Positions 1 through 64,000 of a stretch of DNA of 64,000 nucleotides are shown here, one piece after another; the first letter of the stretch is position 1; the number at the start of each line of letters is the position of its first letter. Made by a program: the position numbers and the translations under genes. The notes beneath the pieces were generated by a model. The model was given only the letters and a program-made list of their open reading frames with translations. It ran no database searches and had not been told where the DNA came from. Origin of the DNA: Actinophytocola xinjiangensis (GTDB lineage Bacteria > Actinomycetota > Actinomycetes > Mycobacteriales > Pseudonocardiaceae); NCBI RefSeq assembly GCF_001921215.1, contig NZ_MSIF01000032.1, positions 1 through 64,000 of the forward strand, in the 5' to 3' direction.

Positions 1-2
1 TG

Positions 3-329
3 TGGGGCGTCATCCACACGCTGCGCGCCTTCCTGCCGGCGATGGTCGAGCGCGGCGAGGGTGGGCACGTGGTGGTGGCGCTCGTGGCGTTCCTGACCGG
101 GCCGGCGCCCGCCGCCGTGCGGCTGCGCCGGGCGATCGGGCGGCCCGGTCCGGTCGGGCGCTGGGTGCACGCCAACCGGGGACCGCTGCGCTGGCTGGTG
201 GTCGGGGCGGCGGCGGTGGTGTTCGTGTTCCTCGACCGGCCGGGCGCGGTCGCGGTGGCGCTGCTCGCGCTGGCGGTGGCGCTGTGCCTGGCGGTCATCC
301 GGGTCCTCGACCGGCCGCCGGCGCGCTGA
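3..329 (+). CDS. Partial ORF: SDR-like start joined to membrane-protein tail
   Basis: The reading frame is already open at the window edge and stops at 327-329. Its first ~25 residues (WGVIHTLRAFLPAM, then VERGEGGHVV) match the segment of classical short-chain dehydrogenases just before the Asn-Thr-Ser/Ala-Ser block. The sequence then switches into VALVAFLTGPAPAAVRLRR and two hydrophobic segments ending LDRPPAR, which looks like the C-terminus of an actinobacterial integral membrane protein. No SDR catalytic Ser/Tyr-x3-Lys follows. It could be a deletion chimera, an assembly join, or a membrane protein whose upstream part resembles an SDR by chance. Only the C-terminal half can be judged. Confidence 0.55.
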   Translation, partial: WGVIHTLRAFLPAMVERGEGGHVVVALVAFLTGPAPAAVRLRRAIGRPGPVGRWVHANRGPLRWLVVGAAAVVFVFLDRPGAVAVALLALAVALCLAVIRVLDRPPAR

Positions 330-457
330 CCGGTTCACAGCACGCCGTCAGCCGGCCGGCGGGCCGGTCTGGTCGGCCAGGGCGAGACACCGCGCCCGGC
401 CGCCCGGTGTCCGCCGCGGCTCGGCCGGTACCGCACCGGGGTGCACACGCACGACCT

Positions 458-1048
458 TCATACCGGCGCGCGGGCCGCGTCCAGACAGATCAGCACGCCG
501 ATCACCACCAGCGCGATGCCGACGGTCACCGCCAGCGTCCGCAGGGACATGCCGGGCTGGAGCAGCACCACCAGCCCGGCGACCAGGGCCACCGCGCCGC
601 CGAACGCCGACCAGCCGCGCCGGCCGCCGTCGTTGGCCAGGGCGCCGACCAGGGTCAGGACACCGGTGACGATCCACCACGAGCCGATCAGCACGGCCAG
701 CAGCGCCAGGGTCTGCAGCGGCGCGCGCAGGCACAGCGCACCGGCCAGCAGCGACAGCGCGCCGAGCACACCGCCGAGCAGGCGCCGGCCGCCGGTCGCG
801 TCGTGACCGGTGACCGCGACCAGGATCTGCACGATGCCGTTGACGGCCAGGGTGATCGCGATCAGCACGGCGACCACCACCAGCGAGGCGTTGGGCCAGA
901 CCAGCATCGCGATCCCGACGAGCACCGACAGCACGCCGTTGACCATCTTCGGCGTGCGGTGGGCGGCCTGGGTGCGGTTCCACCTCGCGGCCGCGCCCGC
1001 CGACGACCTCGGCAGCGCGCCGGCGGAAAAGCCCGGGGACTCGGTCAT
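458..1048 (-). CDS. HdeD/DUF308 family membrane protein
   Basis: Predicted integral membrane protein of 196 residues with about six hydrophobic helices, in the repeated pattern of the HdeD (DUF308) family: MVNGVLSVLVGIAMLVWP, then GSWWIVTGVLTLV and related segments. HdeD proteins are linked to acid resistance in enterobacteria; in actinomycetes their role is unknown. The ATG at 1048 was chosen because GGAGGT lies just upstream; a longer frame from 1108 has no such site. The hydrophilic N-terminus (about 45 residues) is longer than in E. coli HdeD. It is divergent from the LapA-SulP pair and looks monocistronic. Confidence 0.8.
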   Translation of the reverse strand: MTESPGFSAGALPRSSAGAAARWNRTQAAHRTPKMVNGVLSVLVGIAMLVWPNASLVVVAVLIAITLAVNGIVQILVAVTGHDATGGRRLLGGVLGALSLLAGALCLRAPLQTLALLAVLIGSWWIVTGVLTLVGALANDGGRRGWSAFGGAVALVAGLVVLLQPGMSLRTLAVTVGIALVVIGVLICLDAARAPV

Positions 1049-1223
1049 GGGACCTCCTTCACGAGGCGACCGCCGCACCGTCACATCCCACCGGCCGGCC
1101 GCCATCACCCTCCCGGGGTGAGGTGGCCGCCCCGACAGGCCGTTTCACCCGCAGCGGATGAGGAGTTCGGCGGCCGGGAGGTCCACGTTGTCCCGCAGGA
1201 GCGCCGGCCGGAGGGAGCACGAC

Positions 1224-1484
1224 ATGAACGGTCCTGACACCAGGGACAAGCGCGGTTTCGTCGGCTGGCTGCGATCGGTCCCGGCGAACATCTGGGTGGC
1301 GCTGGTGATCGCCGCCATCGCCCTGATCTTCGTACTGCAGAACCGGCAGAAGGCGACCATCGAGCTGTTCAACATCTCGATGTCCGCGCCGCTGTGGATG
1401 ACGTTGCTGGTCACCCTGCTCATCGGGCTGGTGATCGGGTTGCTGATCCGGCGCAACCGGCGCACCGGCCAACGGCCACGATGA
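1224..1484 (+). CDS. LapA-domain (DUF1049) small membrane protein
   Basis: Protein of 86 residues with two hydrophobic helices (around residues 20-40 and 52-74) separated by QNRQKATIELFNI. That is the typical LapA/DUF1049 layout: a TM helix, a short F-x-L-Q-N loop, and a second TM helix ending in basic residues. In E. coli, LapA works with LapB in envelope assembly; in actinobacteria these short proteins are uncharacterised. The ATG at 1224 follows a GGAGGG site. Its TGA overlaps the next gene's start (ATGA at 1481-1484), so it is probably translationally coupled to the SulP transporter. Confidence 0.8.
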   Translation: MNGPDTRDKRGFVGWLRSVPANIWVALVIAAIALIFVLQNRQKATIELFNISMSAPLWMTLLVTLLIGLVIGLLIRRNRRTGQRPR

Positions 1485-3181
1485 TGACCGGCTTCCGGCA
1501 GCAGACGCCCCGCCGGGAACGCGTCGCCAGGGTCGCGCCCGGCTTCCAGAACCGGCGGCGGAACCGGCGGCAGGACGCGCTGGCGGGGTTGACCGGCGCG
1601 GTGCGCGCCGTCCCGGACGGGATGGCCGCCGCCGCCCTGGCCGGGGTCAACCCGCTGCACGGTGTGTACGCCGCGATCGTGGGTCCGGTCGCCGGTGGGC
1701 TGGGCTCCAGCACCCGGCTGATGATCGTCAGCACCACCGGTGCGGCGGCGCTGGCCGCCGGGTCGGTGGTCGCCCCGCTCGCCCCGGCGCAGCGGCCGGC
1801 GGCGCTGGTGCTGCTGACGCTGGTCGCCGGGGTGGCGGCGCTCGTCGTGGGACTCGCCCGGCTGGGGCGGTACCTGCGGTTCGTGTCCCAGTCGGTGGTG
1901 CTCGGCTTCCTCGGCGGCGTCGCGGTCTCCATCGTCGCCGGCCAGTTGCCCGGGTTGCTCGGTGCGCCGGCCGAGGGCGCCGTCCCGCTGGTCAGAGGGT
2001 TCGACGTGCTGCTCGCCCCGGCGAGGATCGACGGGGCGACGGCGGTGGTCGGGCTGGGCGCGCTGGTGATCATGGTGGCGGTGGCCCGCACGCGGTTCGC
2101 GGTCGTCGGGGCGCTGGTCGCGCTGGCGGTGCCGAGCGCGGTGGTGCTGCTCGCCGGACTCGACGGGGTGGCCACGATCGGCGACGCCGGCCCGCTGCCG
2201 CTGCTGCCCGACCTCGGCCTGTTCTCGCCGGACCTGGTGGCCGGCGGGATCGCGGTGGCGGTGATCGTGCTGGTGCGCGGCGCCGCGATCGGTGAGACCA
2301 CGCCGAACCCCGACGGGTCGCGGGTCCACGCCGACCGCGACTTCCTGGCCCAGGGCGCGGCGAACGTGGCCGCCGGGCTGGTCGGTGGCCTGCCGGTCGG
2401 CGGGTCGGCCGGGGGCACCGCTCTCAACCGGGCCGCCGGCGCGCGGACCCGGTGGGCGGCGGTCTGGTCGGGTGTGGGGGTGCTGGCGATCCTCGTGCTG
2501 TTCTCCGGGGTGATCGGGCACGTCGCCCTGCCGGCGCTGGCGGCGGTGCTGGTCGTCGCGGCGGCGCGGTCGTCCCGGCCGGGTGAGCTGGCGACGGTCC
2601 TGCGCACCGGAGGGCTGTCGCGGCTCGCGGCGGTGACGGTGTTCCTGGCGGCGCTGCTGCTGCCGGTCGCGGCGGCGGTGTTCGTCGGGGTCGCGCTGTC
2701 GCTGCTGCTCCAGCTCAACCGGGACGGTGTCGACCTGCGGGTGGTCGAGGTGGTGCCGCGCGCCGACGGCCGGTGCACCGAGGTGCCGGTGCCGGCGACG
2801 CTGACCAGCCACGAGATCACCGTGCTCGACGTGTACGGCAGCCTGTTGTTCGCCGGCGCGGGCAACCTGCGTGCCCGGCTGCCCGACCCGGCGGGGACGG
2901 TGGGCGCGGTGCTGGTGCTGCGGCTGCGCGGCCGCACCTCGCTCGGCGCGACGTTCCTCGCCCTGGCGGCCGACTACGCCCGCGCGCTGGGCGCGGCCGG
3001 GGGCCGGCTGTACCTGTCGGGCGTCGACCGTGGGGTCGCCGAGTCGTTCCGCCGCGCCGGGACGGTGTCGCTCACCGGCCCGGTGCGGATGTTCGGCGCC
3101 ACCGACGTGTTGTGGGAGTCGGCGGCGGCCCCCTACCGCGAGGCCGACACCTGGGTGGTGCGCCACCGCGGCGGGGGCTGA
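1481..3181 (+). CDS. SulP family anion transporter with STAS domain
   Basis: Protein of 566 residues. A cytoplasmic basic N-terminus leads into a SulP core of many hydrophobic helices (about residues 25-430) with the family-typical stretch DALAGLTGAVRAVPDGMAAA and the conserved PVGGSAGGTALN segment. A C-terminal STAS domain follows (about 440-555, with VLDVYGSLLFAGA). SulP proteins move sulfate, bicarbonate or other anions; the substrate cannot be told from sequence. ATG at 1481 overlaps the LapA stop codon; a second in-frame ATG lies at 1484. It ends eight bases before the convergent LANTG gene, with no terminator hairpin seen. Confidence 0.85.
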   Translation: MMTGFRQQTPRRERVARVAPGFQNRRRNRRQDALAGLTGAVRAVPDGMAAAALAGVNPLHGVYAAIVGPVAGGLGSSTRLMIVSTTGAAALAAGSVVAPLAPAQRPAALVLLTLVAGVAALVVGLARLGRYLRFVSQSVVLGFLGGVAVSIVAGQLPGLLGAPAEGAVPLVRGFDVLLAPARIDGATAVVGLGALVIMVAVARTRFAVVGALVALAVPSAVVLLAGLDGVATIGDAGPLPLLPDLGLFSPDLVAGGIAVAVIVLVRGAAIGETTPNPDGSRVHADRDFLAQGAANVAAGLVGGLPVGGSAGGTALNRAAGARTRWAAVWSGVGVLAILVLFSGVIGHVALPALAAVLVVAAARSSRPGELATVLRTGGLSRLAAVTVFLAALLLPVAAAVFVGVALSLLLQLNRDGVDLRVVEVVPRADGRCTEVPVPATLTSHEITVLDVYGSLLFAGAGNLRARLPDPAGTVGAVLVLRLRGRTSLGATFLALAADYARALGAAGGRLYLSGVDRGVAESFRRAGTVSLTGPVRMFGATDVLWESAAAPYREADTWVVRHRGGG

Positions 3182-3189
3182 GCCGCCGG

Positions 3190-4197
3190 TCATCCCCGTC
3201 GGGCTGACCGGCGCTGGCGCAGCAGCAGCCACGCGCCGCCGATGGCCAGTGCCAGGCCGACCGCGCCCGGGATCACCAGCGGCAGACCGGTGTTCGCGAG
3301 CGGACGACCGCCTCCGGGGGTGACCACGCCCGAGGAGGTGGGCGCACCGGTGGAGGTGCCGGAGGTCGGCGGGGTCCCGGTCGTCGTCCCGGTCGTGGTG
3401 GTGGGGACGGCGGTGGTCGTCGTCGGGGGCGTCGGTGGGGAGGTGGTCGTGGTGGTGACCGGGACGTCGGCCGTGCACTGGACGGTGACCTCGCCGATGG
3501 TGGCGTCCAGCAGCGAGCCGGCGTAGATCACCCGGCCGTCGGTGTCCTCCAGGACGGCGGTCACGTGGATCTCGATGGCGGCGTGCGCGGAGCCCGGCGC
3601 GGTCCGCTCGATGTGGTCGATGGTCACGATCAGCGTGGCGGAGCCGACGGCGGGCAGGCCGAGTTCGGCGCCGTCGGTGCGTACCGTCTGCGCTCCGTCG
3701 GTCAGCGGGCGGGTGACGTCGTCGAACAGGTAGGCCTGGTTGGAGTCGGTGGCGGCGTAGGCCTGTTCGGTCTCCTGCGCGGGTGCGTGGGTGCACTGGG
3801 CCCAGGTGTGGACCGAGCCGAAGCTGATCAGGTTGTTGGCGTCGGGGGTGAGCCGGAGGCCGACGCCGCTGCCGGTGGCCTCCGCGCGGTGGGTGCCGCT
3901 CGGCTCGTCGACCTGAGCGGTCGAGTTGGCGGTACCGGGGGTGCCGCCGTACCACCCGTTCAGGAACGGCAGGACGCCGTCCGGGTCGCTCTTGTCCCAG
4001 GAGACGACCTCGCTCGGGTCCGCCCGCACGTGGCCGAGGGTTCCGCCGAAGCCGGTCACGCCGGCGGCCGGCGCGTCGTCGATGGACAGTTCGACGAGGG
4101 TGGAGCTGGCGGTGTGGCCCGGCTGGGCACCCGCGGTGCCGGCGGCGAAGGCGGTGACGGTGGCCGCCACGAACGCGGTGGTCAGGGAACGTCGCAT
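3190..4197 (-). CDS. Secreted LAxTG (sortase) cell-wall surface protein
   Basis: Protein of 335 residues. It has a Sec signal peptide (RRSLTTAFVAATVTAFAAG, cleavage near AGA-QP), a beta-rich extracellular domain with choice-of-anchor-like features (residues ~30-240), a Thr/Pro-rich stalk (about 245-290), a PLANTG sorting signal, one TM helix and a basic tail (LLLRQRRSARRG). LAxTG is the pentapeptide used by actinobacterial class E sortases, so covalent attachment to peptidoglycan is expected. No sortase gene is in the window. The ligand or function of the ectodomain is not recognisable. ATG at 4197; a copy of the recurrent 13-bp motif lies 18 bases upstream. Confidence 0.85.
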   Translation of the reverse strand: MRRSLTTAFVAATVTAFAAGTAGAQPGHTASSTLVELSIDDAPAAGVTGFGGTLGHVRADPSEVVSWDKSDPDGVLPFLNGWYGGTPGTANSTAQVDEPSGTHRAEATGSGVGLRLTPDANNLISFGSVHTWAQCTHAPAQETEQAYAATDSNQAYLFDDVTRPLTDGAQTVRTDGAELGLPAVGSATLIVTIDHIERTAPGSAHAAIEIHVTAVLEDTDGRVIYAGSLLDATIGEVTVQCTADVPVTTTTTSPPTPPTTTTAVPTTTTGTTTGTPPTSGTSTGAPTSSGVVTPGGGRPLANTGLPLVIPGAVGLALAIGGAWLLLRQRRSARRG

Positions 4198-4214
4198 CCG
4201 TTGAACCGTACCGA

Positions 4215-4227
4215 GTCCGTTGTGGAC
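4215..4227 (-). repeat. Copy 1 of 13-bp motif GTCCACAACGGAC
   Basis: Exact GTCCACAACGGAC on the minus strand. It is the only copy found in an intergenic position, between the LANTG gene start and the GH38 promoter, so it could double as a regulatory site for either gene. Confidence 0.55.
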
Positions 4228-4309
4228 GGAACGGATTCACTCGTTGGTGGGCGGGTCCACCCGGGTGCGACAACACGGGCCGTTGACGCCACGGTCTTGT
4301 TGGCGCCGT

Positions 4310-4323
4310 ACTAGTATACTAGT
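4310..4323. promoter_or_regulatory. Perfect 14-bp palindrome, GntR-type operator
   Basis: ACTAGTATACTAGT is its own reverse complement and lies 49 bases before the GH38 start codon. It contains TATACT, a good -10 hexamer, so a bound repressor would block the promoter. The core (CTxGTATACxAG) closely matches the classical B. subtilis GntR operator core CTTGTATACAAG. The GntR-FCD gene at 11381 is the nearest candidate regulator. Confidence 0.6.
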
Positions 4324-4371
4324 CTACAAGCACAGTTCGGACAGGTCACACGACGAAGTGGGAGGCCTTCC

Positions 4372-7300
4372 ATGCGACGGGCCCGACGAACCTCGCGGTT
4401 ACGAATCAGAGCGGGGTTCGCCGCCCTCGCCACCGTGCTGATCACCACCATCACCCCGCCGGGCATCGCCTCGGCCGCCGACGCCGTGTTCACCGTCGGC
4501 ACCGTCGACACCTCGGCCGCCGAGTTCGCCCTCGGGCCCGACGGCTGGCAGGGCTACGCGGCCGCGTTCCCCGACGGCGCCGACGTCACCGTCGGCGACG
4601 GCGCGGCCGGCCAACTCCCCTACGTCCACCCCGGGCCCATCGACGGCTGGGCCGGCAACAGGACGCACACCTTCACCCTGCGCGCGACACTGACCGCCGC
4701 GCAGATCACGTCGGCGTACCTGACGATGCACTACCTGGACACCCAGCAGGCCTCGCCGCCCCGGCTGGACGTCACCGTCAACGGCCAGGCCATCGGCTCG
4801 CGCCAGCTGCCGCGCGGCGGCGGAACCGGACACCTCGGCGACAGCGGCGTCAAGCCGTCCACCGCGAGGATCTTCGTCCCGGCCGCCAGCCTGCGCGCCG
4901 GCGAGAACGTGTTCACCCTGACCAACGCCACCGGCTCGTGGTCGGTCTACGACCAGATCGAGCTGGTGGCGGCCGACGGCGTCCCGCCCGGCATCACCCT
5001 CGACTCACTCGCCCCCACCGTCCTGTTCGTCGACCGCGACGGCGCCGAACGCCAACTCGTCGACGTGTCGGTCACCAACGACGGCCCGGCCGTGGAGACC
5101 ACCTTCACCGCCACCCTCGGCGGACAGGACACCGCCACCACGCTGACCGTCCCGTCGGGGACCTCCACCCAGCGGATCGCCGTGGCGCCCAACCCCGGCG
5201 GCGACCCGGTACCGGTGACCGTCTCGGCCGGCTCCGGCGTCACCGAGCTGACCGCGCGGTTGCCCTACCAGCGCCGCTGGGAGTTCCACATCGACCACGG
5301 CAGCCACCTCGACATCGGCTACACCGGCCTGCAGTCGGTGGTGCAGCGCCAGCAGAACGAGTTCCTCGACCAGGCCGTCACCGGCTGCGAGAACACCAAG
5401 GACTACCCGGACGCGGCGAAGTTCCGGTGGGGCATCGAGAGCATGTGGACGCTGGACAACTACGTGCGCGAGCGGCCGCAGAGCCAGCTCGACCGGCTGG
5501 CCGCCTGCATCCGCGACGAGCAGATCGAGATCACCGCCTCCTACGACAACAACCTGCACGACCTGCAGACCGGCGAGCAGCTGGTGCGGATGGTCTACGC
5601 CGGGGCCAAGAAGTTCGAGCAGCGGTTCGACACCGACGTGGTGACCGCGTTCGAGAACGACTCCCCCGCCGTCACCTGGCAGTACGTGCAGGCCCTGCAC
5701 AAGGCCGGCGTCAAGTACCTGGTGGTGGGGCACAACCCGACCAGGGCACCGCACTCGCCGCAGTCGAACAAACCGGGCCTGTTCTGGTGGGAGGCACCCA
5801 ACGGCGACCGGGTGCTGACCTGGTACACCAGCCCGGACACCAGCTACGTCGAGGCCTACGGCCTGTTCCCCGGCGGCAACCCGCTGGGCGACTTCGGCCA
5901 GTCGGTGGACAACATCGCCGAGCGGCTGGCGACCGTGCAGGAGACCGGGTTCGACCAGGACCTGTACCTGGCCATGTTCCGGCTGGACAACATCCCCGCC
6001 CAGCTGGGCCTGTCGGACTTCGCCAAGCGGTTCAACGAGACCTACACCTCGCCCAAGGTCGTCGTGTCGACGCCGAGCCGGTTCTTCGGTGAGCTGGAGA
6101 AGCGGGACCGGGTCGAGGACCTGCCGGTCAACCGGGGCGACTGGTCGGACTGGTGGGTGGACGGTGCCGGGTCCTCGGCGCGCGAGACCGCGCTGACCCG
6201 CGACGCGCAGGACCGCACGGCCGACGCCGAGACGCTTGGCGCGCTGGCCGGCCTGACCACCCCGACCGCGCCGACCCGCCAGCCGACGCTGGACGAGGCC
6301 TACCGCCAGGCCGAGCTGTACACCGAGCACACCTGGGGCGCGTCCGGCCCGACCTGGGACGACCCGCAGTGGCCGGTGAAGCGAGCCTTCGCCGAGGACG
6401 CCGACGCGCTCTCGCGCCGGGCGCTGGGTGACTCGCTGGCCGACCTGTCGGGCCAGGTGTCCAACGCCGGGCCGTGGCCGTCGGTCGCGGTGTTCAACTC
6501 CCAGTCCTGGCAACGCGACGGGCTGGTGACCACGACCGTGGACGTCGGCCGGCTGGGCGAACGGCCGTTCCGGTTGGTCGACGGTGACCGGGAGGTGGCC
6601 TACGAGACGGTGTCGCGCACCGGCGGGAAGGTGACGATCCGGTTCCTGGCCAAGGACGTACCGGCCGTCGGCTACCGCACCTACGGGCTGCGCCCGGCCA
6701 GAGCCGACGACCGGGGCGGCTCCGGCACCAGCCTGCGGGTCGACGAACACGGGATGGAGAACCAGTACTACCGGCTGCGCCTTGACGAGCGGACCGGCGC
6801 CATCGCGTCCATCGTGGACAAACGGACCGGCCGGGAGCTGATCGACCAGGGCTCGCAGTTCAAGGCCAACCAGTTCCTGTACCGGCCCAACGACGCCGGG
6901 GCGAACAAGTGGAACGACAAGCCGTCCTCGGACAGCCGGCAGTGGACTCCCCAGGACGCGAAGGTCCGGGTGGTCTCGCGCGGGCCGGTGACCGCGACCC
7001 TGGAGGTCACCCACGACCCGGGGCCGGGCGGCGCGGTCAGCGGCGTGGCGGCGCTCACCGAGCGGATCACCCTGACCGACGGCGTGCCGCGTGTCGACAT
7101 CGCCAACACCGTCGACAAGACCAGGGTGGAGACCGCCGAGGAGGCGTACTACGCGTTCCCGTTCGAGGTCGACGACCCGGACGTGACCTACGAGATCCCG
7201 GCCGCCTCGGTCCGGTTCTTCGACGACCAGATGCCCGGCGCGGCCATGGACTGGCAGGCCATCGGCCGCTACGCCAACCTGTCCAACGACAAGGGCGGGG

Positions 7301-9033
7301 TGCTGTTCTCCGCGCCGAGCGCGCCGATGGTCGAGTTCGACCGGATCCGCACCCAGGAGTGGGTCGCCCGGCCGGGCCGGCTCGACGGCGTCGAGGTCGA
7401 CCTGGACGCCGACCGGTACCGGCCCGAGAGCGGCTCGGTGTTCTCCTACACGCACAACAACCTGTGGGGCACCAACTACCGCATCGCCCAGGAAGGTCCG
7501 GTGACCTTCCGGTACGCGATCGGCAGCCACGGCCCGGACGACCGGGACGCCGCCGTGCGGGCCACCCGGTTCGGCGCCGAGGTGCACTCGACGCTGCGCG
7601 GTGTCGGCGTGCCTGGCCGCCAGCAGGGCGCCTACCAGCCGGGTGCCCGGTCGCTGGTGTCGGTCGACCGGCCCGGGGTGACCGTGCAGACGGTCAAGCG
7701 GGCCGACGACGGCGCGCCGGGGATCACCGTGCGGCTGCTGGAGGTCGCCGGTGAGGACGGTACGACCAGCGTCACGCTGCCGTTCAAGGTCGGTGCGGCG
7801 CAGCTGGCCGACGCCACCGAACGGCCGCTGGAACCGTTGCCGGTCAACGGAAGGACCGTGCGGGTGCCGGTCGAGGCGAGCGGCATCGTCACCGTGCTCG
7901 TGCAGCCGGAGCTGTCGTTGACCACGCGGGCGGCCAACCCGGTCGTCGCCCGGGGCGAGTCGACGGTGGTCACCGCTCAGCTGCGCAACGACGGCAACCG
8001 CACGGTGCGCGGGTCGGTGGCGCTGACCGGGCCGTTCCCGGTGTCACCGTCACGGGTCCAGGTCCCGGACCTGCGCCCGGGTGCCACGTTCGACGCCCGG
8101 TTCACGGTGGCCGTGCCGGCCGGCGCGACCCCGGGCGAGACGGTGCTGACCGCCTCCGCCGACCTGGGCCAGGTGTCGACGCTGCCCTCGAAGCTGGCGC
8201 TCACGGTGGTCAACCCGGTCGACGTGGTGGCCACGCCCGACGAGCTGGACCTGGTCGAGGGCACCCGGCAGCGGGTCCAGGTGACGGTGACCAACAACCT
8301 GCCCCGGCCGGTGACGCCGACGGTGGGCCTGGACGTGCCCGACGGCTGGACGGTGGGCGGTGGCGGCGAGGTGGCGCTGGAGCCCGGCCAGTCCAGGACG
8401 GTGCCGGTGGACCTCACGCCGCCGGCCGGCTCGTTCGGCGAGCACCGCCTGGAGCTGCGGATCGCCGGTGGGGCACCGGGAACGACGGCGCCGCTGCCGG
8501 CGTCGGTGAGCCGGCCGGTGGTGCTGGTCGGTGCGCCGGACGAGAGCACGGCGGAGTTCGCGCTCTCCCCCGCCGGCTACGAGCGGTTCGCCGCGACGTT
8601 CCCGGACGGGGTGGACCTGACCGCCGGCGAGGATCCGGCGACCGGGTGGAGCTACGTCCAGCCGGGGCCGCAGGACTCGTGGGCGGACAGCCGCGACCAT
8701 CCGGCGACGTTCCGGTTCACCCTGCCGGACAAGCCGACCGCCGACCTGACGTTCACCGCGTGGTTGTTGGACACCAACAACTTCCACCCGCCGGCGATCC
8801 GGGTCGGGCTCAACGGGGCCGACGGTGAGGCGCGGATCCTGCCGCCGGGCGGCGGGGACGGGTTCCACTGGGGCGACGGCGAGCCCAACGAGTACGGCGG
8901 GATCCGGCCGGTGACGGTGAACGTGACGCTGCCGGCGGTGGACCTGCGTGCCGGGGAGAACGTGGTGACGATCTCCCGGCCGTCCGGCTCGTGGCTGGTG
9001 TACGACGCGATCGGGGTGCGGCAGCTGCCATGA
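4372..9033 (+). CDS. Exported GH38 alpha-mannosidase-like glycosidase
   Basis: Protein of 1553 residues with a Sec signal (ends GIASAADA). Domains: N-terminal lectin-like domain resembling rhamnogalacturonan lyase domain III (~45-200); GH38 catalytic core from ~300, with the zinc-binding HIDHGSHLDIGYT motif (~304-316), FRWGIESMW (~353) and FENDSPAVTW (~426); mutarotase-like beta-sandwiches (~740-1090); two NEW3-like beta domains (~1160-1390); and a second copy of the N-terminal lectin-like domain at ~1400-1553. GH38 enzymes hydrolyse alpha-mannosides, but divergent secreted actinobacterial members may have other substrates. GGAGG precedes the ATG. The stop overlaps the next start (ATGA), so it heads a three-gene operon behind the 4310 palindrome. 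Confidence 0.85.
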   Translation: MRRARRTSRLRIRAGFAALATVLITTITPPGIASAADAVFTVGTVDTSAAEFALGPDGWQGYAAAFPDGADVTVGDGAAGQLPYVHPGPIDGWAGNRTHTFTLRATLTAAQITSAYLTMHYLDTQQASPPRLDVTVNGQAIGSRQLPRGGGTGHLGDSGVKPSTARIFVPAASLRAGENVFTLTNATGSWSVYDQIELVAADGVPPGITLDSLAPTVLFVDRDGAERQLVDVSVTNDGPAVETTFTATLGGQDTATTLTVPSGTSTQRIAVAPNPGGDPVPVTVSAGSGVTELTARLPYQRRWEFHIDHGSHLDIGYTGLQSVVQRQQNEFLDQAVTGCENTKDYPDAAKFRWGIESMWTLDNYVRERPQSQLDRLAACIRDEQIEITASYDNNLHDLQTGEQLVRMVYAGAKKFEQRFDTDVVTAFENDSPAVTWQYVQALHKAGVKYLVVGHNPTRAPHSPQSNKPGLFWWEAPNGDRVLTWYTSPDTSYVEAYGLFPGGNPLGDFGQSVDNIAERLATVQETGFDQDLYLAMFRLDNIPAQLGLSDFAKRFNETYTSPKVVVSTPSRFFGELEKRDRVEDLPVNRGDWSDWWVDGAGSSARETALTRDAQDRTADAETLGALAGLTTPTAPTRQPTLDEAYRQAELYTEHTWGASGPTWDDPQWPVKRAFAEDADALSRRALGDSLADLSGQVSNAGPWPSVAVFNSQSWQRDGLVTTTVDVGRLGERPFRLVDGDREVAYETVSRTGGKVTIRFLAKDVPAVGYRTYGLRPARADDRGGSGTSLRVDEHGMENQYYRLRLDERTGAIASIVDKRTGRELIDQGSQFKANQFLYRPNDAGANKWNDKPSSDSRQWTPQDAKVRVVSRGPVTATLEVTHDPGPGGAVSGVAALTERITLTDGVPRVDIANTVDKTRVETAEEAYYAFPFEVDDPDVTYEIPAASVRFFDDQMPGAAMDWQAIGRYANLSNDKGGVLFSAPSAPMVEFDRIRTQEWVARPGRLDGVEVDLDADRYRPESGSVFSYTHNNLWGTNYRIAQEGPVTFRYAIGSHGPDDRDAAVRATRFGAEVHSTLRGVGVPGRQQGAYQPGARSLVSVDRPGVTVQTVKRADDGAPGITVRLLEVAGEDGTTSVTLPFKVGAAQLADATERPLEPLPVNGRTVRVPVEASGIVTVLVQPELSLTTRAANPVVARGESTVVTAQLRNDGNRTVRGSVALTGPFPVSPSRVQVPDLRPGATFDARFTVAVPAGATPGETVLTASADLGQVSTLPSKLALTVVNPVDVVATPDELDLVEGTRQRVQVTVTNNLPRPVTPTVGLDVPDGWTVGGGGEVALEPGQSRTVPVDLTPPAGSFGEHRLELRIAGGAPGTTAPLPASVSRPVVLVGAPDESTAEFALSPAGYERFAATFPDGVDLTAGEDPATGWSYVQPGPQDSWADSRDHPATFRFTLPDKPTADLTFTAWLLDTNNFHPPAIRVGLNGADGEARILPPGGGDGFHWGDGEPNEYGGIRPVTVNVTLPAVDLRAGENVVTISRPSGSWLVYDAIGVRQLP

Positions 9034-10025
9034 GGCGGGTGCTGACCGTGCTGGTCTCGGCGCTGCTCCTGGCCGGCGGGCTGCCCGCCGGCCAGGCGGG
9101 CGGGCACCCGCACGGCAACTGGGGCAGCGCCTACCGCAGCGTGGACGGCGGGCGGATCTGGTTCGACCTCAACCGGCGGCACCCGGTGGGCACGGTGTTC
9201 GACGTGTCGGCGCCGAGCCCGCCGAGGGTGTGGGAGGCCACCGACCGTGGCCTGCTGCGCAGCGAGGACCTCGGCAACACCTGGACCAGGGTCGGGCCGG
9301 CGGCGATCGGCGAGCGGGTGCGGGTGGTCAGCGAGGACCCGGCCGGCGGCTCGGTGCTGGCCGGCGGCTCGGGTGGGCTGTTCCGGGCGCCGGCGGACCT
9401 GTCGCGTTGGGACCGGGTCCTGCCGGCCGAGCCGCTGGCGTTGACCAGGGACGGGGACACGGTGCTGGTCCGCGCCGAACGCGGCTGGCACCACTCGCTC
9501 GACGGCGGCGCGACCTTCGCCGACGGCGACCACGGGCTGGCGCCGGTGGCCGAGGTCGCCGGGCACCCGGTGGTGGCCTCGGTGCGCCACGGCGACCTGG
9601 AGGTCGCCTGCACCGGCGACGGCGCGTACGCCAGGACCGGCGGCGGGGCCTACGCGGTGGTGCCGGGCACCGAGGGGCTGGCCGTGCTGGTCGCGTTGTC
9701 CACATCGGACGGTGTGTTGCTCGGGACCAGCCGGGGGTTGTTGCGTTACCGGCCGGGGACGGCCGATCCGCTGGTGCCCGAGGAGGACATCCCGCCGTTC
9801 CTGGCGATCGGGGCGATGGAGGTCCCGGCGCGGCGGCCGGAGGAACTGTTCATCGCGACCTCGATCACCCCCTACCCGGTGCCCGGCGCGCTGCCGGACC
9901 CGGTGGCGGCGCCGGAGTCCGGTGGGGTGGCGGGGGTGCTGTGGATCGGTGGGATCGGCGCGCTGGTGCTGTTCGCCGGGGTGGCCGGCGCGCTGGCCAG
10001 GCGGCGACGCGGTGGGCGGCGATGA
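9030..10025 (+). CDS. Exported Asp-box (BNR/sialidase-like) repeat protein
   Basis: Protein of 331 residues: signal peptide (RRVLTVLVSALLLAGG), a beta-propeller-like ectodomain with at least three Asp-box motifs (SVDGGRIW, SEDLGNTW, SLDGGATF), then a C-terminal TM helix followed by a basic tail (ARRRRGGRR). Asp boxes mark sialidase and sortilin-type propellers but are structural and do not prove glycosidase activity; no arginine triad can be assigned. ATG at 9030 overlaps the GH38 stop, and its own stop overlaps the NicO start at 10022, so the three genes should be co-translated. Probably a membrane-anchored, outward-facing propeller. Confidence 0.7.
   Translation: MRRVLTVLVSALLLAGGLPAGQAGGHPHGNWGSAYRSVDGGRIWFDLNRRHPVGTVFDVSAPSPPRVWEATDRGLLRSEDLGNTWTRVGPAAIGERVRVVSEDPAGGSVLAGGSGGLFRAPADLSRWDRVLPAEPLALTRDGDTVLVRAERGWHHSLDGGATFADGDHGLAPVAEVAGHPVVASVRHGDLEVACTGDGAYARTGGGAYAVVPGTEGLAVLVALSTSDGVLLGTSRGLLRYRPGTADPLVPEEDIPPFLAIGAMEVPARRPEELFIATSITPYPVPGALPDPVAAPESGGVAGVLWIGGIGALVLFAGVAGALARRRRGGRR
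9698..9710 (+). repeat. Copy 2 of 13-bp motif GTCCACATCGGAC
   Basis: Lies inside the Asp-box gene, encoding L-S-T-S-D-G with TTG-TCC-ACA-TCG-GAC-GGT. TTG, ACA and GGT are uncommon codons here. The preceding TT makes a TTGTCCACA DnaA-box match at 9696-9704. Confidence 0.55.
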
Positions 10026-11341
10026 GGGTCGCGGCGCTCGTCGGGGCGGTGTGGGTGTTCCTGCTGTTGTTCGCCGGGCAGGCGGCCGCGCACCCGCTGG
10101 GTGAGTTGAGCGTCAACCACGCCTCGGCGTTGCGGGTGTCGCCGGACGCGGTGCGGGTGTTGTTCGTCGCGGACCTGGCGGAGGTCCCGTCGGTGCCGGC
10201 ACTGGCCACGATCGACGGCCGGGGCCGGCCGGCCTACGGCGCCGAGCACTGCGCGACCTACGCGGCGGCGCTGGAGCTGTCGCTGGACGGCGAGCGGGTG
10301 CCGCTGGCGGTGACCGGGTCGACGGTGTTCGTCCTGCCGGGCAACGAGGGCCTGCGGACCGTCCGACTGGAGTGCCGCCTGTCCACTTCGGACACACTGG
10401 CGGTGGCCGGGCACCGGCTGGACTACGCCGACCACGCCGAGCGGGACCGGGTCGGCTGGCGGGAGGTGACCGCGGTCGGCGACCGCACCCGGCTCACCGG
10501 ATCGACCGTGCCACGGCGCAGCGCCACCGACCTGCTCGCCCGCTACCCCGACGGCGACCCGGAACGGGTGGACACCGCGTCGTTCGGCGTGGAGGCCGGC
10601 GGTGGCGCGGCGGCCGAGCAGGTGCCGGCGGCCCCGACGGCGGGCGACGCCGGGTACGCCGGGCTGCCGGCGGTGCTCGGGGTGTTGCTGGCGGCGGCGC
10701 TGGGGGCCGGGCACGCGCTGACCCCGGGGCACGGCAAGACGTTGATGGCGCTGTACCTGACCGGGACCCGGGGTTCGCTGCGGGACGCGGTGGTGGTCGG
10801 CGCGTCGGTGACCGCGACGCACACCATCGGGGTGTTCGTGCTCGCGGCGCTGGTGTCGGTCTCGGCGCTCACCGCGCCGGACGCGGTCTACCCGTGGCTG
10901 GGTCTCGGGCACGGCACGCTGATCGCGCTCCTCGGGGTGGCGCTGCTGATCCGCGCCCGCCGCCGACACGGCCACGGTCACGGGCATGGCCACGGCCACG
11001 GACATGCGCACGGGCACGGGAACCGGCGGTTCGGCGGACTGGTGGGGTTCGGGATCGCCGGTGGGCTGGTGCCCAGCCCGTCGGCGCTGCTGGTGCTGCT
11101 GGGCGCGCAGGCGACCGGGCGGTCGGCCTACGGGGTGGTGTTCGTCCTGGCCTACGGGGTCGGGATGGCGGTGTGCCTGTCGGCCGTGGGGTGGCTGCTG
11201 GCGCGCGGCGGTGACCGGCTCGCCGGCGCCGACGGGAGACTGGGCTGGGTGGGCCGCAACCTGCCGGTGCTGGCACCGGTCGTGATCGTGGGCAGCGGCG
11301 TGTTCCTCGCCGTGCGCAGCATCCCGGCGCTGTCGGGGTGA
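10022..11341 (+). CDS. NicO/HupE-type nickel-cobalt exporter, His-rich loop
   Basis: Protein of 439 residues. It has a signal peptide, an extracytoplasmic N-terminal domain starting AHPLGELSVNHASALR (~23-215), then a NicO-type six-helix membrane domain (~220-439) with the family motif GAGHALTPGHGKTLM and a cytoplasmic loop of alternating His-Gly (about 9 HG pairs, ~325-342). RcnA-like NicO proteins export Ni2+ or Co2+; the His loop is typical. The AHPLGxxSVN opening resembles other metal-handling membrane proteins. ATG overlaps the preceding stop (ATGA). Coupling a metal exporter to a secreted glycosidase and propeller protein is unusual and its logic is unknown. Confidence 0.8.
   Translation: MRVAALVGAVWVFLLLFAGQAAAHPLGELSVNHASALRVSPDAVRVLFVADLAEVPSVPALATIDGRGRPAYGAEHCATYAAALELSLDGERVPLAVTGSTVFVLPGNEGLRTVRLECRLSTSDTLAVAGHRLDYADHAERDRVGWREVTAVGDRTRLTGSTVPRRSATDLLARYPDGDPERVDTASFGVEAGGGAAAEQVPAAPTAGDAGYAGLPAVLGVLLAAALGAGHALTPGHGKTLMALYLTGTRGSLRDAVVVGASVTATHTIGVFVLAALVSVSALTAPDAVYPWLGLGHGTLIALLGVALLIRARRRHGHGHGHGHGHGHAHGHGNRRFGGLVGFGIAGGLVPSPSALLVLLGAQATGRSAYGVVFVLAYGVGMAVCLSAVGWLLARGGDRLAGADGRLGWVGRNLPVLAPVVIVGSGVFLAVRSIPALSG
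10381..10393 (+). repeat. Copy 3 of 13-bp motif GTCCACTTCGGAC
   Basis: Lies in the NicO gene, encoding L-S-T-S-D with the uncommon ACT codon, the same peptide as copy 2 in a different protein. Confidence 0.55.
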
Positions 11342-11380
11342 GGCCGCCATACTTGTGCCCCACTGGTGGAGAGGGGACAC

Positions 11381-12094
11381 ATGGCGCGGCGGTCACGGAT
11401 CGAGGTGGCACGCGGGGGCAGCGTGCGCGACCAGGTCTACGCGTTGATCCGGCAGGCGATCGTCTCGCTGGACCTGGTGCCGGGGCAGGCGCTGTCGGAG
11501 AACGAGTTGGCCGGCGAGTACGGCGTGAGCCGCACCCCGGTCCGCGAGGCGCTGATCCGGCTCGCCGACGACGGTCTGGTCGAGGTGGTGCCGCAGCTGC
11601 GGACCTTCGTGTCGCGGATCAACCCCCGGGACGTGCGTGAGGCCCAGTTCATCCGGGAGACCCTGGAACTGGCGTCGCTGCCCGACTTCGCCAAGCACGC
11701 CACCGACTCCGACGCGCTGGCGCTGCGCGGCCTGCTCGACGCCCAGCGGGCCGCGGCCGCCGACGGTGACCAGCACCGCTGGTTCGCCCTGGACGAGGAC
11801 CTGCACCTGTCGCTGCTGGAGATCGCCGGCCACCACGGGGTGTGGCCGGTGGTGCAGTCGGCCAAGGCACACCTGGACCGGGTGCGGATGCTGAGCCTGC
11901 CCGAGCCCACGTTGCGCGCCGAGCTGACCGGCCAGCACGCCGACATCGTCGAGCACCTGTTCGCCGGTCGGCCCGAGCGGGCGCGCGCGGTCATGGCCGA
12001 GCACCTGCGGTTGGTGCTGGATCACCTGGTCGCCTTCGAACAGCGCCACCCGGACTACTTCGTGCCCGACGACGGGCACCAGCCGGGACACTAG
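11381..12094 (+). CDS. GntR family regulator, FCD subfamily
   Basis: Protein of 237 residues. The N-terminal winged helix (~12-75) carries VRDQVYALIRQAIVSLDLVP and the GntR recognition segment GVSRTPVREALIRL. The C-terminal all-helical FCD effector domain (~90-215) shows metal-site-like residues D..H (LDEDLHLSL) and later histidines. FCD regulators sense small organic acids or sugar acids and bind palindromes with GT-AC half sites. ATG at 11381 is preceded by GGAGAGGGG; an in-frame ATG at 11366 lacks a site. Convergent with the ankyrin gene: the CTAG at 12091-12094 supplies the stop of both. Probable regulator of the GTATAC palindromes at 4310, 12843 and 12898. Confidence 0.85.
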   Translation: MARRSRIEVARGGSVRDQVYALIRQAIVSLDLVPGQALSENELAGEYGVSRTPVREALIRLADDGLVEVVPQLRTFVSRINPRDVREAQFIRETLELASLPDFAKHATDSDALALRGLLDAQRAAAADGDQHRWFALDEDLHLSLLEIAGHHGVWPVVQSAKAHLDRVRMLSLPEPTLRAELTGQHADIVEHLFAGRPERARAVMAEHLRLVLDHLVAFEQRHPDYFVPDDGHQPGH

Positions 12095-12834
12095 CGCCGG
12101 CGGTCGATCAGCGCGACGATCTCGTCCAGGCCGCGGTCGGCGGCGAGCTGGCGCGGCAGGCGGCCCTCGCGGTCGGCGATGCCGGGGTCGGCGCCGGCCG
12201 CCAGGAGCTGGTCGACGACCGCGACGTGGTCGGGGCCGCCCTCGCCCAGGACGATCGCCTCCAGCAGGGCGGTCCAGCCGAGGTCGTTGACGTGGTTCAC
12301 CGGCACCCCGGCGGCGATCAGGATCCGGACGGTCGTGACGTGGCCGTGCTCGCTGGCCGGGATGAGCGCGGTGCCGCCGAACCGGTTGGTGGCGCGTACG
12401 TCCGCGCCGTGGTCGAGGGTCAGCCGCAGGATCTCGTCGCGGCCCTCGGCGCCCGCGTACAGGAACGCCGAGTCCTGGATCCCGTCGGTGGCGTTCGGGT
12501 CGGCGCCGGCCGCCAGCAGTGCCCGGGCGATCTCCACGTGGTTGGCCCTGGTCGCGGTGACCAGGACGGGGCGTCCGTCGCCGTCGCGGGCCCCGGGGTC
12601 GGCACCGGCGTCGATGGCCGCCCGCACGGCCGCCAGGTCCCCGGCGGCGACAGCGTCCAGCAGCCGGGGCGTCGCCCGGGGATCGGGCGCGGCCTCGGTC
12701 GTGGTGCCCGGTGGCGGGGTGGTCGTGGACGGAGCCGGGGACGGGGACGGGGACGGGGACGGGGACGGCTCGGGCGGACCCGCGCAGGCGCCGAGCAGCA
12801 GGACACCGAGCAGAAACAGGCCGACACGTCTCAT
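12091..12834 (-). CDS. Ankyrin-repeat lipoprotein
   Basis: Protein of 247 residues. A lipobox signal (LFLLGVLLLGAC, cysteine ~17) is followed by a Ser-Pro/Thr-rich linker with five SP repeats, then about five ankyrin repeats (~55-247) with consensus pieces such as ARALLAAGADPNATD and VDQLLAAGADPGIADREG. It is expected to be anchored to the outer face of the membrane and to bind a partner protein; no enzymatic domain. It lies directly downstream of the subtilase gene but separated by a terminator hairpin, and has its own GTATAC palindrome about nine bases before the ATG. Single-gene transcript likely. Confidence 0.8.
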   Translation of the reverse strand: MRRVGLFLLGVLLLGACAGPPEPSPSPSPSPSPAPSTTTPPPGTTTEAAPDPRATPRLLDAVAAGDLAAVRAAIDAGADPGARDGDGRPVLVTATRANHVEIARALLAAGADPNATDGIQDSAFLYAGAEGRDEILRLTLDHGADVRATNRFGGTALIPASEHGHVTTVRILIAAGVPVNHVNDLGWTALLEAIVLGEGGPDHVAVVDQLLAAGADPGIADREGRLPRQLAADRGLDEIVALIDRRR

Positions 12835-12842
12835 GCCCTCAA

Positions 12843-12854
12843 TTGGTATACCAA
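12843..12854. promoter_or_regulatory. 12-bp GTATAC palindrome before ankyrin gene
   Basis: TTGGTATACCAA, a perfect palindrome sharing the GTATAC centre with the site at 4310-4323. It lies 9-20 bases upstream of the ankyrin start codon, where a bound regulator would cover the promoter or ribosome entry region. Confidence 0.5.
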
Positions 12855-12897
12855 ATTGGCCTGGTGTGCACGGGATGATGGCCCACACCACACCAGG

Positions 12898-12907
12898 CGG
12901 TATACCG
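12898..12907. promoter_or_regulatory. 10-bp GTATAC palindrome, second upstream site
   Basis: CGGTATACCG, centred 54 bases from the site at 12843. It partly overlaps the terminator stem of the subtilase gene. It may be an auxiliary operator of the ankyrin gene; being shorter, it is the weakest of the three. Confidence 0.35.
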
Positions 12908-12940
12908 GTGCGGCCGCCCCGTGGAGACGGCCGCACCGGT
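12904..12940 (-). terminator. Terminator hairpin after subtilase gene
   Basis: Thirteen-base-pair perfect stem (ACCGGTGCGGCCG pairing with CGGCCGCACCGGT) around an 11-base loop, just past the subtilase stop at 12946. No long T run, as usual in high-GC actinomycetes. Confidence 0.6.
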
Positions 12941-12945
12941 GGTCA

Positions 12946-15900
12946 CTACTTCAGGGTGACCGCGCGGGTCGTGGTCTGGTCCAGCCGGTTGCCGGCGGTG
13001 TCCCAGGCCTCGACCTTCAGGCTGACCGCACCGCTGGTCCGCTTGAGCGCGGGCAGGTCGAGCGTCGCCCGGTAGGTGCCGGGTTCCTTCGCACCGCGCA
13101 GCTTGGCCACCTTCCAGGTCCGGCCGTCGTCGGTGCTGTACCAGAGCCTCACCCCGCCGATCGCGGGCATCCGCCCCGTCGACACCGAGTGGTAGGCGCG
13201 GACCAGCAGGTCACGCTTGCCCCCGGCGGCGACCCGGTTGGTCAGGTCCTGGCTGTCGCCGAAGTCGTAGCCGGCGAACACCAGCGGCTGCGGCGCGCAC
13301 GGGGTCTCGACCTCGCCGTTGTCGAACAGCGCCGGCGGGCAGTACTGGCCCGAGGGCACCGTGTGCTCGCTGACCCGCCCGGACCGGAACGTCCACGCCG
13401 AACTCGTGTTGTCGTGGGTCTGGGTCAGCCGGTAGGTGGCCGGCTCCGCCGGCAGCGTGTACACCGGCCAGTCCGGCGGCAGACCCGGCAGCTGGGTCTT
13501 CGGCAGCTCCTTTCCGTCGCGGTACAGCCGCGAGCTCAGGTTGAGGTAGCCGCCGTAGTTCCCGGAGATGTCATCGCTCTGCATGTGCTGGTACAGCGCC
13601 ACGAACACGTCGTCCAGCCGGCACATCGAACACGAGTCGTGCCACGGCAGACCGGCGATGCGCGGGAACGCCGCCGCGCCGGGCGTCAGCGGGGCGGCAC
13701 CCCAGCGCGCGGTGGACGTGGTCGGCTCCCTGAAGCTGCTGTACTTCACCGGAGCCGCCCCGCCGGGCAGTTCCACCGCCCCGCTCCACAGCGTCTCCGG
13801 GTCCATCCCACCGAAGTAGACGGTCCGCTTCGACGGCGCCGCGAACAGGTCGAAGGAGGACGCGCTGAAGTTCTCCTCCGGCCGCCAGGTGTGCCAGGTC
13901 TCCTTCGCCCGGCCGAGGTTGTCGGCCGTGTGGAACGACGACTCGACCGTGGCGAGGTCCCGCCGGCCGTACTCGAAGGTCATCGACCTCGGCACGCGCT
14001 GGGTCACGAACTCGCTGAGCTGGTAGGTGTAGTCGGTCTCCGGGTGGCCGGTGATCTCGACGGTCACCGGACCGTCCGCCAGCCGCGCGGCCAGCCGCTC
14101 CCCCGACGCCTGCGACAACCGGGCCAGCGGGAGCGCGACGACCGAGTCCTCGTCGTCGAAGAAGTACCCCACACAGCCCGGATCCGGGGTGTCGACGTAG
14201 AACAGCACCCCGACCGCGCCGGCGTCGCGCAGCCACTGGGTCCGTTCGTCGGTGATCACGCACCCGGACGAGTGGCCCTCCCACAACGGCTCGTTCGGGT
14301 CCATCCGCTGGACGGCGACCTTGCCGCGCAGGTCCACCTTCGCGATGTCGTCCGGCCGCGCCAGGTTCACCGGGACCAGCTCCCGGCGCTGTTTGCCATC
14401 GGGGAAGATCGGCATCCCGACGTCCGGGGAGGTCACGCCCTCGTCGGCGCGGGCGAACTGGGTCACGTCCAGGTCGAACCCGCCCCTGCCGATGGTGCGC
14501 ATCGACACCTGCGGGTTGGTCAGCGTGACGTGCGCGTTGAACAGGTACTTGCCGGTGGTCACCCGCTGGGTGGGGGTCACCCAGGTGCGGCCGCTCCACC
14601 GGCCGGTGAGGTGGTTGCCGGCCATCAGGCCGTTCCAGGCGCTGTGCGAGCTGACCACGTTGCGCAGGATGTGCAGCGAGTCGGTGGGGCGTGGGGTGCG
14701 GAACTCGACCGGCACCGCGTCGCGGGCGTCCAGGGTGATCTCGGTGTCCCCGGTGACCTTCACCTCCGGGTTGACCAGGTACACCATGTCGGTCACGAGC
14801 TCGCGGGTCGTGGTGATCAGGTTGTGGGTGACGCTGTAGGTGCCCGGCTCGACGAGGTAGCGCCGGATGCCGGGGGCGACGAACGTGCCCTCCACGAAGT
14901 ACACGTCCTCGACGTCCGCGGCCGACACCGTGGGAATCAGCTCGCCCCAGGACCGGCCGTCCTGGATCGGGGGCGGGGCCGGCTTGCCGTCGAAGCCGAG
15001 GGTGTTGACCGTCAGCACGACCTTCTTGGCGCCCCGGCCGAGACCGACCGGGGTGCTGACCCGCGTGTCACCGGCGGTGGCGACCAGCGCGCCGCTGTAG
15101 TTGCCCTTGCCAAGGCCCGCCGGGTCGAGGGTCACACTGACGGTGGCGCTGTCGCCGGCCGGGACGGTCACCGAGGCGGGCGCGGACAGCGAGCCGCTCG
15201 CGTCGTCGCCGCCGACCCGGCGCAGGGCCGGTGCCAGGTCCAGGGTCACGTCGGTGTCACCGGCGTTGGCGTAGGTGACGTCCCGGGAGGCCGTGTCGTT
15301 CACGTCCTCGGGGATCACGCCGAAGTCCACGTTCACCGTGGTGGCGGTGACCTGCTGGGCGGTGGCGCGGGCGAGGTCGACCCGGCCGGCGCCGGTCTCG
15401 TACACGGTGTGGCCGGTGTCCTTGGCGGTGCTCATCAGCGCGGCCTTGATCCGCTGGCCCGACCAGTCCGGGTGGGCCTGCGCCAGGATCGCGGCCGCCC
15501 CGGCGACGTGCGGGGTGGCCATCGAGGTCCCGGAGGCGCTGGTGTAGCGGTCGTCGACCGGGGTGCCCAGGGCCGTGCCGGCGGCGCGGGCCGCGACGAC
15601 GTCCACGCCGGGTGCGGCGAGGTCGGGCTTGAGCGCGCCGTCGCCGGTCCTCGGGCCGCGGGAGGAGAAGTCGGCCAGGGTGTCGGTCTTGCTGGTGGCC
15701 GCGACGGTCAGCGCCGAGTCGGCGGTGCCGGGCGTGGACACCGTTTCCTTGCCGGGGCCGGTGTTGCCGGCGGCGATGACGAACAGCGCGCCGCTGCTGG
15801 CCGACAGGGACTCCACGGCCATCGCCAGCGGGTCGGTGCCGTCGGTCGGGTCGGCGCCCAGGCTCATCGACACGACGTCGGCGTCCATCTCGGTGGCCGC

Positions 15901-16860
15901 CCACTCCATGCCGGCGATGACGCTGGAGTCGGCGCCCTCCCCGGCGTTGCTGAGCACCTTGCCGATGACCAGCGACGCGCCGGGCGCGACGCCCTTGGCC
16001 GCGCCGATGCCGGCGACGGTCGACGCGACGTGCGTGCCGTGGCCGTGCCCGTCGGCGACCTCCTCGCCGGGGATGAAGCTGGCGCTGGCGGCGATCTTGC
16101 CGGCCAGGTCGGGGTGGGCGGCGTCGACGCCGGTGTCCAGCACGGCGACCGTGGCACCGGTGCCGTCCAGGCCGGCCGCCCAGGCCTGCGGGGCGCCGAT
16201 CAGCGGCACGGTGTCGGCCAGGGTGGCGGTGACCTTGCGGTCGAGCCAGACCTGGCTGATCCCGCCGGACAGCGACCTGGCCGCCGGGGCGGTGGTGGTG
16301 TCGGAGTCGATCGCGGCCCAGAACTCGCCGGCGGCGGTCTTGTCGACGGTGAGGGCGGCGCCGCGCACACTGGGCAGCGGCAGGGTCGCGTCGCTGGCCG
16401 GCAGGGCCTGGGCGGTGGCGAAGGCCCGCGCGGCGCGGTCGTAGCGCACGATCACCGGCACGTCGCCGGTGCTGTCGTCGGCGTAGCCGTTGCGCGCCAG
16501 GTAGGTCACGTCGAACAGCGACCGGTCGAGGACGCCGGCGTCGACCGCGGCCCGCGCGTCGTCGGGGACGACAAGGATCCGCTCGGGGCTGGAGCGGATG
16601 TCGAACACCGGCTGGTGCCCGTTGGGCCGGCGCGCCGGCTCGGCGGTCGCGGTGTACCGCCCGCCGGACTCGGTCAGCCGGACCCGGTCGCCGGTGATCA
16701 GCGTGACCGTCCAGGTGCGGTCCGGCCCGGCGGTCTGGGCGGCCTGCGGCGCGGCGGCCGGCGGTTCCGGTGGTTGGGCGGCGGCGACCGGCGGCACCGC
16801 CAGGGCGCCCCACGCCAGCGCGGTGACCGCGACGGCGGCCAGTGCGTGTTTGCTCAGCAA
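12946..16860 (-). CDS. Secreted S8 subtilisin-like protease, multi-domain
   Basis: Protein of 1304 residues starting at TTG (16860), preceded by GGAAGGAAACACG. It has a signal peptide (ends PPVAAAQPP), a propeptide (~45-210) and an S8 domain with the catalytic triad Asp in VAVLDTGVDAAHPD (~240), His in GHGHGTHVAS (~276) and Ser in SGTSMATPHVAG (~443). Beta-sandwich domains follow, then a PA-like insert (~850-920, with GAVGVLFYVDTPDPG) and a C-terminal region ending in a beta domain (SLKVEAWDTAGNRL). Such 1100-1300-residue subtilases are common secreted proteases of actinomycetes. A 38-codon ORF lies in its leader and a terminator follows. Substrate unknown. Confidence 0.9.
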   Translation of the reverse strand: MLSKHALAAVAVTALAWGALAVPPVAAAQPPEPPAAAPQAAQTAGPDRTWTVTLITGDRVRLTESGGRYTATAEPARRPNGHQPVFDIRSSPERILVVPDDARAAVDAGVLDRSLFDVTYLARNGYADDSTGDVPVIVRYDRAARAFATAQALPASDATLPLPSVRGAALTVDKTAAGEFWAAIDSDTTTAPAARSLSGGISQVWLDRKVTATLADTVPLIGAPQAWAAGLDGTGATVAVLDTGVDAAHPDLAGKIAASASFIPGEEVADGHGHGTHVASTVAGIGAAKGVAPGASLVIGKVLSNAGEGADSSVIAGMEWAATEMDADVVSMSLGADPTDGTDPLAMAVESLSASSGALFVIAAGNTGPGKETVSTPGTADSALTVAATSKTDTLADFSSRGPRTGDGALKPDLAAPGVDVVAARAAGTALGTPVDDRYTSASGTSMATPHVAGAAAILAQAHPDWSGQRIKAALMSTAKDTGHTVYETGAGRVDLARATAQQVTATTVNVDFGVIPEDVNDTASRDVTYANAGDTDVTLDLAPALRRVGGDDASGSLSAPASVTVPAGDSATVSVTLDPAGLGKGNYSGALVATAGDTRVSTPVGLGRGAKKVVLTVNTLGFDGKPAPPPIQDGRSWGELIPTVSAADVEDVYFVEGTFVAPGIRRYLVEPGTYSVTHNLITTTRELVTDMVYLVNPEVKVTGDTEITLDARDAVPVEFRTPRPTDSLHILRNVVSSHSAWNGLMAGNHLTGRWSGRTWVTPTQRVTTGKYLFNAHVTLTNPQVSMRTIGRGGFDLDVTQFARADEGVTSPDVGMPIFPDGKQRRELVPVNLARPDDIAKVDLRGKVAVQRMDPNEPLWEGHSSGCVITDERTQWLRDAGAVGVLFYVDTPDPGCVGYFFDDEDSVVALPLARLSQASGERLAARLADGPVTVEITGHPETDYTYQLSEFVTQRVPRSMTFEYGRRDLATVESSFHTADNLGRAKETWHTWRPEENFSASSFDLFAAPSKRTVYFGGMDPETLWSGAVELPGGAAPVKYSSFREPTTSTARWGAAPLTPGAAAFPRIAGLPWHDSCSMCRLDDVFVALYQHMQSDDISGNYGGYLNLSSRLYRDGKELPKTQLPGLPPDWPVYTLPAEPATYRLTQTHDNTSSAWTFRSGRVSEHTVPSGQYCPPALFDNGEVETPCAPQPLVFAGYDFGDSQDLTNRVAAGGKRDLLVRAYHSVSTGRMPAIGGVRLWYSTDDGRTWKVAKLRGAKEPGTYRATLDLPALKRTSGAVSLKVEAWDTAGNRLDQTTTRAVTLK

Positions 16861-16891
16861 CGTGTTTCCTTCCGTACGGGACGACAGCGGG

Positions 16892-17008
16892 TCAGGCGCG
16901 CTCGAACCCCTCCGGCGGTTCGGCGGCCGCCTGGGGTTCGGTCACCGGCTCGTCCGGTGACGGGGGTTCCGGCTGGTCACGCTGGCCGGTGTCGGGGATC
17001 TCGGTCAT
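16892..17008 (-). CDS. Possible 38-residue Pro/Glu-rich peptide
   Basis: Short frame between the LAL regulator and the subtilase. It begins MTEIPDTGQRDQPEPP, ends EGFERA, and stops 31 bases before the subtilase TTG. Third codon positions are nearly all G or C, as in real genes here, and composition is acidic and proline-rich with no Cys. No good ribosome site is seen, which argues against it. It could be a leader peptide controlling the protease, a small secreted or ribosomally made peptide, or chance. It matches no family I recognise. Confidence 0.3.
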   Translation of the reverse strand: MTEIPDTGQRDQPEPPSPDEPVTEPQAAAEPPEGFERA

Positions 17009-17086
17009 GTGGTCAGCGTCGGTTCCCGACGGGGGTGGGGCTATGGGTAACTCCCCCCAATCGCCGGGCCGGCTCCGGGCGGGGCA

Positions 17087-19969
17087 CTACGGGTCGGGGG
17101 TGAGCCGGGTCCCCAGTTCCACGCGCGAGCGCAGGCCGAGCTTGCGCAGCGCGGCGCCCAGGTGCTTCTCCACGGTGCGCGGCGACAGGAACAGCTCCCG
17201 GCCGATCCGCTGGTTGGTCAGCCCGGACGCGGCCAGCTCGGCGACCTCGCGTTCCCGGGGCGAGAGCGCGGCGCCGTAGCCGTGCGGGCCGCCCCGGTGG
17301 CGCCCGGCGACCGTGACCCCGTTCCCCCTGGCCAGCTGGGCGGCCCGGTCGAGGTCCCAGCGCGCGCCGAGGCGGGCGAACGCGTCGATCGCCGCGCGCA
17401 GCGGCGCCACCGCTCGGGCGGCGTCCACGGTGACCAGCCGCGCGGCGGCCAGCTCTCGTGCCTGGGCGGCCTCGTAGGGCGCGGCCAGCCGGTCGTAGGC
17501 GGAGGCGGCGGCGAGGAAGTCGGTCGCCGCGCCGGCCGGGTCGGTCCCCAGATGGCCGCGCGCGTGCGGCAGGGCGGCGGCGGCCAGCGGGGCGTCCAGT
17601 CCGTCGAGCGCCGAGCCGACCCCGGCGACCAGGTCCACGGCCGCCGCGCGCCGCCCGGCCAGCACCATCGCCTCGGTCAGCGCCGGCAGTGCCCGGACCG
17701 CCAGCGGCCACAGGCCCTTGGTCTCCCACACGGCGACCACGCCGGCGGTGTCGGTCAACGCCTCGGCCGGGTCGCCGTGCGCGCTGGCCAGCCGCAGCAG
17801 CGCGGTCACCGGCAGCGGCAGCAGGTCGTGCAGACCCAGGGTCTCGGCGCGGCGCACGACCTGCGGCAGGTCGCGACGGGCCGTGTCCACCTCGCCGGCG
17901 GCCAGCGCCAGGCAGGCGGCGACCAGCTCCGGGGTGACCCGGTCGGACGGGCGGCCCCGGTACTCGTCGAGCAGGGCCGCCGCCTCCCGGTCCAGGTCCG
18001 ACCACCGGCCGGCGCACCAGGACGGCAGCAGCGCCACCAGCCGGCACCGGTGCAGCGGCTCGGGCGAGGGGTCGTCCTCACCGGCGGCGGCCAACGCGGC
18101 GGCCAACAGCCGGTCGGTGACCGCCAGGTGCCCGGCGACGCACGCCTCCTCGGCGATCGACCGGTAGGCGTGCACCTCCTGGCGGTGGCGGGGCCGACCG
18201 GCGGTCCTGGCGACGATGGTGTCGGTGAGGCCGGCCCAGCGGGGGTCGCCGTAGGCGCACAGCGACATGGCGATCTTGCCGAGCACGAACACCTCGGCCA
18301 CCGGGTCGCCGATCGCCGGGACGACCGCCAGTGCGCGGTCCAGCCAGGCGGCGTGCTCGGCCAGCGGGACCTCGGGGTCGACCGCGCGGCCCAGCGAGGC
18401 CATCGCCCACGCCGCGAGCTGCGGGGCCTCGCCGAGATCGGTGACGGCGGCCACGAACGAGCGGCGCTGCGCGGTGGTGTCGTGGCGTCCCAACCGTTCC
18501 CACATCAGGCCGACCAAGAAGTGCAGCTGCCCGCGCGCCAGCCCGGAGGGTTCGGCGGCCAGCGCGTCGGACAGCAGGTCGGTGACATCGGGCGGGCGCA
18601 GCACCTGGCCGGCGGCCCAGCCCAGCCGCACCGCCAGGGTGGCCCGGCGGTCCGGGGGCAGCGGCGCGGTGCGCAGCACGTCCTCCAGGATCCGCGCGGC
18701 CTCGGCGTCGTCGCCCAGTTCCGAGGCCCGGTCGGCGACCCGCTCGGCCACCGCCGCCCACTCGGTCAGCAGGCCGGCCTGGCGCAGGTGGTGGGCCTCC
18801 TGGCCCAGCGGCACCGGATCCAGCGCGCGCACCGCGACCACCGCCCTGGCGTGCAGCTCCTGCCGGCGGCCGAACGGGATCCCGCCGTAGACCGCCTGCG
18901 CGGCCAGCAGGTGCCGGAAGCCGACCTGGCCGTCGGTCTCGGACAGCAGGCCGGCGACGAGCAGCTCGTCCAGGCCGACGACGGCGTCCTCCCGGGCCAG
19001 CCCGCTCACCTCGGCCAGGACCGCGACCGGCACCGGCGCGGCCAGCACGGCCGTCGCCTCGGCGACGGTCCGCGCGACGGCCGGCAGCCGGCCGACCCGC
19101 TCGCGCACCGGGTCCCGCACGCCCGGCGGCACGTCCAGCTCGGCCAGCGCGCGGCGCGCCCACCCACCGCCGCGCAGCGGGATCAGCGAGCCCCGGTCGC
19201 GCAGCAGCGCCAGCAGTTCCTGCACGGCCAGCGGCAGCCCGGAGGACCGCTCGAACAGGTGCGCCTCGAACTCGGCGGTGAGGTCCTCGGTGTCCAGGAT
19301 GGTCGCGGCCAGCACCCCGGTCTGGGCGGCGTCCAGCAGCGGCAGCACCAGGTGGTCGTGGCGCACGGCGTCGGCGACCCTGGCGGTCACCTCGCGGACC
19401 TCGGCGCCGGTCTCCTCGCCCCGGTAGGTGAGCACCACGGCGGTGCCCGGCGGCGGGGCGGCCAGCAGGTAGGACAGGAACACCAGGGTCTGCTCGTCGG
19501 CCCAGTGCAGGTCCTCCAGCACCAGCACGACCTCGCCGAGCGCGCGCAGCACCTCGGTGAGCCCGCGCAGCACCCGGTGCCGCTGCGCCGCGCGGTCCTC
19601 CAGCGGCTCGGGCGAGGGCGGCAGCACGCCGGCCAGTTCGGGCAGCAGCCCGCGCAGCGACCCGGTCACCGGCGACAGCTCACCGGTCAGCCGGTCACCG
19701 ACCCCGCGCAGCGCCTCCACGACCGGCCCCAGCGGGAACGGCTCGCGGATGCGCCGGCACGAGCCGGTCAGCACCGGGCGGCCGGCCAGGTCGGGGTGCG
19801 CGGCCAGTTCGGCGACCAGGCGGGTCTTGCCGATCCCCGCCTCCCCCTCGACGACGACCACCGCCGGCGGCCCGACGACCGCGCTCGTCAGCCGGCGCAG
19901 CTGGTCGTCCCGGCCGACCAGAACCGGCGCCACGACCCGGCCGGTGCCCGTGCGGGTGTCCACCGTCAT
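17087..19969 (-). CDS. LAL-family LuxR transcriptional regulator (AAA-HTH)
   Basis: Protein of 960 residues. An N-terminal AAA/NTPase has Walker A GEAGIGKTR (~43-51) and Walker B VLVLEDLHWADEQT (~147-160); a long TPR-like helical middle follows, then a C-terminal LuxR HTH (~885-950) with LSPREREVAELAASGLTNQRIG and LSPRTVEKHLGAALRKLGL. LAL proteins are large ATP-dependent activators, often of secondary metabolism or carbohydrate genes. It is transcribed in the same direction as the subtilase (118 bases to the small ORF) and may activate it, which is inference. ATG at 19969; another start is not excluded. No receiver domain. Confidence 0.88.
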   Translation of the reverse strand: MTVDTRTGTGRVVAPVLVGRDDQLRRLTSAVVGPPAVVVVEGEAGIGKTRLVAELAAHPDLAGRPVLTGSCRRIREPFPLGPVVEALRGVGDRLTGELSPVTGSLRGLLPELAGVLPPSPEPLEDRAAQRHRVLRGLTEVLRALGEVVLVLEDLHWADEQTLVFLSYLLAAPPPGTAVVLTYRGEETGAEVREVTARVADAVRHDHLVLPLLDAAQTGVLAATILDTEDLTAEFEAHLFERSSGLPLAVQELLALLRDRGSLIPLRGGGWARRALAELDVPPGVRDPVRERVGRLPAVARTVAEATAVLAAPVPVAVLAEVSGLAREDAVVGLDELLVAGLLSETDGQVGFRHLLAAQAVYGGIPFGRRQELHARAVVAVRALDPVPLGQEAHHLRQAGLLTEWAAVAERVADRASELGDDAEAARILEDVLRTAPLPPDRRATLAVRLGWAAGQVLRPPDVTDLLSDALAAEPSGLARGQLHFLVGLMWERLGRHDTTAQRRSFVAAVTDLGEAPQLAAWAMASLGRAVDPEVPLAEHAAWLDRALAVVPAIGDPVAEVFVLGKIAMSLCAYGDPRWAGLTDTIVARTAGRPRHRQEVHAYRSIAEEACVAGHLAVTDRLLAAALAAAGEDDPSPEPLHRCRLVALLPSWCAGRWSDLDREAAALLDEYRGRPSDRVTPELVAACLALAAGEVDTARRDLPQVVRRAETLGLHDLLPLPVTALLRLASAHGDPAEALTDTAGVVAVWETKGLWPLAVRALPALTEAMVLAGRRAAAVDLVAGVGSALDGLDAPLAAAALPHARGHLGTDPAGAATDFLAAASAYDRLAAPYEAAQARELAAARLVTVDAARAVAPLRAAIDAFARLGARWDLDRAAQLARGNGVTVAGRHRGGPHGYGAALSPREREVAELAASGLTNQRIGRELFLSPRTVEKHLGAALRKLGLRSRVELGTRLTPDP

Positions 19970-20033
19970 CCGTCGCGTCCGCTCCCCGGGTCCGGCGACA
20001 ACCCCTGGTCAGGCCGTGCGCACCGGCGACCAT

Positions 20034-20897
20034 TCAAACCCGGGGAGCCCGTCGGACGGAAGTCCCGGTCAGGCCTCGCTCATCTCCCACGGCGGGTTGA
20101 CACCGCGGTTGGTGCGGTGGCTGGAGTCGGACAGGTCGCTGGTCAGCTTGGGCCAGTCGTTCTCGCCGCCGGCACCGACGGGGAACGCGGCGTTCTTGCC
20201 GAGCTGCTGGCTCAGGTCCTTGAACGCCGGCAGCACCGAGGACAGCACGAACCCCTCGATCACGCCGAACACCGCGGCGACCGCGGCGGCCACCTTCGCG
20301 ACCGAGACTCCGGCGGCGGGGACGGTCGCCGGGGCGGCCGCGCCCTCGGAGGCGACCGTGGCACCGGCCGCGGCGACGAGTTCGGCGACGAACGCGACGA
20401 ACGCCGCGCCCAGCGCCGTGCAGATCGCGATGGCCAGTTTCCCGAGCGCGCTGTCGATGGCGTCGGTCATCGGCTTCACGGCGGCGAGCGCGGTGTGCTG
20501 CGGGCCGAGGGTGGCCTTGTAGGCGTCGGCCGAGGCGCCCTTCCACCGGTTGTCGGTGGCCATGGCGCCGCGCGGCGTCGTCGAGGTTGCGGTAGGCGTC
20601 GGCGAACGCGGCCCGCAGTTCGGCGGCGATCACCAGCTGGTTGGCGGTGGCGATCCAGGACGCCGTGGTGTCGATCTCCACCTGGGCGACCTGTTCGCCG
20701 TCGAGCCGGACCACGGCGTGGCCGTCGGTGCTGGTGCCCCTGGTGAGCCGGCGTGGCTGGGCGGCGCTGGCCCGCGCCTGGCGCACCTCGGCGGCGGTCT
20801 CCGCGCTGGCGCGCTGGATCAGCGTGACGACCTGGTCGATCATCGCCCTCGGCGGGTTGATGTCGAACGGCCCGTCCACCGGCCGCCGGGCGGTCAT
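20034..20897 (-). CDS. YbaB/WXG-associated protein, frame-disrupted at its 3' end
   Basis: The frame opens at 20897 (MTARRPVDGPFDINPPRAMI) and is convincing only to about 20570. Residues 20-110 contain a coiled-coil-like helix, then DGHAVVRLDGEQVAQVEI, which resembles the YbaB/EbfC fold common in actinobacterial type VII loci, and the helix AELRAAFADAYRNLDDAARR. From 20564 the frame runs on in the wrong phase through the neighbouring gene to a stop at 20034, giving Arg/Pro/Gly-rich nonsense. Either a one-base indel splits one gene, or the natural stop was lost. High-GC codon usage also extends some 60 bases upstream of the ATG, so the true start may be earlier. Confidence 0.45.
   Translation of the reverse strand: MTARRPVDGPFDINPPRAMIDQVVTLIQRASAETAAEVRQARASAAQPRRLTRGTSTDGHAVVRLDGEQVAQVEIDTTASWIATANQLVIAAELRAAFADAYRNLDDAARRHGHRQPVEGRLGRRLQGHPRPAAHRARRREADDRRHRQRARETGHRDLHGAGRGVRRVRRRTRRRGRCHGRLRGRGRPGDRPRRRSLGREGGRRGRRGVRRDRGVRAVLGAAGVQGPEPAARQERRVPRRCRRRERLAQADQRPVRLQPPHQPRCQPAVGDERGLTGTSVRRAPRV
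20069..20563 (-). CDS. WXG100-like type VII secretion-associated protein (C-terminal part?)
   Basis: Frame of 164 residues starting MATDNRWKGASADAYK. The W-x-G turn followed by a long helix is the second half of a WXG100-type hairpin, but the first helix is missing. A hydrophobic region follows (~50-125, with AAFVAFVAELVAAAGATVAS) and an Asp/Ser-rich tail. Third positions show this is the coding frame from 20563 down. The preceding ORF (20897) ends in YRNLDDAARR exactly where helix 1 would be and is offset by one base. One extra C near 20564-20570 would therefore explain both halves as one ~274-residue protein. Alternatively this is a separate small gene. Confidence 0.55.
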   Translation of the reverse strand: MATDNRWKGASADAYKATLGPQHTALAAVKPMTDAIDSALGKLAIAICTALGAAFVAFVAELVAAAGATVASEGAAAPATVPAAGVSVAKVAAAVAAVFGVIEGFVLSSVLPAFKDLSQQLGKNAAFPVGAGGENDWPKLTSDLSDSSHRTNRGVNPPWEMSEA

Positions 20898-20962
20898 CTC
20901 CTCGGCGGGCGGCAGGGTCGCGTCGGCCTCGGTGACCCGCTCGGTCCAGTTCGCGGGCCGGG

Positions 20963-20988
20963 CAAGTTCAGAACTTGTAACACAAGTT
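20963..20988. promoter_or_regulatory. Triple-arm inverted repeat CAAGTT/AACTTG/CAAGTT
   Basis: Three six-base arms in alternating orientation, CAAGTT-3 nt-AACTTG-5 nt-CAAGTT, in an AT-rich island between the golvesin-lyase stop and the 20897 ORF start. Such spacing suits a dimeric TetR- or MarR-type regulator with two overlapping sites. It lies upstream of the minus-strand 20897 gene. No regulator can be assigned. Confidence 0.45.
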
Positions 20989-21009
20989 TGCCAACGCGAT
21001 TCCCCGCGC

Positions 21010-22737
21010 TCAGCGGGGGCGCAGCCGTACGGCGTCGGCCACCACGTACCCGTCGGCGTCGTCGGTGAGCAGAACGTTGCCGCCCGGCCCGAGGGTGAAC
21101 GTGCCGAGGCGGTGCCAGGCGCCGCCGCCGGTGCGCTGGTCGACGCGCACGGTGGTCGTGCCGCGGGTGTGCTCGACGGTGTAGGGCGCGTCGGAGGCCT
21201 GCGAGTCCGAGGAGATCCACCACGCGTACACGTCGTAGGTCCTGGTCGCGGTGAGCCGGGGGGTGAACCGCACGGACGCCTCGCCGGTGCCGGCGGCCTT
21301 GTACCGCACCCCCGTGCCGAACACCTGCGGCCCGTTGACCGCCGGGCTCCCGACCGTCCACCGCCCGGTCACGGCCACGCCCCGGTCGGTGTTGCACACG
21401 ACGATCTGGTCGGCGGCGTTGGTGGTGCGCAGCGCACCGTGGTGGGCCAGCCAGTGGGTCAGCCAGGTCTCCGCCGCGCGCGCGGCCACCCACTCCTCAC
21501 GCCCGGAGTACGTGTCCTCCTCGGGCGAGCGGTAGGTGCTGCCGTCGCTGGCCTGCCCGCCGGGCAGCGGGCGGCGCTGCATGTCCAGCACCCGCTTGGC
21601 GTGCCGCCGTTCCCACGCGCCGGCACCCCGGTGGGCGCGGAACACACCGGCCATCGCGTCCAGTTCGGCGAAGTGGGCGCGGCGCATGGTGCCCCAGTCG
21701 TTGCCCTGCGGGTAGTACACGTCGTCGGAGCCGGGGACGTACATCGTGCCGGTCGGGTTCGCGGCGGTCGGCGGCAGGAAGCCGGGGCTGTTGGGGCACG
21801 GGCGGTCCGGCGAGGGCCACCACGGCTTGTCCACCAGGCTCTCGTAGAGCACCGGCAGGCCGTGCAGGGCGTTGACCGGGATCCGCCGCCCGGCCAGCCC
21901 GTACACCAGGCCACCGCTGACCATCTCGCTGATCGTGGTGACGTAGTCGGGGTGGTAGATGTTGTGGTTGACCAGCGAGCCGTCCTCGTTGATGTTGGTG
22001 CCCTCCAGCCAGTCGCCGACCGGACGCCCACGCACCACCCGCTGGTTGTCCACATCGGACGGTCGGGCGAACGCGCCGATGCTCAGCTCGGCGGCCTTGT
22101 ACGCCCAGCCGGCGCGGCGACTGTGCCAGGGCATCATCACCCCCGCCAGGAACAACAGCCGCGAGTTCCACGCGTTCTCCTCGGCCTTGGTGTCCCCGCA
22201 CGCCCCGGTGTACCGGCCGGCGCGGTTGCGCCAGTAGGGCAGCGGCCAGCCGAGGAACCGGTTCGCCTCGAACTCGACCATCCGCCACACGTGGTGCTGG
22301 TCGGTCTCGGACAGGTCGTGCCAGACCAGCCAGCCGGCGTTGCCGGCCAGCGCCGCCCACAGCGCGGTCTGCCAGTCGTAGCCCCAGCCGCCCTCGGTGT
22401 TGACCCGGTGGTGGAAAGCCAGTGAGCGCACCAGTTTCGCGGTCATCTCGCGGGCGGTCCGTTCGCTCACCCCGGTCGACCTCGCGCTGTAGGCGCCGGT
22501 CGCCAGGGCCACGGCCAGCGCGTACGCCTCGCTCGCCGGCGGGCGGATGTTCGGCTCGGCGATGCCGCCGAGGTCGAGGTGGTCACCGGTCTGCGCGTCG
22601 TAGTCGCGCACCGTGTGCCACCAGGTGGTCAGCGCGTACCGGTTGGCGTTGGCCAGGATCCGCCGGATCCTGGCCGCGTCGCCGTCGGTCGGCTGGCTCC
22701 TGGTGAACCGGCTCCGGTCGAACGGTCGTACCCGCAT
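21010..22737 (-). CDS. Polysaccharide lyase-like toroid protein with golvesin domain
   Basis: Protein of 575 residues. An alpha/alpha-toroid-like region (~20-430; Trp-rich, with EGGWGYDWQTALWAALAGN, TNINEDGSLVNHNIYHPDY and EENAWNSRLLF) resembles heparinase/hyaluronate-lyase-type toroids. A C-terminal golvesin/xanthan-lyase ligand-binding domain follows (~440-575, with VYAWWISSDSQASDAPYTV). No signal peptide is seen from the ATG at 22737, which has GGAGA upstream, so it appears cytoplasmic; that is odd for a polysaccharide lyase. It is the last gene of the sugar cluster, 29 bases after the E1-beta gene. Its substrate may be an imported oligosaccharide; family assignment is tentative. Confidence 0.6.
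   Translation of the reverse strand: MRVRPFDRSRFTRSQPTDGDAARIRRILANANRYALTTWWHTVRDYDAQTGDHLDLGGIAEPNIRPPASEAYALAVALATGAYSARSTGVSERTAREMTAKLVRSLAFHHRVNTEGGWGYDWQTALWAALAGNAGWLVWHDLSETDQHHVWRMVEFEANRFLGWPLPYWRNRAGRYTGACGDTKAEENAWNSRLLFLAGVMMPWHSRRAGWAYKAAELSIGAFARPSDVDNQRVVRGRPVGDWLEGTNINEDGSLVNHNIYHPDYVTTISEMVSGGLVYGLAGRRIPVNALHGLPVLYESLVDKPWWPSPDRPCPNSPGFLPPTAANPTGTMYVPGSDDVYYPQGNDWGTMRRAHFAELDAMAGVFRAHRGAGAWERRHAKRVLDMQRRPLPGGQASDGSTYRSPEEDTYSGREEWVAARAAETWLTHWLAHHGALRTTNAADQIVVCNTDRGVAVTGRWTVGSPAVNGPQVFGTGVRYKAAGTGEASVRFTPRLTATRTYDVYAWWISSDSQASDAPYTVEHTRGTTTVRVDQRTGGGAWHRLGTFTLGPGGNVLLTDDADGYVVADAVRLRPR
22048..22060 (+). repeat. Copy 4 of 13-bp motif GTCCACATCGGAC
   Basis: Lies in the golvesin-lyase gene, where the coding strand reads P-S-D-V-D-N with the uncommon codon GAT. 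It also carries a TTGTCCACA match at 22046-22054. Confidence 0.55.
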
Positions 22738-22766
22738 GGTGTTCTCCGTTCCGTGGGCGACATCTC

Positions 22767-23735
22767 TCAGTAGGCGAGCTGGCGGTGGGCCTGGTCGACG
22801 ATCCGGTCGACGGTGGGCAGCCAGGCGTCCTCCAGCGGCCCCGCGTAGGGCACCGGCGTGTCGTCGGAGGCCACGAGCACCGGCGGGGCGTCGAGCAGGT
22901 CGAAGTGGTCCTGGGCGATCCGCGCCACCAGCGACGCTCCCCAACTGCCGCCGGCCGGACCCTCCTGCACGACCAGCAGCCGCGAGGTTTCCGTCAGGCT
23001 GGCCACGACCGTCTCGTCGTCGAAGGGCACCAGCGTGCGGGGGTCGATGACCGTCGCCTCGACACCGTCGGCGGCCAGCCGCCCGGCCGCCTCGACCGCG
23101 CGGTGGCGCATCTGCTGGGTGGCGACGACCGTGAGGTCCCCACCCCGGCGGACCACGTCGGCCACGCCGAGCGGGACCAGCGCCGCGTCCGGCCCGACCT
23201 CACCCTTCACCGCGAACAGGTTCTTGTGCTCGAACACCACCACCGGGTTGTCGTCACGGATCGCGGTGCGCAGCAGGCCGTAGAGGTCGGCGACGGTCGC
23301 CGGCACGGCGATCTTCAGACCCGGCACGTTGAGCAGCCAGTTCTCCGCCGGCTGGGAGTGCTGGGCGGCGAACCCGGCGCCGGCGCCGTTGGCCATCCGG
23401 ATGGTGACCGGCACCCGGAACTGGCCGCCGCTCATGTACCGGTACTTGGCGAGTTGGTTGGCCAGTTGGTCGAAGCAGACACCGGCGAAGTCGGCGAACA
23501 TGATCTCGGCGACCGGGCGCAGTCCCATCAGCGCCGCGCCCAGCGCCGCCCCGACGATGGCCTGCTCGGAGATCGGGGTGTCGCGCACCCGCTGCGGGCC
23601 GAAGCGCTCCAGCAGCCCGACGGTCGTCTTGAACGCGCCACCGGCCGCCGCCACGTCCTCACCGAGGAGGATCACGCGGTCGTCGGCGGCCATCTCGTCA
23701 CCGATGGCCCTGGCGATCACCTGGCGGTAGTTCAT
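22767..23735 (-). CDS. 2-oxoacid dehydrogenase E1 component, beta subunit
   Basis: Protein of 322 residues beginning MNYRQVIARAIGDEM, typical of the beta subunit of pyruvate, acetoin or branched-chain 2-oxoacid dehydrogenase E1. Family pieces are LLGEDVAAAGGAFKTT, DTPISEQAIVGAALGAAL, AEIMFADFAGVCFDQ and a transketolase C-terminal domain (VIDPRTLVPFDDETV). It forms an alpha2-beta2 heterotetramer with the preceding gene; its ATG overlaps that gene's TGA (ATGA at 23735-23732), with GGAGGG upstream. No E2 lipoyl transferase or E3 gene is nearby, so it must borrow these or use another acceptor. Embedded in a sugar-acid cluster, it may decarboxylate a pathway 2-oxoacid. Confidence 0.88.
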   Translation of the reverse strand: MNYRQVIARAIGDEMAADDRVILLGEDVAAAGGAFKTTVGLLERFGPQRVRDTPISEQAIVGAALGAALMGLRPVAEIMFADFAGVCFDQLANQLAKYRYMSGGQFRVPVTIRMANGAGAGFAAQHSQPAENWLLNVPGLKIAVPATVADLYGLLRTAIRDDNPVVVFEHKNLFAVKGEVGPDAALVPLGVADVVRRGGDLTVVATQQMRHRAVEAAGRLAADGVEATVIDPRTLVPFDDETVVASLTETSRLLVVQEGPAGGSWGASLVARIAQDHFDLLDAPPVLVASDDTPVPYAGPLEDAWLPTVDRIVDQAHRQLAY

Positions 23736-24679
23736 GCGTACACGCCCTCCAGCCGGGTGTCGGGATGCGGCATCGGCCACGACAGGGCCCGTTCCAACGC
23801 CTGCGAGACCTCGGCGCGGGCCCGCTCACGCACCGCGTCCAGCTCGGCGGGGGTGGCGGCGCCCTGCTCGGTGAGCCGGTCGGCGAGCAGGGTCACCGGG
23901 TCGCGGGCCAGCCAGCGTTCCAGCTCGCCCGGCGGCCGGTAGGTGGCCGGGTCGGACCGGGAGTGGCCCTGCTGGCGGTAGGTGTCGGCCTCGACGAGGG
24001 TCGGCCCGTCGCCGGCCCGCGCGCGGGCCACGGCGGTGGCGGCGACCGCGCGGACCGCGCCGACGTCGTTGCCGTCCACGAACACGCCGGGGATCCCGTA
24101 GCTGGCGGCGCGGTCGGCGAGCCGGGCGACCGGGGTGGTCGTCGCCAGCGGGCTGTACTCGCCGTACTGGTTGTTCTCGATGACGAACACCACCGGCAGC
24201 CGCCAGATCGCCGCCAGGTTCACCGACTCGTGGAAGGCGCCGATGTTGGTGGCGCCGTCACCGAGGAAGGTCACGGTGACCGCGCCGGTCCCCAGGTGCT
24301 GGGCGGCCAGCGCCGCGCCGACCGCGATCGGCAGCTGGGCGCCGACGACCGCGTTGGAGCCCAGCGCGCCGACCGACGCGTCGGTCAGGTGCATGGACCC
24401 GCCCCGGCCGCCGCACACCCCGCCCGCGCGGCCGAGGATCTCGCCGAAGCAGCGGTCCAGCGGGCTGCCCATCGCCAGCACCGCGCCGTGGCCCCGGTAG
24501 GTGCAGGTCATCGTGTCGCCCGGCGCCAGCTCGCCGCACACCCCGACCGGCACCGCCTCCTGGCCCTGGCACAGGTGGGTACTGCCCCGCACGAGGTCGC
24601 GGGTGAACAGGTCCCGCACGGCGTCCTCGAAGTGGCGGATGCGCAGCATCGCGCTCAGGTCGGCCAGCGAACCGGACAT
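23732..24679 (-). CDS. 2-oxoacid dehydrogenase E1 component, alpha subunit
   Basis: Protein of 315 residues. The thiamine diphosphate motif runs from FLGDGATNIGAFHESVNLA to VVFVIENNQYGEYS, and the GRGGSMHLTD phosphorylation-loop-like segment is present, as in acetoin/pyruvate dehydrogenase E1 alpha. With the beta subunit it would decarboxylate a 2-oxoacid or cleave a diketone and reduce a lipoyl group. ATG at 24679 follows GGGAGGG, 11 bases after the LacI regulator stop. Length and the GxG-His region suit the short acetoin-type enzymes, but acetoin as substrate is not supported by the neighbours. Confidence 0.88.
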   Translation of the reverse strand: MSGSLADLSAMLRIRHFEDAVRDLFTRDLVRGSTHLCQGQEAVPVGVCGELAPGDTMTCTYRGHGAVLAMGSPLDRCFGEILGRAGGVCGGRGGSMHLTDASVGALGSNAVVGAQLPIAVGAALAAQHLGTGAVTVTFLGDGATNIGAFHESVNLAAIWRLPVVFVIENNQYGEYSPLATTTPVARLADRAASYGIPGVFVDGNDVGAVRAVAATAVARARAGDGPTLVEADTYRQQGHSRSDPATYRPPGELERWLARDPVTLLADRLTEQGAATPAELDAVRERARAEVSQALERALSWPMPHPDTRLEGVYA

Positions 24680-24690
24680 GGCGGCCCTCC

Positions 24691-25737
24691 CTAGGTCGGA
24701 CGTTTCGGTGGTGGCGCACAGCTGTGGTCGGCGCGGAAACCGGTCGGCAGCGTGACCCGGCGCCGCGCCCGCCCGGACAGCCGTTCCAGCAGCAGCGCGG
24801 CGGCGACCTCGCCCAGGTCGCCCAGGTCGCGGGTCACCGTGGCCAGCGGCGGGCGCAGGAACTCCACCAGCGCCACCTGGTCGCAGGTCACCAGCGACAG
24901 GTCGGTGGGCACGGTGAGCCCGGCGGCGCGCACGGCCGCCAGCACGCCGGGCAGGATCTGGTTGCCGCCGGCGATCACCGCGGTCGGCCGCCCCGCTCCG
25001 CCGGCCAGCAGTGCCGCCGTGGCGTCGCGGCCGTGCGCGGCGGTGAACCCGCCGGGGCGCACGGTGACCTCCAGGTCCGGCACGCCCCGCGCGAACCGGC
25101 GCAGCACGGCGGCGCGTTCGCGGGCCGGCAGCACCCGGGGGTCGCCGTTGACCAGTGCGATGTGCCGGTGCCCCAACCGGTACAGGTGCTCGACGGCCGC
25201 GCTCAGGCCGGCGCGGTGGTCGCTGTGCACACCGCTGGCGCGCGGCAGCTTCGCGCACACCCGGTCGACCAGCACACACGGCCCCGGGTAGCGCTCCAGC
25301 TCGGCGATGGTGGCGGCGTGTCTCTCGTCGGCCATGGCCAGCAGCAGCCCGTCGGTGCGCCGTTGGCGCAGCAGCCGGATGTGCTGGGCGTCCAGGTCGG
25401 GGTCGCTGGTGGAGTTGACCAGCAGCAACGAGTACCCGGCGCGGCGCAGCGCGGTCTCGGCGCCGAGGGCGATCTGCGCGGTCAGCGGGTTGGAGATGTC
25501 GCCGACGACGTAGCCGACGGTCATGCTGGCGCCCCGGCGCAGGCTCTGCGCGAGGTGGTCCGGTTCGTAGCCGAGCGCGGCGACCGCGTCCAGCACGCGG
25601 TGGCGCATCAGCTCGCTGACGTCGGGGTGGCCGGAGAGCACGCGGGACACCGAGGACAGCGCGACCCCGGCCCGCTCGGCGACCTGGCGCACGCCGGCGC
25701 GGCGGGTGGGATCGGTGCGGGGCTCGTCGGTCGTCAT
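24691..25737 (-). CDS. LacI family transcriptional regulator
   Basis: Protein of 348 residues. The N-terminal HTH (~15-70) includes VRQVAERAGVALSSVSRVLSG and the hinge helix HLAQSLRRG; the periplasmic-binding-protein-like effector domain (~75-340) has VGYVVGDISNPL and TCDQVALVEFLRPPL. Binding of a sugar or sugar acid would release it from DNA. It is encoded inside the cluster, between the SDR and the E1 genes. Candidate operators with the core GAAACGATTC lie in the cluster's divergent promoter (33952) and before the rhamnosidase (50485). ATG at 25737. Confidence 0.88.
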   Translation of the reverse strand: MTTDEPRTDPTRRAGVRQVAERAGVALSSVSRVLSGHPDVSELMRHRVLDAVAALGYEPDHLAQSLRRGASMTVGYVVGDISNPLTAQIALGAETALRRAGYSLLLVNSTSDPDLDAQHIRLLRQRRTDGLLLAMADERHAATIAELERYPGPCVLVDRVCAKLPRASGVHSDHRAGLSAAVEHLYRLGHRHIALVNGDPRVLPARERAAVLRRFARGVPDLEVTVRPGGFTAAHGRDATAALLAGGAGRPTAVIAGGNQILPGVLAAVRAAGLTVPTDLSLVTCDQVALVEFLRPPLATVTRDLGDLGEVAAALLLERLSGRARRRVTLPTGFRADHSCAPPPKRPT

Positions 25738-25773
25738 GGCGCCATCCTCCCGAGCGCGGCGGGTTCGGGCCGG

Positions 25774-26496
25774 CTAACCGGCCCACACCCAGCCACCGTC
25801 GGCGCACACCGTCTGGCCGGTCACGAACCGGGCCCCGGCGGAGAGCAGGAACTCGACCACCCCGCTGACGTCCTCGACCCCGGCGAGCCCACCCAGCGGC
25901 GGGCGCCCGGCCAGCTCGTCGAGGTCGACGTCACCGCGGTCGGCGGCGGCCCGCAGGAACGGGGTGTCCACCCAGCCGGGCGCGACCGCGTTGACCCGGA
26001 TCCCGCGTCCGGCCCACTCCACGGCCAGGCAGCGGGTCAGCGCGACGACCCCGGCCTTGGCCGCGCAGTAGGCGGCCCGGCGCGCCAGGCCCCGGAACGC
26101 GGCGATCGAGGCGACGGTGACCACGGCGCCACCGTCGGGCAGGTGCGGGTAGGCGGCCTGGCAGGCGTAGAACGTGCCGCTGAGGTCGACGTCGAGCACG
26201 GCCCGCCAGTCGGCCGGCGACTGGTCGGCCGAGGCGCCGACGCGGGTGATGCCGGCCGAGGTGACCAGGGCGTCGATCGGTCCGTGCCGCGCGGCGGCAC
26301 CGGCGAACGCGGCGCCCAGCGCGTCCGGGTCGGTGACGTCGGCCGGGGTGTGGTCCACACCCAGCGCCGACGCGGTCGCCCGCGCGGCGGCGGCGTCCCG
26401 GTCGACGATCACCACCTGCCAGCCCTGGGCGGCCAGCCGTCCGGCGACCCCCCGGCCGATGCCGTTCGCGCCACCGGTCACCACCGCGGTACTCAT
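25774..26496 (-). CDS. Short-chain dehydrogenase/reductase
   Basis: Protein of 240 residues. Classical SDR with cofactor motif TGGANGIGRGVAGRL (~7-21; DRDAAAA at the end of beta-2 favours NAD), NAG-equivalent TSAG (~85), catalytic Ser in TVASIAAFRG and YCAAKAGVV (Tyr-x3-Lys, ~145-149), and a C-terminal GQTVCADGGW. In the cluster it probably oxidises a sugar, or the C4 hydroxyl of a 2-keto-3-deoxy acid. ATG at 26496 overlaps the enolase-superfamily stop, so it is coupled. Two SDRs in one cluster suit the two dehydrogenation steps of a non-phosphorylative pathway; which does which is not decidable. Confidence 0.85.
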   Translation of the reverse strand: MSTAVVTGGANGIGRGVAGRLAAQGWQVVIVDRDAAAARATASALGVDHTPADVTDPDALGAAFAGAAARHGPIDALVTSAGITRVGASADQSPADWRAVLDVDLSGTFYACQAAYPHLPDGGAVVTVASIAAFRGLARRAAYCAAKAGVVALTRCLAVEWAGRGIRVNAVAPGWVDTPFLRAAADRGDVDLDELAGRPPLGGLAGVEDVSGVVEFLLSAGARFVTGQTVCADGGWVWAG

Positions 26497-27608
26497 GGGT
26501 CTCCCGTCCGGTAGGTCGTCGGTGGGGTGGCCGCGAGCGTCTCGACGACCGTCCAGTCCAGCCGGTAGCCGAAGCCCGGTTCGTCGGGCACCGTGACGCC
26601 ACCGCCGGTCAGCCGGGCGAGGCCGTCGACGAACCGTTCCAGGCCGAACCCGCCGGCGCCCGGGGCGACGCACTCGAGGACCGCCGCGCCGGGGAAGCCG
26701 GCGACGAGGTGGCGGTGGACCTCCGGCCAGAAGTGCGGCACCAGGCCGGGGCCGGCGGTGGCCGCCAGGACGCGGGCGAAGGGTTCCGGGCCGCCGAGCA
26801 CGGTGGCGTCCGGGCGCAGGTGCTCGACGAGGCCGGTGGCGGCCAGCGCCTCCAGTTCGATCACCGACGCGCAGACCTCGCCCAGTGCCAGCGGCGGTCG
26901 CCGCACACCGGCCAGGGCGCGGACGGTGTCCAGGCCAAGCTCGTAGGGCACCGGCTCCTCGACGAAGGCCAGTCCCTCGTCGGCCAGCCGGGGCAACCAC
27001 TGTCTGGCCAGCGGCACCGGCCAGGCGCCGTTGACGTCCAGCGCCACGCCGACGCCCTCGCCGACCACGGCCCGCACCCGGCGCAGCCGGGCCAGGTCGA
27101 CCTCGGGGTCGGGGCCGCCCATGAGCTTCACCCAGGCCGCGCCGCCCTCGGCCGCGAGCGCCGCCTCCCCGGTCTCGGTCGCGCTCGCGTCGTTCTCGAC
27201 CGGCGCGTACCCGATGGCCACGCCGGCCGGGACCACGGCCGGCACCGGGACGTCCGGGGCCAGCAGCCGCCACACCGGTTCGCCGGCGGACCGCGCGCCG
27301 GCGTCGAGCAGCGCGAGGGTGACCGCCGCGGCCGCCCGGCTGATCGCGCCGTCCCAGCCGAGGTTGCGCAGCCCCACCCGCAGACCGTCCACATGCGACA
27401 ATCGGGGCAGTACGACGGTCGCCAGGGACGCGGCCACGTCCAGCCCCCTGGTCAGGACGAAGGCCGCGCCCTCGGCGCCGTCGGCCAACCGCGCCCGCAC
27501 ACAGCAGTACTGGCGGGCGTCGATCACCAACCGGCCGGCCCGCACCGGCCGCTCCAGCGGCACGTCGACGGTCGCGCAGGTCAGCTCCACGAGCGGGGCG
27601 GTCGTCAC
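26493..27608 (-). CDS. Enolase-superfamily (mandelate racemase/MLE-like) enzyme
   Basis: Protein of 371 residues from a GTG at 27608. N-terminal capping domain, then a barrel with WVKLMGG (the K-x-x catalytic lysine region), metal ligands in ALDVNGAW and FVEEPV, a third in LGEVCASV, and PHFWPEVHRHLVA near the C-terminus, like the mandelate racemase-group His/Glu segment. Members abstract the proton alpha to a carboxylate and mostly dehydrate sugar acids or racemise. GTGA overlap with the ABC permease and ATGA overlap with the SDR fix it inside the operon. The substrate is unknown; the second enolase-superfamily gene at 33981 is only distantly similar. Confidence 0.8.
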   Translation of the reverse strand: MTTAPLVELTCATVDVPLERPVRAGRLVIDARQYCCVRARLADGAEGAAFVLTRGLDVAASLATVVLPRLSHVDGLRVGLRNLGWDGAISRAAAAVTLALLDAGARSAGEPVWRLLAPDVPVPAVVPAGVAIGYAPVENDASATETGEAALAAEGGAAWVKLMGGPDPEVDLARLRRVRAVVGEGVGVALDVNGAWPVPLARQWLPRLADEGLAFVEEPVPYELGLDTVRALAGVRRPPLALGEVCASVIELEALAATGLVEHLRPDATVLGGPEPFARVLAATAGPGLVPHFWPEVHRHLVAGFPGAAVLECVAPGAGGFGLERFVDGLARLTGGGVTVPDEPGFGYRLDWTVVETLAATPPTTYRTGDP

Positions 27609-28606
27609 GGCCAGCCCCCCGCCGCGGCCGGCCGGGAGCGCCGCCCACCCCGGTACTCCTGGATCATCACCGCGACCACCAGCAGCGTTCCCTGCGCCAC
27701 GAACTGGTAGAACCGCGGCACGTCCAGCAGCACCAACCCGTTCTGCAACACCCCGAGCAACAGCACCCCCAGCACCGTGCCGGCCACCGTCCCCCGCCCG
27801 CCGGCCAGCGCGCACCCGCCGAGCAGCACCGCGGCGATCGACTGCAACGACAGGTTCGGCGCGCCCGAGTCGGCGACACCGGCGCCGCTGCGCGCGGTCA
27901 GCAACACCCCGGCGATCCCGGCGACGACCCCGGCCACCAGGTAGATCCCGGTCGTGTACCGGTTGACCCGCACCCCGGCCAGCCACGCGGCGGAGGTGTT
28001 GCCGCCGATGGCGTACACGTTGCGACCGAGATCGGTGTAGCGGAGCACGACGTGGAACACCACGACGGCGACGACCAGCACGGCGAGCGGCACCGGGACC
28101 CCCAGAACCCGGCCCGCCCCGAGAGCGAGGAACCCCGGCGTGCGCACGCCGATCGCCTCGCCACCCGCCAGGATGAACGTCACGCCCTGGAACGCGGAGA
28201 ACGTCGCGAGCGTGGTGATGACGGCGTTCACCCTGCCGAACCTGATGAGCGCGCCGTTGATCAGGCCGGCGGCCGCGCCGGCCGCCACCCCCAGCGCCAC
28301 TCCGGCCACCGTGCCGGCCGCCGCACCGATCGCCGCGGCCACCGAGGCCACCCCGACGACCGCACCGACGGAGATGTCCAACCCGCCGGAGATCACCGTG
28401 ACCGTCTGCGCGAGCGCGACCAGCCCGAGCAGCGACACCGCCACACCGATGTTGACCAGGTTGATCGGGAGGAAGAAGGCGGGCCGCTGGCTGCCGACGA
28501 CCACCACCAGCAGCCCGAGCGCCAGCAGCAGGCTCAGGTTCTGCCCGCCGACCGCCCGCACGACCCTGGCCGTCACGGTTCTGACCGTCACCGTCCTGGC
28601 CGTCAT
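27605..28606 (-). CDS. Sugar ABC transporter permease (RbsC-like)
   Basis: Protein of 333 residues with about nine TM helices, of the RbsC/AraH family. Typical pieces are LVALAQTVTVISGGLDISVGA, a cytoplasmic EAA-like segment RYTDLGRNVYAIGGNTSAA and ARSGAGVADSG. It pairs with the RbsA-like ATPase (ATGA overlap at 28606-28603) and the lipoprotein at 30117 as a carbohydrate uptake class 2 (CUT2) importer for a monosaccharide. The N-terminus contains short Thr/Val repeats (TARTVTVRTVTARVV) that are probably cytoplasmic. ATG at 28606. Confidence 0.88.
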   Translation of the reverse strand: MTARTVTVRTVTARVVRAVGGQNLSLLLALGLLVVVVGSQRPAFFLPINLVNIGVAVSLLGLVALAQTVTVISGGLDISVGAVVGVASVAAAIGAAAGTVAGVALGVAAGAAAGLINGALIRFGRVNAVITTLATFSAFQGVTFILAGGEAIGVRTPGFLALGAGRVLGVPVPLAVLVVAVVVFHVVLRYTDLGRNVYAIGGNTSAAWLAGVRVNRYTTGIYLVAGVVAGIAGVLLTARSGAGVADSGAPNLSLQSIAAVLLGGCALAGGRGTVAGTVLGVLLLGVLQNGLVLLDVPRFYQFVAQGTLLVVAVMIQEYRGGRRSRPAAAGGWP

Positions 28607-30120
28607 GACGACCCCGGCAGGGCCAGCGCGAGCAGCTTCTCCTCCGTCGCCTCGGCGCGGGTCAGCTCACCGGTCACCCGCCCACCGGCGAGCACCAGGA
28701 TCCGGTCGGCCACCGCCAGCAGCTCCGGCAGCTCGGAGGAGATCAGCACCACGGCCATACCCCGGTCGGCGCGCTCGCGCACGATCCGGTGGAGCTCGGC
28801 CTTGGCGCCGACGTCGACCCCCCGGGTCGGGTCGTCGAGCACCAGCACCCTCGGGTCGGTCGACAGCGCGCGGCCGACCACGACCTTCTGCTGGTTGCCG
28901 CCGGAGAGCGTGTTCACCGGCGCGTCCAGGGACCCGGCCCTGATCCGCAGCGAGGTGGCCAGCCCACTGGCGACCCGGCGCTGCTCACCGACCCGCACGA
29001 ACCGCGCGACGGTGAGCCGGCGCAGCACCGACAGCGTCAGGTTCTCCCGCACGCCCCGGTCCAGGACCAGCCCGTCGGCCAGCCGGTCCTCCGGGGTCAG
29101 CGCTATCCCGGCGTCCAGCGCGGCCCTCGGCCCGGCCGGGCGCACCGGCTCGCCGTCGACGGTGATCCGCCCGGCGGTGATCGGGGCCGCGCCGAACAGC
29201 GCCCTGGCCAGCGCCGAGCGGCCGGCGCCGACCAGCCCGGCGACACCGAGGATCTCACCGCGCCGCACCGACAGCGACACGTCCCGCAGCCGCCGCGTGC
29301 ACAGCCCCTCGACCCGCAGCCGCTCGGGGCCGGGCCGCGTCCAGGCGGGCGCGGCGGCGAGCGCGCGACCGACCATCCGGCGGACGAGGTCGGCGTCGGA
29401 CACCGCGTCCGCCGGCTCGTCGGCGACCAGCACGCCGTCGCGCAGCACGGCGATCCGGTCGGCCACCCGCCGGACCTCCCGCAGCCGGTGGGAGACGTAC
29501 ACGATCGCCACCCCGCCGGCCGCCAGCCGCTCCACGACCGCCAGCAGCCGGTCGGTGTCGTCCTCGGCGAGCGCGGCGGTCGGCTCGTCGAGCGCCAGCA
29601 CCGCCGGACGCTCACGCAGCGCCTTCACGACCTCCACGAGCTGGCGCCGCGCCGGGCTCAGCCGCTCGACCGGCGTGCGCGGATCCAGCTCGGCGCCCAG
29701 CCCGTGGCGGGCGAACTCCCGGGCCGCCGCCGCGTACAGCCCGGACCAGCGCACGACCCGGCGCCCGGTCGACGCCGCGCCGACCGCCCCGAGGAACAGG
29801 TTCTCGGCGACGGTCAGCGACCCCACCAGCTCCGGTTCCTGGTGCACGACCCGCACCCCGGCGGCCCGCGCGGCCCGGGGCCCACCGAAGCCGGCGCGCT
29901 GGACGCCCCCGATCACCAGCGTGCCGGCGTCCGGCGGGACCTCCCCGGCCAGCACCCGCAGCAGGGTCGACTTCCCCGCCCCGTTCTCCCCGACCAGCCC
30001 GACCACCTCACCCGCCGCCACGGCCAGGCCAACGTCGTCGAGCGCCACCACGCCGCCGTAGCGTTTGCCGACCCCGCGCAGCTCCAGCGCCGGCACACCG
30101 CCGCCCCGCACGCCGCTCAC
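28603..30120 (-). CDS. Sugar ABC transporter ATPase (RbsA-like, two NBDs)
   Basis: Protein of 505 residues with tandem nucleotide-binding domains. The first NBD has Walker A GENGAGKST (~38-46) and VLALDEPTAALAEDD; its signature appears degenerate (LSPARRQL). The second NBD has a Walker A-like GLVGAGRSALARA, signature LSGGNQQK (~410) and Walker B VLVLDDPTRGVDVG. This one-good, one-degenerate arrangement is normal for RbsA/MglA/AraG proteins of CUT2 importers. GTG at 30120 overlaps the stop of the binding-protein gene (GTGA). Confidence 0.88.
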   Translation of the reverse strand: MSGVRGGGVPALELRGVGKRYGGVVALDDVGLAVAAGEVVGLVGENGAGKSTLLRVLAGEVPPDAGTLVIGGVQRAGFGGPRAARAAGVRVVHQEPELVGSLTVAENLFLGAVGAASTGRRVVRWSGLYAAAAREFARHGLGAELDPRTPVERLSPARRQLVEVVKALRERPAVLALDEPTAALAEDDTDRLLAVVERLAAGGVAIVYVSHRLREVRRVADRIAVLRDGVLVADEPADAVSDADLVRRMVGRALAAAPAWTRPGPERLRVEGLCTRRLRDVSLSVRRGEILGVAGLVGAGRSALARALFGAAPITAGRITVDGEPVRPAGPRAALDAGIALTPEDRLADGLVLDRGVRENLTLSVLRRLTVARFVRVGEQRRVASGLATSLRIRAGSLDAPVNTLSGGNQQKVVVGRALSTDPRVLVLDDPTRGVDVGAKAELHRIVRERADRGMAVVLISSELPELLAVADRILVLAGGRVTGELTRAEATEEKLLALALPGSS

Positions 30121-31085
30121 CCGCACGGCAGCTCCCCGGCGGCGGTGTCCGGCCCGACCAGCTCGCCGGTGAACAGCGTCACCGCCGGCAGTGGTTCGCC
30201 CCCGGTGAGGTGGCGGTGCAGGGTGGCGACCGCGATCCGGCCGTTGTCCCTCGGGTCGAGCGCGACCGCCGACCGGTAGGCCGACGCGCCGCCGGCCGCC
30301 CACTGGTCGCACGCCAGGTTGGCGCCCAGGCCGACGCCGATGACCCGGTCGGCGCCCATCCCGGCGTTGGCCAGCGCCGTGATCGCGCCGACCACGCCCT
30401 CGTCGTTGCACGACCAGACGATCCAGTGGCGCACGTCGCGGTGGTTGTTGAGCGCGGCGCTCACGGTGTCGTTGGCGGAGTTGAGGGTGCCGTCGTACTC
30501 GACGCGCAGCACGGACTCCGCCAGGCCCGGCTCCGCGTCGGCGAACGCCGCCAGCGCGCCGTCGGTGCGGTCCATGCAGGTCGACACGCCAGGCAGCTCG
30601 ACCGACACGACCCGCACGCCGGCCGGGTCCCAGCCGCTGCCCTGGTGGAGCCGGGCCGCCTCCGCGCCGACGTCGGCGCCGACCTGCTCGCCGTCGAGCG
30701 CGACGACCGGCACCGGGTCGCCGGCGGCGTCGTCGAACGAGTCCGGGGAGGCGAGCAGCGGGATGCCGGCGGCCGAGGCCTTGGCGGCGATCGCCGGGCC
30801 GATCGCCGGGTCCTGGATGGTGACGATCAGACCGTCGGCGCCGGCCGCGATCGCCGTGTCGGCGGCGGAGAGCTGCTGGTCGGAGCTGTCGGTGAACTGC
30901 ACGGCCAGGTCGAGGCCCAGCCGCTGCGCCTCGGCCCGCGCGCCGCCGGCGACCTGCTGGAAGTAGGTCGTGCCGCCCTGGGAGCGCAGCAGGAACGTCA
31001 CCGAGGTCGCCGAACCGGTGTCGGTGCCGCAGGCGACGACCGGCAACAGCAGCAGGGCGCCGAGTGCACGGCGGTACCGGGCCAT
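30117..31085 (-). CDS. Sugar-binding lipoprotein (RbsB-like)
   Basis: Protein of 322 residues. Lipoprotein signal with LLLLPVVACGTD (Cys ~20), then a type I periplasmic-binding fold (FLLRSQGGTTYFQQV, GADGLIVTIQDPAIGPAI, VWSCNDEGVVGAITAL) as in ribose, xylose and rhamnose-binding proteins. It would capture the monosaccharide outside the membrane for the adjacent permease and ATPase. ATG at 31085 has GAGGAG upstream. An extra cysteine pair (Cys in STCMDRT, WSCNDEG, ANLACDQW) might form disulfides; that is inference. Confidence 0.87.
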   Translation of the reverse strand: MARYRRALGALLLLPVVACGTDTGSATSVTFLLRSQGGTTYFQQVAGGARAEAQRLGLDLAVQFTDSSDQQLSAADTAIAAGADGLIVTIQDPAIGPAIAAKASAAGIPLLASPDSFDDAAGDPVPVVALDGEQVGADVGAEAARLHQGSGWDPAGVRVVSVELPGVSTCMDRTDGALAAFADAEPGLAESVLRVEYDGTLNSANDTVSAALNNHRDVRHWIVWSCNDEGVVGAITALANAGMGADRVIGVGLGANLACDQWAAGGASAYRSAVALDPRDNGRIAVATLHRHLTGGEPLPAVTLFTGELVGPDTAAGELPCG

Positions 31086-31099
31086 GATGACGCTCCTCG

Positions 31100-32074
31100 T
31101 CAGGTTCGCACGCCGCCGTCGGCGTCCACAGCGGACACCGGGCGCTCGTCGGCGGCGAACAGGGTCACGGTCAGCCGGGTGGACAGCGCGCCGTGCGGTC
31201 CCAGCCGGTGCCCCTGCCCCCGGGCGATGGCCGCCGCCAGCCCGTCGTTGGGCCAGGCCGACGCCGGTTCCAGCGCGACGATCCGCGACCGGCCGTACCA
31301 GGGGAAGTCCCGGCCGCCGATCTCGGTCCACAGCCAGGCGTGCGGGAACACGGCGGTGTCCCAGCCGAGCGCGACGCCGGTGCCGCGCTCGACGTCGCGC
31401 AACGCCGCCCAGCCGCGCGCCAGGCCGGTCAGGTAGACCACGCGTTCGGTCGGCGTGTCCGGCACGGCCCGCAGGTCGACGTCGGCGCCGTCCTTGCCGG
31501 GGGCGAACGGCCAGCGCGCCGAGCCGGCGCGCAGGTCGTTGAACTCGGGGTCGTGGTCGGCCGGCACGTGGGTGGCCGCGTCCGGCAGGTCGAGGCGGGC
31601 GCCGGGTCGCGCCTCGAACGCCGGGTGGTGGCCCCACAGGAAGTCCACCGGGAAGCCGGCCACGTTGGTCACCGTCTCCTCGATGACCAGGACCGGCCGC
31701 CGGTCCTCCAGCGTCATCCGGCGCCGCAGCACCAGCGGCAGCCGGGCGGCACAGTCCAGCACGGCGAACCCGCGTCCACTGTCCACAACGGACCATTCGG
31801 CGGCGGACACCTCGCCGTGGAAGGCCAGCGGCACGCCGGCCACCTCGCAGGCCGCACCGGCGTTGGGGAACAGCTCCTGCCAGCCACCCCGGTAGGCCGA
31901 CAGCCAGTCGAGGTCGTCGCGCCCGTAGCTCACCGACCGCCCGGCCGGCAGCGGCACGTCGGAGGGCTCGTAGTACAGGACGTTGTCCCCGCCCGGGCGG
32001 CCGAGGAACCGGATCTCCGCGCCGCGCCCCGGCGCCACCTCGACGGCGATCGCGCCGTTGTCCAGGCGGATCAC
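31100..32074 (-). CDS. Aldose 1-epimerase (mutarotase)-family protein
   Basis: Protein of 324 residues starting at GTG (32074), which overlaps the stop of the preceding hydrolase gene. A galactose-mutarotase-like beta-sandwich is indicated by GGWQELFPNAGAACE, WGHHPAFEARPGARLDLP (catalytic His region) and VALEPASAWPNDG (glutamate region). It would interconvert sugar anomers before dehydrogenation of the beta- or alpha-pyranose, or be a YihR-like homologue. It lies between the hydrolase and the sugar-binding lipoprotein, 14 bases before the latter's start, supporting a role just after uptake. Confidence 0.8.
   Translation of the reverse strand: MIRLDNGAIAVEVAPGRGAEIRFLGRPGGDNVLYYEPSDVPLPAGRSVSYGRDDLDWLSAYRGGWQELFPNAGAACEVAGVPLAFHGEVSAAEWSVVDSGRGFAVLDCAARLPLVLRRRMTLEDRRPVLVIEETVTNVAGFPVDFLWGHHPAFEARPGARLDLPDAATHVPADHDPEFNDLRAGSARWPFAPGKDGADVDLRAVPDTPTERVVYLTGLARGWAALRDVERGTGVALGWDTAVFPHAWLWTEIGGRDFPWYGRSRIVALEPASAWPNDGLAAAIARGQGHRLGPHGALSTRLTVTLFAADERPVSAVDADGGVRT
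31781..31793 (+). repeat. Copy 5 of 13-bp motif GTCCACAACGGAC
   Basis: Inside the mutarotase gene; the coding strand reads W-S-V-V-D-S-G with GTT, AGT and GGA, all uncommon codons here. A preceding CGTCCACT gives a partial second half-site. Confidence 0.55.
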
Positions 32075-33027
32075 GGCTCGCCGAGCCAGGTGTACCGGAC
32101 CCGCCCGTCGTCCCCGGCGCCGACCCGCACCTGCCCGGTGGCGGCCAGCCGTTCCAGGTGCCCGGACAGCGGGAAGTGCAGCGCCGGGTCCGCCTCCCGG
32201 GGCCAGTGGCCCAGCGACGCGCCGAGCGCCCCGACCAGCCCGGCCATCGACACCGGTTCCCCTGCCTCGCGCAGGTGGCGCCGGACCGCGCGGTCCACCC
32301 GGTCGGTGAACGCGCGCGAGCCGTGCAGGAACTCGGCGACCTGGTCGTCGCGGTACACCGGGTAGTGGCCGGTCAGCAGGACGCGGGGGGCGAGTTGGGT
32401 GAGCAGGCCGATGGTGGCCAGGTAGGTGTCGAGGTAGCGGTAGGTCGGCGGGAAGGCCGGCGCGCCGGCGGCGGTCGGGACGGCGTCGCCGAGCACCGCG
32501 TCCCCGACGATCACGGCGTTGGCGCGCGGGTCGAACACGCTGACGCTGCCCCAGGAGTGCCCGGGGGTGTGCAGAACGGTGACCCGCCAGCCGTCACCCA
32601 GGTCGATCGTCTCACCACCGGTGAGTCCGATGTGGACCGATGTGGTGGCGGTGGCGGCGCGGACGGCGTCCTTGGCCTCGGCGGTCTCGTCGTGGCCGTG
32701 CGGGCCGGCGAACTCGCCGTAGCGCCGGGCGATCAGCGCCTCGACGTCCTCGATCATCGGCCGGTCCAGCTCGTGGGCCAGCAGCGACGCGTCCGGGAAC
32801 GCCTCGGCGACCACCCCGTTGCCGGCGGTGTGGTCCCAGTCGGAGTGGGTGTTGAGCACGTAGCGCAGCGGGGCCGCCTGCCGCACGCGGTCGAGGTAGT
32901 GCCCGGCGGTGTCCCTGGTCGCCGTGTCGACCAGCAGCGAGGCCCGCGTGCCGGCCAGCAGGTACACGGCGTTGACCCGCTCGCCGAAGGGCGTCTCCAG
33001 GCGGTGGATGCCTTGCGCGACTTCCAT
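32071..33027 (-). CDS. Metallo-beta-lactamase-fold hydrolase
   Basis: Protein of 318 residues. The MBL zinc-binding motif appears as NTHSDWDHTAGN (~60-70), with further ligands in LHTPGHSWGSVSVFD, IVGDAVLGD and LLTGHYPVY; a winged-helix-like C-terminal extension follows (~215-318). Many such proteins hydrolyse lactones or thioesters. Between a sugar dehydrogenase-like SDR and a sugar-acid dehydratase it could open the aldonolactone, replacing a dedicated lactonase; that role is inference. ATG at 33027; its stop overlaps the mutarotase GTG. Confidence 0.75.
   Translation of the reverse strand: MEVAQGIHRLETPFGERVNAVYLLAGTRASLLVDTATRDTAGHYLDRVRQAAPLRYVLNTHSDWDHTAGNGVVAEAFPDASLLAHELDRPMIEDVEALIARRYGEFAGPHGHDETAEAKDAVRAATATTSVHIGLTGGETIDLGDGWRVTVLHTPGHSWGSVSVFDPRANAVIVGDAVLGDAVPTAAGAPAFPPTYRYLDTYLATIGLLTQLAPRVLLTGHYPVYRDDQVAEFLHGSRAFTDRVDRAVRRHLREAGEPVSMAGLVGALGASLGHWPREADPALHFPLSGHLERLAATGQVRVGAGDDGRVRYTWLGEP
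32625..32637 (-). repeat. Copy 6 of 13-bp motif GTCCACATCGGAC
   Basis: Inside the MBL-fold gene, on its coding strand, encoding S-V-H-I-G-L with GGA. Last copy found; none was seen from 33 kb to the end of the window. Confidence 0.55.
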
Positions 33028-33065
33028 GCACGGACTCCGTTGGTCGGTCGGTGGGATCGGTCGGT

Positions 33066-33836
33066 CTAGGTGGCGAACCTCGCGCTGAGGCCGCCGTCGA
33101 CGACGACGTCGGCGCCGGTCAGCCCGGACGCCTGCGCCGAGCCGAGGAAGGCCACCACCGAGGCGACCTCGGCCGGGGACACGATGCGGCCCAGCGGATG
33201 CACGTCGAGCACGGCGCGTTCGGCGGCGGCCGGGTCGGGCTGGCGGTCGAGGTAGTCCTGGACGAGCCGGGTCCTGGTGTAGCCGGGGGACACGGCGTTG
33301 ACCCGGATGCCGCGTGGGCCCTCGTCCAGCGCCAGGCTCCTGGTCAGCCCGAGCACCCCGGCCTTGGCCGCGGCGTAGGGGAAGGCGCCGGCCTCGGTCA
33401 TCCGCGCGTGGATGGAGGAGATGTTGACGATGCTGCCGGCGCCGGCGGCCCGCATCGCCGGCAGCACGGCCCGCGCGCACAGCCACACCGCCTTCAGGTC
33501 GACGACGAAGACCTGGTCCCACTGCCGCTCGGTCATCGTGGCCGCGTCGAAATAGGCGGCGACACCGGCGTTGTTGACCAGAATGTCGATCTTCCCGAGC
33601 CGGGTCAGTGTTTCCCCGACAGCGGCGGTGACCTGCCCGGAGTCGGTGACGTCGCATTCCAGGAAGCGGCTGCCGGAAAGGCGGCGTTCGGTGTGCCGAC
33701 CGGTCACCGCGTCCCGGTCGAGGAACACGACCTCGGCCCCCTCGGCGAGGAACGTCTCGACGATCGCCTCACCGATGCCTTGTGCCCCACCGGTCACGAT
33801 CGCGGACCGGCCGGCCAGCCGTCCTGACGCAGGCAT
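33066..33836 (-). CDS. Short-chain dehydrogenase/reductase, first gene of cluster
   Basis: Protein of 256 residues with the classical SDR features TGGAQGIGEAIVETF (~14-28), FLDRDAV (NAD-type acidic end of beta-2), NNAGVAAYF (~87), NISSIHARMTEAGAF and YAAAKAGVLGLTRS (Tyr-x3-Lys ~157-161), ending VVVDGGLSARF. Being promoter-proximal and followed by an MBL-fold hydrolase and mutarotase, it is the best candidate for the sugar 1-dehydrogenase. ATG at 33836 chosen; an in-frame GTG at 33845 would add three residues. Divergent from the enolase-superfamily gene at 33981. Confidence 0.85.
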   Translation of the reverse strand: MPASGRLAGRSAIVTGGAQGIGEAIVETFLAEGAEVVFLDRDAVTGRHTERRLSGSRFLECDVTDSGQVTAAVGETLTRLGKIDILVNNAGVAAYFDAATMTERQWDQVFVVDLKAVWLCARAVLPAMRAAGAGSIVNISSIHARMTEAGAFPYAAAKAGVLGLTRSLALDEGPRGIRVNAVSPGYTRTRLVQDYLDRQPDPAAAERAVLDVHPLGRIVSPAEVASVVAFLGSAQASGLTGADVVVDGGLSARFAT

Positions 33837-33876
33837 CCGCCTCACCGTCCGCCGGGGATCCTGGAAACCTTACCAA

Positions 33877-33889
33877 TGCCAATCTGGCA
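33877..33889. promoter_or_regulatory. Inverted repeat TGCCA-ATC-TGGCA
   Basis: Five-base arms around three bases, 40 bases upstream of the first minus-strand gene of the cluster, within the 144-base divergent promoter region. It is distinct from the LacI-type site at 33952 and could bind a second regulator. Confidence 0.35.
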
Positions 33890-33951
33890 GGCGGATATCT
33901 GACAAGTCAAGGACAGTTGACCCGTGGCCTTTTCCCATGTGACCATTTACC

Positions 33952-33963
33952 GGAAACGATTCC
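33952..33963. promoter_or_regulatory. LacI-type operator GGAAACGATTCC
   Basis: Arms GGAA/TTCC around ACGA, with the central CG and flanking layout (GAAnCGnTTC) typical of LacI/GalR operators. It ends 17 bases before the GTG of the enolase-superfamily gene. The ten-base core GAAACGATTC is identical to the site at 50485-50502 before the rhamnosidase. Confidence 0.6.
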
Positions 33964-33980
33964 AGTAGCGGGAGAGCGGC

Positions 33981-35138
33981 GTGTCCGACGAACTCGTTGA
34001 TCAATTCTCTGATCAGTTCACCGGCGCCGGCCCGTTGACCATTCGCGCCATCGAGACGGTCCCGGTGGTGGCGGCGCTGCCACGCACCTACCGGGGCAGC
34101 AACTACGCCATGACCCACCGGGCGACGCTGATCACCCGGGTGATCACCGAGCAGGGCGTCACCGGCGAGGCCTACGTCGGCGACGAGGACAAGGTCCTGC
34201 CGGCGCTGGCCGACATCGTGCACCGCGAACTGGCCCCCCGCCTTGTCGGAGCCGACGCCTTCGCCGTGGAGAGATGTTGGGAAAGCGCGTTCCCCGCCAC
34301 CTTCGACATCCTGCGTGACCGCCGCCTCGGCCTGGTGGCCCTGGCCGGTGTCGACTCGGCCATCTGGGACGCCGTCGGCAAGGCGCTGCGCCAGCCGCTG
34401 TGGCGCCTGTGGGGCGGCTACCGCTCAGCCCTGCCCATGATCGTCATCGGCGGCTACTACGGCGGTCCGTCGGGGATCGCCGAGGAGATCGCCGAGTACC
34501 GCGCCATGGGCCTGGCGGGCGTGAAGTTCAAGGTCGGCGGCCTGCCCCCCGAACAGGACGCCGCCCGCGTCACCGAGGCCCGCACCGCCGCCGGCGACGA
34601 CTTCGTGATCGCCGTCGACGCCAACCAGGGCTACACGGTGACCGAGGCCCTCGACCTGGCCCGCCGGATCGCCGACCTGGACATTCGCTGGTTCGAGGAA
34701 CCCGTGCGCTGGCCCAACGACCGCCGCTCCCTGCGCGACGTGCGGCACGGCGCCACGATCCCGGTGTGCGCCGGCCAGAGCGAACACTCCCCCGCCGGCT
34801 GCCGGGACCTGATGGAGGCCGGTGCCATCGACGTGTGCAACTTCGACGCGTCCTGGTCCGGCGGCCCCACGGCGTGGCGCCGCACCGCCGCCGTCGCCCA
34901 CACCTACGACGTGCAGGTCGCCCACCACGAGGAACCCCACATCGCCGGCCACCTCCTGGCCAGCCAACCCCACGGAACCTACGTCGAATGCTTCCACCCC
35001 GACCGCGACCCGTTCTGGTGGAACCTCGTCGCCAACCGCCACCCCCTCCGCGACGGCACCCTGCGCCTACCGGACGGCCCAGGCCTGGGCTGGACCCTCG
35101 ACCCGGACTACATCGCCCACCACCGCACAGACCAGTGA
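33981..35138 (+). CDS. Enolase-superfamily sugar-acid dehydratase-like enzyme
   Basis: Protein of 385 residues from GTG 33981 with GGGAGA upstream. MR/MLE fold: capping domain with AGVDSAIWDAVGKALRQPLW, barrel with GVKFKVGG (K-x-K), metal ligands in IAVDANQGY, WFEEPVRW and AGQSEHSP, and a C-terminal HHEEPHIAGHLLAS with a possible catalytic His. The KxK plus His pattern fits acid-sugar dehydratases such as those for rhamnonate, fuconate, galactarate or arabinonate, but it has no clear subfamily mark that I can assign. Divergent from the twelve-gene operon and probably under the LacI-type operator at 33952. The likely step is aldonate to 2-keto-3-deoxy-aldonate. Confidence 0.8.
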   Translation: MSDELVDQFSDQFTGAGPLTIRAIETVPVVAALPRTYRGSNYAMTHRATLITRVITEQGVTGEAYVGDEDKVLPALADIVHRELAPRLVGADAFAVERCWESAFPATFDILRDRRLGLVALAGVDSAIWDAVGKALRQPLWRLWGGYRSALPMIVIGGYYGGPSGIAEEIAEYRAMGLAGVKFKVGGLPPEQDAARVTEARTAAGDDFVIAVDANQGYTVTEALDLARRIADLDIRWFEEPVRWPNDRRSLRDVRHGATIPVCAGQSEHSPAGCRDLMEAGAIDVCNFDASWSGGPTAWRRTAAVAHTYDVQVAHHEEPHIAGHLLASQPHGTYVECFHPDRDPFWWNLVANRHPLRDGTLRLPDGPGLGWTLDPDYIAHHRTDQ

Positions 35139-35315
35139 ACGGCGACCGAACCCGCCCCCGAACCCGACACCAAGACCCGACACCCGACACCCGCCGCCCG
35201 AAGTACGGCACCCGATGTAGGGCCTCCGGCACACCCGACACGCCCGGCACCCGGCACACCGGCACGCCGACGCCCAGCACGGACGCACGACATCCGGCAC
35301 CTCACCCGAAACCCC

Positions 35316-35391
35316 GCACTCCGCACTCCGCACCCCGCACCCCGCACCCCGCACCCCGCACCCCGCACCCCGCACCCCGCACCCCGCACCC
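35316..35391. repeat. 7-bp tandem repeat (GCACCCC), about 11 units
   Basis: Eleven consecutive heptamers: two GCACTCC, eight GCACCCC and a final GCACCCG. It lies inside a wider degenerate zone (about 35155-35515) of the same composition. The plus strand is almost free of G runs while the minus strand has regularly spaced GGGG runs, so G-quadruplex or slipped structures are possible. Copy number is likely to vary between isolates. Confidence 0.9.
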
Positions 35392-35770
35392 GAAACCCAG
35401 CATCCGCCATCCGGCACCCAGCTTCCGGCACCCCGGCATCCGGAACCCGGCACCCAGCATCCGCCGCCCGAAACCCGAAACCTCGGCATCCGGGCATCCG
35501 GGCATCAGACGCTGACCAGACCCACCCCGTCGCCGTGCCAAACTGATCCCCACACCCGCCGCGCCCCCGTGCTCTCCCCTCGGGCCCGCGGGGGCCCCCC
35601 GCTTTCCAGCGTAGCGAGAGACACCGACAGTTCTGGCGCGGTCGAGGCCGGGGTGTGGACAAGTCACCGTGAGCGAGCCGTGGCCCGGACCGATGACGCC
35701 ACGTCGCGACAGCCCGGTGTGGCCCCTGCCGATCATGCCGCCGTCACCAGGGCATGGCCGGCGCCAGGAG

Positions 35771-35790
35771 TCGGGTCGGGTCGGGTCGGG
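35771..35790 (+). repeat. Four TCGGG units, G-quadruplex-like
   Basis: Four direct TCGGG repeats give four GGG runs with two-base loops, the minimal intramolecular G-quadruplex pattern, in the spacer downstream of the XRE/NB-ARC gene. Confidence 0.7.
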
Positions 35791-35873
35791 ACCAGAGCCG
35801 TCACCCTGGCCTGTGGCCGACCCCGGATCACCCGGTCCGGTCGCGCTGCCGAAACCCGCGGCCAGGCGGGAAC

Positions 35874-38456
35874 TCAACCGAGAGCGTCCAGACGGGCCCT
35901 CAGTCGATGGGCGTCGTCCGGGCGTTGTTGGGTTTGGTAGAGGTCCAGGGCTTCCTGCCACGCCGCGCGGGCCTCAGCGGCTTCGCCCAGTGCCAGGTGG
36001 GACTCGCCGAGGCCGTTGAGGGTGTTGGCGATTTCGTAGGTGTAGCCGAGGTCGCGTAGCAGGGCCAGGGCCTGGCGGTAGTGGTCGACGGCCTGGCTGT
36101 GCTCGCCGGTGTGGTGGGCGACGTAGCCGAGGCTGTCGAGGGCGTAGGACTCGCCGTCGGGGTTGTCGTGGTGGCGGTGCAGGGTCAGGGCGGCGGTGCA
36201 GTGTTCACGTGCCCGCTGGTACTCGCCCAGTCGCGCGGCGTGCCAGCCCATCTCGTTGAGTGCTTCGGCCTCCCACACGGCGTTGTCCAGCTCGCCGTAG
36301 AGGGCGAAGGCGTCGGTGGCGTGGTCGAGGGCCTGGCGGTGGTCGCCGCGCTGGCCCCAGGCTCGGGCGAGCATGCGGTGGGTGTGGGCCTGGTTCGTCC
36401 GGTCCCGCTGGGTCTCGGCCAGGGTCAGGGACCTTCCCAGGTGCTCGATCGAACGGTCGTGTTGGCCGACCTCGGCGTGGGCGTAGCCGAGGACCCGGTG
36501 GGCGCGGATCTGGGCGGCGGGGTCGGCGAGGGCGTCGGCGGCGGCCAGGCCGGCGCGCCAGACCGCCAGGCGGTCGTGGGCCCTGCCCCGGCGGTCGTGG
36601 TAGGTGCCGAGTGTCCAGGCCAGTTGCCACACCTGCTGGTGCCAGCCGCGCACGGCGGCGGTGTGTTGGGCGGCCAGTACGGTGGCGTGTTCGGCGTCGA
36701 GCCACTCCAGGGCGGTGGCGTGGTCGGGCAACGGGAGCGGGTGGCAGCCCGCCACCGGCGGGTCCAGGGGGACGGGCGGACGGTGGGGGTCCAGCAGGCG
36801 GTCGGCGGCGTACGCGGTGTGCAGGTAGAAGTCGACGATGCGGCGCTGGGCCGCGGCCAGCGCCTCCGGTGACTGGCGGCGGGCGGCGGTGTCGGTCGCG
36901 TAGCGGCGGATCAGATCGTGCATGGCGTAGCGGCCCCGCCCGTCTCGGCTCACCAGCGACACCAGTTCCAGTTCGGCCAGTGACGCCTTGGCCTGCGGCA
37001 GACCAACGAGGCCAGCGGCGGCGACCTCCGGCGGGGCGGCGAGGCCAGTCCCAGCGGCCTCCGGCGGGGCGGCGACGGCAGCCTCCGGCGAGGCAGCGGC
37101 AGTGCCAGGCGGACGGCCGTTGAGGCTGGTTCCCGCCGTAGGCGGTAGGTCGGTGGGGCTGGTTCCCGCCGCAGGCGGTAGGTCGGTGAGACCGGTTCCC
37201 GCCGCAGGCGGCAGGCCGGTGAGACCGGTCCCCGCCGCAGGCGGCAGGCCGGTGAGACCGGTCCCCGCCGCAGGCGGCAGGCCGGTGAGGTCGGTCCCAG
37301 CCGGTGGCAGACCAGCGGTGGCGGCCGGCCGCGAACCAGCCCCGTCGGCCCCCGACATACCAGCGAGGCTGGCGGCGGCGGCCGGTGTGATGTCGGCGCC
37401 GGGGGCGATCGCCAGTAGTTCGAACAGGGTCTGCTGGTCGGGCGGCAGCGCGCGGTGTGACCAGGACAGCGCGGCCGGCAGGCTCGCCGCCGGGTCCTCG
37501 TCGGACAGCGCGGCCAGGCCGGCCTCGCGCAGTTCGGCGGCCAGTTCGGCCAGCGGCACGCCGGGGTTGATGCTGGCGCGGCCGGCGAGGATCCCCAGCG
37601 CCAGCGGCAGGCCGCCGCACAGCTCCACCAGCTGGGCCACGGCGGCGGGCTCGGCGGCCACCCGGTCACCGCCCACGCGTCCGGCGAGCAGGGTGTGGGC
37701 CTCGCCGGTGTCGAGCAGGTCCAGCGGCAGGTGGTGGGCGCTGTGCCGGGTGACCAGCCCGGTCAGCGCCCGGCGGCTGGTGACCAGGACCGTGCAGGAG
37801 TCGCCGCCGGGCAGCAGGGGGACGACCTGGTCGGCGCTGGCCGCGTTGTCCAGCACGATCAGCATCCGCCGGCCGGCGACCAGACTGCGGTACAGCGCGG
37901 TCTGGGCCGGCAGGTCGGCCGGGACCCTCGCCGCCGGCACGCCGAGACCGTCGAGGAACCCGCGCACGGCCACGTCGGTGGGCAGCGGCTCGCTGTCCGG
38001 GCTGAAGCCGCGCAGGTCGGCGAACAGCTGCCCGTCCGGGTAGTCGGCGAGGTGCCGGTGCGCCCAGTGCAACGCCAGCCAGGTCTTGCCCACTCCCCCG
38101 CCACCGCCGACGACCACGGTCCCGGCCGACGACGACAGCGCCGCCAGCTGCCGCTCGCGGCCGACGAACGCGGCCGGCTGGGCAGGCAGCTGACGCGGGA
38201 CCGGGCCGGTGGGCGCGGACGACCCGCCGGCCCCTGGCCGCATGGCGGTGGCGAGCAGCTCGTCGCGCTGGTCGGGGCGCAGGCCAAGGGAGTCGGCCAG
38301 CAGGCGCATGGTGGCCAGCCGGGGGTCGGTCCGTTCACCGGTCTCGAAGCCACGGATCGTGCGCACACCGACACCGGAACGCTCGGCGAGCTGCTCCTGG
38401 GTCATCCCCGCCTGGCGCCGAAGCCGCCGCAGCAGCGTGCTGAACTGACCGGTCAC
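35874..38456 (-). CDS. XRE-HTH / NB-ARC / TPR regulator with internal repeat
   Basis: Protein of 860 residues. N-terminal XRE helix-turn-helix (~5-62; LRRQAGMTQEQLAERSGVGVRTIRGFE), an NB-ARC STAND ATPase with P-loop VVGGGGGVGKTWLAL (~115) and RMLIVLDNAASADQV, a winged region, then about seven TPR/TPR-like repeats (~590-855). This layout is common in streptomycete and pseudonocardial regulators. Unusually, a low-complexity insert of six 11-residue units (consensus GTGLTGLPPAA) followed by Ala/Pro-rich sequence (~385-480) splits the STAND region. It is divergent from the WXG-like/Ntox44 pair; whether it controls that pair is unknown. ATG at 38456. Confidence 0.85.
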   Translation of the reverse strand: MTGQFSTLLRRLRRQAGMTQEQLAERSGVGVRTIRGFETGERTDPRLATMRLLADSLGLRPDQRDELLATAMRPGAGGSSAPTGPVPRQLPAQPAAFVGRERQLAALSSSAGTVVVGGGGGVGKTWLALHWAHRHLADYPDGQLFADLRGFSPDSEPLPTDVAVRGFLDGLGVPAARVPADLPAQTALYRSLVAGRRMLIVLDNAASADQVVPLLPGGDSCTVLVTSRRALTGLVTRHSAHHLPLDLLDTGEAHTLLAGRVGGDRVAAEPAAVAQLVELCGGLPLALGILAGRASINPGVPLAELAAELREAGLAALSDEDPAASLPAALSWSHRALPPDQQTLFELLAIAPGADITPAAAASLAGMSGADGAGSRPAATAGLPPAGTDLTGLPPAAGTGLTGLPPAAGTGLTGLPPAAGTGLTDLPPAAGTSPTDLPPTAGTSLNGRPPGTAAASPEAAVAAPPEAAGTGLAAPPEVAAAGLVGLPQAKASLAELELVSLVSRDGRGRYAMHDLIRRYATDTAARRQSPEALAAAQRRIVDFYLHTAYAADRLLDPHRPPVPLDPPVAGCHPLPLPDHATALEWLDAEHATVLAAQHTAAVRGWHQQVWQLAWTLGTYHDRRGRAHDRLAVWRAGLAAADALADPAAQIRAHRVLGYAHAEVGQHDRSIEHLGRSLTLAETQRDRTNQAHTHRMLARAWGQRGDHRQALDHATDAFALYGELDNAVWEAEALNEMGWHAARLGEYQRAREHCTAALTLHRHHDNPDGESYALDSLGYVAHHTGEHSQAVDHYRQALALLRDLGYTYEIANTLNGLGESHLALGEAAEARAAWQEALDLYQTQQRPDDAHRLRARLDALG
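37108..37305 (-). repeat. 33-bp in-frame tandem repeat, six units
   Basis: Units begin at 37108, 37141, 37174, 37207, 37240 and 37273 and encode LPPAAGTGLTG-type 11-mers. The units at 37207 and 37240 are identical, showing recent expansion; outer ones have diverged. The period is a multiple of three, so copy-number change keeps the frame of the NB-ARC regulator. Confidence 0.92.
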
Positions 38457-38486
38457 CGCCCCTACGCTAGCGGGCCTTGTGCACCG

Positions 38487-38506
38487 CGTGTGCGGACCGT
38501 GTGCGG
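38487..38506. promoter_or_regulatory. Direct repeat CGTGTGCGG with 11-bp period
   Basis: Two exact CGTGTGCGG copies (38487-38495 and 38498-38506), one helical turn apart, lie 31-50 bases upstream of the XRE/NB-ARC start and 51-70 bases before the WXG-like gene. A GTGCAC precedes them. This is a plausible autoregulatory site for the XRE protein. Confidence 0.4.
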
Positions 38507-38556
38507 CCCCGGGAGCAGGCTGGTCGTGACCGGTTCAACACCGACACAGGGGGTTC

Positions 38557-38889
38557 GTGGTGCCAGAGGGGTCGGCGGGGATCGAGGTGGACCCGGCGGT
38601 GCTGAACAAGGCCGCCGGGGCGGCCGGCGAGGTGCTCGGGATGCTCAACCGGGACGGGCGCCTGGCCGACGACACCACCAACGCCGCCTCGGCGGCACTG
38701 AGCCAGGAGAGTTTCCAGCTCGGCCGGTCACTCAAGATCACCGGCGATCTGTGGTACTCGCAGATGACCACGCTCATCCAGGCCTGCCACCGGATCGAGC
38801 AGAGCCTCACGGCCAGCGCGGACGGTCACCGGCTCAACGAGAACGACAACGAGATGCGCATGGCCGACATCTCGAAGTACTTCCAGTAG
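38557..38889 (+). CDS. Small helical WXG100/ESAT-6-like protein
   Basis: Protein of 110 residues, almost all alpha-helical, starting at GTG 38557 or 38560 behind AGGGGG. It has helix 1 (VDPAVLNKAAGAAGEVLGML), an Asp/Asn-rich turn, and a long second helix with GDLWYSQMTTLIQACHRIEQ. Size and position immediately before a toxin with a WXG-type N-terminus match the small helical partner proteins of type VII-secreted polymorphic toxins, although the canonical W-x-G is replaced by GDLW. Eight bases separate it from the toxin gene. Expected role: co-export partner or chaperone. Confidence 0.65.
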   Translation: MVPEGSAGIEVDPAVLNKAAGAAGEVLGMLNRDGRLADDTTNAASAALSQESFQLGRSLKITGDLWYSQMTTLIQACHRIEQSLTASADGHRLNENDNEMRMADISKYFQ

Positions 38890-38897
38890 GGAACACC

Positions 38898-40007
38898 GTG
38901 CTGAGCTACGACAGCCTCTACAACGCCCCGGTCGACAAGCTCCAGGCCAATGTGGACGAGTGGACCGACATGATCGCCAAGGTCGGGCCGCTGGGCGAGG
39001 AACTCCGGGACACCGTCGCCGGTCCGCTGAAGTCCTGGTCGGGCACCGACGCCACGGCGGCGACGGCGTTCATCGCCGAGACCGGCAAGGAGTTCGGGGA
39101 CGCGGTCAAGGAGGCGACCGGCATCCGCGACATCCTCCGCGAGGCACACGGCCGGTTCGTCACGCAACGCGACGAACTGCGCCGCATCGCCGGGCAGGAC
39201 GCGCCGGCGCTGGGCCTGACCGTGGACGCCAAGGGCGAGGTCTCCGGGCCGCTGCCGGTGGAGAACGACATGAACACCTGGCGCGGCAAGCAGTCCTGGG
39301 ACGAGGCCTGCCGCGACTACCGGGCCAGGATCCAGGAGATCCAGAAGCGTATCGAGCGTGCCCGCGCCAACGCGACCGAGGCCGACGACACCGCGGCGTG
39401 GGCGCTGCACGTGAACCTCGGCGGGCAGAAGCACAACTTCACCGCCCCCGCGCACACCACGCTCGCCGGGGCGTGGGAGGCCGGCAGCGCCGGCAACTTC
39501 ACCGGCGCGCAGGGCTACATCTTCGACGAGATGATGCGCAACTCCGACTCCGCCACGGTCGCGCGGATCCGGGAGCTGATGGACTCGAAGAATCCGCTCG
39601 ACCGGGCGAAGGGCCTGGCGATGTGGGCGGCGATGGTGGCGCCGAACCGCCCGTGGGACCACAAGCCGCTGCTGGCCGACCGTTACGGCCTGGAGACGCT
39701 GAACGAGACCTATCTGAAGGACCCCAACGGGAAACGTGCCGTGTCCTACGACATCTGGTCCAACATCCACTACGGCTACGTCGGCCGCGCGGCCGGTATC
39801 TCCCGGTGGGAGCTGGAGAACGGCGCGCAGGTCCCGGTCCTGGCCGGCAACACCGACGAGGGCGACAAGATCACGGTCAAGGTCGGGATGGACATCTACG
39901 AGAAGTACGGCCCCAACCTGACCCCGGCGCAGTTCCAGCAGGAGGTCACCAAGGCGATCAACGAGCTGGAGGGGGCGGGGGCGCCGCAGGTCAGGAAGTG
40001 GGGCTGA
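38898..40007 (+). CDS. Polymorphic toxin, WXG-like N-terminus and Ntox44 domain
   Basis: Protein of 369 residues from GTG 38898. The N-terminal helical domain (~1-125) has a W-S-G turn (LKSWSGTDATAA), as in type VII-exported LXG/WXG effectors. A coiled linker (~130-180) and a C-terminal domain (~185-365) follow, with WAAMVAPNRPWDHKPLL and YDIWSNIHYGYVGRAAG, the conserved core of bacterial toxin 44 (Ntox44), predicted to be a nuclease-type toxin of interbacterial competition. Polymorphic toxins are normally followed by an immunity gene, but the next gene is an MFS transporter. No signal peptide, consistent with type VII export. Confidence 0.8.
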   Translation: MLSYDSLYNAPVDKLQANVDEWTDMIAKVGPLGEELRDTVAGPLKSWSGTDATAATAFIAETGKEFGDAVKEATGIRDILREAHGRFVTQRDELRRIAGQDAPALGLTVDAKGEVSGPLPVENDMNTWRGKQSWDEACRDYRARIQEIQKRIERARANATEADDTAAWALHVNLGGQKHNFTAPAHTTLAGAWEAGSAGNFTGAQGYIFDEMMRNSDSATVARIRELMDSKNPLDRAKGLAMWAAMVAPNRPWDHKPLLADRYGLETLNETYLKDPNGKRAVSYDIWSNIHYGYVGRAAGISRWELENGAQVPVLAGNTDEGDKITVKVGMDIYEKYGPNLTPAQFQQEVTKAINELEGAGAPQVRKWG

Positions 40008-40031
40008 GACCCGGTCGGCTTGGATGGCCGG

Positions 40032-41291
40032 GTGACGAGACGGGGGTTGGGACGGCGGTTCGGGTGGTTGTGGGCGGCGTACGCGGTCAGCGCCTACGGT
40101 TCGGGGTTCGGGTTCGGGGCGTTCGCCATGGTGGCGGTGCTGGTGCTGCACGCCGGGCCGGTGGAGATGTCGCTGCTGTCGGCGTCCGGGCTGCTGGTGG
40201 GGGCGGCGCTGGCGGTGCCGCTCGGGCCGTGGGTGGAGTTCCGGCGCAAGCGGCCGGTGATGGTGGCCACCGACCTGACGCGGTTCGCGGCGCTGGCCAG
40301 CGTGCCGGTGGCCTACGCGTTCGGCTGGTTGACCTTCGCCCAGCTGGTGGTGGTGTCGGTGGTCGTGGCGGCGGCGAAGATCGCCTTCACCTCGGCCAGC
40401 GGCGCCTACCTCAAGACCCTGGTGCGCCGGGAGGACCTGCTGGTCGCCAACGGCCGGTTCGAGTCGACGACCTGGAGCGCGACCATGCTCGGCCCGCCGC
40501 TGGGTGGGGCGGCGATCGGGCTGTTCGGCCCGGTCGTCACGGTGGTCGCGGACGCGGTCAGCTACCTGCTGTCCGCGCTGGGGATCGGGGCGATCGGCGG
40601 GCGGGAGACGCGGCCCGCCCGCCGTGGGCCGGCGCGCCGCCACCCGGGTGAGCTGGTCGCCGGGTGGCGGTTCATCCTCGGCCACCGGCCGCTGCGCCGG
40701 CTGTTCGCCAACGCGCTGCTGGTCAACGCGCTGATCATGGCGACCGAGCCGCTGATGGCGATCCTCCTGCTCGACGAGCTGGGGTTCGCGCCGTGGCAGT
40801 ACGGGCTCGCGTTCGCCGCGCCGTGCCTGGGTGGGCTGGTCGGCTCGCGCCTGGCCCGGCCGCTGGTCGCGCGGTACGGGCGGCACGCGGTGCTGCGCAC
40901 CGCGGGGGTGGCGCGGGTGTGCTGGCCGCTGGGCCTGGCGTTCGTGACGCCGGGCGCGGCGGGGATCGTGCTGGTCATCGTGGTGCAGTTCGGGCTGATC
41001 GCCAGTGTGAGCGTGTTCGCGCCGGTGCTGGCGACCTACCGGCTGGAGCAGCTGCCCGACGACCGGATCGCCCGCACGCTGTCGGCGTGGTCGATCTCCA
41101 GCAGCGTCACCATCGCGACGCTGACCGCGCTGTGGGGGCTGGTCGCCGAGCTCACCAGCCCGAGGGTGGCCGTCGCGATCGCCGGGGTGCTCATCCTGGC
41201 GACCCCGCTGCTGCTCCCTCGCCGTCTCGATCATGACGGACCCGCAGCGGAGCCGGCCACGCGATCCGGAAGCACATCGGTTTCCCGGTGA
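40032..41291 (+). CDS. MFS transporter
   Basis: Protein of 419 residues with 12 predicted TM helices and the MFS-3/enterobactin-exporter-like layout (WLWAAYAVSAYGSGFGFGAF, PLGPWVEFRRKRPVMVATDL as motif A region, LVRREDLLVANGRFES). Such proteins mostly export drugs or siderophores. GTG at 40032 chosen; a TTG at 40020 is in frame. Only 24 bases after the toxin gene, so probably co-transcribed with it. The last ~33 codons overlap the convergent GNAT gene (41191-41291), so one of the two C-termini may be shorter in reality. Confidence 0.82.
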   Translation: MTRRGLGRRFGWLWAAYAVSAYGSGFGFGAFAMVAVLVLHAGPVEMSLLSASGLLVGAALAVPLGPWVEFRRKRPVMVATDLTRFAALASVPVAYAFGWLTFAQLVVVSVVVAAAKIAFTSASGAYLKTLVRREDLLVANGRFESTTWSATMLGPPLGGAAIGLFGPVVTVVADAVSYLLSALGIGAIGGRETRPARRGPARRHPGELVAGWRFILGHRPLRRLFANALLVNALIMATEPLMAILLLDELGFAPWQYGLAFAAPCLGGLVGSRLARPLVARYGRHAVLRTAGVARVCWPLGLAFVTPGAAGIVLVIVVQFGLIASVSVFAPVLATYRLEQLPDDRIARTLSAWSISSSVTIATLTALWGLVAELTSPRVAVAIAGVLILATPLLLPRRLDHDGPAAEPATRSGSTSVSR

Positions 41292-41784
41292 GGTGGGCGG
41301 GGTTCCCGCCCGGCGGTGGTACGTCCAGGTGCTGGACGCGGGCGCCGCCCCTGGCCGAGTAGAAGCCCTGGGCGGCGGTGTTCTGTTCGAGCACCAGCAG
41401 GTACATGCCCGACAGCGGCGACCAGCGGCGCACGGCCAGCGCGGTCAGTTCGAGCAGCCGGGTGCCGATGCGTTGACCGGTGAACCCCTGCCGCACATGG
41501 AGGTTGTCGACCAGCGCGCCCCAGTCGGGGTCCTCGTCGAGCAGCGTGTGCGCGAGCCCGACGAGCTGGTCGTCACACTCGGCGAGGATGGTTCTGGCGT
41601 GGGCGGGTGGTTGGGCGAGCCGTCCGGTCCACCAGGGTTCGAGGAAGCCGGTGGGCTCGCCGTCGAGGAACGTGTCGGCGTAGGCGCCCCGGTAGTGGCG
41701 CTGCCAGCTGTCCGCGTGCAGGCCGGCGACCGCGGCGGCGTCGTCCGTGCCGGCCGCGCGGTACCGCACCTCCCGATCCGCCAT
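41191..41784 (-). CDS. GNAT family N-acetyltransferase
   Basis: Protein of 197 residues. The GNAT fold is supported by VRYRAAGTDDAAAVAGLHADSW at the start, acetyl-CoA loop VRQGFTGQRIGTRLLE (~98-113, R/Q-x-x-G-x-G/A) and VLEQNTAAQGFYSARGG (~130-146). Substrate unknown; similar enzymes acetylate small amines, antibiotics or ribosomal proteins. ATG at 41784. The 3' end overlaps the MFS gene by 101 bases tail-to-tail. It is divergent from the DUF6412/YidC pair. Confidence 0.83.
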   Translation of the reverse strand: MADREVRYRAAGTDDAAAVAGLHADSWQRHYRGAYADTFLDGEPTGFLEPWWTGRLAQPPAHARTILAECDDQLVGLAHTLLDEDPDWGALVDNLHVRQGFTGQRIGTRLLELTALAVRRWSPLSGMYLLVLEQNTAAQGFYSARGGARVQHLDVPPPGGNPAHLTGKPMCFRIAWPAPLRVRHDRDGEGAAAGSPG

Positions 41785-41896
41785 GCCTTCCAGGATTCCC
41801 TACGGACATGCCGCGACGGCAGTGGTTCGCTCGATCGTGGCTGTGCCGTCGGCGGGCAGGGCACCGGCCCGGCCCGCCGGCGGGTACGGTGAGGAC

Positions 41897-42202
41897 GTGC
41901 ATCCGACGGGCCTCCGCTTGCGGCTGCTGGCAGCGTTCCTGCTCCCGGCGCTGCTGCTCGCGCTGCCCGCCACGGCCCACGGCCCGCTGGCCCTGGCCAC
42001 CGCGCTGACCGCCGGGCTGGCCACCGCCATCGGTGTCGCGGCCGTCGTGGTCGTGCGGCTGGCACCCACCGTCACCCCGGCCAGCGTCCGCACCGTCTCC
42101 CTGCGCGAACGTGCCCGTCTCACCAGCACCGTCCGGCTGCGGGACCCCGACGCGCCCGGCCGTACCCGTCCCCGTGCTCCGTCAGTCAGGCCCGCTGCCT
42201 GA
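41897..42202 (+). CDS. Small DUF6412-like membrane protein before yidC paralogue
   Basis: Protein of 101 residues from GTG 41897 (GGTGAGGA upstream). A signal-like helix (LRLLAAFLLPALLLALP) and a second TM helix (TAGLATAIGVAAVVVVRLA) are followed by a basic tail containing VSLRERARLTSTVRLRDPDAPGR. The conserved tail and the gene order before a YidC/Oxa1 paralogue match the actinobacterial DUF6412 family as I recall it. Function unknown; 68 bases precede yidC. Third positions support coding from this GTG onward. Confidence 0.7.
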   Translation: MHPTGLRLRLLAAFLLPALLLALPATAHGPLALATALTAGLATAIGVAAVVVVRLAPTVTPASVRTVSLRERARLTSTVRLRDPDAPGRTRPRAPSVRPAA

Positions 42203-42270
42203 CCTGACCCCGCGGATCAGGCAGTGACCCCGGCCTGCCCTGATCCCCCGGTCACCGACGGAGTACCGCC

Positions 42271-43068
42271 ATGTTCGACATCCTGCTCTTTCCTGTCTCA
42301 GCCGTGTTCTGGTTCTGGCACTGGTCGGTGGGCGCCCTCACCGACCCCGACGGCGGCCTCGCCTGGGTGGTGGCCATCGTCCTGCTCGTCTGCACGGTCC
42401 GCGCCCTGCTCGTCGGTCTGGCCCTGCGGCAGGTCCGCGCGGCCAGGGTGGCCCGCCTGCTCGCCCCCAGGATCCGCCGCCTGCGGGAAAGTCACCGCGA
42501 CGACCGCGCCCGCCTGGCCGCCGAGATCCAGAAGCTGCACGCCTCCACCGGCACCGGTCCCCTCGCCGGCTGTCTGCCCGCCCTGGTCCAGATCCCGGTC
42601 TTCCTCAGCCTGTACTGGGTCCTGCGCGGGTTCGCCCCCGGCGCGGAGTCCAACCAGGTCTTCGACCAGAACGGGATCTGGTCGTTCCTGCACGCCGACG
42701 TCCTCGGCGCCCGGCTGGGCGTGTGGCTCGGCCAGTCGGCCGGCGACCTGGCCGCCGCCGGCACCGGCCACGCCCAGCTCGCGCTCGTCGCGGTGCCGGT
42801 GGCGGTCCTCGCCGGGCTGGCCACGTTCCTGTCGATCCGCCTTGGCCTGCGGCGCCAGGACCCCGCCGACGCCGACCCGCGACTGGCCGCGGTGACCCGG
42901 GCCATGATGTACCTCGCGCCGGTGGGGCTGGTGGCGTCGGCCTGGCTGTTCCCGGTGCCGCTGGGGGTGTTGGTGTACCTGGCGGCCAGCAACGTGTGGA
43001 CGCTGGTCCAGCAGCAGGTCCTGCACACGGTCGTCGACCGGGAGCCGGCACCACGGCTCAAGCCCTGA
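42271..43068 (+). CDS. YidC/Oxa1 family membrane insertase paralogue
   Basis: Protein of 265 residues, shorter than housekeeping YidC and lacking a periplasmic domain. It has five hydrophobic helices including GPLAGCLPALVQIPVFLSLYW, the YidC/Oxa1 core motif, plus VLVYLAASNVWTLVQQQVL near the end. It inserts or folds membrane proteins. The genomic context (not near rpmH, rnpA or jag) marks it as an accessory paralogue, probably working with the small upstream membrane protein. ATG at 42271 follows GGAG. Confidence 0.85.
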   Translation: MFDILLFPVSAVFWFWHWSVGALTDPDGGLAWVVAIVLLVCTVRALLVGLALRQVRAARVARLLAPRIRRLRESHRDDRARLAAEIQKLHASTGTGPLAGCLPALVQIPVFLSLYWVLRGFAPGAESNQVFDQNGIWSFLHADVLGARLGVWLGQSAGDLAAAGTGHAQLALVAVPVAVLAGLATFLSIRLGLRRQDPADADPRLAAVTRAMMYLAPVGLVASAWLFPVPLGVLVYLAASNVWTLVQQQVLHTVVDREPAPRLKP

Positions 43069-43093
43069 CCAGCGGCGTCCGTACCCTGGCCGG

Positions 43094-43984
43094 GTGAACA
43101 CAGCTCGCCTCGCGGTGGTGTCGGCGCTGGTGGTGGCCCTGGTGGCGGCGTGCACCGGGGAACGACCCCGGGAACACCCGGCCCCCACCAGCGAGCCGGC
43201 GCCACCGGCGACCCAACCGGCCGGTGAGCAGGTGTACGTGTCGGTCGGCGACTCCTACGCCACCGGGTACCGGCCGGCCGCCGGCGGTGTCCCCGCCGGC
43301 ACCAGCCGGGACGGGTTCGCCTACCTGGTGGCCCGCCGGACCGGGCTGCGGCTGGTCAACGTGGCGTGCAGCGGCGCGACGTCCACGTCGGTGCGGGAAC
43401 GGCCGGGGTGTTCGCCGGGCAACCGGGGGCCGGGAGCGCCGGACCCCGCCGGGCGCACGCAGATCGACGAGGCGATCGAGGTGCTGCGGGCCCACGAGGG
43501 GCGGGTCGGGCTGGTGACCGTCGTCATCGGCGGCAACGACCTTGCCCCGTGCGTCGAGGCCGGTGACGTGGTGGGCTGTGCCGCCGGGGCGGTGGGCGAG
43601 GTACGCACGAACCTGGCCGAGACGCTGCCCGCGCTGCGGGAGGCCGCCGGGGACGCGCCGATCGTCGGACTGACCTATCCGGACGTGTTCCTCGGTGCCT
43701 GGGGCTCGCCCGACTTCCCCGACGGACAGGCGTTGGCGCGGCAGTCGGTGGTGTTGTTCCGGGACTTCTTCAACCCGGTGCTGGCCGCCGAGTACGCGAA
43801 GATCGACGCGACGTTCGTCGACGTCACCGAGGCCACCGGCGGGTACGGGGCGTTGACCGGCGCGGGGGTCCCGGCACCGGTGACGTCGGTGTGCGAGCTG
43901 ACCTACTTCTGCTCGCACACCGACGTCCACCCGACGCCCGAGGGCCACCGCCGGATCGCGGCGGCCGTCAGCGGGGCGTACTGA
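43094..43984 (+). CDS. SGNH/GDSL hydrolase lipoprotein
   Basis: Protein of 296 residues from GTG 43094. Lipobox LVAACTG (Cys ~20), Pro/Thr-rich linker, then an SGNH hydrolase: block I VSVGDSYATGY (nucleophile Ser), block II NVACSGATS (Gly), block III VVIGGNDLAPC (Asn), block V DVHPTPEGH (Asp-His). Likely an extracellular esterase or lipase; six cysteines suggest disulfides as in Streptomyces SGNH lipases. It starts 25 bases after yidC. Ends two bases before the convergent zeta-toxin gene, with no hairpin. Confidence 0.85.
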   Translation: MNTARLAVVSALVVALVAACTGERPREHPAPTSEPAPPATQPAGEQVYVSVGDSYATGYRPAAGGVPAGTSRDGFAYLVARRTGLRLVNVACSGATSTSVRERPGCSPGNRGPGAPDPAGRTQIDEAIEVLRAHEGRVGLVTVVIGGNDLAPCVEAGDVVGCAAGAVGEVRTNLAETLPALREAAGDAPIVGLTYPDVFLGAWGSPDFPDGQALARQSVVLFRDFFNPVLAAEYAKIDATFVDVTEATGGYGALTGAGVPAPVTSVCELTYFCSHTDVHPTPEGHRRIAAAVSGAY

Positions 43985-43986
43985 CC

Positions 43987-44886
43987 TCAGCTGTTCTGCG
44001 AGACGAGCACGGCCGGCATGTCCGTGGCGTCGTAGAGGTACCAGCGGTCGAACTCGGTCTTGCGCTCCTCGAACACCCGGCGGTTCGCACTGGAGTACTC
44101 GCGGTCGATCTGGGCCTTGATGATCCGCTCCGGGACGTGCCGGCCCTCGCAGGTGTCACCGTTGCGGAACTTCTCGTAGCCCTCGCGGTGACGCTGGTCG
44201 ACCCGCTCCAGGCTGACCTCGATCGGCACGTCCAGGAACAGCGCCGAGTACTGCTGGTAGCCGGCGTCCTTGAGCGTGGCCAGCTTGCCGTCCACCGACG
44301 CGACAGACCCCATCGTGGTGTCCCAGATGACGTTCTTGCGCTCGGCGGCGGCGCGCTCGGCGACCATCTCGGCGATCCGCGAGGACTCCCGCTGGATCAG
44401 GTCGGCGGCCTCCATCGGCGCGATCCCCTCGACCTCGGGGATCATGCCGGCCTCACACAGCTTCTCCTTGGCGTCGTCGGAGTTGAGCACCAGGTACTGC
44501 GACGCGTCGATGTCCTGGTTCTGGTTCAACGCGGTCGTCTTGCCCGCGCCCGGCAGACCGCCGGTGAACAGGGCCTCGCCCTCCTCCGGGACCTGCTCGC
44601 CGCGACGGTACAACTCGTCGGCGATCTTCTCCTGCTGCGCGACCCGGTCCGGCAACCAGGTCTGCCCGTCACCGTTGACGGTGTAGGTGACATCGGTGGC
44701 CAGGCCCTCGTCCATGGCCTCGGCGACCCTCTCGTCGACCAGCTTGACGTGGGCGGCCCATTCCTCGTCGGTCAGCGGTTCCACGAGCGAATCGGCCGCG
44801 CTCGGCGCGGCGGCCAGGGCACCCACGGTCGCCGCCGACAGCGCGGTGACCAACATCCGGGACCACAGACCGGTTACGTTCGACAT
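43987..44886 (-). CDS. Zeta-toxin-family kinase with N-terminal signal peptide
   Basis: Protein of 299 residues. Residues 1-32 form a clear signal peptide (a Trp-Ser-Arg start, hydrophobic MLVTALSAATVGALAAA, cleavage near PSA-AD). The mature part is a zeta-toxin P-loop kinase: FTGGLPGAGKTTAL (Walker A 109-118), LNSDDAKEKL (~134), WDTTMGS (~186) and LDVPIEVSLERVDQR (arginine region ~220). Zeta toxins phosphorylate UDP-N-acetylglucosamine and normally act inside the cell under an epsilon antitoxin; none is adjacent. An exported form would meet no ATP outside the cell, so it may be a secreted effector or act on extracellular targets. ATG at 44886. Confidence 0.78.
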   Translation of the reverse strand: MSNVTGLWSRMLVTALSAATVGALAAAPSAADSLVEPLTDEEWAAHVKLVDERVAEAMDEGLATDVTYTVNGDGQTWLPDRVAQQEKIADELYRRGEQVPEEGEALFTGGLPGAGKTTALNQNQDIDASQYLVLNSDDAKEKLCEAGMIPEVEGIAPMEAADLIQRESSRIAEMVAERAAAERKNVIWDTTMGSVASVDGKLATLKDAGYQQYSALFLDVPIEVSLERVDQRHREGYEKFRNGDTCEGRHVPERIIKAQIDREYSSANRRVFEERKTEFDRWYLYDATDMPAVLVSQNS

Positions 44887-44976
44887 CAGGTTCCTTTCGT
44901 AACAAGGATTCCTACGGTCGAACGAAGCCTGACGGCGGTTGCCGGAGCACGGCCACCGGAGTCACCCGGCCGAGCG

Positions 44977-45567
44977 TCACTCGTCGTCAGTGAAGGGGAC
45001 GGTGACGCAGGCCAGGCGGGCACCGGCCTGTCCGGCGTGCTCCGGCCCGGTTGCGGTGTGCTCGTCGTGCAGGACCACCGAGCGGGCCTCGCCGGCCCGG
45101 AACCGCCAGTTCTGGGTGGCGAACGACGAGCCAGCGCCCCGCGCGTCGGTGGTGAGGTCCAGCCACACCTCGTTGTCCGGGTTGGCATAGGCCGGGTCGG
45201 CCGAGGGTTGGACCGGGTCGGGCCGGTCCTGGTAGTGCGGGCCGGCGTCCTCGGGCAGCGACCCGCACCGTCCGGTGTGGACGTGCGCGCCGTACTCGCG
45301 GTCGGGCCGCAGGCCGGACACCGACAGCCGCACGGCCGTGCGGTCGCCGTCGACGTACTCCTCGACGCTGATCCCGCCGCCGGTGGGTACCGCGTCCAGG
45401 TCGTAGGTCGTGGCGGTCCACGAGATCGGCCCGGGCGGGGCGAAGGCGGCGGTGTGGGTCAACCAGTACGGTTCGGCGGCGACGGCGACGGCGGGGGCGG
45501 CCGAGACGGTCACGGCCAGCGCGGGGCCGAGGACGGCGGTCAGGACACGACGGACAACGGGCTTCAT
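44977..45567 (-). CDS. Secreted Cu/Zn superoxide dismutase-like protein
   Basis: Protein of 196 residues with a signal peptide (ends VAVAAEP). SOD_Cu fold: YGAHVHTGRCGSLPEDAGPHYQ (two copper-ligand His and the bridging/zinc region), NEVWLDLTTDARGAGSS (Asp zinc ligand), SVVLHDEHTA (last copper His) and ARLACVTVPF (Cys of the disulfide). One of the usual His ligands in the zinc loop appears absent or shifted, so activity is not certain. It lies 90 bases upstream of the zeta-like gene in the same direction; a shared transcript is possible. Confidence 0.78.
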   Translation of the reverse strand: MKPVVRRVLTAVLGPALAVTVSAAPAVAVAAEPYWLTHTAAFAPPGPISWTATTYDLDAVPTGGGISVEEYVDGDRTAVRLSVSGLRPDREYGAHVHTGRCGSLPEDAGPHYQDRPDPVQPSADPAYANPDNEVWLDLTTDARGAGSSFATQNWRFRAGEARSVVLHDEHTATGPEHAGQAGARLACVTVPFTDDE

Positions 45568-45658
45568 GACCCCGAATACTGTCGGTAGTGACCGGTTCCG
45601 TCAGCGATCGCCGCCCGCGTCCCCTCGATCGTGTGACACGCGCCGCCGCACACGGTTC

Positions 45659-47095
45659 TCAGCCGGTCGTGTCGCGCGTGGCGCCGCGCCGGCCGAAGCG
45701 GGCCAGCAGGGCCCGCTCGATCTGCTCGGGGTCCCGGTCGCGGGTCTCGGGCAGGTAGCGGCTGACGAACACCAGGGCCACCGCGCAGATCACCGCGAAG
45801 ATCCAGAACGTCTGGCCCTGGCCGAGGGAGGTCGCCAGCGGCAGGAACGCGAGGCTGACGACGAAGTTGGCGATCCAGTTGACGGCGGTGGAGACGCTGG
45901 AGCCCTTGGCGCGCACGCCCGGCGGGAAGATCTCGCCGATCAGCGTCCAGAACACCGGCCCGAGGCCGCCGGCGAACGCGGCGATGTAGATGACCATGAA
46001 CAGCAGGGTCAGGACCGAGGTCATCCCGACCATGAAGGACAGTCCCAGCAGGAACACCGACACCGCCATCACGCCCAGCGACATCAGGATGAGCGGGCGG
46101 CGGCCCAGCCGGTCGACCAGCTTGATCGCGACGACGGTCATCAGCAGGTTGATCACGCCGATGGCCACCGAGTAGAAGATGGCGTTCGAGGCGTTCAGGC
46201 CGGTCTGCTCGATGATCGTGGGCGCGTAGTAGATGATCGTGTTGATGCCGCCGCACTGTTGGACGGCGGCGAGGGTGAGCCCGACGATCAGCGCGGGGCG
46301 GACGTCGGGGGCCAGCAGGCTGGTGCCGTCGCCGCTGGGTTCCAGCTTGGCGGTGGCGATGCGTTGCCTGGCCTGGGTGACCAGGCGGTCGGCGGCGTCC
46401 TTGCCGGCGACCTCGGTGATGCCCCGGTGGGCGACGTCGGCGTGGCCGTGGGCGATCAGCCATTGTGGTGATTCCGGCAGATACCAGAGTGAGGCGACGA
46501 GGAGAACCAGGGCGGGAATGGCACCGACAGCGAACATTTCCCGCCAGCCGCCACTTCTGGAGAACAGGAGATTCACCAGATAGGCCACGAGAATACCGAC
46601 CGTGATCATGAGTTGGTTCAGGGTCAGCAGCCGGCCACGGATCCTGGTCGGCGAGATCTCCGAGAGGTACACCGGGACCAGTGCCGACGCGCCGCCCACC
46701 GACAGGCCCAGGACGATCCGGCCGGCGAGGATCGTCCAGTAGCCGTTGGCCAGGCACACCATGGCCGTGCCGATCAGGAAGACACCGCCGATGACGCCCA
46801 GGCTACGGCGGCGGCCGAGGTGGTCGGCCATCCTGCCGGTGGCGGTGGCGCCGATGACCGCGCCGATGAGCAGGACGCTGACCACGCTGCCCTGTTCGAA
46901 GGCGTTGAGGGAGAACTCGTCGCGGAGGTAGAGCAGCGCGCCGGAGACGACACCGGTGTCGAAACCGAACAGGAAACCGCCCACGGCGATGGTGAGGGCC
47001 CAGCGGATGATCCGGCGCATGCCGGCGGCGGGGATTTCCGGGACCTCGGTGTAGGGGCCGTGCGTGCCGGGTTCGCGTGAGAATCCCTGGACCAT
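45659..47095 (-). CDS. MFS sugar porter (sugar:H+ symporter)
   Basis: Protein of 478 residues, 12 TM, sugar-porter subfamily: GGFLFGFDTGVVSGALLYL, RMADHLGRRRSL (motif A), RWLLV-type PESPQWLIA, QQCGGINTIIYYAPTI (helix 7 sugar-binding motif) and PETRDRDPEQIE at the end. It imports a monosaccharide by proton symport. It follows the alpha-L-rhamnosidase gene by 90 bases with a hairpin between, so it may import the rhamnose released or have its own promoter. ATG at 47095. Confidence 0.88.
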   Translation of the reverse strand: MVQGFSREPGTHGPYTEVPEIPAAGMRRIIRWALTIAVGGFLFGFDTGVVSGALLYLRDEFSLNAFEQGSVVSVLLIGAVIGATATGRMADHLGRRRSLGVIGGVFLIGTAMVCLANGYWTILAGRIVLGLSVGGASALVPVYLSEISPTRIRGRLLTLNQLMITVGILVAYLVNLLFSRSGGWREMFAVGAIPALVLLVASLWYLPESPQWLIAHGHADVAHRGITEVAGKDAADRLVTQARQRIATAKLEPSGDGTSLLAPDVRPALIVGLTLAAVQQCGGINTIIYYAPTIIEQTGLNASNAIFYSVAIGVINLLMTVVAIKLVDRLGRRPLILMSLGVMAVSVFLLGLSFMVGMTSVLTLLFMVIYIAAFAGGLGPVFWTLIGEIFPPGVRAKGSSVSTAVNWIANFVVSLAFLPLATSLGQGQTFWIFAVICAVALVFVSRYLPETRDRDPEQIERALLARFGRRGATRDTTG

Positions 47096-47140
47096 TTGAT
47101 CACTTTAAGCGGGGATTCTTCTTCCTGCTCGTTGTTGTCC

Positions 47141-47181
47141 GGTCCGGGGCCGACGGCGGTTTCCCACCGCCGGCCCGGACC
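47141..47181 (-). terminator. Terminator hairpin after rhamnosidase gene
   Basis: Long stem formed by GGTCCGGG..CGGCGGT and ACCGCCG..CCCGGACC with a TTCCC loop and a small internal bulge, four bases beyond the rhamnosidase stop. It separates rhamnosidase and sugar-porter genes and could attenuate transcription between them. Confidence 0.6.
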
Positions 47182-47184
47182 GGC

Positions 47185-50100
47185 TCAGCGGCGAGGAGCG
47201 GTGAACTCGTAGCGGCCCGAGCCGACGGTCAGCGTCAGGGTTCCGTTCTCGTAGGTGGATTCGTGGACGCCGGGGGTGTCGGTCGCCCTGGCCCGGCCCT
47301 CGGTGACGTCCTGGGGGGACGGCGTGGGGATCACGACCTGGGCGGTGGTGTTGGGTGGGACGGTCGCGGTGAGGGTGAGGGTCGAGTCGGTCAGTTCCCA
47401 GGTCGAGGTGATGGGGCCGTAGGCGGACCGGAAGGTGCCGGTGGCGCTGGTGAGATCACCGCCGGGCGTCGGGGCCAGCCGGAAGGCCCGGTAGCCGGGT
47501 TCCAGCGGGGTGATGCCGGTGACGTTCTCGTACATCCAGGTGCCGACGGCGCCGTAGGCGTAGTGGTTGAAGGAGTTCATCCCCGGGTCGTTGAACGAGC
47601 CGTCCGGGTTGATGGAGTTCCAGCGTTCCCACATGGTCGTGGCACCCATCGCGACCTCGTAGCCCCACGACGGGTACTCCTCGCGGAGCAGCAACTCGTA
47701 GGCCTTGTCCAGGTGGTCGCTGCCGCTCAGGGCGGGCAGCAGCCACGGGGTGCCGAGGAAGCCCGTGGTCAGGGCGTTGCCGCTGGCCTCGATCTTGGCC
47801 ACGAACCGGTCGGCCACCGCCGCGCGGCGCTCGGCCGGGACGAGGTCCATGCCCAGGGTCAGGGCGTAGGCGGTCTGGCTGTTGCCCGACACCGTGCCGT
47901 CGGCGGCCACGTGGGCGGCGGTGAACGCGGCCCGCACGTCGCGGGAGAGCGCCTCGTAGGTCTGGGCGTCGGCGGTTTCGCCGATCGCCGCCGCCATCTC
48001 GGCGAGCATGCGGGTGTCCTGGGCGAAGTACGCCGTCCCCAGGACGCCGGCGGGCGTGGGATCGTTGAGGTTGAGCCAGTCCTCGAACCGGCCCCGGCGG
48101 TCGTCGATCAGGTCCGCGCCGGCTCCCGCGCGGACGAACTCGACGAAGGCGCGCATCGACTGGTAGTGGTCCCGCACGATTCCGGTGTCGCCGAACGCCT
48201 TCCACACGGCGTGCGGGACGGTCACGCCGGCGTCGGCCCAGCCCACCCCGCCGGGGCCGTTGTCGGTGGGTTCGGGGGCGAAGGGCGGGTAGTCGCCGTT
48301 GGGGCGCTGGGTGGTGCGCAGGTCGGCCAGCCACTTCGCGAGGAAGGCCCGGGTGTCCTGGTTGTAGGACGCGGTGGGGGCGAACACGTTGATGTCGCCG
48401 GTCCACCCGAGACGTTCGTCGCGGGCGGGGGTGTCGGTGGGGATGGACAGGAAGTTGCCGCGCTGGCCCCAGGTGATGTTGCTCTGCAACTGGTTGAGCA
48501 TGGGGTTGGAGGTGTGGAACGAACCCGTGGTCGGCAGGTCCGAGCCCCAGACGACACCGTGGACGTCACCGGCCGGCGGGGCGGTGACGCCGGTGATCTC
48601 GACGTAGCGGAAGCCGTGTTGGGTGAAGGTCGGCTCGTAGGTGACGGTGCCGTCGGCGGCGAAGGTGTAGTGGTCGGTGGCCTTGGCGGCGCGGAGGTTC
48701 TCGGTGTAGAGGGTGCCGTCGGGGTTGAGGACCTCGCCGTGGCGGATGGTGGCCGTCCGCCCCTCGGTCCCGCTCAGGCGCAGCCGGGTGACGCCGACCA
48801 TGTTCTGGCCAAGGTCGTAGACGAACGTGCCGGGCGTGGGCTCGGTGCGTTCGACGGCGGTCAGGACCTCGGTCGTGCGGATCGGCTCGTCCGGTTGGGG
48901 CACCAACAGATCCGTGGCGGAACTCGCGGTCTCGGCGGGGCTCCAGGTGCCGTCGAAGTCCGGGGTGGACCAGCCGGGGTGCTCCAGCCTGGCGTCGTAG
49001 TGCTCGCCCGCCTGGAGGTCACCGGTGACGTACGGGCCGCCGGCCGTGGTCCACGCGTCGTCGGTGCGGATCCACTGGTGGGTGCCGTCGGTGAAGTCCA
49101 CCCGCAGCTGGGCCACGGCCGACGGGGTGGCGCCGTAGACGCCGGGGCTCGGGTAGTAGCCGACCCGTCCGGCGTACCAGCCGGGGGCCAGGGCCAGGCC
49201 GAACGCGTTGGCACCACGGCGAACCTGACGCGTGACGTCGTAGGTCTGGTGCTGGATGGTGGTGCGGTAGTCGGTCCAGCCGGGCGCCAGTTCGTGGTCG
49301 CCGACCTTCTCGCCGTTGAGTGACAGCTCGTAGACGCCTCTGGCCGCGCCGTAGGCCCGGGCGGCGACGACCTCCTTGCCGTGGGGGACGGTGAACTCCG
49401 TGCGGAACAAGGGAAGGCTGGTGTTGGCCGAGTAGTACGCCTCGGTGGAGCTGAGCAGGGCCAGGCCGTCGTCGCCGACCGTGCCGCCGCTGAACGGGTT
49501 GTGCCCGTCGGCGAAGTCCACGTCGGCGAGGGTGGCGCCGTCGGGGGCGGTCACCGTCGCGCGGTGCACGATCGCCTGCTCCGGCGCGTTGTTGGACACG
49601 TTGACCCGGTAGCCGAAGGTGCCGGCGGCGACGTCGGTCATCGCGCGGCTGTCGGCCTCGGTGCCGTCGATGGCGGTGGTGACGGTGTTCCCGGTGACCG
49701 AGATCGTCAGGTGGTGGCGGCCGGTGAGCAGGTCCTGTTCGGAGATGACCGCGGAGACGTCGACGACCTCGACGAGTTCGTAGGCGCCGTCGGTGAGCCG
49801 GTGCACGCGCAGCTTGGGTTTGCCGGTGCCGTCGGCGACGTTGATCTGCCACATGTACGCGTCGCGGTCGGCCGCGCGCAGGAACACGCCCAGGGCCAGC
49901 GCGGTGAGGGTGAACTCGGTGTCCACCGTGTAGTCCGTCCAGCGCAGCGACTCGTCGGTGTCGGTCAGCCACTGGGCCCCGGTCCAGTCCGCCGGTGCCA
50001 GCAGGCCGGTCTCGAACCACGCCGGGGCGCTCCACGGGCTGACCTGGCCGTCGCCGTCCCACACCCGGACCTGCCAGTGGTAGCGGGTCGCCGAGCGCAG

Positions 50101-50451
50101 GGCGGCGCCGGCGTAGGGGACGTCGACCTGGCTGGCCGAGGCGACCCGGCCGGAGTTCCAGACGTCGGCGCGGCCCGGCCGGGTGCCGACCCGTACCTGG
50201 TAGGCGCCCTGGACGACGTCCCGGCGGTCCGAGGTGGACATCCAGCCGAACTGGGGTGCGCCGCCGCCGGTGCCCAGCGGGTCGACGCGGCCGTTGGTGG
50301 TCAGGCCACCGACGCGCAGGGAGCCGGCCGCCGAGGCGGGCGCGGCGAGCAGGCTGGCGCACAGGGCCAGGACGGCGGCGAGCACCAGGGTGGAGCGGAA
50401 ACGGTTGACACGAAAGGGGAACAGACCCGGCAGGGAACGGGCTGGGAGCAT
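47185..50451 (-). CDS. Secreted alpha-L-rhamnosidase (GH78)
   Basis: Protein of 1088 residues with a signal peptide (ends APASAAGS). N-terminal fibronectin-like domain (ATRYHWQVRVWDGDGQ, ~45-150), LamG/CBM-like insert (~165-320), rhamnosidase N-terminal beta domain (RAYGAARGVYELSLNGEKVG, ~355-500), then an (alpha/alpha)6 barrel with the GH78 acid motif TDTPARDERLGWTGD (~665-680) and MWERWNS (~945), and a C-terminal beta-sandwich. It removes terminal L-rhamnose from plant glycosides or pectin side chains outside the cell. A perfect LacI-type operator lies 34 bases before its ATG (50451). Confidence 0.9.
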   Translation of the reverse strand: MLPARSLPGLFPFRVNRFRSTLVLAAVLALCASLLAAPASAAGSLRVGGLTTNGRVDPLGTGGGAPQFGWMSTSDRRDVVQGAYQVRVGTRPGRADVWNSGRVASASQVDVPYAGAALRSATRYHWQVRVWDGDGQVSPWSAPAWFETGLLAPADWTGAQWLTDTDESLRWTDYTVDTEFTLTALALGVFLRAADRDAYMWQINVADGTGKPKLRVHRLTDGAYELVEVVDVSAVISEQDLLTGRHHLTISVTGNTVTTAIDGTEADSRAMTDVAAGTFGYRVNVSNNAPEQAIVHRATVTAPDGATLADVDFADGHNPFSGGTVGDDGLALLSSTEAYYSANTSLPLFRTEFTVPHGKEVVAARAYGAARGVYELSLNGEKVGDHELAPGWTDYRTTIQHQTYDVTRQVRRGANAFGLALAPGWYAGRVGYYPSPGVYGATPSAVAQLRVDFTDGTHQWIRTDDAWTTAGGPYVTGDLQAGEHYDARLEHPGWSTPDFDGTWSPAETASSATDLLVPQPDEPIRTTEVLTAVERTEPTPGTFVYDLGQNMVGVTRLRLSGTEGRTATIRHGEVLNPDGTLYTENLRAAKATDHYTFAADGTVTYEPTFTQHGFRYVEITGVTAPPAGDVHGVVWGSDLPTTGSFHTSNPMLNQLQSNITWGQRGNFLSIPTDTPARDERLGWTGDINVFAPTASYNQDTRAFLAKWLADLRTTQRPNGDYPPFAPEPTDNGPGGVGWADAGVTVPHAVWKAFGDTGIVRDHYQSMRAFVEFVRAGAGADLIDDRRGRFEDWLNLNDPTPAGVLGTAYFAQDTRMLAEMAAAIGETADAQTYEALSRDVRAAFTAAHVAADGTVSGNSQTAYALTLGMDLVPAERRAAVADRFVAKIEASGNALTTGFLGTPWLLPALSGSDHLDKAYELLLREEYPSWGYEVAMGATTMWERWNSINPDGSFNDPGMNSFNHYAYGAVGTWMYENVTGITPLEPGYRAFRLAPTPGGDLTSATGTFRSAYGPITSTWELTDSTLTLTATVPPNTTAQVVIPTPSPQDVTEGRARATDTPGVHESTYENGTLTLTVGSGRYEFTAPRR

Positions 50452-50484
50452 GCGAGCCTCCGGCGCTGGCGGTCTCGGCAGGTT

Positions 50485-50502
50485 GATTGAAACGATTCAA
50501 TC
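50485..50502. promoter_or_regulatory. LacI-type operator GATTGAAACGATTCAATC
   Basis: Seven-base perfect arms (GATTGAA/TTCAATC) around ACGA, 34-51 bases upstream of the rhamnosidase ATG. The style resembles actinobacterial rhamnose-type LacI sites (TGAA-CG-TTCA), and the GAAACGATTC core equals the site at 33952. Confidence 0.75.
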
Positions 50503-50612
50503 GCCCCTTCAAGGCTAGGTGACGTGGCTCACCGGCGTCAACCCGCTCCTGGGCGCCCACCGATCAGGAATCGAGAAGCACCGACCGGCCGCCCGCGCCT
50601 AGCGTTGCCCCC

Positions 50613-51239
50613 ATGACCGCCATCGACGCCGTCACCCTTGAGGTGACCGATCCCGTGGGAGCCACCCGCTTCTACGCCGACGCCTTCGGGCTCGACAGCC
50701 AACTGAACCTGCGGGCCGCCACCGGACCGAGCGAGGGGTTCCGCGGCTTCACCCTCTCCCTCACCGTCGCCCAGCCGGCCGACGTGAACCTGCTCACCGA
50801 CGCCGCCGCCGAGGCCGGAGCGACCGTGCTCAAGGCCGCCGAGAAGTCGATGTGGGGCTACGGCGCGGTTCTGCGCGCCCCGGACGGGACGATCTGGAAG
50901 GTGGCGACCTCGGCGAAGAAGGACTCCGGACCGGCCACCCGCGACGTCGAGTCGATCGTGCTGCTGCTGGGCTGCGCGGATGTCGGTGCGGCCAAACGGT
51001 TCTACGTCGAGCACGGCCTGCCGGTGGCCAGGAGCTTCGGCCGGATGTACGTCGAGTTCGAGACCGGCTCCGGGGCGATCACGCTGGGCCTGTACCGGCG
51101 GCGCGCCCTGGCCAAGGTCGCCGGCGTCGACCAGGAGGGATCCGGCTCGCACCGGATCGCCATCGCCGGCACCGGGGCGCCGTTCACCGACCTCGACGGG
51201 TTCGCCTGGGAGACCTCGACGCTGGCGGCCCGGCCCTGA
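50613..51239 (+). CDS. VOC (glyoxalase/bleomycin-resistance) family protein
   Basis: Protein of 208 residues with two VOC modules: TLEVTDPVGATRFYADAFGL (~8-27), LLGCADVGAAKRFYVEHGLP (~117-136) and the paired VLRAPDGTIWKVAT / VEFETGSGAITLGL strands. Typical VOC metal ligands are partly replaced (few His/Glu at the expected positions), so it may bind a ligand rather than act on it. ATG at 50613. Monocistronic, divergent from the rhamnosidase, convergent with the ADP-ribosylglycohydrolase. Confidence 0.8.
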   Translation: MTAIDAVTLEVTDPVGATRFYADAFGLDSQLNLRAATGPSEGFRGFTLSLTVAQPADVNLLTDAAAEAGATVLKAAEKSMWGYGAVLRAPDGTIWKVATSAKKDSGPATRDVESIVLLLGCADVGAAKRFYVEHGLPVARSFGRMYVEFETGSGAITLGLYRRRALAKVAGVDQEGSGSHRIAIAGTGAPFTDLDGFAWETSTLAARP

Positions 51240-51345
51240 TGTGCCGCTACGGTCCGGTATGGACGGACACCGAAACCACTGAGCGGCAAGCGAACGACCA
51301 ACCGGAGATCGTCGAGACGTCTGCTGTGGACCGTGAGCCGGTCGG

Positions 51346-52443
51346 TCAGCCGTAGCGCTCGCGCCAGCCGGTGTCCGGCCCGTGATCGCCGTGCAGCCGC
51401 TGCGACGCGGTGAACTCCAGGACGAGGTCGTCGGCCAGCTCGGCGATGGTGGCCCGGCCCTCCACCCGGAACAGCAGCTGCGGCGGCAGCGCGTCCTCGC
51501 CGTGCCAGGCGCCCAGGATGTTGCCGCAGATCGCGCCGGTGGAGTCGCTGTCACCACCGTGGGTGACCGCCACCGACAGCGCGTCGAGCATCGAGTCCGG
51601 GTGGCACAGTGCCGCGTAGACGGCGATCGCCAGGGCCTCCTCGGCGACCCAGCCGCCGCCCAGCGACTCGACCGCCGCCACCGTCGGCTCGCCCCGCGCG
51701 GCGAGCCGGCGGGCGGCCAGCAGCGCCTCGGTGGTCTCCTCGTGGGACTCGTGGGTGGCCAGCGTCACCATCGCCGCGTCCAGGGCGGCGTCGAGGTCCT
51801 CACCGGCGACCAGGTGGTGCACGACCTGCGCCAGCACCCCGGCGGGGAGCTTGCCAGTGGGGTGGCCGTGGGTGTAGCCGGCGGCGGTGGCACCCGCGTC
51901 GAAACACCAGTCGGCGGTGACGATCGACGGCGGCAGCAGCCCGATCGGAGCGACCCGCATCACCCCGCCACAGCCCTTGGAGTTGTTGGTCGCCTGACCG
52001 CCGTACTGGCGGATCCGCTCGCCACCGCCCCGAGCCGTGCCCAGCGCGCCGAGACAGGTGGTGCCCGGCGCACGTTGCGCGTAGAGCCAGCCGGCGCGGC
52101 CAAGCGGGCCGACCGCGCCGGGCGGCGGCTGGGACAACCGCTGGGTGTCCAGCCAGTGGTCGTAGGCCTCGTGCACGACCCCGAGCGTGAGACCCAGCCC
52201 CCGGTCACGGCGGATGCCCGCCCGGATCAGGCCCTGCACCGTGAACAACGTCATCTGGGTGTCGTCGGTGATCAGGCCGGGGGCCGGCGAGCCACCGCCC
52301 TGGAAGTCACGCACACCCGGCTGGCCGTACTCGCGCAGGATCACGTCGGCCGACCAGAACTCCACGGGGTGGCCAAGAGCGTCGCCGATGGCGCCGCCGA
52401 GCAGGCAACCACGGACCCGGGACCGGTACTCTGCGCCAGACAC
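51346..52443 (-). CDS. ADP-ribosylglycohydrolase family protein
   Basis: Protein of 365 residues from GTG 52443 (an in-frame start at 52464 would add seven). The DraG/ARH fold is shown by the N-terminal RGCLLGGAIGDALGHPVEF, the first metal-binding cluster LITDDTQMTLFTVQGL (TDD), and the second HGGDSDSTGAICGNILGA (D-x-D-S/T), as in dinitrogenase reductase-activating glycohydrolase. It would remove ADP-ribose from proteins or small molecules. No ADP-ribosyltransferase is nearby. Divergent from the RDD protein by 35 bases. Confidence 0.88.
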   Translation of the reverse strand: MSGAEYRSRVRGCLLGGAIGDALGHPVEFWSADVILREYGQPGVRDFQGGGSPAPGLITDDTQMTLFTVQGLIRAGIRRDRGLGLTLGVVHEAYDHWLDTQRLSQPPPGAVGPLGRAGWLYAQRAPGTTCLGALGTARGGGERIRQYGGQATNNSKGCGGVMRVAPIGLLPPSIVTADWCFDAGATAAGYTHGHPTGKLPAGVLAQVVHHLVAGEDLDAALDAAMVTLATHESHEETTEALLAARRLAARGEPTVAAVESLGGGWVAEEALAIAVYAALCHPDSMLDALSVAVTHGGDSDSTGAICGNILGAWHGEDALPPQLLFRVEGRATIAELADDLVLEFTASQRLHGDHGPDTGWRERYG

Positions 52444-52478
52444 GCGGTCACAGTACCGGCGCACGTAGGCTCCCGGCC

Positions 52479-53009
52479 ATGACCGATCTGGAACGGGCGC
52501 GGGCCGACGTCGAGCGGGTTCTCGGGCCGAAGGTCGCCGCGCGTGTCGAGGTGTTCACCGACGGCGGCCTGTACGTGCGGCCCGGTGAGATCCGCCGGCT
52601 GCTGGCCTGGTTCCTCGACTTCGTCGTGTTCCTGCTCCTGGCGGTGATCGGGGTGGTGGCCCTGGCACTGGCCGACCGGTCGGCCGGGTTCGGCGGCGGC
52701 ACGATCGCCATGGCCTTCCTGGGGATCCTGCTGCTCGCGCCCGCGCTGTACGGGCTGGCCTGCTACCGGGGTGGGCGGGCCTTCGGCGGGGTGAGCACCG
52801 GCACCCGGCTGGTGCGGATGGCCGACGGCGGACGGGTCGGGACGCGGGCGCCGTGGGCGATGCTGGTGCGCACGGTGCTGATGCCGCTGCTGCTGGCGGC
52901 CGTCGTGACCGGCGGCACCTCCCCTGGCGGGACACTGGCCAGGACCAGTGTGGACGTCGCCGGGACCGGGCGGCTGCACGCGGCGGGGTTCCACCGGCTG
53001 GTCAGGTGA
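52479..53009 (+). CDS. RDD family membrane protein
   Basis: Protein of 176 residues with RDD-type helices: RRLLAWFLDFVVFLLLAVIG (the R..D pattern in helix 1), APALYGLACYRGGRAFGGVSTGTRLVR and LLMPLLLAAVV. RDD proteins are small transporters or accessory membrane proteins of unknown specific role. The hydrophilic N-terminal 35 residues (ARADVERVLGPKVAARVEVF) lie in the cytoplasm. ATG at 52479. The end overlaps the convergent membrane gene by eight bases. Confidence 0.78.
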   Translation: MTDLERARADVERVLGPKVAARVEVFTDGGLYVRPGEIRRLLAWFLDFVVFLLLAVIGVVALALADRSAGFGGGTIAMAFLGILLLAPALYGLACYRGGRAFGGVSTGTRLVRMADGGRVGTRAPWAMLVRTVLMPLLLAAVVTGGTSPGGTLARTSVDVAGTGRLHAAGFHRLVR

Positions 53010-53490
53010 ACAACAACACCCCCAGCGCGGCGGCGACCGCCGAGCCGGCGACGAGCTTGATCGTCCGCAGGTGGGTGTGCAGGCGCCCGTCCCAGGTCTC
53101 GCCGTCACCGCTGGCGAAACGGGCGGTCGGGGTCAGGGCGCGGCCCAGCCCGAAGCCCACGCCGGCGGCGACCGAGGTGAGCAGGCCGGGCCCGGCCAGC
53201 ACCAGGGCGACCACCAGCACGTAGGGCACCGTGGACGAGACGTAGGTACGCACCCCGGTGCCCATCTCGAAACCGAACCGCAGCGACCCGCGCGCCACGT
53301 TCTCGGTCAGCACGTTTCGCGGGACCTGGCGGGCGTTCTGCGGCAGCGGGAACCGGACCAGCCCGGCGTCACGGGCCACCCCGGCCACCGCCACGGCGAC
53401 CACGACCGACGCGAGAACGGTGTCCGGGACCGGCGGGACCAGGCCGCTGACCACCCACAGCACCAGCGCGCTGAGCACCGCGCCGAGCAC
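53002..53490 (-). CDS. Membrane protein, last gene of Mau-like operon
   Basis: Protein of at least 162 residues with four hydrophobic segments around a conserved-looking loop (RQVPRNVLTENVARGSLRFGFEMGTGVRTYV) and a C-terminal helix. GTG at 53490 is the first standard start, but codon use upstream (TSPGWRGGTRQGAALALFDVGL, same frame) looks coding back to ~53560, where only a CTG (53559) is available. The true N-terminus may therefore be longer or begin at CTG. I do not recognise the family; the neighbours suggest assembly or anchoring of the 12-Cys protein. Confidence 0.6.
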   Translation of the reverse strand: MLGAVLSALVLWVVSGLVPPVPDTVLASVVVAVAVAGVARDAGLVRFPLPQNARQVPRNVLTENVARGSLRFGFEMGTGVRTYVSSTVPYVLVVALVLAGPGLLTSVAAGVGFGLGRALTPTARFASGDGETWDGRLHTHLRTIKLVAGSAVAAALGVLLFT

Positions 53491-53580
53491 CAGCCCGACG
53501 TCGAACAGCGCCAGCGCGGCGCCCTGTCTGGTCCCTCCCCGCCACCCGGGCGAGGTCAGCGCGAAGGCGCTGTTCCTGGT

Positions 53581-53721
53581 TCAAACCGAGCCGGACAGGG
53601 TGTAGCCGGCCAGCCCGCCGAGCACCGCCCACGCGGCGACCGCCCACCCGGCCACGGCCAGCGCGACCGCCGCCGGGGCCAGGAGCAGCGCCGTGACCGG
53701 ATGGGTGAGGAACCGGGTCAC
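53581..53721 (-). CDS. 46-residue hydrophobic peptide ending in GSV
   Basis: Small gene beginning MTRFLTHPVTALLLAPA, with two adjacent hydrophobic stretches and ending GYTLSGSV. Its GTG overlaps the stop of the 12-Cys protein gene (GTGA at 53721-53718), which is good evidence that it is translated. The TGA stop is followed in the same frame by the next membrane protein's coding-like sequence. Probably a single- or double-span membrane peptide of the Mau-like operon; no known family. Confidence 0.6.
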   Translation of the reverse strand: MTRFLTHPVTALLLAPAAVALAVAGWAVAAWAVLGGLAGYTLSGSV

Positions 53722-54653
53722 GCGGCCCCGCCGGTCAGGGTCCGCCAGGTCGTCGGGCCGACGACCCCGTCGGCGGTGATCCTGTTCTGCCGCTGGAAGT
53801 CCGTCGTGGCCGCCAGGCTCGCCGCGCCGAACGCGCCGTCCACGACGAGTTGGTAGCCGTAGCGGTTCAGCTCCACCTGGGCGGCCTGGACGGGGCCGCC
53901 GTTGTCGCCCTGGCGCGCGTTCACGACCAGCGCCGGCCAGGTCCGCGAGGTGACCGAGCCGGTGGCCGACAGTCCCTGCGAGGTCTGGAAGTCACGCACC
54001 GCCTGGGCGGTCAGCGGGCCGTAGGCGCCGTCGACGTCGAGGACGAAACCGTGGTGGCCCAACAGGTACTGGATCGCGCGGACGGTCGCGCCGGACGCGC
54101 CGGAGGACACCGACGGCCAGGTCACGCTGGACGGGCAGCCGCACTCGGTGGTCCACCGGCAGATCGAGTTGACCCAGCCGGAGCCGGTCCGGCGGTAGCC
54201 GTCGTGGCAGCGGCGTTCGATGTGGCACGAGCACGCGCCGCAGGCCTGGTCGTAGCGCCACAGCCAGCCGTCGTAGCTGCCGGACAGGCAGGCGTTGGGC
54301 CGCAGCTTCCAGGTGACCTGGTCGTTCTTGTGGAAGCCGGTGTTGGCTCCTGAGGTGACGCACGAGTCGGCGAAGATCGTGCTGGGGCCGCAACCGGGTG
54401 AGCAGTCGTGGTCGGCGGCGTAGGACGGGCAGGTGGGGTAGATGTCGTAGCCGTCGGCGACCGCGCGGCGCACCGACGGGAACAGGCCGCCGAGCGCGGT
54501 GAGCCCGGCGACGCCACCCACGCGCAGTACCGCGCGGCGGGTCGGTGCCCAGCCGGCCCAGCGCGGCCGGCGCGCGCGGGTCCTGGCCTCGACGGGCATC
54601 CCGGGGTCGGTGCCGCGCAGCGGCGGCACCCCGACAACCTGATCGCTGTTCAC
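53718..54653 (-). CDS. Tat-exported 12-Cys MADH-light-chain-like protein with two PG-binding domains
   Basis: Protein of 311 residues. Tat-type signal (PTRRAVLRVGGVAGLTALGG, RR 39-40), then a Cys-rich domain with exactly twelve cysteines (75, 84, 88, 98, 122, 138, 141, 143, 149, 165, 171, 173). Number and spacing recall the methylamine dehydrogenase light chain, which has six disulfides and a tryptophan tryptophylquinone cofactor; W115 and W167 fall near its two modified Trp by eye. Two peptidoglycan_binding_1 domains follow (~183-245 and ~250-311; VDGAYGPLTAQAVRDFQ, VDGAFGAASLAATTDFQ). Coupled by ATGA/GTGA to MauD-like and small membrane genes. No catalytic heavy chain is present, so redox function is unproven. 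Confidence 0.75.
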   Translation of the reverse strand: MNSDQVVGVPPLRGTDPGMPVEARTRARRPRWAGWAPTRRAVLRVGGVAGLTALGGLFPSVRRAVADGYDIYPTCPSYAADHDCSPGCGPSTIFADSCVTSGANTGFHKNDQVTWKLRPNACLSGSYDGWLWRYDQACGACSCHIERRCHDGYRRTGSGWVNSICRWTTECGCPSSVTWPSVSSGASGATVRAIQYLLGHHGFVLDVDGAYGPLTAQAVRDFQTSQGLSATGSVTSRTWPALVVNARQGDNGGPVQAAQVELNRYGYQLVVDGAFGAASLAATTDFQRQNRITADGVVGPTTWRTLTGGAA

Positions 54654-55123
54654 CGAACCTCCATCGCGGGGGCGAGCAACTGGCGTACGGCCGCGCGCGA
54701 CCCGACCGGCGCGGCGGCGGTGATCCGGCCGTCCTCGCCGACCAGGACCGCGAACGGGGTGGCGAGCGCGCCGTAGGGGGCGAACAGGTGCCCCTGGTCG
54801 GCGCGGGCGAGGACGCCGGGCGGGACCTCGGCGGCCGAGGACTCGTAGAGCGCGACCACCGTCAGCCGCTCCCCCACCGCGTCGACGGTCTCGGCGACCG
54901 CCTCGGTGCAGGTGTGGCAGGTCGAGCGCAGGAACAGCAGCACGGCCGGGGCGCTGACGCCCAACGGCGCGAGGTCGGCGCGGTCGCCGGGGCGCGAGCC
55001 GGCCGGCACCGGCCGGGTGCCGCCCGACAGCGCGTGCACCTGGCGGACCAGGCCGGCGACCACGAACGCCAGCAGCAGCAACGCCGCCCAGGTCACGATG
55101 AGCGCGCTGGTCTGGAAACTCAT
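54650..55123 (-). CDS. MauD-like thioredoxin-fold membrane protein
   Basis: Protein of 157 residues. N-terminal TM anchor (ALIVTWAALLLLAFVVAGL), then an extracytoplasmic thioredoxin-like domain with C69-H-T-C72 in FLRSTCHTCTEAV and the cis-Pro region ATPFAVLVGEDG. MauD is needed for correct disulfide formation in the methylamine dehydrogenase light chain; the same gene order (E, D, cysteine-rich protein) is kept here. ATGA overlaps join it to both neighbours. It should supply or shuffle disulfides for the 12-Cys protein. Confidence 0.8.
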   Translation of the reverse strand: MSFQTSALIVTWAALLLLAFVVAGLVRQVHALSGGTRPVPAGSRPGDRADLAPLGVSAPAVLLFLRSTCHTCTEAVAETVDAVGERLTVVALYESSAAEVPPGVLARADQGHLFAPYGALATPFAVLVGEDGRITAAAPVGSRAAVRQLLAPAMEVR

Positions 55124-55650
55124 CTCGCCACCTCCGGGGATCGGGTCGCCGCCGGCAGGTGCCAGAGCAGGGTGGCGAACGTGCCGGCGGCCAGCAGCAC
55201 GATCACGAGCCGTTCGTCGACGTGGGACAGCGGGATCAGCGGGATCACCGTGTCGGCGGCCACGGCGGTGCCGGCGGCCAGGGCGGCGAGGACCAGCGCG
55301 CGGACGGTCACCCACGGGCCCATCGGGACCTCGGTTCCGCCGCAGCCGCAGGGTCCGCCCCGGCCGGTCCTGGTGACGTGCCAGGAGTAGGCGCCGTAGC
55401 CGGCGAACAGCAGCGCGGCGGCTGCCGGGACCAGCGGCGCCGGCCCGAACACCAGCCCGGCGATCATGGCGACGCCCAGCGCGGCCTCGGCGACGGTCAC
55501 CGCGAGGGCGGTCACGCGGATCGCGGCGGCCGGCAGGACGCGGTGCGCGGCGAGGGCGGCGGGCAGCGCGCCGGGGGCGCGGACCCGTTCGGCCACGGCG
55601 GTCACCAGGATCGCGGCGACGACGTAGGCCGCGACGCTCACCGGGAACAT
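55120..55650 (-). CDS. MauE/DoxX-like membrane protein
   Basis: Protein of 176 residues with four to five TM helices and the MauE hallmark GRGGPCGCGG (C101, C103) after YSWHVTRT. MauE works with MauD in light-chain maturation, probably passing electrons or oxidising equivalents across the membrane. An extra TM pair at the C-terminus ends LLWHLPAATRS. ATG at 55650, seven bases after the upstream gene; its stop overlaps the MauD-like start. Confidence 0.8.
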   Translation of the reverse strand: MFPVSVAAYVVAAILVTAVAERVRAPGALPAALAAHRVLPAAAIRVTALAVTVAEAALGVAMIAGLVFGPAPLVPAAAALLFAGYGAYSWHVTRTGRGGPCGCGGTEVPMGPWVTVRALVLAALAAGTAVAADTVIPLIPLSHVDERLVIVLLAAGTFATLLWHLPAATRSPEVAR

Positions 55651-55657
55651 CGGCGGC

Positions 55658-56404
55658 TCACCGGTCGTCGAGCAGACGCGCGCCGAGGCGGTCCACCAAG
55701 GCCGGGAGCGCCGCCAGGTCGGTGTCGGCGAGCGGGAGCACGGTGGTCCAGACGTCGGCGCCGGCGAGCACGAAGTACGGGTCGCCGTTGGAGAGCCGGT
55801 CGGTGAACAGCTCGCCGGAGCGGGTCTGGACGCCTTTCCAGGCTGGCAGGCGGGTGGCCTGCGGGGCGTTGGACACGGTCAGTTCCAGCAGGCCCAGCGT
55901 CGGGACCTCCTTGACCAGGGTCGCGGGGGCGAGCACGGCGGCGCCGGTGCCCGGGGCCAGCGCCAGGCCGTCGTCGTGTTCGGTGATGCCCAGGGTGTCG
56001 AGGGTGTCCACGGCGGTGGCGGTCGAGGCGCCGTAGAAGTGGCTGACGAGGCAGTGCCGCCGGCCGCGCCACACGGCCAGCAGGATGTCCTCGGTGATCC
56101 GCGATCCCGGCTCAACGCGGCGGGTCCGGCCGATGAGCAGGGTGCCGCCGGCGAAGCGCAGTTCCTCGTCGAAGCCGGCGACGCCGAGCGCTGCTGCGAC
56201 CTCTCCGGCCAGGCCGCTGACCCCGGCGACCAGTTCGTGGGTGCGGCCGCGCACGGCGACCCGCAGCGAGGAGGTGGAGGGTTGGGCGAGGTCGAGCGGG
56301 CCGGTCAGTTCGTATCGCCGGCCGTCCAGTGCCCGGTGCACGACGGTGGTCGTCTCTCCGGTCGCGAGCGCCACGGGGTCCTCCCGGAGAGGTATGGTAG
56401 TCAC
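55658..56404 (-). CDS. Unknown protein, first gene of Mau-like operon
   Basis: Protein of 248 residues from GTG 56404 with a weak ribosome site. No signal peptide or TM helix; a mixed alpha/beta composition starts MTTIPLREDPVALATGETTT, with a Trp/Arg/His stretch AVWRGRRHCLVSHFYGAST and a C-terminal WTTVLPLADTDL. No family recognised. Position at the head of the operon, behind an AT-rich promoter region (56405-56488), suggests a cytoplasmic role in making or using the 12-Cys protein, but nothing in the sequence proves it. Confidence 0.7.
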   Translation of the reverse strand: MTTIPLREDPVALATGETTTVVHRALDGRRYELTGPLDLAQPSTSSLRVAVRGRTHELVAGVSGLAGEVAAALGVAGFDEELRFAGGTLLIGRTRRVEPGSRITEDILLAVWRGRRHCLVSHFYGASTATAVDTLDTLGITEHDDGLALAPGTGAAVLAPATLVKEVPTLGLLELTVSNAPQATRLPAWKGVQTRSGELFTDRLSNGDPYFVLAGADVWTTVLPLADTDLAALPALVDRLGARLLDDR

Positions 56405-56488
56405 TGACGAGAATCAGCTATGCATTGCAAATATATTACGTGTTCCCGTGATCGGAAATACGCCGTTTCCCGCACAGCACTGGTTCGC

Positions 56489-57478
56489 TCAGGCCACGAC
56501 GATCGTCTGACCGTCCACTCGCGAGACCAGTTCGCCGATCACCGTCGCCCCCGGGATCTCCCCCGCCAGCAGCAGCCCGCCCGAGGTCTGGGCGTCGGCC
56601 AGCAGCAGCGCGGTCTCCTCGTCGACGGCGTCCAGGCCGACGTGCGGACGCACCCAGTCCAGGTTGCGCCGCGACCCGCCCGGCACGAACCCGGCGCGCA
56701 GCGACTCCCGCGCCCCGTCGACCAACGGCACCGCCGAGGAGTCCACGACGGCCGTGACCCCGCTGGCCCGCGCGAGCTTGTGCAGGTGCCCCAGCAGACC
56801 GAACCCGGTCACGTCGGTGGCGCAGGTGAGGCCGGCGGCCAGGGCCGCGGCACTGGCCGTGTCGTTGAGCGTGGTCATCACCTCGACCGCCTGGGGAAAC
56901 CGCTCGCCGGTCGCCTTGTGCCGGTTGTTCAGCACGCCGAGGCCCAGCGGCTTGGTCAGCGACAGCGGCTGACCGGGACGGCCGGAGTCGTTGCGCAGCA
57001 ACCGGTCCGGATGCGCCAGGCCGGTGACCGCGAGGCCGTACTTCGGCTCGGGGTCATCGACGCTGTGCCCACCGGCGAGATGGCAGCCGGCCTGGGCGCA
57101 GACCTCGGCACCGCCGCGCAACACCTCGGCGGCCAGCGCGAAGTCCAGCACCTCCCTCGGCCAGCCAAGCAGGTTCAGCGCCACCACCGGACGCCCGCCC
57201 ATCGCGTAGACGTCCGACAACGCATTGGCCGCGGCGATCCGCCCCCAGTCGTAGGGGTCGTCGACGACCGGGGTGAAGAAGTCGGTGGTGGCGACCAGCG
57301 CACGCTCGGCGTCCAGGCGCACCACCGCCGCGTCGTCGCCGTCGTCCAGACCGACCAGCAGGTCACCGCGGGCCTGGCCGCGCAGGCCCCGGACCACCTC
57401 CTCCAACTCGCCCGGCGGGATCTTGCAGGCACAGCCGCCACCGTGGGCGTACTGGGTCAGGCGCGGCGCGTCAGTCAT
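56489..57478 (-). CDS. selD: Selenide, water dikinase
   Basis: Protein of 329 residues. SelD makes selenophosphate from selenide and ATP. The N-terminal active-site segment HGGGCACKIPP keeps the catalytic Cys and Lys (as Cys17/Lys20 in E. coli; Cys here, not selenocysteine). AIRS-type ATP-binding pieces include VGLDDGDDAAVV, FFTPVVDDPYDWGRIAAANALSDVYAMGG, GHSVDDPEPKYGLAV and CATDVTGFGLLGHL. ATG at 57478 is 34 bases from the divergent selA start. No ribosome site is evident, so the message may be leaderless. Confidence 0.93.
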   Translation of the reverse strand: MTDAPRLTQYAHGGGCACKIPPGELEEVVRGLRGQARGDLLVGLDDGDDAAVVRLDAERALVATTDFFTPVVDDPYDWGRIAAANALSDVYAMGGRPVVALNLLGWPREVLDFALAAEVLRGGAEVCAQAGCHLAGGHSVDDPEPKYGLAVTGLAHPDRLLRNDSGRPGQPLSLTKPLGLGVLNNRHKATGERFPQAVEVMTTLNDTASAAALAAGLTCATDVTGFGLLGHLHKLARASGVTAVVDSSAVPLVDGARESLRAGFVPGGSRRNLDWVRPHVGLDAVDEETALLLADAQTSGGLLLAGEIPGATVIGELVSRVDGQTIVVA

Positions 57479-57512
57479 GGCTGTCACGATGTACCCATGC
57501 CCTGGTCCGCCG

Positions 57513-58805
57513 ATGACTGACCCCCGCCGGCGCATCCCGCGTACCGACGTCCTGCTCGCCGACCCCCGGCTGGCCGACGCCGCGCGGCGGATCGGCACAC
57601 CGCTGGTGAAGGCCGCCGTGACCGCCGCGCAGGCCGGGGCCAGGGCCGGCGAGGTCGACGTCGAGCGGATCGCCGACCACGCGCTGGCCGCGCTGCCGGC
57701 CACCGCCTCTGGCCTGCGGCCGGTGCTCAACGCCACCGGCGTGCTGGTGCACACCAACCTGGGCCGCGCGCCGCTGTCGGCCGCCGCGCTCGACGCGGTG
57801 CACGCTGCCGGCGGCACCACCGACGTCGAGTTCGACCTGGACACCGGCCGGCGGGCCCGCCGGGGACGCGGCGCGCTCGGCGCGCTGGCCGAGGCGGTGC
57901 CCGACGCGCAGGCCGTGCACGTGGTCAACAACAACGCCGCCGCGCTGCTGCTGTGCGCCACCGCGTTGGCCGGCGGCAAGGAGATCGTGCTCAGCCGGGG
58001 CGAGCTGGTGGAGATCGGCGACGGGTTCCGGCTCCCCGAACTGCTGGCCGCGACCGGCGCCCGGCTGCGCGAGGTCGGCACGACCAACCGCACGACGGTC
58101 GCCGACTACGCCGCCGCGCTCGGCCAGGACACCGGGTTCGTGCTCAAGGTGCACCCGTCGAACTTCCTGGTCACCGGCTTCACCTCCGGTGCCGAGGTCG
58201 CCGACCTGGCCGCACTCGGCGTGCCGGTGGTCGCCGACATCGGCTCGGGTCTGCTGGCCCCCGACCCGGTCCTGCCCGCCGAGCCGGACGCGGCGACCCT
58301 GCTGCGCGCGGGCGCGGCGCTGGTCACCGCCAGCGGCGACAAGCTGCTCGGCGGCCCGCAGGCCGGGCTGCTGCTCGGCCGGCGTGACCTGGTGGAGGCG
58401 CTGCGCCGGCACCCGGTCGCCCGCGCCCTGCGGGTCGACAAGCTCACCCTGGCCGCGCTGGAGGCGACCCTGCGCGGGCCGGCGCCGCCGGTGCGCGCGG
58501 CACTGCGGGCCGAGCCGACCGGGCTGCGGGACCGCGCGGCGCGGCTGGCCGGCGAGCTGGCGGACCGAGGCGTCGACGCGCGGGCCGTGGACTCGGTCGC
58601 CGTGGTCGGCGGCGGCGGGGCACCGGGCGTCGAACTGCCGAGCGCGGCGGTGAGCCTGCCCGCCGGGTACGCGTCCCGGCTGCGGGCCGGGGACCCACCG
58701 GTGGTCGGCCGGGTCGAACGGGACCGCTGCCTGCTGGACCTGCGCACGGTCGAACCGGCGGAGGACGGACGGTTACGGGACGCGGTACTCGTAGCCACAC
58801 CCTGA
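57513..58805 (+). CDS. selA: L-seryl-tRNA(Sec) selenium transferase
   Basis: Protein of 430 residues. PLP-dependent SelA: NATGVLVHTNLGRAPLS, VVNNNAAALLLCATALAGG, REVGTTNRTTVADY, VADIGSGLL and the PLP lysine in SGDKLLGGPQAGLLLGR (~285). It converts seryl-tRNA(Sec) to selenocysteinyl-tRNA using selenophosphate from the divergent selD. ATG at 57513; an in-frame ATG at 57489 is an alternative. selB and selC are not in the window, and no selenoprotein gene (for example formate dehydrogenase) is adjacent. Confidence 0.93.
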   Translation: MTDPRRRIPRTDVLLADPRLADAARRIGTPLVKAAVTAAQAGARAGEVDVERIADHALAALPATASGLRPVLNATGVLVHTNLGRAPLSAAALDAVHAAGGTTDVEFDLDTGRRARRGRGALGALAEAVPDAQAVHVVNNNAAALLLCATALAGGKEIVLSRGELVEIGDGFRLPELLAATGARLREVGTTNRTTVADYAAALGQDTGFVLKVHPSNFLVTGFTSGAEVADLAALGVPVVADIGSGLLAPDPVLPAEPDAATLLRAGAALVTASGDKLLGGPQAGLLLGRRDLVEALRRHPVARALRVDKLTLAALEATLRGPAPPVRAALRAEPTGLRDRAARLAGELADRGVDARAVDSVAVVGGGGAPGVELPSAAVSLPAGYASRLRAGDPPVVGRVERDRCLLDLRTVEPAEDGRLRDAVLVATP

Positions 58806-58955
58806 TCCGGTTGTCACTCGATAGAGGGAAAATCCGGCAACATCAGGTGTGCCTCGGCGTCGATGGTGGCGAGTCCCGCCGGACGTGGCCTAGGCAGTAA
58901 AGGGTGCGCACCGGACCTCTTCTCCAGCCGGCTCACCCTCGTTGCCGGAACGTGA

Positions 58956-58988
58956 CCGGGCGCCGCACCACGACGGTGCGGCGCCCGG
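58956..58988. terminator. Bidirectional terminator between selA and afsA homologue
   Basis: Perfect 14-bp stem (CCGGGCGCCGCACC with GGTGCGGCGCCCGG) and ACGAC loop, between convergent genes. It can serve both directions. Confidence 0.75.
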
Positions 58989-59003
58989 CCACGGCGTGAC
59001 GTG

Positions 59004-60005
59004 TCAGGACAGGGAAGGCCGCAGCGGCGGGGTCAGTTCGACCTCCGCGTCGGCGATCCGCGCGCCCAGCTGGGTCAGCGTGGCGTGCACCTCGACCACC
59101 CCGTCCGGGGACGTCCCGACGACCGACACCTCGCACTCGGTCAGCGCGTCCAGCTCGGCGAACTCCAGGAACCGCAGCCGGCAGGCGGTCACGGCGGCGA
59201 CCGGCACCGGCAGCGCACCGGCCTGGTGCGCCGCGCTGATCGTGGCCTGCCGGTACATCTCCAGCAGCAGCGACCCGGTGACGTGGTCGTGCGGGTGGTC
59301 GAAGTACGCCGGATGGGTCTCGTCGACGATCAGCGCGAAACGCCGTGGTCCGGCCGGGTGGATCACCATGTTGCGGGTATCCGCCCGGCCGACCTCGGAC
59401 GGCGCCGCCGGCCTCGGCTCCGGCAGCGGGTTCCCCGTGCCGTCGAGCCGTTTGCGGGCGCGTCCCTGGGCGCGCAGGATCTCGTACTCCGCGCGCCGCA
59501 GCATCTGGATCCGGCCGCTGACCTCCATCGCCAGCCGGCCGCCGAGTTCCAGCTCGCCGCGGAACTCCATGACCGTCAGGAACCCCTCGCGCTCCTGGCG
59601 GTCGAGCAGCTCCGCGCGCACCACACCCTCCGGTGGCGAGAGCCGGTTGTCGGCGAACGCGGACAGGTCGTGCACCCGGAAGTCCAGACGTTCCAGGAAC
59701 ATCTTCGTGCCGACCGGGACCTCGCAGTACCGGTGGGCGATCAGGAACGCCGCCTGGCGGCCGACCTCCACCGACACCAGCGGGTCGTGGTCGGCCAGCA
59801 GCCGGTCCGACCACATGCTGTGCGCCCGGGGCAGCTGCGCCCCGAGCACGAACTGGTCCGGTCCGGTCCGGACCGAGTCGGTGATGAACACCTCGGACAG
59901 TGCCCGGACGTGGACGAGCCCTCGGGGCACCGTCTGCTCGTAGGACAGCTCCGGGGTGTCCGACTCCACGGTCGGCGCCTCGCTCATCGTTGGCAGGCCG
60001 TCCAC
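59004..60005 (-). CDS. AfsA-family gamma-butyrolactone biosynthesis protein
   Basis: Protein of 333 residues from GTG 60005, with GGAAGAGGTG upstream (an inner ATG at 59987 lacks a site). Two AfsA hot-dog repeats: VPRGLVHVRALSEVFITDS to FLIAHRYCEVPVGTKMFLE (~28-125), and MVIHPAGPRRFALIVDETHPAYFDHPHDHVTGSLLLEMYRQA (~213-255, with the conserved HP..FDHP..DH..G segment). AfsA condenses a beta-ketoacyl chain with dihydroxyacetone phosphate to start A-factor-type signal synthesis. No TetR-type receptor (ArpA/ScbR) gene is adjacent, so it may serve an unlinked receptor or another product. Confidence 0.87.
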   Translation of the reverse strand: MDGLPTMSEAPTVESDTPELSYEQTVPRGLVHVRALSEVFITDSVRTGPDQFVLGAQLPRAHSMWSDRLLADHDPLVSVEVGRQAAFLIAHRYCEVPVGTKMFLERLDFRVHDLSAFADNRLSPPEGVVRAELLDRQEREGFLTVMEFRGELELGGRLAMEVSGRIQMLRRAEYEILRAQGRARKRLDGTGNPLPEPRPAAPSEVGRADTRNMVIHPAGPRRFALIVDETHPAYFDHPHDHVTGSLLLEMYRQATISAAHQAGALPVPVAAVTACRLRFLEFAELDALTECEVSVVGTSPDGVVEVHATLTQLGARIADAEVELTPPLRPSLS

Positions 60006-60027
60006 GACGCGGTCACCTCTTCCGTTC

Positions 60028-60762
60028 TCAGCTGGTGGCGCGCGCGGCGGCGGCCGTGGTGGGGGCGAGCTGCTCCTCGGCGATGTTCACCAGCACCGCG
60101 GTGACCAGGTCGGGGCGCTCCAGGTGGGCGAAGTGGTTGGTGGGGATGTCCACCACGCGCCCGCAGCGCTCGGCGTGGGCGCGCTGGCGGTCGATCTGGA
60201 TGTCCTCGTCCTGGGTGCAGACGACGAACGTCGACGGGACGTCGGCCCAGGCGCGGCCGTTGGACACCTCGGTGAACGGCAGGATGGCCTGGCGGGTCAG
60301 CCGCTTGAGGGCGCCCTCGGCCAGTTCCTTGTCCGGCAGCGCGGTGATCACCCCGGTCTTGGTGCCGCCCTCGCTGGCGGTGCCGTCCGGGCGGATGTCG
60401 AACTTGGGGACGTCGTTGGGGTTGGTGAAGTCGGCCTCCAGCACCGAGGTGCCGTCCGGCACGACCGCGCTCATGTAGACGAGGTGGTCGACCTTCGGGT
60501 TGTCGGCGGCGGCCTCGGTGATGACGATGCCGCCGTAGGAGTGGCCGACCAGGATCACCGGGCCGTCGGCGCGCTCGATCGCCGCACGCACCGCGTTGAC
60601 GTCGTCGGCGAGCGTGCACTGGGCGGCGTTGTCGCCACAGCTGGGCAGGTCGACCGGAATGCTCTCGATTCCGCGCATCTTCAGCAGGTTCCCGACCTTG
60701 TGCCACCACCACGCGCTGTCGGCGATGAATGCACCGTGAACGAATACCACCGTAGTAGCCAT
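60028..60762 (-). CDS. Alpha/beta-fold hydrolase
   Basis: Protein of 244 residues. TVVFVHGAFIADSAWWWHKV oxyanion-hole region (HGAF), nucleophile elbow VGHSYGGIV (Ser ~94), acid in a late strand (CTQDEDIQI) and catalytic His in TNHFAHLERPDLV (~222). Resembles EstC/hydroxynitrile-lyase-type esterases common in actinomycetes. AAGGAG precedes the ATG at 60762 at an ideal distance. It lies 22 bases upstream of the afsA homologue in the same direction, so co-transcription is likely; it may act on the lactone signal or on a metabolite, which is inference. Confidence 0.85.
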   Translation of the reverse strand: MATTVVFVHGAFIADSAWWWHKVGNLLKMRGIESIPVDLPSCGDNAAQCTLADDVNAVRAAIERADGPVILVGHSYGGIVITEAAADNPKVDHLVYMSAVVPDGTSVLEADFTNPNDVPKFDIRPDGTASEGGTKTGVITALPDKELAEGALKRLTRQAILPFTEVSNGRAWADVPSTFVVCTQDEDIQIDRQRAHAERCGRVVDIPTNHFAHLERPDLVTAVLVNIAEEQLAPTTAAAARATS

Positions 60763-60895
60763 GATGCTCCTTAGAATTGATTTCGCGGGTCCCCTGTGCC
60801 ACCACCGGTTCTCGGGCCCTGCGGGCTTGAGCATCCACCGGTTCGCGGATTCGGGCCAGGCTTCTCGTCGTCGTTTGTAGCGGCCTTCGAGAGCG

Positions 60896-61288
60896 TCATG
60901 CCGCGCGCAGGACGAACACCGGGTGGTCGGCCGGGTCGGGCAGTGCCCGGAAGAACCGGGACACCTGCGAGGCCCAGCGCCGGCGGTAGGCCTCGACGAT
61001 CGGCGCGCGTTCGCCGGCCGGCACCTCGTGTACCGACAACGTGCGTGTCGCGCCGCGTCGTCGCAGCTCACAGGTGCCGGCGGCGCGCAGGTTGCGCACC
61101 CACTGGGACTCCCCGCGCACGGACACGAGGTACTCGCGGCCGTCGTGGTCGAAGACGTTGACCGGCAGGGTCTGGGTGCGGCCGGTGCGCCGCGTGCGGA
61201 CCGCGAGCGTGCTCGCCATCCCGAGTGAGGTTGCCAGTGGGTTGAGCAGGTTGCGGTCAACCCAGTTCGGTGCCAGATAGGACGACAT
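60896..61288 (-). CDS. Deazaflavin (F420)-dependent nitroreductase-family protein
   Basis: Protein of 130 residues. Ddn/split beta-barrel family: STLAVRTRRTGRTQTLPVNVF, REYLVSVRGESQWVRNLRAAG (F420-phosphate region, typically G-x-x-x-x-W-x-x-N-L) and FFRALPDPADHPVFVL. Members reduce enones or quinones with F420H2. ATG at 61288 was preferred over an upstream in-frame start at 61351 because homologues begin shortly before the N-W-V-D-R-N-L segment. It precedes the hydrolase gene in the same direction by 133 bases. Confidence 0.82.
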   Translation of the reverse strand: MSSYLAPNWVDRNLLNPLATSLGMASTLAVRTRRTGRTQTLPVNVFDHDGREYLVSVRGESQWVRNLRAAGTCELRRRGATRTLSVHEVPAGERAPIVEAYRRRWASQVSRFFRALPDPADHPVFVLRAA

Positions 61289-61467
61289 GGTCTCGGATGG
61301 TAACCACGCCCCGGGTCGCCACCGGCCGTTCTCGAGCGGCCGTCGAGCCACTCACCACGACGAGGCGCTAGGCCGCCATTAGCATATCGTGATGCCGCCG
61401 CCACGGCTTTCTTCCGACCTGCCTTGAACGATTCTTTGACCCGTCTTGACGAAATGAGGACTGACAC

Positions 61468-62646
61468 ATGAAGACACTTCGGGGCGGGCCCGTCAACCTG
61501 CCCGCCTTAACGGGCTACCGGTTCATCCTGGCATTCATGGTGATCGCCGCGCACGGTTTCTACTCGGCGCGGCTGTTCGAACCGGGCGCGACCGCCGACG
61601 CGCTGGCGATCATGGCACCGCTGGCGATCATCGCCGTGTCGTCGTTCTTCATCCTCAGCGGGTTCATCCTCACCTGGTCGGCGCCGGAGCGGGACACCAC
61701 GGCCCGGTTCTACCGCCGCCGGTTCTGGAAGATCTTCCCCAACCACGTCGTCACCTTCGGCCTGATGCTGCTGGTGTTCGCGTTCGTCGCGACCGGCGGC
61801 CCGTCACCGGTGTACGGGTTCCAGGACAACCTGGTGAACCTGCCCGAGACGCTGACCAACCTGTTCCTGGTGCAGAACTGGTTCTACGACGCCAGCCACG
61901 TCACCGGGGTGAACTCGCCGGCCTGGTCGATCTCCGCCGAGATGTTCTTCTACCTGCTGTTCCCGGTGATCCTGGTGCTGGTGAAGAAGATCCGGGACAA
62001 CCGGCTGTGGCTGTGGACCGGGCTGGTCGCCGCGCTGGTGCTGCTCGCCCCGCTGCCGACCTACGCCTTCACCGGCCCGGACTACGCCGCATGGGCGCCG
62101 CTGCCGGAGGCGCAGATGTGGCTGGTGTACGCGTTCCCGCCGGTGCGGCTGCTGGAGTTCGTGCTGGGCATCCTGCTGGCGCGGCTGGTCCAGTCCAACC
62201 AGTGGTTCACCATCAAGGTCCGGTACGCGGCGATCCCGCTGGTGGTGATGGTGTTCGCCTCGCCGCAGATCCCGCCGGCCTACCTGTTCGCCGCGGCCTT
62301 CGCACTGCCCTGCGCCCTGCTGATCCCGACGATCGCCATGGTCGACATCCAGGGCCGGCGCAGCTGGTTGGCGAAACCGGCGATGGTGGCGTTGGGTAAC
62401 GCGTCGTTCGCGCTGTACCTGGTGCACGGCCCGATCCTGTACGCGCTGCGTGAGCTGCTCGGCAAGACGGCGACGTTCGACCCGGGGACCGCCACCGCGA
62501 TCGTGCTGGCGTTCATGCTGGTGTCCCAGGCGGCGGCGTTCGCGCTGTACCGGTACTGGGAGATGCCGCTGATGCGCCGCTTCTCCCGCCCGCGCGGTGC
62601 CCAACGGACGGTGCCGGCCGCGCCGGCCGGCGCGCTGGCCACCTGA
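61468..62646 (+). CDS. Acyltransferase 3 family membrane protein
   Basis: Protein of 392 residues with about ten TM helices. Acyl_transf_3 hallmarks: LTGYRFILAFMVIAAHGFY (catalytic-type His ~30), FFILSGFILTWS (S-G-F) and RFYRRRFWKIFPNHVV (R-x-x-R-I-x-P), plus NSPAWSISAEMFFYLLFP. It O-acetylates a sugar, lipid or antibiotic at the membrane. GAGGA precedes ATG 61468. Convergent with the P450 gene across a strong terminator; it may be a tailoring enzyme of a neighbouring metabolite locus. Confidence 0.87.
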   Translation: MKTLRGGPVNLPALTGYRFILAFMVIAAHGFYSARLFEPGATADALAIMAPLAIIAVSSFFILSGFILTWSAPERDTTARFYRRRFWKIFPNHVVTFGLMLLVFAFVATGGPSPVYGFQDNLVNLPETLTNLFLVQNWFYDASHVTGVNSPAWSISAEMFFYLLFPVILVLVKKIRDNRLWLWTGLVAALVLLAPLPTYAFTGPDYAAWAPLPEAQMWLVYAFPPVRLLEFVLGILLARLVQSNQWFTIKVRYAAIPLVVMVFASPQIPPAYLFAAAFALPCALLIPTIAMVDIQGRRSWLAKPAMVALGNASFALYLVHGPILYALRELLGKTATFDPGTATAIVLAFMLVSQAAAFALYRYWEMPLMRRFSRPRGAQRTVPAAPAGALAT

Positions 62647-62656
62647 GTTCCCGCAG

Positions 62657-62690
62657 ACGAAAGGCGGGGCGTACGCGCCCCGCCTTTCGT
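62657..62690. terminator. Bidirectional terminator, 15-bp stem
   Basis: ACGAAAGGCGGGGCG pairs perfectly with CGCCCCGCCTTTCGT around a TACG loop, in the 50-base gap between the convergent acyltransferase and P450 genes. Runs of A and T at the stem base give a usable U tract in both directions; strongest terminator of the window. Confidence 0.88.
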
Positions 62691-62696
62691 GTGCGC

Positions 62697-64000
62697 TCAA
62701 CGCCTCGGGACGACCCTGGTGCGGACCTCACCGGCGGGCCGCAGCGAGATGCCGGCGCTGAGCGCCAGGCGCTCCTGGGTCGGGGCGAAGTCGTAGCGGC
62801 GGACCAGGGCGACCAGCATCAGTGTCGCCTCCAGCATCGCCAGGTGCCGGCCGATGCACGAGCGCGGCCCGCCGCCGAAGGGGAACCACGCGTGCCGGTG
62901 GCGCGCGGCCTCGGCCTCCGGGGTGAACCGCTCGGGGTCGAACACCTCGGGGCGGTCCCAGAACTCCGGGTGCCGGTGGGTGACCCACGGCGAGGTCCAC
63001 ACGTCCGAACCCGGCGGGATCTCGTGGCCCCCGATGACGTCGCCGGTGGAGGTGCGCCGGGACAGGAACGGGATCGACGGGTAGAGCCGCATCGACTCCT
63101 TGAGCACCATCGTCGTGTACGGCAGGCGCGGCAGGTCGGTCGACTCGGCCGGCCGGTCGCCGAGCACCGTGGCGACCTCCTCCTGGACGCGGCGCAGGTG
63201 CTCGGGGTGGCGGGCCAGCAGGTCGAGGGTGAAGGTGAGGGTCGCGCCGGTCGTCTCGTGCCCGGACAGCACGAAGATCAGCACCTGGTCGCGGACCTCC
63301 TCGTCGGTCAGCGGCACCCCGCCGTCGCTGGCCGCCAGCAGCAGCCCGAGCAGGTCGTTGCCGGTGCGCCCGGCGGCGCGGCGGCGACCGATGATCCGGT
63401 CACACATGTCGAACAGGTCGCGCTGGGCGCGGGCGGCCCGCCGGTTGGCCGGCGTCGGCCAGGTCCGGGGCGTGCGCACCGGCGCGAAACCGCGGGTGAG
63501 GATGTACTGGCTGGCGATCGGCAGGCAGCGCGCCACCGGCTCGACGGCGTCGGTGAGGTCGTCGCCGAACAGGACGCGGCCGATCACCTGCAACACCAGG
63601 GCGGTCAGGTCGCGGTGCAGGTCGACGACGGCGCCGCCCGACCACGAACGGACGGTGTAGGCCACCTCCTCGTTGACCAGGTCGGCGTAGTTGTCGACCG
63701 CGCGCGGGGTGAACAGCGGCTGGACCATCCGCCGGTGCCGCAACCACTTCTCGTCCTGGCTGGTGACCAGGCCGTCGCCGAGGATCTGGCGCATCTCCTG
63801 CCAGGGCAGGTTGTCCTTGCGGTAGCCCGAGTTCGCGCTCAGCACGTGGTGGGCGGCGTCGGGGTGGAACACGGCGTGGAAGGCCATCCGCAGGCCGGGC
63901 GGGCCGGCGACGACGTGCACCACGTCGCCGTGGTCGCGGCGGGCGCGTTCCAGCGCGGCGAGCGGGTCGCGGCGCAGTTCCACGACCGGGCCGAGCAGCG
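62697..64000 (-). CDS. Cytochrome P450 (5' end outside window)
   Basis: At least 434 residues; the frame is open to the window edge, so the N-terminus is missing (visible part begins LLGPVVELRRDPLAAL). Heme-binding FPFGGGPRSCIGRHLAMLEA, I-helix FVLSGHETTGATL, ExxR in LKESMRLYP and C-helix WLRHRRMVQPLF (W-x-x-x-R). The FxxGxRxC loop and the overall pattern resemble class II-like, CYP102/CYP4-type bacterial P450s more than CYP105/107 types. It would oxidise a lipid-like or polyketide/terpenoid substrate using a ferredoxin from elsewhere. Confidence 0.88.
   Translation of the reverse strand, partial: LLGPVVELRRDPLAALERARRDHGDVVHVVAGPPGLRMAFHAVFHPDAAHHVLSANSGYRKDNLPWQEMRQILGDGLVTSQDEKWLRHRRMVQPLFTPRAVDNYADLVNEEVAYTVRSWSGGAVVDLHRDLTALVLQVIGRVLFGDDLTDAVEPVARCLPIASQYILTRGFAPVRTPRTWPTPANRRAARAQRDLFDMCDRIIGRRRAAGRTGNDLLGLLLAASDGGVPLTDEEVRDQVLIFVLSGHETTGATLTFTLDLLARHPEHLRRVQEEVATVLGDRPAESTDLPRLPYTTMVLKESMRLYPSIPFLSRRTSTGDVIGGHEIPPGSDVWTSPWVTHRHPEFWDRPEVFDPERFTPEAEAARHRHAWFPFGGGPRSCIGRHLAMLEATLMLVALVRRYDFAPTQERLALSAGISLRPAGEVRTRVVPRR

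What the first reader, a model, noticed from the sequence alone, without database searches (positions are those of the whole stretch)
53002..56404. Mau-like maturation operon serving a 12-cysteine, MADH-light-chain-like protein fused to peptidoglycan-binding domains
The sequence shows a tightly overlapped operon: unknown protein, MauE-like (GGPCGCGG), MauD-like (CHTC), a Tat-exported protein with exactly 12 Cys and Trp near the two quinone-forming positions, a 46-residue membrane peptide and another membrane protein. In methylamine dehydrogenase, MauE and MauD mature the light chain, whose six disulfides use 12 Cys around a tryptophan tryptophylquinone. Here the light-chain-like domain carries two cell-wall-binding domains, and there is no heavy chain, no amicyanin and no MauG. 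That suggests an uncharacterised wall-anchored redox, sensor or toxin-like protein using the Mau disulfide machinery.
Basis: partly seen in the sequence, partly recalled or inferred. Interest (0 to 1): 0.78.

Follow-up and report, generated by a model that had tools for sequence, protein, structure and literature searches.

The report
Hidden selenoprotein in Mau-like wall operon
Two small 'genes' in this soil-bacterium operon are really one gene for an unannotated membrane protein that very likely contains selenium, and which probably helps fold a cysteine-rich protein that is exported to the cell wall.

Summary
The ORFs exist as described, but the 46-residue peptide (53721-53581 -) and the following membrane protein (53490-53002 -) are one reading frame interrupted by an in-frame TGA (53583-53581). 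The joined protein is a relative of Paracoccus MauF. At the TGA column, 87 aligned MauF-like rows show 60 TGA and 27 Cys codons, nothing else (three of the 60 are duplicate loci). A hairpin at fixed distance follows the TGA in TGA forms (complete in 40 of 51) and not in Cys forms (1 of 26). selA is found in 46 of 47 TGA genomes and 11 of 25 Cys genomes tested. selD and selA lie next door; selB and tRNA-Sec are elsewhere in the genome. So this is a MauF-like selenoprotein, seen in many Actinomycetota beside MauD, sometimes MauE, and a Cys-rich exported protein that may carry a wall-binding domain (PG_binding_1, LGFP, SLH). MADH-light-chain identity of the 12-Cys domain is not shown: no model hit, Cys number and second TTQ Trp not conserved, structure model useless. 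I propose a dedicated thiol-disulfide relay that matures a wall protein; its chemistry is inferred.

The parts
53002..53721 (-). MauF-like membrane selenoprotein gene, one frame: GTG start at 53721, TGA (Sec) at 53583-53581, final TGA at 53004-53002 (239 residues)
   Evidence: frame conserved on both sides of the TGA in four species, homology to P. denitrificans MauF via Cys-form homologues, invariant Sec/Cys column
53581..53583 (-). in-frame TGA read as selenocysteine (inferred)
53557..53572 (-). SECIS-like hairpin CAGCGC-CTTC-GCGCTG, nucleotides 9-24 after the TGA
53718..54653 (-). exported (twin-Arg by eye) Cys-rich wall-binding protein, 311 aa
54135..54431 (-). 12-Cys domain (residues 75-173) with DGWLW motif
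53928..54095 (-). PG_binding_1, first copy
53736..53918 (-). PG_binding_1, second copy (extent from the PDB matches)
54650..55120 (-). MauD-like membrane-anchored thioredoxin-like protein (CHTC)
55120..55650 (-). MauE-like membrane protein (PCGCGG)
55658..56404 (-). unknown protein that recurs with this subtype of operon
   Evidence: no family; relatives in L075, L178, L232, L174; weak in L231, L229
56489..57478 (-). selD, 84 bases upstream of the operon, same direction
57273..58805 (+). selA (ORF as listed; model match 57528-58784), divergent from selD

Best explanation
The operon encodes a selenocysteine-dependent Mau-type maturation relay and its client. Steps with direct sequence support: (1) 53721-53002 is one gene whose UGA is read as Sec, giving a MauF-like membrane protein with a single invariant Sec/Cys. 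(2) It overlaps or abuts genes for a MauD-like and a MauE-like protein and an exported Cys-rich protein with two peptidoglycan-binding domains, downstream of selD. Inferred steps: MauE (CxC) and MauF-like (Sec), both membrane proteins, exchange electrons with the membrane-tethered MauD (CxxC), which makes, breaks or reshuffles disulfides of the Cys-rich client after export, before or while it binds the wall. Sec gives the relay a fast, re-reducible selenolate where MADH clusters use Cys. I put about 0.95 on the selenoprotein, about 0.9 on MauF homology and about 0.6 on the maturation role; the stated confidence is for the joint statement.
For: Conserved frame: synonymous changes are frequent only in frame 0 before and after the TGA (33:9 and 42:29 syn:nonsyn against 1:39, 1:36, 14:63, 8:59 in the other frames). 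Sec/Cys column: 60 TGA, 27 Cys codons, 0 others in 87 covered rows. In Pseudonocardiaceae 46 of 47 matches hold one in-frame TGA; of 33 fetched rows 31 have it at the column, one fragment (L230) does not reach the column, and G191 has none; G191 is the only one of 37 further MauF-positive genomes without selA. Hairpin: 40 of 51 TGA against 1 of 26 Cys sequences; a second clade has the stem with a 6-base loop, 19 of 21 with 5 or more pairs; any geometry 64 of 72 against 6 of 26 (shuffled 13.7 and 4.0); stems of different letters in the same place. selA: 46 of 47 TGA genomes against 11 of 25 Cys genomes, Fisher p 1.8e-7. Own genome has tRNA-Sec and a selB match 22 bases apart, selA and selD in the window. 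MauF homology: P. denitrificans MauF against Cys-form L070, 31% identity, E 8e-12, shared STWSPCG. DsbD/CcdA kinship: PF02683 E 4e-6 and PF13386 4e-5 for L073, both just under cut-off. Client: wall domains differ (PG_binding_1, LGFP, SLH) while the Cys-rich/MauD/MauF set persists.
Against: No experiment shows Se. The window protein alone does not align significantly with P. denitrificans MauF (E 1.1) and has no DsbD-type Pfam hit; the links run through intermediates. The subtype of the window lacks the Pro before and the Gly after Sec. G800 carries a TGA but no selA was found. G191 has neither TGA nor Cys at the column. In 11 of 51 TGA sequences the standard stem is incomplete, and single-sequence z-scores for the window clade are modest (-0.7 to -2.1). 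MauE is not found within 5.5 kb in 46 of 57 TGA loci. MauF-like has one invariant Sec/Cys, not two as DsbD/CcdA (recalled). Client function is unknown, and the maturation role is argued from gene order only.
Confidence: 0.6

Rival explanations
1. The TGA is an ordinary stop: a 46-residue peptide and a separate 162-residue membrane protein are translated.
For: The ORF listing shows them apart; a GTG at 53490 could start the second gene in the window.
Against: Conserved in-frame protein between TGA and that GTG; L015 has GTA instead of GTG there; Cys-form homologues read straight through; post-TGA hairpin and selA linkage.
Confidence: 0.03
2. The Sec protein is real but not a maturation factor for the Cys-rich protein: it is a membrane selenoprotein for peroxide, thiol or selenium homeostasis that merely shares the operon (selD upstream).
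For: selD directly upstream; 18 of 26 Cys-form loci had no MauD-like match within 4.5 kb and in 20 of 26 I read no Cys-rich client.
Against: In TGA forms a MauD-like gene is near in 53 of 57 loci, with a Cys-rich client in 46 of 57 by my reading; in P. denitrificans mauF sits in the mau cluster with mauE, mauD, mauA.
Confidence: 0.25
3. The 12-Cys domain is a true MADH-light-chain relative carrying a tryptophan-derived quinone, i.e. a wall-bound quinoprotein.
For: Graded links against a light-chain HMM (E-values for a small local set): T. roseum light-chain-like gene beside MauD and Cys-form MauF (3e-19), L176 client beside a Sec-form MauF (5e-8), L179-L181, L074, L071 (1e-6 to 3e-4; for L179-L181 the shown alignments lie largely in the signal region).
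Against: The window domain itself is absent from that list at E 10; no PF02975; profile comparison of the commonest client type with light chains is weak (E 0.021, probability 2%); second Trp not conserved; no heavy chain over cut-off.
Confidence: 0.07
4. The Cys-rich protein is a secreted toxin or effector and the Mau-like genes are its folding helpers.
For: Wall-binding domains and dense disulfides would suit a secreted antibacterial protein (inference).
Against: No toxin-family match (an immunity gene was not searched for); one copy at a conserved locus in four Actinophytocola species.
Confidence: 0.04

Closest known systems
mau cluster of Paracoccus denitrificans (mauR F B, MauE, mauD A, amicyanin, mauJ, MauG ... 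as annotated)
   Same: MauE, MauD, a twin-Arg Cys-rich small protein and a MauF with the SP-[C/U]-G motif of most relatives
   Different: Sec instead of Cys in MauF-like; no heavy chain, amicyanin or MauG in the operon; client has wall-binding domains and no detectable light-chain sequence
DsbD/CcdA transmembrane thiol carriers (PF02683, PF13386)
   Same: distant sequence similarity of MauF-like relatives L069, L073, L074
   Different: all under the Pfam cut-offs, and no such hit for the window protein; one invariant Sec/Cys
Known bacterial selenoprotein families
   Same: in-frame UGA with Cys homologues, a hairpin just 3' of it, Sec machinery in the genome
   Different: no NCBIfam or Pfam model reaches its cut-off on the proteins tried; not found by the paper searches listed
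Aralkylamine dehydrogenase cluster (aauB-mauE-mauD-aauA)
   Same: MauE-MauD beside a light chain
   Different: no MauF match in that 10.5 kb stretch and a heavy chain present

Membership tests
Selenoprotein | in-frame UGA aligned with Cys in homologues | tested here: met
   60 TGA, 27 Cys, 0 other in 87 covered rows
Selenoprotein | hairpin just downstream of the UGA, not shared by Cys homologues | tested here: met
   (40 of 51 against 1 of 26); published bSECIS consensus not tested
Selenoprotein | selA, selB, selD, tRNA-Sec in the same genome | tested here: met
Selenoprotein | selenium in the protein | not testable with these tools
   needs 75Se or mass spectrometry
MauF | homology to P. denitrificans MauF | tested here: met
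   via L070, E 8e-12; one alignment; direct comparison not significant (E 1.1)
MauF | needed for maturation of a Cys-rich exported subunit | not testable with these tools
   gene order only
MauE (PF07291) | model score over cut-off | tested here: met
   59.4 bits, cut-off 27
MauD (TIGR02661) | model score over cut-off | tested here: not met
   15 bits, cut-off 188.6; so MauD-like only
MADH light chain (PF02975 / TIGR02659) | model match of the 12-Cys domain | tested here: not met
MADH light chain (PF02975 / TIGR02659) | two Trp that form TTQ (positions recalled) | tested here: not met
   only W-x-W conserved
MADH light chain (PF02975 / TIGR02659) | heavy chain partner | tested here: not met
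   PF06433 best E 0.18, under cut-off
MADH light chain (PF02975 / TIGR02659) | light-chain fold | tested here: inconclusive
   pLDDT 35
DsbD/CcdA | Pfam match over cut-off | tested here: not met
   best 26.7 bits against 27.1 (a relative, L073); none for the window protein
Peptidoglycan-binding protein (PF01471) | model score over cut-off | tested here: met
   98.1 bits, two stretches, cut-off 23

The most novel reading that the evidence does not exclude
MauF-like is a large, so far unlisted selenoprotein family of Actinomycetota, and with MauD (and sometimes MauE) it forms a Sec-dependent disulfide-maturation machine for wall-bound Cys-rich proteins, of which the MADH maturation genes of Proteobacteria are the Cys-using cousins; it is one reason why many of these bacteria keep the Sec machinery.
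Probability: 0.5. Interest if true: 0.85.

Novelty: new variant of a known kind. Interest (0 to 1): 0.74.

Why it matters
As far as I recall, MauF has no known biochemical role; Sec exactly at its one invariant Cys points to that residue as the active centre and makes the question testable. A selenoprotein that ORF listing splits into a tiny peptide and a truncated membrane protein belongs to a family with matches in 72 of 296 genomes of one class (TGA and Cys forms) and 41 of 249 genomes of the window's family. A 2016 survey noted that a few Sec-using bacteria lacked known selenoprotein genes, most likely through incomplete genomes, and did not exclude new ones (PMC5029168, passages); this family is a candidate for some of them.

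Tried and rejected
AlphaFold model of the 12-Cys domain from four orthologues: mean pLDDT 35, not searched against structures. A MauF-like model could not be queued. Rfam scan of 49000-64000: only matches far under the gathering scores, among them SECIS_3 at 54249-54310, inside the Cys-rich gene. Sec-containing formate dehydrogenase in the own genome: the 8 TIGR01553 matches, all under cut-off, have no stop inside. Profile comparison of the commonest client type with MADH light chains: weak. I first took a T. roseum hit for a MauE-MauF fusion; the MauF match lies in a separate gene downstream. Weak first-search loci L077-L081 were fetched but not analysed; L182 gave no row.

Paper searches: selenoprotein + MauE (69 papers, 15 listed), four selenoprotein terms (none), selenoprotein + methylamine dehydrogenase (1), bacterial selenoprotein terms (17), 'selenoprotein neighborhoods' (1), MauF (33, 20 listed), selenoprotein + Acidimicrobi (2), MauD/MauE/disulfide/MADH (21, 12 listed), selenoprotein + CcdA (9, 8 listed), selenoprotein + Pseudonocardia (1). 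I saw listings only and no listed title is on this family. Passages were searched in PMC13188914, PMC12013277, PMC5029168 and PMC9312934: 'methylamine' occurs in none of the four; MauF was looked for only in the last. Haft and Gwadz 2023 and Haft and Tolstoy 2025, the papers most likely to hold such a family, are not held: nothing seen, so a prior description there is not excluded.
Full report
Where and what. The window lies in a 9.5 Mb genome whose nearest named relatives here are Actinophytocola species (Pseudonocardiaceae). On the - strand selD (56489-57478) is followed after 84 bases by an unknown 248-residue protein, then MauE-like, MauD-like, the 12-Cys protein and a membrane protein, with gaps of 7, -1, -4 and -4 bases. 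selA is divergent from selD. The operon is conserved in three other Actinophytocola species; its Cys-rich domain was not found in two others (G115, G132), which have selA and no MauF-like match.

The hidden gene. The protein between TGA and that GTG, TRNSAFALTSPGWRGxTRQG in most rows, is conserved in all four species; in L015 the GTG is GTA. Counts of synonymous and other codon differences mark frame 0 as coding on both sides of the TGA.

Relatives. The read-through protein matched 17 of 396 phylum genomes at E 0.01, own genome included; several weak matches are probably chance. The better ones carry either one TGA or a Cys at the same place, mostly in a motif SP[U/C]GxSM...TP. P. denitrificans MauF, taken from an annotated record, has STWSPCGYSS and matches the Cys form L070 at 31% identity, E 8e-12; alone it does not match the window protein significantly (E 1.1), although its Cys and the TGA fall in one column. 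In a 13-row alignment the Sec/Cys column, a Pro and a Gln are invariant. The profile of these rows found matches in 72 of 296 genomes of the class of G532 and in 41 of 249 of the window's family. Of 88 aligned rows from 89 loci, one (a contig end) does not cover the column; the other 87 hold 60 TGA, 20 TGC and 7 TGT. Three TGA rows duplicate the named Actinophytocola records and one Cys row is P. denitrificans. In the window's family 46 of 47 matches hold one TGA somewhere in the match; in 33 rows that I aligned (window included) 31 have it at the column, L230 is a fragment that does not reach the column, and G191 has a Ser codon in a poorly aligned stretch. Of the 31, five are the window and Actinophytocola and two more are repeats of the same locus, leaving 24 new distinct loci. 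A quick tree of 107 rows (80 Sec, 27 Cys) needs at least 5 changes between Sec and Cys, 3 of them forced by starred branches (quick method, several long branches).

The hairpin. Counting from the base after the TGA, bases 9-14 pair with 19-24. The stem is complete in 40 of 51 distinct TGA sequences and 1 of 26 Cys sequences; sliding the 3' arm lowers the TGA mean from 5.25 pairs to 1.6-3.4. Folding energy and z-score also separate the groups (Mann-Whitney p 2e-9 and 4e-8), though many of these sequences are related. Where bases 19-21 code for Ser the codon is AGC in 34 of 34 TGA sequences and 2 of 8 Cys sequences. Stems differ in letters but not place: CAGCGC/GCGCTG in Actinophytocola, GATGCT/AGCATC in 31 others, GATGGT/ACCATC in two; CTC[AG]GC/GCTGAG with a 6-base loop in other Pseudonocardiaceae, where 15 of 21 stems are complete and 19 of 21 have at least 5 pairs. 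With any geometry allowed 64 of 72 TGA and 6 of 26 Cys sequences have a stem of 6 or more; shuffles give 13.7 and 4.0. I did not test the published bSECIS consensus.

Sec machinery. Of 104 genomes first listed, 80 were given: 62 of the 72 class hits, 10 further MauF-positive genomes and 8 without a match. selA was found in 46 of 47 TGA genomes, 11 of 25 Cys genomes and 6 of 8 without (Fisher p 1.8e-7 for the first two). The exception G800 has a TGA and no selA match in a 290-contig assembly. In the window's family 36 of 37 further MauF-positive genomes have selA (G167 as a fragment under the cut-off), the one without being G191; 8 of 18 MauF-negative ones have it too, so other selenoproteins or uses must exist. 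The own genome has one tRNA-Sec over cut-off, 22 bases from the selB match.

The neighbours. A MauD-like match lies within 4.5 kb on the same strand in 53 of 57 TGA loci and 8 of 26 Cys loci; MauE-like within 5.5 kb in 11 of 57 and 2 of 26 (the HMMs were built from named mau clusters plus window-group, L068, L072 and L074 sequences, so those match by construction, and several contigs end nearby). Reading the printed sequences, I find a Cys-rich client in 46 of 57 TGA loci and 6 of 26 Cys loci; some listed rows are plainly wrong-frame and were not counted, and clients of L016, L177, L179 and L071 appear only. Two main client types: one with NxCPPGT...GWW...RYYxDC (25 rows aligned), one like the window's, with [DN][GA]WxW...[RK]C[HSA]DG...IC. 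A profile of the latter found such a protein upstream of MauF-like in 22 of the 24 new distinct Pseudonocardiaceae loci; L226 and L227 are weak (E 0.07 and 0.14), L231 and L232 were in the profile, L225 and L233 gave none. C-terminal wall domains vary: PG_binding_1 in the window protein, LGFP (L073, L115), SLH (L162, L169), none recognised at E 0.01 in L160 and L136.

Light-chain question. Against a profile of seven light chains, an unannotated T. roseum gene (E 3e-19) and the client of L176 (E 5e-8) match clearly, L179-L181, L074, L071 and L145 weakly, and the window's domain not at E 10 (E-values for a small local set; the shown L179-L181 alignments lie largely in the signal region). So some clients of MauF-like proteins are light-chain relatives; for the window's client this is not shown. 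The conserved W-x-W and the non-conserved second Trp speak against a tryptophylquinone here (the TTQ positions are recalled). No PF06433 member over cut-off is in the genome.

Mechanism. From established knowledge (recalled): MauE and MauD are needed for MADH light-chain maturation, and MauD is thioredoxin-like. MauF-like relatives show distant kinship to DsbD/CcdA transmembrane domains (PF02683 E 4e-6 in L073, PF13386 E 2e-4 in L074, under cut-off). A membrane protein with one invariant Sec/Cys, a membrane-tethered CxxC protein and an exported Cys-rich client in one tightly packed operon are best read as a thiol-disulfide relay and its client. Direction of electron flow, the role of MauE (often not found) and the need for Sec are inference.

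Novelty. On the proteins tried, no Pfam or NCBIfam model reaches its cut-off for the MauF-like proteins or for P. denitrificans MauF. The paper searches named in Tried and rejected found nothing on it, but the two most relevant selenoprotein papers by Haft and colleagues are not held, so I cannot exclude a prior mention.

Noticed in passing
L176 (G668:C8), client upstream of a Sec-form MauF-like gene: Its Cys-rich protein matches the light-chain profile (E 5e-8) and has Trp-containing motifs NWWTACC and AWC that may correspond to both quinone positions; a possible Sec-matured quinoprotein. The same genome has three Sec-form MauF-like loci (L157, L174, L176).
   Followed up: partly
L189:5761-6317 + (Thermomicrobium roseum plasmid): Unannotated twin-Arg light-chain-like gene (Trp motifs SSW and NNWC) followed by a MauE/DoxX-annotated protein with a long N-terminal part, a MauD-like protein and a Cys-form MauF-like gene annotated as hypothetical.
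   Followed up: partly
G031, G055, G071, G086, G108, G125: Two MauF-like matches in one genome; the second in G031 (L230) is a fragment whose TGA is not at the Sec column.
   Followed up: no
L160 and L136 clients: Long C-terminal regions of the Cys-rich proteins without a Pfam match at E 0.01.
   Followed up: no
G000:C2:51522-51914, C1:752907-753293, C21:85017-85403: Further MauE-family genes in the own genome that score higher than the operon's copy.
   Followed up: no
window 47185-50451 -, 51346-52464 -, 59004-60005 -: Look by eye like a large secreted glycosidase, an ADP-ribosylglycohydrolase and an AfsA-type protein; recalled resemblance, no search run.
   Followed up: no
window 3162-3255 -: ARAGORN reports a tRNA-like structure with a two-base anticodon, probably spurious.
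   Followed up: no
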